Shown here in pieces: positions 1-29,742 of a DNA stretch of 29,742 nt. The notes below the pieces were generated by a model. It had not been told where the DNA came from. It was given only the letters and a program-made list of their open reading frames with translations, and ran no database searches. The translations under genes and the position numbers were made by a program. Origin of the DNA: Candidatus Aenigmatarchaeota archaeon (GTDB lineage: Archaea; Aenigmatarchaeota; Aenigmatarchaeia; QMZS01); the NCBI GenBank assembly GCA_016932615.1, contig JAFGCN010000008.1, positions 1 through 29,742 on the forward strand, written 5' to 3'. Numbering within the stretch: position 1 is the stretch's first letter; the number at the start of each line of letters is the position of its first letter.

Positions 1-84
1 AGAATTATCTATCTCTTTCTTAGAATTATCTATCTCTTTCTTAGAATTATCTATCTCTTTCTTAGAATTATCTATCTCTTTCTT
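1..84. repeat. 21-bp perfect tandem repeat, four copies
   Basis: Four head-to-tail identical copies of a 21-bp unit that starts AGAATTATCT and ends TTTCTT, at 1-21, 22-42, 43-63 and 64-84. The array breaks off cleanly at 85 and may continue beyond the left edge. The unit length is a multiple of three. On the minus strand one frame is open through all copies and reads KKEIDNS per unit, while the other two minus frames hit a stop in every unit. On the plus strand two frames are open. There are no spacers, so it is not CRISPR. It is either a minisatellite or a heptad-repeat coding tract. Confidence 0.95.
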
Positions 85-126
85 AGATGCCTGGGGAATC
101 CTTTCAATTTTGTAGGTTTTGCACAA
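1..126 (-). CDS. possible partial ORF with heptapeptide repeats (runs off left edge)
   Basis: Speculative. The minus-strand frame through the 21-bp repeats is open from an in-frame TGA at 160-162 down to position 1. It has no ATG; the first usable start is TTG at 124-126. From there it reads a short lysine/isoleucine-rich lead, then IPQAS, then four KKEIDNS heptads. One aliphatic residue per heptad and many charges suggest an extended helix or low-complexity linker rather than a strong coiled coil. It would be the third gene of the minus-strand group that ends at 153. The missing ATG and lack of a visible ribosome binding site are reasons for doubt. Confidence 0.22.
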   Translation of the reverse strand, partial: MCKTYKIERIPQASKKEIDNSKKEIDNSKKEIDNSKKEIDNS

Positions 127-152
127 AGAATAAAATATTTTTTGGAAAGGGG

Positions 153-824
153 TTATTTTTCAATCTTGCCCGTTTCCAGCAGTGAAATCAGATCATCTTT
201 GCTGACCAGGCCTTCATACTGTCGGCTGTTGACTATAAGTGTTGGATATTGGGTTACATTGTAGCTGTGCTTTATGATTATAACTGGTGAGAGGTCGAGT
301 TCTCCATCAATTGAAAATATCATGGTTTCGGGGTGGCTTTTCTTTATGCTGTTGAGTATAATCCCTTGAGATTCGCAGCCCTCACAATTACTCGAGTAGA
401 AGTAAAGGATATCGTCTATCGGCACTGAGCAGTCTTTTTCAAGAGTTTTGCTTAATGTCCAGTACTTTATCAGTAGCAGTGTATAGCTTCTTTTGAGCAT
501 TTCATAGTCTCCTGGAAGGTATCTTTTTCCGTCGGAAGAGCTCTCGTACATATCCACCCTTTTGCCCAGCTCTTCCAGCTCAGGAACCATTGAGGCCTGG
601 TAATGTGACAGGGCATCACATTTTTTCTCGCCTAGAGAGTCAAGGAGGAGCATATTTGTTTCCTGGATGCTCCTTAGTTCTTCAAGATAGGCCAGGTCCT
701 TGGAGATGCTGCTGATTTTAGCGTCATTAATCATATTTGCCACCATCAGCCCCGAGATAAATATCACTAGACTGGCCACAAAAGTTATGAGATATAGGCC
801 GTAGTTTATTTTTCTTTTCACCAT
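153..824 (-). CDS. membrane-anchored thioredoxin-fold protein
   Basis: A 223-residue protein with a short basic N-terminus, one membrane helix (about residues 9-30) and a helical stalk of about 100 residues rich in Glu/Leu. The C-terminal thioredoxin-like domain (about 136-220) carries the redox motif CEGC at 147-150 after the strand ILYFYSSN, and a probable cis-proline in QYPTL (Pro194). The fold and both cysteines are directly visible. With the anchor and N-in topology, the domain should face outside the membrane, so a thiol-disulfide exchange role on exported proteins is inferred; the partner is unknown. Its start overlaps the end of the upstream glycosyltransferase by 7 bp, so the two are probably cotranscribed. 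Family members vary too much to call it an oxidase, isomerase or reductase. Confidence 0.8.
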   Translation of the reverse strand: MVKRKINYGLYLITFVASLVIFISGLMVANMINDAKISSISKDLAYLEELRSIQETNMLLLDSLGEKKCDALSHYQASMVPELEELGKRVDMYESSSDGKRYLPGDYEMLKRSYTLLLIKYWTLSKTLEKDCSVPIDDILYFYSSNCEGCESQGIILNSIKKSHPETMIFSIDGELDLSPVIIIKHSYNVTQYPTLIVNSRQYEGLVSKDDLISLLETGKIEK

Positions 825-2062
825 TTTTTCTCTAGTTTTAAAAGCTCATATACTATGGCGCCCATCCAGAAGATGGAATAGAGGAGGGGGTAGATAAACA
901 TATAGCTTAAATAATCCAATTTTCTTTTTCTCAGGTTGAGGTTTTCATTTGAGGCGTGAATGCTGATAAGTATGATAGATATGCCGATGGACATAAAGAG
1001 CAACATAAAATAGGATAGAGAATTTATCGAAATGATGTCGAAAACAAAGGAAAGTGTGGGTGTCTGCAGCCCCACAAGCATTATTGCGTGCACGGTATCA
1101 TATGCGCTCTTTAGAGAGAGATAGGCGGGTAGGAAGAGCATATAGCCCAAAATAAAGAGCCAAACGAAGTTTATTGGAAGAACATATACTCCGAGGTTTC
1201 CATAACGTGGATTTCCGAACATTCTCAGGTATTTTGCCGTGGTTTTAAAGTAGCCGCGGTACCAGCGTATCCTTTGGTTAAACAGCTCTCTGAAGGTTTC
1301 CGGCGCTTCTGTGTATACTACTGCAGTAGTGCTGTTTTCCATTCTACGCCCCTCAAGCTGCATTCGAAATGCAAGCTCCATGTCCTCAACTATGCTGTCC
1401 TTATCCCAACCACCCATCTTCCTTATAAGCTCGGTCTTGTAAACCGATCCGGGGCCTGGAAGGACGTACTGGCAATCAAGCACTGCAAAAAGCTTTCTGA
1501 GGTAAATCGAGAATATATATTCCACCCACTGTATCTTTTGCATCAAAGTCCTGGATTTTGAAATCTTCATTGCAGGGGAAACTGCCACTATATCTCCCCC
1601 CAATTCCCCAACAATCCTTCGAAGATAGTCTTTTTTGGGAAAAGAGTCTGCATCCATCGTTGCAATATAGTCGGTTTTTACGAACCTTAAGGCATAGTTT
1701 AAGGAGTCCGCTTTACCTGTGTTTTTCTTGCTTATCACCCTTATTCTGGGATTTTTAATTTTGCGGCATTCTTTTAGCGTGTTGTCCTTTGAGCCGTCGT
1801 TTATTACGATAATTTTCAGCAGGTTTTTTGGGTAGTCCAGGTTAAGGCAGGTTTTCAGGCATTTGCATATGCCTTTCTCTTCATTGTAGGCGGGTATCAG
1901 TATTGTTACTGAAGGCAGCTTCTTTGGGGCCTTTTTTTGCTTGAATTTGCCCAAGTTTCCAATATAAACCAGCAGAAACAGGACAGAACCATAAATCATC
2001 ACAAAATAGCAGGCGAGCTGCAGCAGGTCCATTATCGCAAAGTTTCCGAGGGCAAATAGCAT
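818..2062 (-). CDS. membrane glycosyltransferase family 2 (processive type)
   Basis: A 414-residue GT2 enzyme with one N-terminal membrane helix (about 12-34), a cytosolic GT-A domain (about 50-285) and three or four C-terminal membrane helices. Visible motifs are the nucleotide-binding VINDG (86-90), the metal-binding DAD (137-139), the acceptor/base motif VEDME (225-229) and QRIRW (263-267). The QxxRW motif is typical of processive enzymes such as poly-N-acetylglucosamine, cellulose and hyaluronan synthases. A role in making or exporting an extracellular polysaccharide is therefore likely, but the sugar cannot be read from the sequence. Length fits the PgaC/IcaA group. It precedes and overlaps the thioredoxin-like gene, and diverges from pheS across a 77-bp spacer. 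A second Met at residue 11 is an alternative start; the first was kept because it completes the N-terminal helix region. Confidence 0.85.
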   Translation of the reverse strand: MLFALGNFAIMDLLQLACYFVMIYGSVLFLLVYIGNLGKFKQKKAPKKLPSVTILIPAYNEEKGICKCLKTCLNLDYPKNLLKIIVINDGSKDNTLKECRKIKNPRIRVISKKNTGKADSLNYALRFVKTDYIATMDADSFPKKDYLRRIVGELGGDIVAVSPAMKISKSRTLMQKIQWVEYIFSIYLRKLFAVLDCQYVLPGPGSVYKTELIRKMGGWDKDSIVEDMELAFRMQLEGRRMENSTTAVVYTEAPETFRELFNQRIRWYRGYFKTTAKYLRMFGNPRYGNLGVYVLPINFVWLFILGYMLFLPAYLSLKSAYDTVHAIMLVGLQTPTLSFVFDIISINSLSYFMLLFMSIGISIILISIHASNENLNLRKRKLDYLSYMFIYPLLYSIFWMGAIVYELLKLEKKW

Positions 2063-2139
2063 TAAAGTAATTGCCCTAATTGCTTATTTGCCTTTTTGGC
2101 TGGCCGGACCGGCTTTCTTTACTTTTTTTAATCGAAATT
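2063..2139. promoter_or_regulatory. divergent promoter region with GC-rich inverted repeat
   Basis: A 77-bp spacer between the divergent glycosyltransferase and pheS starts. It must hold both promoters. It contains the inverted repeat GCCGGACCGGC (2103-2113), followed by a pyrimidine/T-rich tract (2114-2129) ending just before the pheS ATG at 2140. No clear consensus TATA box is visible for either gene. The palindrome could be an operator or a short RNA hairpin in a leader; this is inference from its position only. Confidence 0.4.
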
Positions 2140-3390
2140 ATGCAGGAAAAAGTGGCATATGGGCTTACGGAAGAAGGAAAAAAGTATCTTGAAGAGGGGC
2201 TCCCCGAGAGAAACCTTTTGAATCTGATTTCAAAAGGAAAAGTCCCTTTTGAAGAGGCAAAACGGCTTGAAAACTTTAATATTGCCCTTCAGTGGGCCAA
2301 AAAAAGCTCCTGGATTTTCATTGATGGGGGCTTTTTGTCCTTAAGCCCAGAAGGAAAAGCTGCTATTGAAAAGGGAAAGTCTGTCCTGGAAGAGGCGCTT
2401 TCAAATGCTGAAAAGCAGGTCATTCCCTCAGAAATGGCCTCACTGCTCCTTAAAAGAAACCTCATAAGAAAGCTTGATGCCCGCCTTGAGGATGTGAAAA
2501 AGCTCAAGGGAAAGGAGGTTTTGTCCCTCACGCCGGAGCTCATAAAGACCGGAATGTGGAAAGAGGTAAAGTTCAAGGAGTACAATGTGGGCTTTACCGG
2601 AAAGAAGCTTTACCCCGGAAAAAGGCATCCTTACAGGGTTTTTCTTAAAAACCTCAAGACGAAGCTTATAAACCTGGGCTTTGAGGAGATGGACTCAAGA
2701 ATTATCATGCAGGACTTCTGGAACTGCGATGTATTGTTCATGCCCCAGACTCACTCTGCACGGGATATCCATGAGATTTTTAATGTCGACGCAAAAATCC
2801 CTCTTGTCGACAGGTCGGTTGCAGAAAAAGTGGGAAAAGAGCACGAAAAGTACTGGGGCTATAAATGGGATTACGGGCGGTCAAACAGCGCGCTTTTGAT
2901 GTCCCAGGGAACAGCCCTTTCAGCTTCCCACCTGCCAAACTTGAAGATACCTGGCAAATACTTTAGCTTGGCAAAGGTCTTTCGGCCTGACGTGGTTGAC
3001 GCAACACACCTCCTTGAATTCTACCAGCTTGAGGGGATTGTCTGCGACAAGAGCATGAACTTTCGGCACTTGCTTGGCCTGCTTAAGCAGTTTGCTATCG
3101 ACATTGCCGGGGCTGAAGCGGTAAAGTTTTATCCGGACTACTTCCCGTTCACTGAGCCGTCAGTGCAGATATCAGCAAAGCACCCAAAGCTTGGCTGGGT
3201 AGAGCTTGGCGGAGCAGGGATATTTCGAAAACAAGTCACAAGGCCTTTTGGGATAGAGGAGCCGATAATTGCCTGGGGCCTTGGAATAGACCGCCTTGCA
3301 ATGTTTAACCTGGGCGTTACTGACATTAGGGAATTATATTCATCCAACCTTAAGTGGCTTCGGGAGAATTATTACTATGCCAAAGATTGA
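2140..3390 (+). CDS. pheS: phenylalanyl-tRNA synthetase alpha subunit, archaeal type
   Basis: The catalytic subunit charging tRNA-Phe. Class II landmarks from the ATG at 2140 (416 residues) are THSARD (204-209), FRPDVVDATH then QLEG (281-299), the Phe-pocket segment PFTEPS (336-341) and motif 3 GLGIDRLAM (380-388). The frame is open back to a TTG at 2080, but that extension is hydrophobic and unlike the family, so the ATG was chosen. Archaeal alpha subunits are usually near 500 residues and begin with several winged-helix folds. Here the family block LTEEGKKYLEEGLPER begins at residue 9, so the first fold appears to be missing while a second one (about 25-85) is present. pheT starts 14 bp before this stop, which implies coupled translation. 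Confidence 0.97.
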   Translation: MQEKVAYGLTEEGKKYLEEGLPERNLLNLISKGKVPFEEAKRLENFNIALQWAKKSSWIFIDGGFLSLSPEGKAAIEKGKSVLEEALSNAEKQVIPSEMASLLLKRNLIRKLDARLEDVKKLKGKEVLSLTPELIKTGMWKEVKFKEYNVGFTGKKLYPGKRHPYRVFLKNLKTKLINLGFEEMDSRIIMQDFWNCDVLFMPQTHSARDIHEIFNVDAKIPLVDRSVAEKVGKEHEKYWGYKWDYGRSNSALLMSQGTALSASHLPNLKIPGKYFSLAKVFRPDVVDATHLLEFYQLEGIVCDKSMNFRHLLGLLKQFAIDIAGAEAVKFYPDYFPFTEPSVQISAKHPKLGWVELGGAGIFRKQVTRPFGIEEPIIAWGLGIDRLAMFNLGVTDIRELYSSNLKWLRENYYYAKD

Positions 3391-4996
3391 TATTTCGAAG
3401 GGAGATTTGGAGAATTTGCTTGGTAGAGAGCTTTCTCTTGAGGAGCTTGAAAGCATGCTTCTTCTTGCAAAAGGGGAGCTTGACGGGGTGGACGGAGACC
3501 TTCTCAAGGTCGACATCAAGGACTCAAACAGGCCTGACCTTTGGAGCGCCGAAGGCATTTCCAGAGAGCTTAAGCTTCGGATGGGGGAAAAGCAGAAGCT
3601 CGAATTTAAGGACTCCGATATTGTCCTTAATGTTGACGAGAGTTTGAAAGATGTCAGGCCTTACATTTCCTGCTGCTATGTCCTTGGGCTGAACTTCACA
3701 GACCAGATGATAAAGGACCTTATGGGCCTTCAGGAAAGACTTCATGCGCAGCTTGGCAGAAACAGGGAAAAAGTAGCAATAGGCATTTCAAACTTCGACC
3801 TGATAAATCCAAACCTATCTTACCGCGTTGCCACTGAAGACCTGAAGTTTCCGCCGCTGGGATACACCGAGATGATGACCCCAAAAGAGGTCCTTGAAAA
3901 GCATGGAAAGGGGCAGGCATACAAGCACCTGGTCGGTGACAAAATTCCGGTCTTTGTCGACAGGAACAATCAGATAATATCCATGCCGCCGATAATCAAC
4001 TCGAATACTCTTGGAAAAATCGACGAGAATACAAAAAACATAATGATAGATGTTACCGGCACTGACGAGAAGCTGGTTGACCAGACGCTACTTATACTTG
4101 CCCTTAACTTTTCCGAGCGCGGTGGAAAGGTTTACCGTGTCAAGGTAAAATACATGGATTCTGATAAGTTCACGCCGAATATGGGCGCGATAACTGCTGA
4201 AGCTGAGCTTGAGGTGGTAAGGAATTTGAGTGGCCTTGACCTGGATGACAAAATGATTCAGGGCCTGCTTGAGCGGGCAGGGGCTTCCTGTTTGATAAAA
4301 GACGGAAAGATTGCTGCAGTTTACCCCCCATACAGAAAAGACGTGTTTGACGAGAGGGACCTGATAGAGGATGTCCTGATTTCATATGGCTACAATAACC
4401 TGATGCCCCTTAAAATTGAGATTCCAACAATCGGAAGCGAGAACACGAACATGCGCCTTAGCGAAGTTGCCGAGGAGCTTATGGTTGGAATGGGCTTCCA
4501 GCAGGCAATTTCATTTATACTTTCAAACGAAGAGAAGGAAAACGGAAGGATGGGCCACAGCGACAAGCTGTGTAGAATAACAAATCCTGTAAACCAGAAT
4601 TATACTGTTGTCCGGAGAAGCATACTTCCTTCCTTGATGGAATTCCTCTCAAAAAACCAGCATAATGAATTTCCACAGAAAGTTTTTGAGGTAGGAAAGG
4701 TAATTATTGATGGGGATAAGGAAAAAACTTTTGCCTCTGCAGTCCTCTCAAACTCGACAGTGAACTACGAGGAAATTTCCTCGTCCCTTGAGGCATTGGT
4801 CGAAAACCTTGGATTCACCCTAAAGCTTGAACCCTGCAATGACTATGCATTCATAAGCGGAAGGTCCGCAAGAGCCATGGTCAACGGGAAAATGGTTGGG
4901 GTTGTTGGTGAGGTAAGCCCTGAAACAATCACAAACTTTGGGATCGAAACGCCCGTGGCTGCTTTTGAGATAGACCTGGCATTTTTGCTCGATTAG
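3377..4996 (+). CDS. pheT: phenylalanyl-tRNA synthetase beta subunit, archaeal type
   Basis: Partner of PheS in the heterotetramer; the beta subunit carries the editing site and tRNA contacts. The start is the ATG at 3377, giving MPKIDISKGD, 539 residues, close to the usual archaeal length. Visible landmarks are the N-terminal block with NRPDLWS (51-57), a B3/B4 editing-type domain (about 90-255, with LHAQLGRNREKVAIGISNFD at 122-141), the B5 domain (about 280-345, with PYRKDVFDERDLIEDV) and a degenerate class II-like core to the C-terminus. It lacks the N-terminal OB-fold and C-terminal anticodon-binding extension of bacterial PheT, as expected for archaea. It overlaps pheS by 14 bp and is followed after 9 bp by a transporter gene. 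Confidence 0.96.
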   Translation: MPKIDISKGDLENLLGRELSLEELESMLLLAKGELDGVDGDLLKVDIKDSNRPDLWSAEGISRELKLRMGEKQKLEFKDSDIVLNVDESLKDVRPYISCCYVLGLNFTDQMIKDLMGLQERLHAQLGRNREKVAIGISNFDLINPNLSYRVATEDLKFPPLGYTEMMTPKEVLEKHGKGQAYKHLVGDKIPVFVDRNNQIISMPPIINSNTLGKIDENTKNIMIDVTGTDEKLVDQTLLILALNFSERGGKVYRVKVKYMDSDKFTPNMGAITAEAELEVVRNLSGLDLDDKMIQGLLERAGASCLIKDGKIAAVYPPYRKDVFDERDLIEDVLISYGYNNLMPLKIEIPTIGSENTNMRLSEVAEELMVGMGFQQAISFILSNEEKENGRMGHSDKLCRITNPVNQNYTVVRRSILPSLMEFLSKNQHNEFPQKVFEVGKVIIDGDKEKTFASAVLSNSTVNYEEISSSLEALVENLGFTLKLEPCNDYAFISGRSARAMVNGKMVGVVGEVSPETITNFGIETPVAAFEIDLAFLLD

Positions 4997-5005
4997 CAGA
5001 TTAGT

Positions 5006-6175
5006 ATGGATTTTCACTTAGATAGAAACGTTGGTTTGCTTGGTGTGGCTTTCCTCTGCATATTTTTTGGCTATGCAAGCGTTCAGCAGTATCTGGTCCT
5101 GTATTTTTCGGAAATGGGGCATACAGAACTTGGATTTCAGTCATTGATACTGGTTTACTTGTTTTATGGGCTATTCAATCCGATATCGGCAATATTTGTT
5201 TCTAAATATGGCGCAAAGAGCTGCATGATTTGCTCCTCCTTATTTTATTCTTTATTTATACTAACCCTTTTAAGCAAATCTGTTTTTTTGGTTTTTGCAA
5301 GTTCAATTCTTCTGGGTATTGCGGCAGCGTTTCTTTGGACGGGACAGCACAGTTATCTAATAAGGGCAAGCAACAAAAACCTTTATGGAAGCAATTCCGG
5401 GATATTTGGCGCTCTCAATGCCATAGGATCAACAGCCGGAATTATTGCATTGGGGGTTTTAGTTTCTGCTTTTCATTACACATTGCCTTTTTTGATATAT
5501 TCTATTTTTCCATTGGTTGGAACTGCCTTACTGCTAGGCATAAAGGATATCAGGCCAAAGAAAAAAGCTGACCCCCTTAATCTTCTGAAAAAGTCTCTTT
5601 CGAGCATGACTGCCTTAAGGATTTCCACGATCTGGATTGTGCTGAGTTTTGTTTCTGGCCTTATGTTTGGGATAATTCCATTACGAATTAAAGCGGTTTT
5701 TGGCATTCAGTACATTGGAATCCTGATGGCGCTGTTCTATATTTTGCCCATATTCACGGCATATTTATTTGGAAAAATGTCTGACTTGAGGGGAAGGGGA
5801 GGCATGGTGCTTTTCTCATATGTTTTGTTAATTTCCGGAATATTGTCTCTTTATATGTCGGCTCAGGCAATGTTCTTGATTCTGGGTATTTTTTTGCTTG
5901 CCCTAAATTCGGCGATGATGGGCCCGGTTATCATGGCATTAGTAGGGGATATTTCAAATGAAAAGAATCTTGAATTTTTGACTTCCGTATTCAGCACGAT
6001 ACAAAAAGTGGGTATTTTGGGGGCACTGATTTTAGGTCAGGCTTATTATAATGACATTGCTTCTATTTGTATTGTATCTCTTATGATTGCACTGATTTCT
6101 TTTATGGCTGTGTTTCCACTGTTCAGGATGAAAAAAGAAAAGATAAGGGAAATGATCGGCCGTGAGACCCAGTAA
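5006..6175 (+). CDS. major facilitator superfamily transporter
   Basis: A 389-residue integral membrane protein with about 12 predicted helices in two halves, separated by a charged cytosolic loop near residues 185-205 (DIRPKKKADP). Conserved glycine-rich helices and the loop GKMSDLRGRGG fit the MFS; the overall layout resembles UNC-93-like or sugar-porter-like members. The substrate cannot be inferred. It starts 9 bp after the pheT stop, so readthrough from pheST is likely, though a shared function is not evident. It ends 35 bp from the convergent metalloprotease gene. The short cytosolic tail (RMKKEKIREMIGR) is complete. Confidence 0.82.
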   Translation: MDFHLDRNVGLLGVAFLCIFFGYASVQQYLVLYFSEMGHTELGFQSLILVYLFYGLFNPISAIFVSKYGAKSCMICSSLFYSLFILTLLSKSVFLVFASSILLGIAAAFLWTGQHSYLIRASNKNLYGSNSGIFGALNAIGSTAGIIALGVLVSAFHYTLPFLIYSIFPLVGTALLLGIKDIRPKKKADPLNLLKKSLSSMTALRISTIWIVLSFVSGLMFGIIPLRIKAVFGIQYIGILMALFYILPIFTAYLFGKMSDLRGRGGMVLFSYVLLISGILSLYMSAQAMFLILGIFLLALNSAMMGPVIMALVGDISNEKNLEFLTSVFSTIQKVGILGALILGQAYYNDIASICIVSLMIALISFMAVFPLFRMKKEKIREMIGRETQ

Positions 6176-6210
6176 TAAAATTTGGCATTGACCTTGGCAT
6201 ATCCGGGAGC

Positions 6211-7656
6211 TTAGTTATTGCCTAAACTGTCAGGGCTTATCTTTGCAAAGTTTCCTGAAATTCCAGAAAGTGATGAGAGCATTCTGTTAAAGCCCTCCAC
6301 TATCCTTTTAAATCCTTCCAGCAGATAATCCCAGATGTAGCGGGGGGTTGGTTTTGGAATTGTCGGCTCTTCGACAATATATCCGATTTCGTTTCCGTTT
6401 GCTCTAGGCACCCGGAAGCTCATCTCATTAAGCTCTTTTGTGCAGGCCCTTATTTCGTCAATATCTTTTGAGTAGCAGGGCTTAAAGTCGCGCCCCAGTA
6501 TGCCCTCCATTATTCTGTTTGATTCCTCTTTGCTTGAGACGCTTTCATTTATCTCAAGCAAGTCCAGATAAACTCTGTGGAGGGAGGACTCATCATCCTT
6601 GAGGTATTCTCTTATGAAAAGCTCCGAGTAGGCATATCCAAATTCCCGGTCATATTTTGACTGGGGGTACCAGTAGCTCATATATTTCTGGTCATTTGCG
6701 TAGTAGTTCCAGAGGTCTTCTGGCGTCTTTTTCGGCTTGAGAGTGTAGATATAATTTTTTTCTTTCCACACCTTTTCGCTTCCAAATAGTTCTGGCTGCC
6801 TTTCTCCGAGCATGCGGTAGGTTATTGAGGTAGCGTAACAGGCAACACCTTCATCGAACCAACTTACGTTTGCCTTGTTCCAGGACAGGGCAAATGCATT
6901 GAATCCGTGGGTTGTTTCGTGAATTATTGTGGCGAGCGTGTCATTTGCGTTTTTTGACTCTTTCACGAGTATCATTCCGTTGAACGTTCCGGCACTCCAG
7001 TCCTTATATTCTTTGCCATATTCTTCTTCAGAGAGTATCGCAAGCCCAAACTTTACCGGGACTTTGAGTCCGGTAAGCCCTTCAATGAGGGGGTAGTATT
7101 TTTCGACAGTTTCAAGATCTATATCGGAATTTGTGAAGTAGTGTTCGCTTTCCTGGCTTCCGCCGTAGATAAGGTTGATGCTAAGCGGCCCTGTCCGTTT
7201 AGCCCGGGTTTCAGATTCAAGATACTCCACCTTTGCGTTCGGGGAAAATACGTAAGGAAAATTTCCCTTAACTTCTGCGTAAGAGGTTTCGTTTTCGAAT
7301 CCAAACAAGTTAAGCTCTACATGGTTCAGGCCCCCAGGTTTCTCCCAGTCACCTACGGAATAATACATGTTCACTATCCGGACATCTGCCCTTTTCTGGT
7401 TTGTCCTGAACTTCACAAGAGACCCGTCGAGCGTGTACTTTATGGCTCCAACCTCGTCCTCTATCTTTTCGAGCTGTGCTCCTTCGGGAATTATTACCGT
7501 AAGGTCCCAGTAGTCAAGTGGGGTATCTGAGGTCAGAACCATTGTGGTATTTATTGCTATTTTGGAGCCAACAAGCTCTACTTCGTGAATTACTTCTGCT
7601 AAAATAGGGCAGGGTAGCAGCAGTAATATCAGAAGGAGTAAATAATGATTTTTCAT
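6211..7656 (-). CDS. secreted zinc metalloprotease (gluzincin, M1/MA-like)
   Basis: A 481-residue protein with a clear signal peptide (hydrophobic core about 5-19, likely cleavage after ILA at 20) and no later membrane helix. A beta-rich N-terminal region (about 21-165) is followed by a peptidase domain with HETTH at 246-250 and a glutamate in WFDEG (Glu269). That spacing, HExxH-18 residues-E, is the gluzincin zinc site found in the M1 family. No GAMEN exopeptidase motif was found before it, so an endopeptidase or a divergent member is as likely as an aminopeptidase. The C-terminal region (about 430-481) has an amphipathic helix that might contact membrane or a partner. It lies 21 bp after the coiled-coil gene in the same orientation; the two are probably one operon. 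Substrate unknown; surface proteins are inferred. Confidence 0.85.
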   Translation of the reverse strand: MKNHYLLLLILLLLPCPILAEVIHEVELVGSKIAINTTMVLTSDTPLDYWDLTVIIPEGAQLEKIEDEVGAIKYTLDGSLVKFRTNQKRADVRIVNMYYSVGDWEKPGGLNHVELNLFGFENETSYAEVKGNFPYVFSPNAKVEYLESETRAKRTGPLSINLIYGGSQESEHYFTNSDIDLETVEKYYPLIEGLTGLKVPVKFGLAILSEEEYGKEYKDWSAGTFNGMILVKESKNANDTLATIIHETTHGFNAFALSWNKANVSWFDEGVACYATSITYRMLGERQPELFGSEKVWKEKNYIYTLKPKKTPEDLWNYYANDQKYMSYWYPQSKYDREFGYAYSELFIREYLKDDESSLHRVYLDLLEINESVSSKEESNRIMEGILGRDFKPCYSKDIDEIRACTKELNEMSFRVPRANGNEIGYIVEEPTIPKPTPRYIWDYLLEGFKRIVEGFNRMLSSLSGISGNFAKISPDSLGNN

Positions 7657-7677
7657 AAAAACTTAAAGCCAAACTAT

Positions 7678-8418
7678 TTAGCAGTTTAGGTTCATTACCT
7701 CTGCTTCGCTTGTTGTTTTTTCGCTTTGTCCAAATCCGCAGGTGAAGACCTCTTCTTCCTGATAGCAGCACCTAACTTCCCCTTCTTCTAGGGTATAGAA
7801 CCTGTACCCCTCTTCATAGAACGCACAACACTTGTACCTTGCGTATTTGCCCTCCAGAAGCTCTTTCTTTGTTAGGGCTTCATCCCGTTCATCTTCGGCA
7901 GTTTCCAATTCTTCGAGGGCATTGTCAAGCTCTTTATTCATGTTGGAAAGTTCTTTTTGGGCTTCCTTCAGCTTTTGGCTCGTGTCGGACAAGTCAAGGG
8001 ATACGGCTTTCTTCTGGGTCTGGATTTCCTCATTTTCGTCAATGCAGGATTCATAATCCACTTCACATGTCGAAAGGCAATCCTCGGTGTAGCTTAGGTT
8101 TCCTGAAAGGGAGGAAACTACAAATTCCAGGGAGGTTATGTTGCCTGAAAGCTCTGAAGCGCGCGAATAGGAATCAGTAAGACTTTTCTGGCAGGACCGG
8201 AGCTCGTTGTTTTTCTTAATCATGTTTCCGGTCAGGGTTCCGCCCACAATAACTAGTATAATTATGCCTATGGCCATGGCAATCATTTTTTTATTTGCTG
8301 AAAGGACACTTGAGAATTTTTCGGTTCTTTTGCCCAGGTCTTCGTCTTTTTGCCTGAACCTGTAGGGCACTACCTCCTGCTGCGGATTTTTGGGCTCAGT
8401 ACTGTCTTCAGTTCCCAT
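7678..8418 (-). CDS. membrane-anchored cysteine-rich coiled-coil protein, unknown function
   Basis: Not recognised as a known family. 246 residues: a charged cytosolic N-terminus (1-43), one membrane helix (about 44-65), then an external region. The external part has ten cysteines (76, 114, 118, 125, 197, 198, 217, 218, 227, 246), including two adjacent pairs, and a heptad-rich coiled coil of about 65 residues (126-190). The C-terminal 50 residues form a small Cys-rich, Tyr/Glu-rich module with KCCAFY and VRCCYQ. Several N-X-S/T sites lie between residues 93 and 107. It is the first gene of a two-gene unit with the secreted metalloprotease, with a TATA-like box just upstream, so a scaffold, receptor or inhibitor role for the protease is possible but unproven. 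Confidence 0.72.
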   Translation of the reverse strand: MGTEDSTEPKNPQQEVVPYRFRQKDEDLGKRTEKFSSVLSANKKMIAMAIGIIILVIVGGTLTGNMIKKNNELRSCQKSLTDSYSRASELSGNITSLEFVVSSLSGNLSYTEDCLSTCEVDYESCIDENEEIQTQKKAVSLDLSDTSQKLKEAQKELSNMNKELDNALEELETAEDERDEALTKKELLEGKYARYKCCAFYEEGYRFYTLEEGEVRCCYQEEEVFTCGFGQSEKTTSEAEVMNLNC

Positions 8419-8433
8419 AAATTAGCTTTGCTT

Positions 8434-8444
8434 GATATATATAC
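8434..8444 (-). promoter_or_regulatory. TATA-like box upstream of coiled-coil/protease operon
   Basis: GATATATATAC on the plus strand (GTATATATATC on the minus strand), centred about 21 bp before the ATG at 8418. Archaeal transcription usually starts about 25 bp after the TATA centre, which would put the RNA 5' end at or next to the start codon, so a leaderless transcript is likely. Just upstream (8455-8465) lies the small inverted repeat GGAGAAACTCC, a possible operator or part of the end of the preceding gene. Confidence 0.6.
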
Positions 8445-8488
8445 GATACTTCTTGGAGAAACTCCTTTCTAATGGGTTCTGTGAGGAT

Positions 8489-8815
8489 TTAAGCTTCTTT
8501 CTGTTTGCGGAATATGTGGGGTATCCGGCCGTTTGTGGAGGATCTTTTCAGGTAAATCAAATATCCCAGCGTCGCCAGGGCAAGGTTTAGTATTGCGACG
8601 TTAAGCAGGTTGATTTTTATGCCTAAAAGGAAGTTTGCATGGAAGACGAGTAGCGGGAGGGTTGCAATGGACAGGCCGAAGCTTAGCGCAATCCTTTCTA
8701 TCCAGTCAATTTCTCCCCTTTTTGGAAAGAAAGCAAAGCTTAGCGAGAGGCCAGGCATGAAAAGAATGAAGGCTGAGGCAACTATCATTCTTGCCGCTTC
8801 CAGGGCTTCTATCAT
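8489..8815 (-). CDS. DUF1616-like small membrane protein
   Basis: A 108-residue membrane protein with three predicted helices. The central block with PGLSLSFAFFP, IDWIERIALSFGLSIATLPL resembles the DUF1616 family of archaeal membrane proteins, where an acidic, IERIALS-like stretch follows the first helix. Known members are usually much longer with extra helices and an external domain, so this looks like a minimal or truncated form; it ends in a basic tail (HIFRKQKEA). It begins 3 bp after the stop of the GT-C-like gene and is the last gene of the flippase operon, which implies a part in envelope glycan work. Function of the family is not established. Confidence 0.65.
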   Translation of the reverse strand: MIEALEAARMIVASAFILFMPGLSLSFAFFPKRGEIDWIERIALSFGLSIATLPLLVFHANFLLGIKINLLNVAILNLALATLGYLIYLKRSSTNGRIPHIFRKQKEA

Positions 8816-8818
8816 AAT

Positions 8819-10420
8819 TTAGCCAGCGTGCCTATAAAGTATTCCTCCCTCATCTTCATAGGCTATTTCGAAGCAGTCGCCTCTGAATTTCTGCATATTT
8901 ATCGCTGAGCTTGAGGGGTGCTTTCCCACGAAGACATAAAGTGGCTTGGGATATACTTCCATGAGGGCAGATATTTCAGAGCAGTTTCCCGCAGCCCAGA
9001 ACTGCCTCCATTGGTTTTCATTCCATAAGTCCTGGTCAAACTGCCCCGGGGCTATGGTGATTCTTTTTGAATAGCCCAGAACCCATGGAGAGTAGGCGCT
9101 TGCAGTGGCCATGACGGAAGCGTTCTCTTCGGTGAAATTTGGTATTTTCTTTATGCTTTCAAGCTGAGTTTCATTTATCAGGGGCTCAAGTTCTGAAGAA
9201 AGGGTCGTGGTGGAAACCGCTCCTGAAAGGATTATCAGGATAACCAGCCCAAGCCGTAAATTTCCGGAAATGCTTTTGGAGTAAAATATTCCCTGGGCAA
9301 GGCCGAAGCCCGCCAGCAATATTGCTGCGATATCCAGGCTTATTATGAGGCGGTTGAAGAAAAACAGCTTAAGGGCTACAACAAGGCCGTTTATTATAAA
9401 CAGCAGGAAAGGGGGGTTGAAATTTTTCTGCCTTAGCAAAACAAGAAACCCAAGAAGGGCAAAAGGAAGGATTGCCAGTGAGATATACTGGTAGGTGAAC
9501 AGGTTATAAAAGGTGCCTGACCCTATGCTTCCCGGATATATAACACTTTCAAGAACCTTTTGGGAAGGGGCTAATACCAGTTCACTGAGCCGTTGGTGAT
9601 AGGTTACTAATAGCACAATACCTGTGGCCGCTAAGCCAAGGAGCCCATTGAGGAATATTTTATTATCCCTGAAGCTTGTGATTGTGTATGCCACCCAGAC
9701 CAGGGCCAGCATAAGGAAAGTTGGCTGGTGCAAAAAGCCCGTTGCTGACGCAAAAAGTATGGCTGGAACCTGGCCTTTTTTTCCGTCAAGAAAGTAAAAG
9801 GCAAAAAGCATTGTGCTTAGGGCAAGAATGTTCCTGTAGTATAGATACCAAAAGGCGTTAAGCTGTGTGAGCGAAATCGAAAACATTATGGCTGAGAATA
9901 TTCCCGCTTCAAGCCCAAAATACTTTTTTGAAACAAGGTAGACTGGGAGGACAGTGATTGCGGAGAGGAATATGTAGACTGGAATAATGAACTGCCCACT
10001 ACTAACTCCAAAAAGATAGAACTGGTCTGCCATCACGGCAATGCCTGAGGGAAACCCGGATTTTATCCACAAGTCAAGGCTTTTTTCAGGAATGCTGGGA
10101 AGACTCTCTTGGAACATGTCAAAGACATACTTGTATATGCCGGCGTCATACCCAAGTGGGACTGAGTTGTCGATGTATGGAAGAGTTCTGACGAAAATGG
10201 CAAAAAGAAGAGCAGTGATGACAAGGAATTGCACTGTCTTTGATGACAACCTGAAGCTTCTCTTTTCGCTGATGGCAAACAGGCCTAGCACGGCAATTAT
10301 TACTGCGAAAAAGTCGAGCTTTAGGGAATACTTCCACAAGAGGCCTGCGCTTACCGCAAGTGTGACTAGCAGGTAGATTGCCAGCAGGTGAAAGAAACTG
10401 CTTTTCAGAACTGATTTCAT
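8819..10420 (-). CDS. polytopic GT-C-like membrane glycosyltransferase
   Basis: A 533-residue protein with about 11-12 predicted membrane helices and a C-terminal external domain of about 110 residues. After the second or third helix lies an acidic external loop, YIDNSVPLGYDAGIYKYVFD (82-101), whose Asp residues match the catalytic-loop pattern of GT-C enzymes that use lipid-phosphate sugars. The C-terminal domain holds YSPWVLGYSKR, loosely placed like the WWDYG region of oligosaccharyltransferases, but the motif itself is absent, so calling it AglB is not justified. It sits 4 bp after the flippase gene and 3 bp before the DUF1616 gene. Likely role: adding a sugar on the outer membrane face to a lipid-linked glycan or surface protein. 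Confidence 0.68.
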   Translation of the reverse strand: MKSVLKSSFFHLLAIYLLVTLAVSAGLLWKYSLKLDFFAVIIAVLGLFAISEKRSFRLSSKTVQFLVITALLFAIFVRTLPYIDNSVPLGYDAGIYKYVFDMFQESLPSIPEKSLDLWIKSGFPSGIAVMADQFYLFGVSSGQFIIPVYIFLSAITVLPVYLVSKKYFGLEAGIFSAIMFSISLTQLNAFWYLYYRNILALSTMLFAFYFLDGKKGQVPAILFASATGFLHQPTFLMLALVWVAYTITSFRDNKIFLNGLLGLAATGIVLLVTYHQRLSELVLAPSQKVLESVIYPGSIGSGTFYNLFTYQYISLAILPFALLGFLVLLRQKNFNPPFLLFIINGLVVALKLFFFNRLIISLDIAAILLAGFGLAQGIFYSKSISGNLRLGLVILIILSGAVSTTTLSSELEPLINETQLESIKKIPNFTEENASVMATASAYSPWVLGYSKRITIAPGQFDQDLWNENQWRQFWAAGNCSEISALMEVYPKPLYVFVGKHPSSSAINMQKFRGDCFEIAYEDEGGILYRHAG

Positions 10421-10424
10421 AAGA

Positions 10425-11891
10425 TTATTTCCTGTATAGCTTAATTCCCATCAGTAAAGACCTTGCTTTTCCCGGCATGGCGTTGTAAATCCGGGAAAAG
10501 TCTTTTTCCGTTATTTCCCTTGTAGCCAAAAGGACCAGGAGGTAGATTGCTCCAAGGATTAAGTATTCGGCAGGCAAAAGCCACTTGCTGGTGACAGCCA
10601 GGAAAGGCGAAGCGGCAACCATAATGCCAGACGCAAGGAGGACTCTTAGGATGCTTGACCAACTGATAAAATTTCCCAGATTTTTTATCGAAAAGGCGCA
10701 GATGGCGATGGTCCCAAGAATGCAGGCAATGGTTGTCGCATATGCAGCTCCATTGAGGCCATAGAAGGGTATAAGCAGCCTGTTGAGGATTATGCTGAGC
10801 AGGCCAAGCGATAATGAGATTGCCATGGGAAGTTTTGTCTTGCCGATAGCCATCAGGCAGCTTGCCAGGACCGAGAAGATTGTCAGAAATGCAAATCCCA
10901 CTGAGAGTATTCTCAACGGTTCGCTGGCTTCAAGGTAAGTCCCGGTATAGAGGAGAGATATAAGCACAGGGCTTGTAACGATTATCAGGGCTGTCGCAGG
11001 CGTTATGAGGATGATGAGATACCTTGCCGCTTCCTTAAGGTAGGTCTTTGCCCTCTTTTTTTCGCCATTTGAATAAAACATTGAGATGGCTGGGAATAAG
11101 GCAACTCCAATCGCGCAGAGGATGCTGTATGGAAGGCGCGCGATAGTTGTTGCGGCGTTATAATACCCAGTCTCCGCGACGCTTCCTAAAATGGAATTGA
11201 CCGAGAAAAGGTCAACACTGATGAGAAAGTTGAGCGCCACTGTGTAAAGAATAACGGGCCAGGCAAAATCAGCAAGGATTTTCCAGTCAAGGTCCACTTT
11301 GCTTTTTCCCTGGGAAATATATAATCCTACAAGAAATGCGAGGATTGGGGCAAAAGCAAACCCTATGAATGCCCCTCCAACTGAAAAGCCCAGGACGACA
11401 AATCCTACCATGAAGAATGTCTTTACGAAGGAATACAGTGTCTGTATACCTGCCTGTGCCTTGTATTTTCCAAGGCCATTGAAGTATCCAGTGATAACTG
11501 AGTAGAGAGAGTAGCCTATCATTATGAATCCTGAGAGCCGGATGTAGTAGGCAAGAGAGGAATCACCCAAAAGAACCGCGAAAGTCCCAGACAGGACTTC
11601 GTAAGCCACGAAAAGAACTGCAGAGAAGGCAAGCTGGAGGTTTATCGCCGCTTTCTTGACTGCCTCTGGATCCTCCCCCGCCGATATGTGCTTGGAAACT
11701 GCTTGGTAGATTCCCGAAGTGAGTACGAGATTGAAGATGGTAATTAGAGAGACCACCACTCCGTAAATTCCATATGAAACTGGTCCAAGAAGCCTTGCAA
11801 GGGCAAAGTGTATCAAGTAGCCCGTGACCATGAAGATGAATGTGGAGGCCATCAGGTAAAAGCTCCCCTTTGACACAGACTTAAGGTCCAT
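10425..11891 (-). CDS. Wzx-like oligosaccharide flippase (MOP superfamily)
   Basis: A 488-residue protein with about 14 predicted helices. The N-terminal signature (GSFYLMASTFIFMVTGY, then LARLLGPVSYGIYGVV) and the middle segment around residues 240-300 (GYYNAATTIARLPY) are typical of polysaccharide biosynthesis/RfbX-Wzx proteins. These flip lipid-linked oligosaccharides across the membrane. Length and topology match the family, and the sequence is complete. It leads a three-gene minus-strand unit with the GT-C-like and DUF1616 genes. Substrate specificity cannot be read off; the neighbouring epimerase, GT2 and methyltransferase suggest the exported glycan contains an N-acetylated and possibly methylated sugar. 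Confidence 0.9.
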   Translation of the reverse strand: MDLKSVSKGSFYLMASTFIFMVTGYLIHFALARLLGPVSYGIYGVVVSLITIFNLVLTSGIYQAVSKHISAGEDPEAVKKAAINLQLAFSAVLFVAYEVLSGTFAVLLGDSSLAYYIRLSGFIMIGYSLYSVITGYFNGLGKYKAQAGIQTLYSFVKTFFMVGFVVLGFSVGGAFIGFAFAPILAFLVGLYISQGKSKVDLDWKILADFAWPVILYTVALNFLISVDLFSVNSILGSVAETGYYNAATTIARLPYSILCAIGVALFPAISMFYSNGEKKRAKTYLKEAARYLIILITPATALIIVTSPVLISLLYTGTYLEASEPLRILSVGFAFLTIFSVLASCLMAIGKTKLPMAISLSLGLLSIILNRLLIPFYGLNGAAYATTIACILGTIAICAFSIKNLGNFISWSSILRVLLASGIMVAASPFLAVTSKWLLPAEYLILGAIYLLVLLATREITEKDFSRIYNAMPGKARSLLMGIKLYRK

Positions 11892-11930
11892 AAAAATACT
11901 GGGGAAACGATTTAGGGTTTGCCTTGACTT

Positions 11931-12484
11931 TTAGTTGGGAGGTAGTTCTTTTAAATGGGTTTTGCATCTTTTAGAGGAACTTTCCTTTTTGCATATCCAG
12001 TCTGAAATTTTTTCACCCCTAAGCCTTGCAGTGGTGAGCTTTCCGCCAACAACACTAAGAAAATTTTTCGGGCTTTCGTAACTTTCAAAATCTCGTGAAA
12101 TCTCTCTTCCGGCATCAGTAGTTCCCAGTCTTAAAAGAGGCATTATGCCAATGATAGTCTTAATCGTTCCTTGGTCTTTGATTACTGGAAGTATATCAGA
12201 AAAGCCGGAAATTAGATAAAATTCCACATTGGCTTCTGGCTTTGCCTCTTCAGGGAGTTTATCTTTGTGGAAGTTGTGCCTAGCCAACCTTGGCCATTAT
12301 GGACAATATAAGCATCAGCGTCAGTTGGAGCTCTTAAATACTGCAGCCCTCTAGGGGAGAGAGCCTGCTGGACAATAATAGTTCCCTGGCTGTAGTGCAT
12401 TGGGATGTCAGTACCTACTTTATTAGCAACATGATTTACCCGGAAGCTTATGTTAATTATCGTTAATGCCCATGCTCTTGGCAT
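11931..12484 (-). pseudogene. FAD-dependent glycerol-3-phosphate dehydrogenase remnant, frameshifted and truncated
   Basis: Two overlapping minus-strand frames make up one family. The upstream frame (12484-12212) reads FRVNHVANKVGTDIPMHYSQ, LSPRGLQYLRAPTDADAYIV and WLGTTSTKI. The downstream frame (12287-11931) continues with LPEEAKPEANVEFYL, IIGIMPLLRL and SVVGGKLTTARLRGEKISDW. The last is the well-known C-terminal flavin-domain block of GlpA/GlpD-type enzymes. The frames join between about 12240 and 12265 by a shift equal to loss of one base. The N-terminal FAD-binding Rossmann part is gone (the adjacent gene ends at 12490), and the expected GPW of the GPWVN segment is degenerate. It fills the gap between two glycan genes and shares no function with them. 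A sequencing indel could explain the shift but not the missing half. Confidence 0.8.
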
Positions 12485-12489
12485 GTAGT

Positions 12490-14106
12490 TTACTTTGGAA
12501 GGTTTATGTCATAGACCACCACTTGACTACTTTCATAGGTCTTGTTGAGCCTGCCAGACTCTTCAAGGAACATTGTTTGGTTTGCCCTTAGTGCCTTATA
12601 TCCGCTTTGCCATTTTGCAAGAACCAGCGAAGTAAGATTATATTCATTTGCAAATTTGTCAAAGCCACTAAGATTTTTTTCCATGAATGCAGCGTAACCC
12701 GAATTTATCCTTATTGACTCGGGATTATCTTCCACATAGTCTATATATTTCCTTTCGCCAACATATATTTTTTTGTCTAGGTAGTATGCAAACTCGTATG
12801 CCCTGTTGCTGAGCGCGTTGCCTTCTGGGAGGATTATGCTTTTTACATCATCTGTCATTTGCTTGTTTTTTTCAAAACGCAGGTAAGTGTTTTGCGCGAG
12901 AGGGAAGCTTGAAATAAGAAATACTACGACTACAAGCGCAGAAATAATTGCCAGAAGCCTGTGTGAAATAAATGATTTTGCCTTGTCAAGGCTTACGGCT
13001 GTAAATATGAGTATGAGCAGCAGTATAAGAAAGTTAGAATTCATGAAGTAGAACCATATAGCTCCTCCTAGCTTTAGGAATCCGAGAATTGAGAGTAATA
13101 TGGTTGCTAAGATGGATATCAGGAGAAGCTCAAGCCTTTTCCTAAGAAGAACAAGAAGGGAAAAAGCAATTAGGGCCAAGATCATTGCGCCCTGGATAGG
13201 AAGGCCCATTTGCCGTGGGTCAGACAGGTTATCATATATCTCGTTTAGGTCTTCACTCTGCACTTCTTCCGAGGAATAGCCTTCCGGAGTTATATCCGTC
13301 TTATAATAGACTGCCGTTTTTGGAACGTCAAATAAATTGAGTTCCATTTTGTCTATTACCGGAACTTTTTGCGTGGGGTTTCCTAGAAGGCTGCCTGTGC
13401 TTTCAAACATTGCTAGATAAAAAGGAGCGCAAAGCACCGCCAATATAAGCCATAACCCAAGAAGTAGATTTACATTTTTCAAGCCTCTTCGGGAAATAAT
13501 GTATAAGGATATCAAGCCGAGAAGAGGAATCACAAGTAGTCCTATCTGCTTGAACGCAATCATTGCAGCTCCAAAAATGAACATTAGACCAAGAGGACGA
13601 TTGGAATATTTTTTTGTATCGGCAAGATATGCAAGGTAGATTATGAACAAACCAAATAGCCACCAGAAAGTTTCCATCTTGTATCTAAGTATTGCGTAAA
13701 AGAAAGCGCTTCCAAGAAAAAGAACTGAGGTAAGGATGAGAGCAATCAACTGGGAATAACCCTTTAATTTTAGGATTTTTTCAATCAGTGACCAGACAAG
13801 GAACAGGTATGTGAGCGATGCAAAAAAGATTATGGCTTTATTGAAATTATCTCCAATAAAAATAAGTCCTATGGAATTCATTACAATGTATCCTTGAGGG
13901 TATAATACTGGTCTGCCGCTGTTTATGTCTTCTGTTTCGTAAACTATTTTCTGTTCTTTTAGCATCTGATGAGAAATGATGCCATAATAAGAGCTGTCAG
14001 ATGCCAACTCATTTATGCTTGCAAAGGCACCAACAATAAGAATCACAATCAAAGATACAAGAAGAATGGCTACCTTGCATATCGATTCTGCTTTTTTTCC
14101 AAGCAT
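12490..14106 (-). CDS. polytopic GT-C/GT39-like membrane glycosyltransferase
   Basis: A 538-residue protein with about 12 membrane helices and an external C-terminal domain of about 130 residues. After the first helix comes the acidic external loop NELASDSSYYGIISHQML (32-49), followed by PVLYPQGY (67-74), the layout of dolichyl-phosphate-sugar dependent GT-C enzymes (GT39/ArnT-like) with Asp37 as the likely catalytic or metal residue. The region 245-300 forms an external insertion rich in Glu and Asp. It follows the methyltransferase gene after 51 bp in the same direction. It probably transfers a sugar outside the membrane; donor and acceptor are unknown. A paralogue-like gene lies at 8819-10420, but the two are not close in sequence. 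Confidence 0.7.
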   Translation of the reverse strand: MLGKKAESICKVAILLVSLIVILIVGAFASINELASDSSYYGIISHQMLKEQKIVYETEDINSGRPVLYPQGYIVMNSIGLIFIGDNFNKAIIFFASLTYLFLVWSLIEKILKLKGYSQLIALILTSVLFLGSAFFYAILRYKMETFWWLFGLFIIYLAYLADTKKYSNRPLGLMFIFGAAMIAFKQIGLLVIPLLGLISLYIISRRGLKNVNLLLGLWLILAVLCAPFYLAMFESTGSLLGNPTQKVPVIDKMELNLFDVPKTAVYYKTDITPEGYSSEEVQSEDLNEIYDNLSDPRQMGLPIQGAMILALIAFSLLVLLRKRLELLLISILATILLSILGFLKLGGAIWFYFMNSNFLILLLILIFTAVSLDKAKSFISHRLLAIISALVVVVFLISSFPLAQNTYLRFEKNKQMTDDVKSIILPEGNALSNRAYEFAYYLDKKIYVGERKYIDYVEDNPESIRINSGYAAFMEKNLSGFDKFANEYNLTSLVLAKWQSGYKALRANQTMFLEESGRLNKTYESSQVVVYDINLPK

Positions 14107-14157
14107 ATACTAATTTGGATTCATATGATTACCTCCCTTAGCAAGTTTACTTTTTCA

Positions 14158-14943
14158 TTAACTTTTTTCTACAATCGTCACCAAAAAATAACCCTCTCTT
14201 TTGTTAAGTGGATTTGCAAGCTTGCTGGCAAGTTCAAACCCAAGTATCCACATGTTTTGAAGAGCTTTGTTCCTGAAATGGTATTTGCCATACTGAAACT
14301 GCGTCCAATACCCAATAGAATATTCCTTTACAGGATATTTTTTTTCAATCAGGCCGTTCAGGGTTTCAAACGGACTTTCGTAACCGGCCTGCCAGATTCC
14401 CTTATTCTCTGCAATGCTTTTCATCTTAAGATAATATTTTCCGCAAACGCAGGGGTTGAAAAGAACCACAAACCCTCCGGGCCTTGCTATCCTGACCATC
14501 TCGCTTATTGCTTTTTTCTGCTGCTCGCGCTTAAAATGCTCAATTACTCCTGCGTTCCACACAAGATCAAAGCTATTGCTCTTCAAAGGAAGGCTCATTA
14601 TTGATGCCTGTATAAACTGAGCTTTCAGCCCATAGAGATTTTTCTTTGATAGGTCTATGGCCTCTGGAGAAATGTCTATCAGGGTAACATTTGCCCCGTT
14701 TTTTGCGAGCTGTTTTGATATCAGTCCGGTTCCTGAGCCGCACTCGGCAATATTTTTTCCTTGGAGATTACTTTGGCAGATGCCAAGGAGATTATCAAAA
14801 ATCAGCTTGCTTGAGTTTGGTAGCGGAAATAGCCGGAAAAACGCTTTTTCCAGTTTTTGGTTTAGCTTTGTTGATCTATTATGACCTCTCCAGATCCCAT
14901 CCCAGTTTTCTGAAACCTCTTTAAGATGCCGGTCCATATTCAT
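14158..14943 (-). CDS. SAM-dependent class I methyltransferase
   Basis: 261 residues with a Rossmann-type methyltransferase core at about 60-170. Motif I is NIAECGSGTG (64-73), the ribose-binding acidic residue is Asp90 in VTLIDIS, motif III-like is QASIMSLPL, and motif IV is DLVWNAGVIEHF (126-137), followed by ARPGGFVVLF. This matches the Methyltransf_11 type acting on small molecules or glycans. Its start overlaps the end of the epimerase gene by 4 bp (ATGA), so it is translationally coupled to it. By context it probably methylates a sugar or lipid-linked intermediate. The C-terminal 80 residues (Tyr/Lys-rich) may recognise the acceptor. Confidence 0.85.
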   Translation of the reverse strand: MNMDRHLKEVSENWDGIWRGHNRSTKLNQKLEKAFFRLFPLPNSSKLIFDNLLGICQSNLQGKNIAECGSGTGLISKQLAKNGANVTLIDISPEAIDLSKKNLYGLKAQFIQASIMSLPLKSNSFDLVWNAGVIEHFKREQQKKAISEMVRIARPGGFVVLFNPCVCGKYYLKMKSIAENKGIWQAGYESPFETLNGLIEKKYPVKEYSIGYWTQFQYGKYHFRNKALQNMWILGFELASKLANPLNKREGYFLVTIVEKS

Positions 14944-16016
14944 TTAAAATCCGCTATTGCATTGACAATAATCTTTGATGGGCTTTTCTTGCAATGGTTT
15001 TTTACTTGCTTGAATGAGTGGTAATTTTTGACAAAGTCCATAAGTACATTGCGGTTGTAATTTGAAATTACCGTATTCTTTCCGAGCCCTTCAAACCTCT
15101 CGGTCTTGCTTCTCATGAGAAGGCAGGGCTTTCCAAGGTAGGAGCATTCCTCCTGGTTGCTTCCTCCATCGGTTATGACAAACTCGGCATTCCAGACAAG
15201 CTTTATGAACCTGAAATAATCATAGCGCGGCCTTAATTCAATGTTTGGATTTTTCTTAATCCTCCCATAAATGCCGTATTTTTTGAGCCTTTCCCTAGTG
15301 GGCTTATGGAGTATGAACAAGAGCCTTATGTTTTTGGACAGCTCTTCCATGCTCCTAACTATCTCATCAAGCCTTTTTTCGCTTGAAATATTTTCATACC
15401 TGTGAATCGAGACGAGGCCATATTTTTCGCCAGGAATGTCCACATTTATCTTATTTTGGTTCCTGACTGCCAACATGAGGGCGTCATAGAGTGTGTTGTG
15501 GCGGGTGTTTATTTTTTTGCCGCCATATTTTTTCGAGTTATTCATCGCGGCTTCATCCTGGCAAAAATGATAGTCAACCATTCTTGAAACAATCCTTCGG
15601 GTTATCTCTTCCGGGAAAGGGTTCCAGATATCGTTTGACCTAAGCCCTGCTTCGACATATCCTACTTTGAGGCCTGACATCTTTGCCATCATCGCGCCTA
15701 AAAGCGCGGAGAAGGCGTCACCATGCACAAGGACAATTCCATTTTTGCTTGGGAATATCTTTTTTTTGTTTCTTGCCGTGTGGACAAGGCATTTTACTGA
15801 CCAGGAGGCCATCTGAAAGACCTGGGTAATGTCTTTTCCTTTATAGAGTGTATAATCCGGCCTTCTAAGGCCAAAAACGTCTATTAGCTCTTTTATGGTT
15901 TCCTTGTGCTGTCCGGTGAAAATAAACCTATATTTGATATTCTGCTTGTTTAGCTCAACCATTATTGGCGCCATTTTTATGAGCTGGGCCTTGCTTCCTA
16001 GGGTAATATAAATCAT
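14940..16016 (-). CDS. UDP-N-acetylglucosamine 2-epimerase (WecB-like)
   Basis: 358 residues of the non-hydrolysing UDP-GlcNAc 2-epimerase fold, which makes UDP-ManNAc for surface glycans. Seen motifs: VHGDAFSALLGAMMA (97-111), YVEAGLRS (120-127), PEEITRR (135-141), SIHRYEN (203-209) and TDGGSNQEE (282-290) with TERFEG (305-310). The catalytic acids and histidine of the family have counterparts at Asp100, Glu122, Glu136 and His205. Two blocks deviate: the N-terminal GTRPEAIKMAP is GSKAQLIKMAP here, and the usual TDSGGxQEE is TDGGSNQEE. These affect the nucleotide-binding edge, so a different UDP-sugar substrate or hydrolysing activity is possible. ATGA overlaps join it to genes on both sides. 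Confidence 0.86.
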   Translation of the reverse strand: MIYITLGSKAQLIKMAPIMVELNKQNIKYRFIFTGQHKETIKELIDVFGLRRPDYTLYKGKDITQVFQMASWSVKCLVHTARNKKKIFPSKNGIVLVHGDAFSALLGAMMAKMSGLKVGYVEAGLRSNDIWNPFPEEITRRIVSRMVDYHFCQDEAAMNNSKKYGGKKINTRHNTLYDALMLAVRNQNKINVDIPGEKYGLVSIHRYENISSEKRLDEIVRSMEELSKNIRLLFILHKPTRERLKKYGIYGRIKKNPNIELRPRYDYFRFIKLVWNAEFVITDGGSNQEECSYLGKPCLLMRSKTERFEGLGKNTVISNYNRNVLMDFVKNYHSFKQVKNHCKKSPSKIIVNAIADFK

Positions 16017-16963
16017 CTTTTTCCGTACCTCTCAAGCTTTTGCCGGTACAAAATATCTTCCTGCAAAATCCGCTGCCTGACAAACATGTCGGCGAGTATA
16101 CCAAATGTTAGGGTGATGAGGGATGTCAGGAAAAGAAATCCGGCGAGCATTGCTGAGCCAAGCACTCCTGTGAAATGCCCGGTCTGCAGGTAGTAAAACA
16201 TGGCCCATGCAAAAGGAAACAATGCCACAATAAATACCGCCAGGGACAGAGCCCCGAAAATAAGGATTGGGTGTGTGTCAGTGTATTTTCTAAGGACTAT
16301 CGAAATTGCCTTGAGGCCGTAGAGGTACCAGGTTTTTACCACTTTTGATTTTCCGGTTTTTCTCTTTTCTGCCACTATTGGTATTTCGGTTATTCTGAAG
16401 CATCCGTTGGCTGCACGTATTATGAACTCCTGAGTGTAAGTGAATTTTCCGAAAAGAACTGTCCTGAGGGCAACCTCCCTGGTGAACGCCCTAAAGCCGC
16501 ATTGTGTGTCGGTCAGGTCTGCCCCGGAGATTTTTCTCGTAAGCCAGGAAAAGAGGAGGTTTCCTGCTTTTTTCATGAAGGGCATTTCAGGGTTCTTGCC
16601 AAGAAACCGTGAGCCAATGACTACGTCGGTTTTTTCTTTGAGAATGGGCTCTATCAGCCGCGGAATGTCCTTTGCGCTGAACTGGCCGTCAGCGTCAGTG
16701 TTTATGATAATGTCTGCGCCCATCTCCAGCGCATTTTCAAGGCCAGTGTTGAAGGCCGAGCCCACACCACGGTTTTTTCTGTGAACCGCTATCCTACTAG
16801 CACCTGCTTTTTTCGCTGCCTTGGCAGTATCATCAGCCGAGCCATCATCTATGACCAAAATTTCAACCTTATCAATGCCTTCAATTTTGCGTGGTATCGC
16901 TCTGATCACTTTTCTAATGGATTCTTCCTCGTTAAACGCAGGAATCATCACTACAAGCTTCAT
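16013..16963 (-). CDS. dolichyl-phosphate sugar transferase, DPM1/AglJ-like GT2
   Basis: 316 residues. The GT-A domain (1-225) has AFNEEES (9-15), IDDGSADD (38-45), the metal-binding DADGQ (90-94), GSRF (117-120) and the acceptor-region block DTQCGFRAF (152-160). Two C-terminal membrane helices (about 234-258 and 268-292) follow. This is the layout of archaeal AglJ/AglK and related enzymes that load the first sugar onto dolichyl phosphate for glycan assembly. The acceptor lipid is inferred from the family. It is the first gene of the unit running down to 14158 and overlaps the epimerase by an ATGA. Its start is only 22 bp from the divergent membrane protein gene, so its promoter must overlap that gene. 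Confidence 0.88.
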   Translation of the reverse strand: MKLVVMIPAFNEEESIRKVIRAIPRKIEGIDKVEILVIDDGSADDTAKAAKKAGASRIAVHRKNRGVGSAFNTGLENALEMGADIIINTDADGQFSAKDIPRLIEPILKEKTDVVIGSRFLGKNPEMPFMKKAGNLLFSWLTRKISGADLTDTQCGFRAFTREVALRTVLFGKFTYTQEFIIRAANGCFRITEIPIVAEKRKTGKSKVVKTWYLYGLKAISIVLRKYTDTHPILIFGALSLAVFIVALFPFAWAMFYYLQTGHFTGVLGSAMLAGFLFLTSLITLTFGILADMFVRQRILQEDILYRQKLERYGKR

Positions 16964-16985
16964 AATTATCTGAGGTTATTTAGTT

Positions 16986-17609
16986 ATGAACCTTACCAGT
17001 ATCAGGGAAATTTCCTTGAACTTTTTTCTTCTTTCGCTTTTGTCATTTTTTGGCTATCTGGTTGCCCGTGAATTTTTACCGCTGGCTTATCCAGGCATGG
17101 TAGAAAAGCTTATTTGGCTTTCCTTTGCTTTTGGAATATTCACAGGGATTATATACAGCCCAACAATATATCTGGTGGTCCAAAGGATGCTGCCTAAAAT
17201 CAGCCTTATCCGGCACCATGGCAAGTTAGCCAGAGTGCTTGGCTCAGAAACCGAAAATGCCGCAAGGGTCCGCCTTAGCTGGGTCTTTCAGACACTTTTA
17301 GTCTCGTTTCTCCTGGTAATCCTTATCAGGCAGTATATCCCGTTTGCTGAAGTCATCAATGCGGGCTATCTCTTGCCTACAGTCATTTTTTTTGGAATAT
17401 TGAGCTTTGTCTATCCTCCTGGGGAAAATGTGTTCAAAAAAAGCAGACCTGTGAGATTTGATTACTGCCTTGCAGCGTTCCTTGGCATTGCAGGCATGAT
17501 TCTTGTCTGGTACAAGGTGCAGACAATGGGGCAATTGGGCTATATTATACCGATAGTATCCGGCCTGCTGATAATTCTCCTGTCTATTTTAGTTCTTGAG
17601 GAAGACTAA
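16986..17609 (+). CDS. small polytopic membrane protein, unknown function
   Basis: Not recognised. 207 residues with about six membrane helices in two groups, separated by a basic cytosolic loop (about 70-97, IRHHGKLARVLGSETENAAR) and a second basic loop near 150 (FKKSRPVRFDYC). It has no signal peptide and only a few charged residues in helices. It starts 22 bp from a divergent glycosyltransferase and ends 2 bp before the LamG protein gene, so it is cotranscribed with that surface protein. A role in the export or anchoring of its neighbour is conceivable, but no motif supports it. Confidence 0.72.
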   Translation: MNLTSIREISLNFFLLSLLSFFGYLVAREFLPLAYPGMVEKLIWLSFAFGIFTGIIYSPTIYLVVQRMLPKISLIRHHGKLARVLGSETENAARVRLSWVFQTLLVSFLLVILIRQYIPFAEVINAGYLLPTVIFFGILSFVYPPGENVFKKSRPVRFDYCLAAFLGIAGMILVWYKVQTMGQLGYIIPIVSGLLIILLSILVLEED

Positions 17610-17611
17610 TA

Positions 17612-19069
17612 ATGATTAAGCTTTTCTTTGCAGACTTTCTGGTCGTGCTGCTTATTTTGTCCCCCGCATTTGCTGACGCATCTCCGATTGACTTTTCCAG
17701 CCCGACGCCAGTGGATGGGTCGATACTAAGGTCAAGCCGAGTGGAGATAAACTCGACCCTGCAGGCGTTTGGCCTTCAGGAACTTACCCTGGAATGGGGA
17801 GGGACAAATTATACTATATATGACGATTCTCTTGTCCTGGCAATGGATTTTGATAATATGTCTGCCTGGGCAGATTTTTCTACTTACGCGAATAATGCCA
17901 CAATCCATAGCGCTTCGTGGACCGATCGGGGAAGATATGGCGGGGCAATGTGGCTTGATGGGGTGGATGATTATCTATCAGAAACGGATGTTGTTAACAC
18001 GACAGGGAGCTGGACTTATTGCGCCTGGGCAAGAAACGACAATGGCAGCATCACTGCTTCAAAGCTTCTTTTCGCAAACAGGCCCTCTCCAAATATCTTC
18101 ATGTTTTACATTGCCAACTCCTCAAACGGCACTCGGCTGAGGGTGGGGTTATGGAATCTCAAGGGAGACTCAGTAACTACTATCATGGGGGGAGAAGTTC
18201 TCCCAGTAGGAGAATATTTTCATGTGTGCTTTGGCTATGATTCCACTGACGGAAACTTTTCCATTTATGTCAACGGAAAGCCGGACGCTTCGCAGAAGTG
18301 GTTGGATATGGCGGACAGCATGACAAACACACTTTATATCGGGTATGGGTATGGCGGCACAGACCGCTACTGGCAGGGTGCGATAGATGAAATAAGAATA
18401 TTCAGCCGCTCCCTTACTGGGGAAGAGATCAGGATGATCTACCAGACAAACCTGAGGAGAATCAATGCAACAGATTGGGGATTTTATGCTAACCTCACAG
18501 ACCTGCCGGACGGGGAATATTCCTTTCGCCTTTGGGCAAGGGACGCTTCAGGCAACATAAGCCAAAGCTTGTTAAGGCACTTTTCAGTTGAGGCAACAAA
18601 TCCGCAGGTCAGTATAGGCCCAGTATCCTTTAAGACCCTTTCAGGAAGGCCGGTTCTTGCAATAATGGTGAATTCGACAGATTTGAGCCTCAATTATACA
18701 CTCATTCAGGCAGCTAATTCCACCGGGGAGATCCTTAATTCTACAGAAGTTACCGAGAACGGAAGTTTCTTGGCGGAGCTGGAAGTTCCCTATGAAAGCC
18801 AGTATATACTGACAGCAACTGCTTATGACTTGGCTGGAAACACAAACCAGAGTACCCGGGTCTACAATATGGATACTCTGGCCACTGGGGACTATTTCCT
18901 GAATGTCCTTTCCAGAAAACCAACTCTAACTATAGGGGGTTTTGCATTAACTTTAGGCATAGCTCTGCTGATTGCAGTTCTGCTCGTCTTTGCCCTCTGG
19001 AAACACAATAAAAAAGGCAGGAAGAAAAAAAAGGAAGCCGTTCTCCAGCTAAGATATACCAACAACTAA
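17612..19069 (+). CDS. LamG/concanavalin-like surface protein with Ig-like domain and C-terminal anchor
   Basis: 485 residues: signal peptide (hydrophobic 3-19, cleavage near AFADA), a LamG-type jelly roll (about 75-275), an Ig-like domain (about 328-420), one membrane helix (about 441-463) and a very basic tail (KKGRKKKKE). LamG hallmarks are FDNMSAWADFS..ANNAT, MWLDGVDDYL (113-122), YFHVCFGYD and the closing AIDEIRIFSRSLTGEEI (257-273). The Ig-like part holds LNYTLIQAANSTG and AYDLAGNTN, which recur in the giant protein at 19271-25381. LamG domains often bind carbohydrate; the ligand here is unknown. Many N-X-S/T sites occur. A purine-rich GAGGA lies about 9 bp before the ATG. It is cotranscribed with the upstream membrane protein gene. 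Confidence 0.85.
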   Translation: MIKLFFADFLVVLLILSPAFADASPIDFSSPTPVDGSILRSSRVEINSTLQAFGLQELTLEWGGTNYTIYDDSLVLAMDFDNMSAWADFSTYANNATIHSASWTDRGRYGGAMWLDGVDDYLSETDVVNTTGSWTYCAWARNDNGSITASKLLFANRPSPNIFMFYIANSSNGTRLRVGLWNLKGDSVTTIMGGEVLPVGEYFHVCFGYDSTDGNFSIYVNGKPDASQKWLDMADSMTNTLYIGYGYGGTDRYWQGAIDEIRIFSRSLTGEEIRMIYQTNLRRINATDWGFYANLTDLPDGEYSFRLWARDASGNISQSLLRHFSVEATNPQVSIGPVSFKTLSGRPVLAIMVNSTDLSLNYTLIQAANSTGEILNSTEVTENGSFLAELEVPYESQYILTATAYDLAGNTNQSTRVYNMDTLATGDYFLNVLSRKPTLTIGGFALTLGIALLIAVLLVFALWKHNKKGRKKKKEAVLQLRYTNN

Positions 19070-19270
19070 TGCCCAATTGTTTGGCGATATTTGGTTTTCA
19101 GGGTTTGGAGGTCATTTGGAAGAGAAATGCTGGGGAATGAAATCTTATCTGATAATGTGGCCTGACCAGCGTTGTTAAGGATAAGAAGTGTCAGAAGAAC
19201 ATCTATTTCAGAAACCAGGCACTATTCTTAGGTATATCTTGTTATTTATATAATACTCCCAAAATTATTG
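19070..19270 (+). promoter_or_regulatory. 200-bp spacer with TATA-like box for the giant surface protein
   Basis: The largest empty gap in this half of the window. No ORF, RNA gene or repeat was found in it. Near its end, TTATTTATATAAT (19242-19254) is a strong TATA-like box, centred about 23 bp before the ATG at 19271. This spacing predicts a transcript starting at or a few bases from the start codon, i.e. leaderless. The gene therefore has its own promoter rather than depending on readthrough from the LamG gene. Confidence 0.6.
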
Positions 19271-22200
19271 ATGGAGAGCTCCTCTTTAAGGAGATCTGGT
19301 ATTGGAAAATTTTTATCTGATAAAGATAATAAGCTAGTTTCTCTGTTTATAAGCATGCTGATTCTGTCAGTTGTTTTGCTTTCGGGCCCTGCAAACGCTA
19401 TATCCATAGGCCTTTATCCAAATGGTGCAAATGGAGGGACATACAATTACCGAATGGTTATAGACCTGCACGCAAATGACCACGTTCCACTTGACTATAT
19501 AGTAATCCACCTGGCAAACCTGAATGAATCTTCAGAAGATACCTGCTACTTTGAGTTTAATACGCTCCAATATGATACTAGCGTAAATGGTGATGTCCAG
19601 CCATGCCACATGATAAATATTACCGGGCTTGTCAACAATGCCACTTATAGCGGCGCTTATGGCTACAGCTTTGGTTATGGCACTTATGGGAACTATTCTA
19701 ACCTTAGTGGGAATAATGTTTCCTGGAATGCTGAAGGTTACAATTTCACGCCAGGGTATGGCTATGATTCATATAACCCTGCAACTTCCATGTCCGGGGA
19801 AATAACTGTGGAATTCAGTATAAACACTATAATTCCTAACGGTCCGACAGCGGGACATGAATTTGCTGTCAGGGCAGGCGTTTCCGGAATGGAGGGAGGC
19901 AGCATAAAATACAGCTTTTACAGCCAAAACGAGGCATTCTTTACAGCTCAGGGCAATATGGGTGGTGGAGGAGATAACTGGAATGATGGCCTTAGCTCAT
20001 GGAGGTCGGGTATCGTTTCGCCTTATGTTCTTATTGGAGGCGAGCCGAAAATGCTTAACTTTACGGTTTATAGGCAGGCAGGTGACCAGTCGTGCCTTGA
20101 AAACCTCACAATACATTTGCCCCATAACTTCACCTACCTTGGGAGCAACTGGACAAACTCTGTGAATTCTTCGGTATCTGCCCGTGAGGGCGCTGTTTTT
20201 TGGGAGGATAACGGGTCGGGGGGCTTTTTCTGCGGCGAGGGTCCGGTTAACTTTGCAATTTTGGTAAACACCTCTGACGGGCTTGGAAAAACTTCTTTCT
20301 TGATAGAGGCATATGCAAAGGATAATACCACAAGTAACTTCAGCAAGATGGTTTTCATTGCAACTACCTTCAACTATACCGGCTCAGTCAAGGATTCAGA
20401 GGGCAATAATCTGTCGGGAGCTGTTGCTTCAATGTACGCAGTTTCCCATAGCATGGATGGCGAAACCGTCATTGGGACATTTACCGGCCTGACTGACGAG
20501 AATGGCGAGTTTATTATCGAGAACGTGCCCGGGATGAATATTTCTTATGAGGAAGAGTATTTCGGGCCAATGGAGATATCTTACCGGCTTAGCGCTGCAA
20601 GATATAATGACAGCGAAGGCAACTATGCAATGCATATCGGCCCTTCCCTCCCAGATGTCCCTGAAATGGAGATTAAGGCCCCTTGGGGTCTTGGTAACGC
20701 AACCATTTACCTTAAGGAAGCTGTAACCTTCCATGTAAGGGCTCTTGGAAAGGACTACCGCTCGGGTCCCAATAATACTAACGAAACCTGCCCTGGACCC
20801 ACCTGCCCTCCGGAATGGACGCCTACCTTCAACCAGACCTATGTTAATTTTGATTATAACCTCAAAGACAAGAAGCTTGGCTACCCGGTCTCAAACAGCC
20901 AGGGCCAGGATTCTAACGAGCGGTGGTTTGCGGCGCCACTTGAGAGGAACTACTCTCTTATGCTTTTCCCTGATGCATCATTCCAGGTTTATGTCGACTT
21001 TGTAGATATTTCCTCTAGGTGCAATTCAACAGGGTATAACCTTAGCACCACAGGGGTGAATGCAACATGCACGATCCAGAACGGCACTTACCTGATAGAT
21101 GCTGAAATTACGGGGGACATGAACCTTACAAACATGACCGGCTCAATTAATCTGACTGATCTTGACTCATTCTGGATAGTTGCATATATGCTTGGGGCTG
21201 GCGAGATGCTCTTTGACCAGGATTCGCTTCCATTCAATATAGGTCAGATGGAAAGGTGGCCAAAGAATGACACCACCTATGACGATTCTTACAACCGGTC
21301 TGCAGGCACATATAACATATACCTTCCTGCAACCCAGGCACATTCAGATGTGCTTCTTGTGGCATATGCTTCAAAATCAGGCACTTATTACCAGGGGATC
21401 CATAAGATCTCTGTAGAGGGAATGGTTCTTCCTGAAACCATTTACAACTTCACAATGCGCGAGCTTATTAGCGGCTCTGATTACCCGATAAGCGTGAATA
21501 ATGTTTCCGGCGACTGGAACTCCACAAATGTTGTAAATACTACTGCCGTGGTTTTCAACCTTGTTGACAGCAACGGTGAGATGCTTGAGACTGAAAGCTC
21601 ATTTATAGAAACCAGGATTGATGCGGGGGAGGCAGAATACCAGAAGATGCTTAATGCTGAGAATGGAAGCTTCAGTATGGTCTTGGCAAGCGGTCAGGGC
21701 CTTGAAAAACTCACAGTTTACTCCCAGACAAGTGCCCCTCTTTCGGTGCCTGTCAGAAGCACGGTATTATCAGGAAGCGAGTCTACGGAATTCATGTCCT
21801 GCCAGAGCGGAGTCTGCAATGTTACCCTGAGGGAGTTTGAGCCGTTTGACCCCGAAACCAAACAGGCGTTGGAGGATATAAAGATGGAATTCATGATATC
21901 AAACTCCTCCTGCGATGTCCCTAATCCATCTGAGGACTGCTACCTAATGTCAGACATGAGCAAGGATGAGTTCTCCCCTCTTAAAGCCATACTTCTTGGA
22001 GACATAAGCCTTAGGATAATATTAGGCAACCTGTCAGTCCACTACATGAAAACAGACCTTATGGCTTCAGGCCCTCCTGACGCGGCATTGTCCCAGAACT
22101 TCACTGGAGATGACCTGAACGCGGCTTGGAAGTTTGGAAGCAGCGGCCCTGAAATCTACTCAGGAGTGCTTATCGGAATGCCTTACTCAGAAGCCTTGGA

Positions 22201-25200
22201 TAACATGAGCATAAGGATGTCAATTCCGGTCCTTTATGATGCGGAGTTTAATGTAATCTGGAACCGAACTGATGGGAACACCACAAGCGAGCTTGTTGGA
22301 ACCGATTACGAGGACTACCTTAATAATTCCTATGAGGAATACCTTAACGGGACAGGAGTTTACTGCTCTGAAGCAAACGAGAACCTGACCGAAGGACTTT
22401 GCTACCGGGATACTTCTACAAGGATGATCTGGATGGAGATACCTCACTTTTCAGGAGTCGGGCCTCAGGTGGTTTCATTTGATCTTCCTTCAGTAGCTCT
22501 TACATTGTCTGACCCGTCTCCCGTAAAGGCCGGAAACGTAACATTTACTGTTGACTTTAGCACGGCGATGAACACCTCCTCAAATGTTTCCGTATTAGTA
22601 AGCAATGCCTCCAGCTATAACGTGACTCCAATAGGATGGGCAAACTCCACAAGATGGACCAGCTGGTATAACTTCAACGCTTCAACTGGAGATGGAGTAT
22701 ACCAGGTTCATATTACCGGGGCAGTGGACTCTGACGGAAACCCAGTTTCAGAGGACTCCTCAAACTACTTCATCCTTGACACGACAAACCCAGCCATTTC
22801 AATTACAAGCCCTATTAACAATTCCGTCAGCAGCACACAGGTTATAGAGATAAATCTTACCCTGACAGAAGCAAACCTCGACTACACAAACATTTCCCTC
22901 ATAAATGCTTCCACGGGCATAGTGGTAAACTCGACAACAAGCACAAGCACAGGAGCTTATAGTGTTTACTTATCTGCTTACGAGGACGGCGCTTACAATA
23001 TCACTGCTGTTTCTTATGATCTGGCAGGAAATACCAACACTGTGACCACCTCAAACATTACTGTCGACGCTGAGGGGCCGAGCATTACGGTAATCTCTCC
23101 TGCAAGCGGGGCTTATCAGAACACTCTTGCAATTTCGGTCAACCTGACAGTAACTGACACCTCCCTGAACTACACAAACGTTTCTGTTTATAATTCAACC
23201 GGGGGGCTTGTTTATTCAAACTCGAGCTCTGCAAATGGAAATTACCTGCTGACCCTTTATGCTTCGGGAGAAGGCGCTTATTATATCACTGCAGTTGCCT
23301 ATGACACGTCAGGAAGGAATAGTTCAGAATCCGTAAACATTACACTTGACATTACGAGCCCTGCCGCAGCAATCTCCAGCATAAATGGCAATGCTTCTGG
23401 AGACTGGACCCGCTCAAGGACTCTTCTTGTGACTGCCACAGCAGGTGACGCCAACATTCAGTCTTGGCTGCTTTCTGCATACAACTCTACTGGAAATTTG
23501 TCTTCATCAGCAAATGGCTCAACCTCATTTGGCCCGTCAGATGTAAGCCTGATTGTGCAAAGAGACGGAAATTACAACGTGACCCTAAACGTTACTGACA
23601 GGGCCGGAAACAGCAATGTCTCTTCATTCACCATAAGGGTTGACGCGACTGCCCCTCACTTGATAACACTTACTCTAAATGCGACAATAGTTAATGTGAA
23701 TGATTCCATTGAGATAACCTGCTCAGCTTTGGATAATGTTGACGCAAATGTCTCCACAGTAAATACCTCAGTAGACACTTCAGCTCCTGGAGTATTCAGG
23801 GTTAACTGCACGGCAACTGACGACGCCGGAAACACAAACACTACCAGCGTTGGCTATGTGGTTTTGGGTGGGTCTGCTGCAATCTTAACGGAGAACGTGA
23901 CCGTGAACTCAACTGAGACAACCCTTGTCGTGCCGGAGTCAAACAATGATACCCACATCAGCGTCCCATCGGACATAACAAATGCCTCAATTGACCTGGG
24001 AATATTGCTTAATGATACCGGAACTGACCGGTATGCAATTCTTAATGGCTCGATTAATGTTTCTGCCAATACCTCAGAAGGCATTGTTGAAGTTTTCATT
24101 CCTGCAAACACTACCATTAATGGAAGCTCTGGGTGGTCTGGCGAGGTTGACCTGCCTGAGATTGCTGCTGATGGTTCTGTCACTGTGACGCCTGACAGTG
24201 GAAAGACCGCGACTGTTTCAAAAGTTGTTGAGCTGGGTTCCGGAAGCGTTCATCTAGTGTTTACAAGGGCAGTGAGGATTCTTATCCCCGGTGAGGCAGG
24301 AAAATACGCCGGATATTACAGGGACGGGACATTTACGAAAATTACTGCCACCTGCGCAAATGATTCACAGGACTCTGGCGACGCGCTTGCCTATGGAAGT
24401 GACTGCAAAATTGACTCTGGAAATGACCTTGTGGTCTGGACAAAGCACTTTACGAGTTTCGTCACATACACTCAGGCAGACTTGCCGGGAAGTCCATCGA
24501 GCGGCCCAAGAAGTTCTTCTGTAACCGGTACGAGTAGTGGGTACTGGTATGGAACCCACACAGTCTCTAAAGAGAGTATGGCTGCCGGTTACACGACAAT
24601 TCTTCGTTACCGGCACCGGCTTAAGCTGAATATCTCTGATGAAGTGCATTATGTTGGGGTTGTGAACACAACAACTGAGATGGCAATTTTGAATGTTTCA
24701 AGTGACCCGATCCAAGTGATTTTGCCCATTGGCGATGATGCAAAGATTGACCTTGATGGCGATTATTACTATGACCTTTACATAAAGCTTAACGGGATAG
24801 AAGCGACGACTACAAATATTACCCTTAAGGAAATCCACGAGTACTTTGGCGCTTCCGGTGGGACTGTTGCAAACACAACTCCGCAGGTACAGCCAGAGGA
24901 GAAGCCGCCAATTTATGGAGGTCCGAAGGTCGATTCTTGCAGGTCAGGTGCGCACAGATGCATTGATAGTGAGTTTCAGGAATGCCGGGCGGGCACTTGG
25001 GTGACAGTAGAGCTTTGCATTGGTGGATGTGATTCTTCGGGCAATGGCTGCGTTTCTGTCAACAGAGCGCCGGAAAGCCAGCCTGCCTGGGGAGCTTTCG
25101 CACTTGTGTTGCTGCTTCTTGCAGTTGCACTAGTGCTGGTGATTTCAAAGCGCCCAAAGGTTTCGGAGAAGCATACTGAGCACCACCCACAGATAACCCA

Positions 25201-25381
25201 TTCAAAGTTTGTAGATGTGCAGGGCAGGATAGCAAAGCTTGAGAGCAAGGGACATAATGTTTCCCGGATGAATGGTATTCTTGAGGAAATTCGCCAGGAC
25301 ATTTCTTCAGGTCTTCACTATATTGCTGAAGGGCGCCTGGAGATTCTTTCAAGGGAAGTTGAGTTCCTTGAGGGTCTTTAA
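19271..25381 (+). CDS. giant multidomain cell-surface protein (adhesin/S-layer-like), 2036 residues
   Basis: The frame opens one codon earlier with TTG, but the ATG at 19271 fits the TATA-like box. Layout: signal peptide with a long charged lead (core 22-39, cleavage after ANA at 43); a Gly/Tyr/Asn-rich beta region (44-265); a beta domain (to about 365); a carboxypeptidase-regulatory-like domain (367-445, VKDSEGNNLSGAV..TDENGEF); a long beta-rich centre; a domain with paired Cys that ends IWMEIPHFSGVGP (970-1065); four or five Ig-like domains (1075-1532); a beta sandwich ending WTKHFTSFVTY (to about 1735); an acidic DLDGDYYYDLY (from 1827) that could bind calcium; a six-Cys module (about 1888-1928); one membrane helix (1938-1959); and a cytosolic helical tail (1960-2036). 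N-X-S/T sites are very dense. Adhesin or S-layer function is inferred from architecture; no single domain proves it. Confidence 0.85.
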   Translation: MESSSLRRSGIGKFLSDKDNKLVSLFISMLILSVVLLSGPANAISIGLYPNGANGGTYNYRMVIDLHANDHVPLDYIVIHLANLNESSEDTCYFEFNTLQYDTSVNGDVQPCHMINITGLVNNATYSGAYGYSFGYGTYGNYSNLSGNNVSWNAEGYNFTPGYGYDSYNPATSMSGEITVEFSINTIIPNGPTAGHEFAVRAGVSGMEGGSIKYSFYSQNEAFFTAQGNMGGGGDNWNDGLSSWRSGIVSPYVLIGGEPKMLNFTVYRQAGDQSCLENLTIHLPHNFTYLGSNWTNSVNSSVSAREGAVFWEDNGSGGFFCGEGPVNFAILVNTSDGLGKTSFLIEAYAKDNTTSNFSKMVFIATTFNYTGSVKDSEGNNLSGAVASMYAVSHSMDGETVIGTFTGLTDENGEFIIENVPGMNISYEEEYFGPMEISYRLSAARYNDSEGNYAMHIGPSLPDVPEMEIKAPWGLGNATIYLKEAVTFHVRALGKDYRSGPNNTNETCPGPTCPPEWTPTFNQTYVNFDYNLKDKKLGYPVSNSQGQDSNERWFAAPLERNYSLMLFPDASFQVYVDFVDISSRCNSTGYNLSTTGVNATCTIQNGTYLIDAEITGDMNLTNMTGSINLTDLDSFWIVAYMLGAGEMLFDQDSLPFNIGQMERWPKNDTTYDDSYNRSAGTYNIYLPATQAHSDVLLVAYASKSGTYYQGIHKISVEGMVLPETIYNFTMRELISGSDYPISVNNVSGDWNSTNVVNTTAVVFNLVDSNGEMLETESSFIETRIDAGEAEYQKMLNAENGSFSMVLASGQGLEKLTVYSQTSAPLSVPVRSTVLSGSESTEFMSCQSGVCNVTLREFEPFDPETKQALEDIKMEFMISNSSCDVPNPSEDCYLMSDMSKDEFSPLKAILLGDISLRIILGNLSVHYMKTDLMASGPPDAALSQNFTGDDLNAAWKFGSSGPEIYSGVLIGMPYSEALDNMSIRMSIPVLYDAEFNVIWNRTDGNTTSELVGTDYEDYLNNSYEEYLNGTGVYCSEANENLTEGLCYRDTSTRMIWMEIPHFSGVGPQVVSFDLPSVALTLSDPSPVKAGNVTFTVDFSTAMNTSSNVSVLVSNASSYNVTPIGWANSTRWTSWYNFNASTGDGVYQVHITGAVDSDGNPVSEDSSNYFILDTTNPAISITSPINNSVSSTQVIEINLTLTEANLDYTNISLINASTGIVVNSTTSTSTGAYSVYLSAYEDGAYNITAVSYDLAGNTNTVTTSNITVDAEGPSITVISPASGAYQNTLAISVNLTVTDTSLNYTNVSVYNSTGGLVYSNSSSANGNYLLTLYASGEGAYYITAVAYDTSGRNSSESVNITLDITSPAAAISSINGNASGDWTRSRTLLVTATAGDANIQSWLLSAYNSTGNLSSSANGSTSFGPSDVSLIVQRDGNYNVTLNVTDRAGNSNVSSFTIRVDATAPHLITLTLNATIVNVNDSIEITCSALDNVDANVSTVNTSVDTSAPGVFRVNCTATDDAGNTNTTSVGYVVLGGSAAILTENVTVNSTETTLVVPESNNDTHISVPSDITNASIDLGILLNDTGTDRYAILNGSINVSANTSEGIVEVFIPANTTINGSSGWSGEVDLPEIAADGSVTVTPDSGKTATVSKVVELGSGSVHLVFTRAVRILIPGEAGKYAGYYRDGTFTKITATCANDSQDSGDALAYGSDCKIDSGNDLVVWTKHFTSFVTYTQADLPGSPSSGPRSSSVTGTSSGYWYGTHTVSKESMAAGYTTILRYRHRLKLNISDEVHYVGVVNTTTEMAILNVSSDPIQVILPIGDDAKIDLDGDYYYDLYIKLNGIEATTTNITLKEIHEYFGASGGTVANTTPQVQPEEKPPIYGGPKVDSCRSGAHRCIDSEFQECRAGTWVTVELCIGGCDSSGNGCVSVNRAPESQPAWGAFALVLLLLAVALVLVISKRPKVSEKHTEHHPQITHSKFVDVQGRIAKLESKGHNVSRMNGILEEIRQDISSGLHYIAEGRLEILSREVEFLEGL
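22787..23868 (+). repeat. tandem Ig-like domain repeats within the giant surface protein
   Basis: Diverged protein-level repeats of about 95 residues. Units begin near 22787, 23078 and 23359, with a more diverged fourth from about 23657. Shared pattern: an opening (N)P-[AS]-I-[ST]-[VI]-xSP, a middle LDYTNISLINAST or LNYTNVSVYNSTG, a GAYNITAVSYDLAGNTN-like close, and a VDxxxP linker. The first two are the most alike; the third keeps NVTDRAGNSN and the fourth TATDDAGNTN. The same module occurs once in the neighbouring LamG protein. No DNA-level tandem identity was obvious, so expansion is old. Confidence 0.8.
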
Positions 25382-25390
25382 GCAGCAAGC

Positions 25391-25766
25391 ATGTGTGTGG
25401 ATAATATTATGCAAATCATGGGTCGGCCGGGTGTTGTTTGGGCATTTACAGGTTTTGTTTTTTTGAATATGTTTTTGGCCCTTTCAGTAATCTCTCTGCA
25501 ATTTAAACAGATGCAGGCAGTATCTGCTCTGGGGGTGAGTTACTCCGGGTTTATTTCCACAACCCCCTTATAGTTGCATCTCTTGCCCTTGGCGGGATTA
25601 TGCTTATAACAACTCTTATAATGGCCTATAAGCTTTTCATGCTCAGAAATCTGTGTTAATCTGGATATACGCCTCGTTTGGTCTTTCTGCATCAGTTAAT
25701 CTTTTGATTGGGAGTTATCTTTTGGCACTGCTTTCGTTAGTTTTCGGGTGGGCAATGCCAGACTAA
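25391..25766 (+). pseudogene. small four-helix membrane protein broken by two frameshifts
   Basis: Starting at the ATG at 25391, the frame encodes GRPGVVWAFTGFVFLNMFLA.. and stops at 25571-25573. From about 25561 a second frame continues with a further helix (NPLIVASLALGGIMLITTLI, then MAYKLF) and stops at 25657-25659. From about 25638 the third frame gives QKSVLIWIYASFGLSASVNL and a last helix ending GWAMPD at 25766. Joined, this is one protein of about 125 residues with four hydrophobic segments. Both joints need the same correction, one missing base each, at or near short homopolymers (CCCCC at 25563-25567; TTTT at 25634-25637 or AAA near 25646). It starts 9 bp after the giant protein stop, so it was probably cotranscribed. 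Decay or two sequencing indels are both possible. Family not recognised. Confidence 0.68.
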
Positions 25767-25906
25767 GTTAAAAACAAGAAGATTGACGGAAATTTGGTGT
25801 TTCAATAGCCGACTCACCAAGCCGCTTTTTTAGTGTGGATTCTTGCATTAATCTTTCTCGTACAGAATCATTAATCAGATTCAGAATACTTAAAAGAACT
25901 ATTATA
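25767..25906 (+). promoter_or_regulatory. spacer with T-tract and 8-bp direct repeat before the cysteine hydrolase
   Basis: A 140-bp intergenic stretch. A run of six T at 25826-25831, after a GC-containing AAGCCGC, could end transcription of the upstream genes (archaeal terminators are mainly T-tracts). Downstream, CATTAATC occurs twice (25846-25853 and 25869-25876), and GATTCT/AGAATC (25838-25843, 25864-25869) form an inverted pair around the first copy; together they might be an operator. An AT-rich CTTAAAAG (about 25889-25896) is a weak TATA candidate, close to the ATG at 25907. Confidence 0.35.
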
Positions 25907-26467
25907 ATGAACCTTCCTGAGAAGCAGTGCCTCCTTGTAATAGATATGCAAAGGGACTTTTTGGCAAGTGATGGCTATTATGTAAAGTCCGGGAAGGATA
26001 TAGGCCCGATGCTTAAAGCAAAAGAAAATATTGAGGCACAGATACATGAGAGCCAGGGAAAAATGCTGGTCGTATATGTGGTTTCACAATACTTTCTGGG
26101 ACAATTTGGAGAAGGGAAATCCATATGTGTTAAGGGCACGAAGGGCTCAAAACTTGTGATAGATAAAAAGTTTGCTGATGCTGTGATTGTAAAACAAGGT
26201 TACAGCGCTTTTTCAAACCCCTCTCTTTTGGCCCTTCTCAAGAAACATAGTATAACGACGCTAACTATTGTGGGTTTGACTACCGAAAACTGCATTAGAT
26301 CTACCGCTCTTGATGCCTTGGGCCTAGGTTTTAGGGTGATCGTGCCTGAAGAGTGCGTGGCAACCAACAGGGAACGAACAGCTCTTCATGAGGCAGCTCT
26401 TAAGGAGATAGAGCAGAGGATTCAAGGGAAAGATGTTGCAAGTAGGTCTGTTGCTAGAAGTAGATGA
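25907..26467 (+). CDS. isochorismatase-family cysteine hydrolase (nicotinamidase-like)
   Basis: 186 residues from the ATG at 25907; the frame is open upstream to 25835, but that stretch carries the promoter-like elements and the family begins at KQCLLVIDMQRDF. The catalytic triad is visible: Asp13 in VIDMQRDF, Lys96 in VKQGYSAF and Cys129 in TTENCIRSTALDA. The family includes nicotinamidase, isochorismatase and other amidases. The metal-binding Asp-x-His pair of true nicotinamidases is not evident after DMQRDF (the segment reads LGQFGEGKS), so the substrate is open. It stands alone, ending 17 bp from the convergent filament operon, and has its own upstream region. Confidence 0.85.
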   Translation: MNLPEKQCLLVIDMQRDFLASDGYYVKSGKDIGPMLKAKENIEAQIHESQGKMLVVYVVSQYFLGQFGEGKSICVKGTKGSKLVIDKKFADAVIVKQGYSAFSNPSLLALLKKHSITTLTIVGLTTENCIRSTALDALGLGFRVIVPEECVATNRERTALHEAALKEIEQRIQGKDVASRSVARSR

Positions 26468-26484
26468 GTGGTTTGGATTATTCT

Positions 26485-27414
26485 TTAGAATATCGAGAAG
26501 TTTGCAAGCACGGTGAATTTCACGAAGTAGAAAAGCGCAAGGTTCATTGTGAGCAGAATGGGTATGTAACGGATTCCAGCAAACTCCTTTCCTTCGGAGA
26601 TGAGTCCTATCAGGATTGCCCCGAACAGGGAAGAAACACACATAAGCCCTATCTGGTAGTATAGCAGGAATTCTTTGGTTATGAGTAGGCCTGTGAAACT
26701 AAGGGATATGCCTCCTGCATTTAGGCTTTCGCTTGGAAGAATCGAGCCCAAACCTATGAGGGTTTCTACTAAAAACAGGGATGCCGAGAAAAGGATAGGC
26801 GCGCCTATGCCTATAGCGAGCATGATGAACATTGAGTAAGAGGCGACTTGGGCCTTTATGTCTTTTTTCAGCATCATGGTGCTTTTCATGTCGTCTGCAA
26901 GCCCGTCGAGAAGAGAGGAGAGGTTAGCGCCCCTGCCAATTCCTTCAGCAATCAGGTTTACGGTTTTTCTTAAGAGGTCGGAATCTATCTTCTCTGGAAT
27001 CTTCATGAATGCGTGCTTTATCTGGCTTCCAAGCATCATGGCCTTTCCAGCTTCTTTTATCTGCAGGCTTAGCGGCCCAAATTCTGGGCGCGCGCTGTCA
27101 ATGAACGCCTTTTCAGGGATAATTCCTGCTCTGAGGTTTGAAGCAATAAGCCGGAGTGCGTCTGGAAGCATTTCTTCGGCAATAGCAGCCCTCTTTTTTG
27201 AGAGTGATACGAGGGAATAGTGCATTACTCCTTCAGCCAGAAAGGCCAGCCCGATTGTGATAAGGAAATATTTTGGGCCAAGCAGAAAGTATGCGACAAT
27301 TCCCAGGAGAGAGAGTGCCAAAAATATGCCGCTGGCCAGTTGTATAAACTTTTCCAATTCTAGGTCAAGCCCGCTGGTTTTAAGATATCTCCCCATCCTA
27401 GTCTGGTATGTCAT
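26485..27414 (-). CDS. TadC/GspF-like platform protein of type IV filament system
   Basis: 309 residues. The start was set at the ATG at 27414 because it overlaps the upstream stop as ATGA; the open frame runs further upstream inside the neighbouring gene. Two membrane helices (about 26-45 and 47-66) precede a T2SSF-type cytosolic helical domain (about 80-190: ALRLIASNLRAGIIPEKAF, then LIAEGIGRGANLSSLLDGLA), followed by three further helices (192-220, 252-273, 283-305). Such proteins sit in the membrane under the motor ATPase and build the filament base. It pairs with the protein at 27411-28235; two separate F-type proteins are the Tad and archaeal Tad-like pattern. Confidence 0.87.
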   Translation of the reverse strand: MTYQTRMGRYLKTSGLDLELEKFIQLASGIFLALSLLGIVAYFLLGPKYFLITIGLAFLAEGVMHYSLVSLSKKRAAIAEEMLPDALRLIASNLRAGIIPEKAFIDSARPEFGPLSLQIKEAGKAMMLGSQIKHAFMKIPEKIDSDLLRKTVNLIAEGIGRGANLSSLLDGLADDMKSTMMLKKDIKAQVASYSMFIMLAIGIGAPILFSASLFLVETLIGLGSILPSESLNAGGISLSFTGLLITKEFLLYYQIGLMCVSSLFGAILIGLISEGKEFAGIRYIPILLTMNLALFYFVKFTVLANFSIF

Positions 27415-28235
27415 TCTACTTTTGGCCTCTTGGATTTTATTATTCCAATAAACATGAACTGAAAGATTGTCACCACTGCCATCAGGAGCATAAGTATCCC
27501 CTGGGAGACGGGAAACTTGGAGAAAAAGGAGAGTATGATGAGAAAGCACACACCGATTGAGGGAAGGATTATGGCAAATATCATATATACAAGCGCAAGA
27601 GAGTTAAGCTGGGCGCCATACATCCGGATGGCAGTTCTTTGCTCCATCGAAAATTCTTTTACTAGTTCTTCAATAGTATCCCCCACATCATAGCCCGCCT
27701 GCATGGAGTTGGTAATCTGCCACATTGCACGCCGGAAATTCGTTGAGGGATTTTTAATCATTACCTCTTCCATTGCCTTATTTTCAGGAACCCCCATTGA
27801 AATCATTTTTGTCATCTTTTTGAATTCTTCGGAAAGGGCGCCATAATTAGACCTCCCAACAGATAGCAACGCTTCATAAAGTGAGATTCCTGACCTTATC
27901 TCTACCAAAAGATGCCTTAGCGCAAAGAGGAGGTTTTTCTCAAGGTTTGCGGTCCTCTTTGATATTATGAGCCGCGGGTAGGACATGCCATAAAAGAAGG
28001 TAATTCCAAAACCCGCCAATGGGATGATTATGAGGAACATCAGGAGCCCGGGATTTCTGAAAATCACGTAAATGACAGTCATTATGGCGAGCATTAGTGT
28101 GGAGAAAAATGTTGAAGCCATGACAAGCCTTCCAAGATACATCTCTGGCGCTAACTTTATCTCGGCATGCTTAAGATTTACTTCCAGCCCTGGAAAAAAG
28201 CCGATTAGCTTTTTACCTAGCGTTTTGTAGCTCAT
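27411..28235 (-). CDS. TadB/GspF-like platform protein of type IV filament system
   Basis: 274 residues: N-terminal cytosolic region, two membrane helices (36-59 and 62-83), a T2SSF domain (about 98-200) with LRHLLVEIRSGISLYEALLSVG and ITNSMQAGYDVGDTIEELV, then two helices (212-236 and 245-267). The family anchors the assembly ATPase at the membrane in type II secretion, type IV pili and Tad systems. Gene order ATPase, TadB-like, TadC-like, with 4-bp ATGA overlaps on both sides, shows a tightly coupled operon. No prepilin or prepilin peptidase follows within the window. Confidence 0.88.
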   Translation of the reverse strand: MSYKTLGKKLIGFFPGLEVNLKHAEIKLAPEMYLGRLVMASTFFSTLMLAIMTVIYVIFRNPGLLMFLIIIPLAGFGITFFYGMSYPRLIISKRTANLEKNLLFALRHLLVEIRSGISLYEALLSVGRSNYGALSEEFKKMTKMISMGVPENKAMEEVMIKNPSTNFRRAMWQITNSMQAGYDVGDTIEELVKEFSMEQRTAIRMYGAQLNSLALVYMIFAIILPSIGVCFLIILSFFSKFPVSQGILMLLMAVVTIFQFMFIGIIKSKRPKVE

Positions 28236-29686
28236 ATTTTCTTGAGAATGTCTTCAGGATTTTTCATATATCCAGAGGTAATCTTGCCTACTTCATTGAC
28301 GTTTCGGATGTTTTTCTTTAGCATGTACTCCAGCACCCTTTCCCTTTTTTTAAGGTCTTCCTGTATTTCCTGGCGGGAGAGGCCCAGGAGCATTTCCATT
28401 TTTCCAATTGCTTTTTTGCTTTCATGGTATGGCGCCAATGTATCTGTGGCGGCATCCCATTTATACAAAGTATTTATCTTTTCGGTTCCGACATCCCGTC
28501 CGTACTGTGGCAGTACTTCTGCGATTTCGTAAACCCTTCTTATTCCTTTTCTGCGGTCACGAAACATCACTACAAACAGGTCTACCGCTTCCATGAGGGA
28601 TTCCGGAACTGAAATTGGCGGGCTGGTAAGCCGGCGGTAGGTCTGGAGTGCAGTATCTGCATGAAGCGTTGCGCAAATGCTGTGGCCGGTGTGCATTGCC
28701 TCAAAAAGAACTTCTGCCTCACGACTTCGCCTTACTTCTCCAAGGATTATCCGGTCAGGCCTCATCCTAAGCGCGTTTATCAGGAGGTCAAGCATGTTAA
28801 TCTCTCCTTTTCCTTCCTGGTTTGCCATTCTTGTGACCATTGGCACCCAGTGCAGGAAATCTGGGAGCTTAATCTCCCTTGTATCCTCAATAGACAGGAT
28901 TCTCTGGTTTGGAGGCATGAAGGATAGGAGTGTAGTGAGGAAACTGGTTTTTCCCGTGCCCGTGCCTCCGGAAACAATCAGATTCATCTCATACTGTACC
29001 GAAAACCACATGAAGGCAGCGACTTCAAGAGAGATGGTTTTATTTTCAATAAAGTCAGTTATTGTCCAGGGCTCTCTTCGAAATTTCCTGATGGTCATCG
29101 TGTTTCCTTCATTTGATATGGGAAACAGTGTTGCGTTTACCCTGTCACCGGTTGGAAGGTGTGCATCCAGAAGGGGGTTTAGCACATTTACCTGCTTTCC
29201 TATGGAACGGGCGATAATGGCGGAATAATTCAGGATGTCCTCTTCCTTGTCTATGAGTATATTTGTCTTAGTCCAGCCGTATTTTTTGTGGTAAACACTG
29301 ATGCCTTCCTTTGCGGAGTTTATGACTATTTCTTCAAGGTTTGGGTCCTGCAGAAGAATCTCGATTCTTCCAAGACCGAGCATCTCCTGTATCAATAGCC
29401 CAATCAGGTAATTTTTTGTGCCTTCCTCCACCTTTGGAAGGACTTTTTGTATTTCTTTTTCTGCCTTTTGCCGGAATTCTTTTTTTACAGCTTCAATATT
29501 TTCTCCCCCCAGGGAGGTGAGTTCCAGCTCGGAAATCATCCTGTTCTTTAGTTCCAGGTATAAAGCTCCCGTGCCTTCGTCAAGCTTTGGAAAATTGACT
29601 TCATAGCTGGGAATAAAACCCCGGTCTGTGAATATTTCGACCTCCAGGTCGATATTTTCAAATCTAAGTTTATACTTTTCTCCCAT
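28232..29686 (-). CDS. Tad/type IV pilus secretion ATPase (GspE/VirB11 superfamily)
   Basis: 484 residues. An N-terminal domain of about 90 residues, rich in charged helix, precedes the VirB11/CpaF-like module: the N2 region (GLGRIEILLQDPNLEEIVIN, 104-123), RVNATLFP (182-189), Walker A GGTGTGKT (240-247), Asp box SIEDTREI (265-272), Walker B RPDRIILGEVR with Glu317, and His box HTGHSICATLHA (332-343). All catalytic parts are intact. The hexameric ATPase powers filament extension or retraction. It leads the operon with the two platform genes. Compared with bacterial CpaF it has a distinct N-terminus and a helical C-terminal tail (about 430-484). Which filament it serves cannot be told here because no pilin is in view. 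Confidence 0.94.
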   Translation of the reverse strand: MGEKYKLRFENIDLEVEIFTDRGFIPSYEVNFPKLDEGTGALYLELKNRMISELELTSLGGENIEAVKKEFRQKAEKEIQKVLPKVEEGTKNYLIGLLIQEMLGLGRIEILLQDPNLEEIVINSAKEGISVYHKKYGWTKTNILIDKEEDILNYSAIIARSIGKQVNVLNPLLDAHLPTGDRVNATLFPISNEGNTMTIRKFRREPWTITDFIENKTISLEVAAFMWFSVQYEMNLIVSGGTGTGKTSFLTTLLSFMPPNQRILSIEDTREIKLPDFLHWVPMVTRMANQEGKGEINMLDLLINALRMRPDRIILGEVRRSREAEVLFEAMHTGHSICATLHADTALQTYRRLTSPPISVPESLMEAVDLFVVMFRDRRKGIRRVYEIAEVLPQYGRDVGTEKINTLYKWDAATDTLAPYHESKKAIGKMEMLLGLSRQEIQEDLKKRERVLEYMLKKNIRNVNEVGKITSGYMKNPEDILKKI

Positions 29687-29742
29687 ATTTTACTTTTAGT
29701 ATTCCAAAATGCTTCTCTATATTCAGGATATTCTGTTTTTCC
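29670..29742 (-). CDS. possible C-terminal end of an upstream gene (runs off right edge)
   Basis: Very tentative. Upstream of the ATPase one minus-strand frame stays open from the window edge to a TAA at 29670-29672 and reads QNILNIEKHFGILKVKYGRK at its end; it would overlap the ATPase start by 17 bp. Such overlaps are common in this window. Only 23 codons are visible and another frame is also open, so this could be plain spacer with the ATPase promoter. Confidence 0.22.
   Translation of the reverse strand, partial: EKQNILNIEKHFGILKVKYGRKV

Follow-up and report, generated by a model that had tools for sequence, protein, structure and literature searches.

ZU5 and GAIN domains share a beta-sandwich fold that in some proteins serves for self-cleavage at an H-X-S/T triad. 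The ZU5, GAIN and GPS families diverge strongly in sequence, and the fold also occurs in proteins that do not cut: the ZU5 domains of ankyrin and UNC5b have it and stay uncut, and ankyrins, which need the fold alone, have not kept the triad. In the GAIN domain of ADGRL1 the catalytic H836 and the nucleophile T838 flank residue 837, and the GAIN domain of ADGRB3 is cleavage-resistant (PMC13062082). PIDD, which has two ZU5 domains, is cut at HF/S behind each of them (PMC3210808), and ZU5 domains of bacterial surface proteins and polymorphic toxins have been proposed to mediate self-processing in large adhesive surface proteins (Zhang et al. 2012, PMC3482391). An archaeal membrane-proximal version was not found in the literature that we searched.

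Here we analyse the surface protein P0001, encoded in a 29,742-nucleotide stretch of DNA (the window) that is one complete contig (C8) of the 1.26-Mb, 29-contig genome of a DPANN archaeon (Aenigmatarchaeota). To our knowledge, contact with other cells is the way of life of all DPANN archaea cultivated to date, and the mechanism proposed for P0001 addresses the question of how such archaea recognise partner cells and hold on to them. The reading that we favour, with slightly better than even confidence, is that a membrane-proximal ZU5/GAIN-like domain of P0001 (the HFT domain) self-cleaves, and that the outer fragment is held non-covalently on the membrane fragment, so that the protein would work much as the ectodomain of an adhesion GPCR does, though on a single-pass anchor.

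The predicted HFT domain resembles the GAIN domains of ADGRL1, ADGRB3 and CD97 in its beta-sandwich and in an H-X-S/T at the equivalent structural position (PMC13062082) and, as in adhesion GPCRs, it is membrane-proximal and follows a long ectodomain. It differs from GAIN in being archaeal, in having Phe rather than Leu at P1 and in lacking the helical subdomain A, which is absent from the HFT domain model; P0001 also has one membrane helix, whereas adhesion GPCRs have seven. The ZU5 domains of PIDD, NLRP1/CARD8, ankyrin and UNC5b, the group that supplies the best fold matches (ankyrin), are cytosolic and are followed by UPA and death domains, while the HFT domain is predicted to be extracellular, contains conserved Cys and is followed by no recognised UPA. 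Unlike the bacterial ZU5 surface proteins (PMC3482391), the P0001 set belongs to DPANN archaea and is membrane-proximal.

Surface architecture of P0001

The original prediction described a gene of about 6 kb for a secreted, membrane-anchored, multidomain surface protein of 2036 residues, and the present analysis supports this description (Table 1). The open reading frame is uninterrupted, with an in-frame TTG one codon 5' of the ATG, and the product begins with a signal peptide and carries a single membrane helix near its C-terminus. It contains 100 N-X-S/T sequons, just one of which is within the tail, compared with 32 +/- 5 in shuffled sequences, a pattern consistent with N-glycosylation of the ectodomain and a cytosolic location of the tail; all 24 cysteines lie within the predicted extracellular part. 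The window also encodes a flippase, two family-2 glycosyltransferases and a UDP-GlcNAc 2-epimerase, and the oligosaccharyltransferase STT3/AglB is encoded in the genome. Together, the data support P0001 being a modular, N-glycosylatable, single-pass, membrane-anchored multidomain surface protein. Adhesion and host contact are plausible roles.

Table 1. Features of the P0001 gene and protein, in window coordinates
Feature	Residues	Position	Strand	Basis or comment
TATA-like box TTATTTATATAA		19242..19253	+	contains the sole exact TTTATATA in the window
Gene of surface protein P0001	2,036 from ATG	19271..25381	+	stop within coordinates
Signal peptide / N-terminal hydrophobic segment	1-43	19271..19399	+	sequence; ends ANA at about residue 43
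N-terminal region with Gly/Tyr-rich stretch	44-215	19400..19915	+	sequence composition
Ig/cohesin-like beta-sandwich	245-365	20003..20365	+	model m37f7b12c1064
Conserved core, IPHFSG at end	357-1075	20339..22495	+	common to other archaeal surface proteins
IPHFSG domain	856-1070	21836..22480	+	conserved, 24 named archaeal genomes
First candidate self-cleavage site, triad	His1059-Phe1060/Ser1061	22445..22453	+	homologue conservation
Tandem Ig-like domains	1071-1530	22481..23860	+	also in other surface proteins of the genome
Membrane-proximal ZU5/GAIN-like (HFT) domain	1534-1738	23870..24484	+	fold comparison; 30 homologues
Second candidate self-cleavage triad	His1726-Phe1727/Thr1728	24446..24454	+	GAIN/ZU5 scissile-site register
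Juxtamembrane beta domain, DxDGD loop at 1827-1835	1760-1860	24548..24850	+	model, homologue comparison
Six-Cys module (C1890-C1927)	1890-1927	24938..25051	+	sequence, homologue comparison
Membrane helix	1940-1959	25088..25147	+	model and homologue comparison
Cytosolic tail	1960-2036	25148..25378	+	predicted helices 1973-1992, 1998-2012, 2016-2035

Most of the domains proposed earlier were recovered. The Gly/Tyr-rich N-terminus maps to residues 121-175 (35% G+Y as compared with 14% in the whole protein), within an N-terminal 215 residues for which we detected no homologue in the sequence sets searched. Tandem Ig-like domains are present, with three stretches matching Pfam Big_13 (E 3.5e-15); the carboxypeptidase-regulatory-like fold is weaker, its Pfam match being sub-threshold (E 0.1). 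Structure prediction by segment, suggested as a check, yielded an Ig/cohesin-like domain (fold matches to YcnI at Z 14.5 and to pilin and cohesin domains at Z about 10-11), the ZU5/GAIN-like domain and the helical tail.

The membrane-proximal HFT domain

That the HFS and HFT ends of two P0001 domains resemble the HF/S self-cleavage motif, and hence the ZU5/GAIN idea, was recorded ahead of the fold search. We then compared an AlphaFold2 model of residues 1531-2036 (mean pLDDT 75) with solved structures using VIA and Foldseek. In VIA the HFT domain matched ankyrin ZU5 (Z 8.4, 8.1, 7.3, 7.2 and 7.0), UNC5b ZU5 (Z 5.5) and the GAIN domains of ADGRB3 (Z 6.8), CD97 (5.8), CELSR1 (5.2) and ADGRL1 (4.8); the remaining rows were an axonemal chain (9fqr_Hn, Z 5.3) and, with Z no higher than 4.7, unrelated proteins. 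The most probable Foldseek match was likewise the ADGRB3 GAIN domain, weakly (prob 0.41, E 0.08). The model thus places the HFT domain in the ZU5/GAIN beta-sandwich fold, at the level of fold only, the Z values of 4.8-8.4 being modest; the HFT region itself was modelled from a shallow alignment at pLDDT near 75, and each Z of 5-8 is modest taken singly. Searches against the Pfam ZU5, GAIN and GPS models, NCBIfam and PDB sequences gave no sequence-level match, the PDB hits of the HFT profile being at chance level.

The alignments also set the register. The alignment with ADGRL1 (4dlq) stops at Phe1727 (model residue 197), which it pairs with residue 837, the position between the catalytic histidine and the nucleophile. 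If the alignment end is taken as ungapped, Phe1727 falls on residue 856 of ADGRB3 (4dlo), adjoining R855 at GPS.-2, and on residue 677 of UNC5b, the equivalent of the P1 residue of CARD8 (PMC3210808). His1726-Phe1727-Thr1728 would therefore occupy the scissile site as an H-X-S/T triad, going by the modelled register. H, F and T are each invariant in 30 of 30 homologues, drawn from the Aenigmatarchaeota and a second archaeal phylum, and a Phe three residues past the cut is kept in 29 of the 30. In 25 of the 26 copies with a complete C-terminus, the triad is followed 80-300 residues later by a single membrane helix. What gives the ZU5/GAIN assignment its weight is that fold family, register, invariance and placement all agree.

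Fold plus register is nevertheless no proof of cleavage, since ankyrin and UNC5b are uncut and ADGRB3 is cleavage-resistant. A serious, though clearly less probable, alternative is that P0001 has this same architecture with purely structural HFT and HFS triads, the ZU5-like domain serving as an uncut stalk of an intact anchored adhesin, as in ankyrins. The best Z values do come from ankyrin ZU5, the conserved F, W and Cys near the triad are possibly packing residues, and cleavage of P0001 is itself deduced from fold and sequence. Against a purely structural role, every homologue has S or T at the nucleophile position and a preceding His, as cleaving ZU5/GAIN domains do, while ankyrins, for which the fold is enough, lack the triad.

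On the self-cleavage reading, the HFT domain would cut its own chain at Phe1727/Thr1728 after extracellular folding, His1726 acting as the base of an N-O acyl shift. The outer fragment, some 1,680 residues that include all candidate binding modules, would stay non-covalently attached to a 309-residue membrane fragment comprising the stalk beta domain, the six-Cys module, the membrane helix and the three-helix cytosolic tail. Pulling or ligand binding could release the outer fragment, and the outcome could be shedding of the adhesin or exposure of a new N-terminal strand that reports to the tail. The computation itself supports the surface architecture, the fold match, the position and invariance of the triad, the membrane-proximal placement and the homology of the tail; cleavage, adhesion, release and signalling via the tail are what we infer. 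That P0001 goes further and mirrors adhesion-GPCR mechanics in a single-pass archaeal form, in which force at the cell-cell contact parts the fragments and the strand or membrane fragment signals inward via the tail, we consider unlikely. The H-F-T-x-F of P0001 resembles the HL/T-x-F with which the tethered agonist of adhesion GPCRs starts.

If true, a self-cleaving ZU5/GAIN-like domain would offer a concrete, testable mechanism for releasable or force-sensing archaeal surface proteins, and would bring to the surface of very small archaea a fold familiar mainly from inflammasomes and animal adhesion receptors. With about 210 residues, the HFT domain alone is compact enough to be assayed directly for cleavage.

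The conserved core and the IPHFSG domain

Of the two sequence blocks singled out earlier for a search in other archaea, IPHFSG and WTKHFTSF, both recur; they are the ends of two separate beta domains, each with H-F-S/T. Judged by their residues, both carry the triad of the ZU5/GAIN self-cleavage fold, which the original prediction overlooked. The core, or at minimum its IPHFSG domain, is present in 24 named archaeal genomes from Aenigmatarchaeota, Woesearchaeota, Pacearchaeota, Diapherotrites, Thermoplasmata, Hydrothermarchaeum and others, the nearest ectodomain relative being in an Aenigmatarchaeota MAG (B56_G9, genome G010). Regions 3' of the core differ among relatives and consist of Ig-like repeats, PGF-pre-PGF-like domains (recognised by eye) or low-complexity stalks.

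The IPHFSG domain ends in the same pattern as the HFT domain (Cys, Asp/Asn, strand, H-F-S/T, strand), and in its homologues H and F of the triad are invariant and P1' is S or T throughout. Comparison of the IPHFSG and HFT profiles gave no global match, and the best local match, a weak one, was the motif itself; since the two profiles do not align beyond the motif, we treat a second cleavage site here as a possibility only. P0001 does resemble PIDD in having two HF-S/T sites, and the IPHFSG domain may be a second place of cleavage. A fold search with the 860-residue core model was dominated by the first Ig-like domain, covering mainly the first 270 residues of the model, and is thus uninformative on the fold of the IPHFSG domain; a PDB sequence search with the IPHFSG profile returned chance-level matches only.

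The large ectodomain, with several all-beta stretches that have no family assignment, would also suit a surface-displayed secreted enzyme, for example one degrading glycans or peptides. We regard this as quite improbable: P0001 has no enzyme family match in Pfam or NCBIfam, and the invariant residues of the core are concentrated in the C-terminal domain with the PHFSG end.

C-terminal cassette, promoter and genomic setting

Between the HFT domain and the membrane, the possible calcium loop noted earlier exists as the motif DLDGDYYYD, though it is conserved just in part among homologues; the six-Cys module was found as described. The juxtamembrane domain matched flavivirus E domain I (Z 10.9) and the tail matched EngBF helices (Z about 9), both of which we took as common arrangements.

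The helical cytosolic tail was predicted to be about 77 residues long and unusual for an anchored adhesin. At exactly 77 residues it is long for its kind, the longest among the 25 HFT-domain proteins with a measurable tail, and the model gives it three helices, for the most part at pLDDT above 88 (88-97). Non-conservation of the tail had been named as grounds for refutation. The ectodomain relatives seen do lack a P0001-type tail and have short, mostly basic tails instead, but the tail is conserved in a family of beta-helix surface proteins from the same archaea. In this genome (L026:8133-11243) and in five relatives, a beta-helix (NosD) surface protein of 1,015-1,040 residues carries the same six-Cys module and membrane helix, followed by a related tail. 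A tail profile built without P0001 scored the P0001 tail at 28 bits, whereas the best of 1,000 shuffles reached 7.6. The beta-helix protein has an unrelated ectodomain and no HFT domain; the shared C-terminal cassette of six-Cys module, membrane helix and tail has thus been joined to different ectodomains. An archaeosortase substrate of the PGF-CTERM type is not indicated, there being no PGF motif in the P0001 sequence, no NCBIfam match and a 77-residue helical tail.

Further matches to the tail profile, considered as giant adhesins, were rejected as such, most being the ends of membrane-bound HerA-type ATPases. The hairpin at the end of one such protein, a giant surface protein of this genome that carries a HerA-type ATPase in the cytosol, gave a profile that scored the beta-helix family tails at 30-38 bits. 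Against the P0001 tail the same profile reached 1.1 bits, no better than shuffles; we therefore claim no direct link between the P0001 tail and the ATPase, the link being solely to the beta-helix family tails. Through this distant relationship, P0001 and the ATPase could share a cytosolic partner, which forms part of the adhesion-GPCR-like signalling reading that we consider unlikely.

The TATA-like box credited to the gene earlier is indeed there: although chance alone would give about 1.2 exact copies of TTTATATA somewhere in the window, the one present occupies 19245-19252, its end 19 bases 5' of the ATG. The box suggests that the transcript may be leaderless or near-leaderless. The previously proposed S-layer role fared worst and is the least probable alternative of all, for although P0001 is large, glycosylatable and secreted and has Ig-like domains, it shows no lattice-protein marks, is one of many large Ig-rich surface proteins in its genome, has core relatives that are scattered rather than one per related genome, and has the TATA-like box as its sole hint of high expression. 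The genes directly downstream of the P0001 gene encode a type IV pilus-type ATPase as well as membrane proteins.

Relative of P0001 in a second Aenigmatarchaeota genome

In the nearest ectodomain relative of the surface protein P0001 (genome G010), the position equivalent to HF|T of P0001 is occupied by the end CYLNTSTNVTLYTPHLSGGG, which reads HL|S and is GAIN-like; in a profile comparison this part of the relative matches the HFT domain weakly. A single in-frame TAG splits the relative, with the frame open on either side, and may reflect a sequencing error, decay or readthrough.

Surface and glycan genes around P0001

The gene upstream of P0001, which shares its Ig-like domain, probably encodes a second surface protein of the locus. 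The glycan cluster comprises a flippase, family-2 glycosyltransferases, a UDP-GlcNAc 2-epimerase, a methyltransferase and two large membrane proteins, and its likely role is surface glycosylation.

Features and their coordinates
Feature	Location	Content
Relative of P0001 with the CYLNTSTNVTLYTPHLSGGG end	L065:3789-6281 (-), G010
In-frame TAG	L065:6390-6392 (-), G010
Upstream gene	window 17612-19069	LamG-like domain, Ig-like domain, C-terminal membrane helix
Glycan cluster	window 821-2062, 8822-16963
Type IV pilus-type genes	window 26485-29686	PilB3-like ATPase, two T2SSF membrane proteins
MinD/ParA-like ATPase genes	L021:1508-2347; L022:1531-2289, 4769-5521 (G000:C24, C1)
Giant surface protein	L139:566-9502 (G000:C9)	2,978 residues

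Cytosolic ATPases and surface proteins

At two loci of genome G000, L021 and L022, large surface-protein genes alternate with MinD/ParA-like ATPase genes, and this interleaving suggests that a system in the cytosol positions the surface proteins. Giant surface proteins join an ectodomain of PQQ-propeller or Ig type to a membrane helix, with a HerA/DUF87-type ATPase in the cytosol and a helical hairpin at the C-terminus. Besides the tabulated example they occur at L111-L134 and L143-L159 (open frames 4,000-11,000) and are present across many genomes of the class, often with a helical partner gene next after them. The helical hairpin is also used outside surface proteins, since a soluble CBS-domain protein (L153, G001:C47) carries the same one at its N-terminus.
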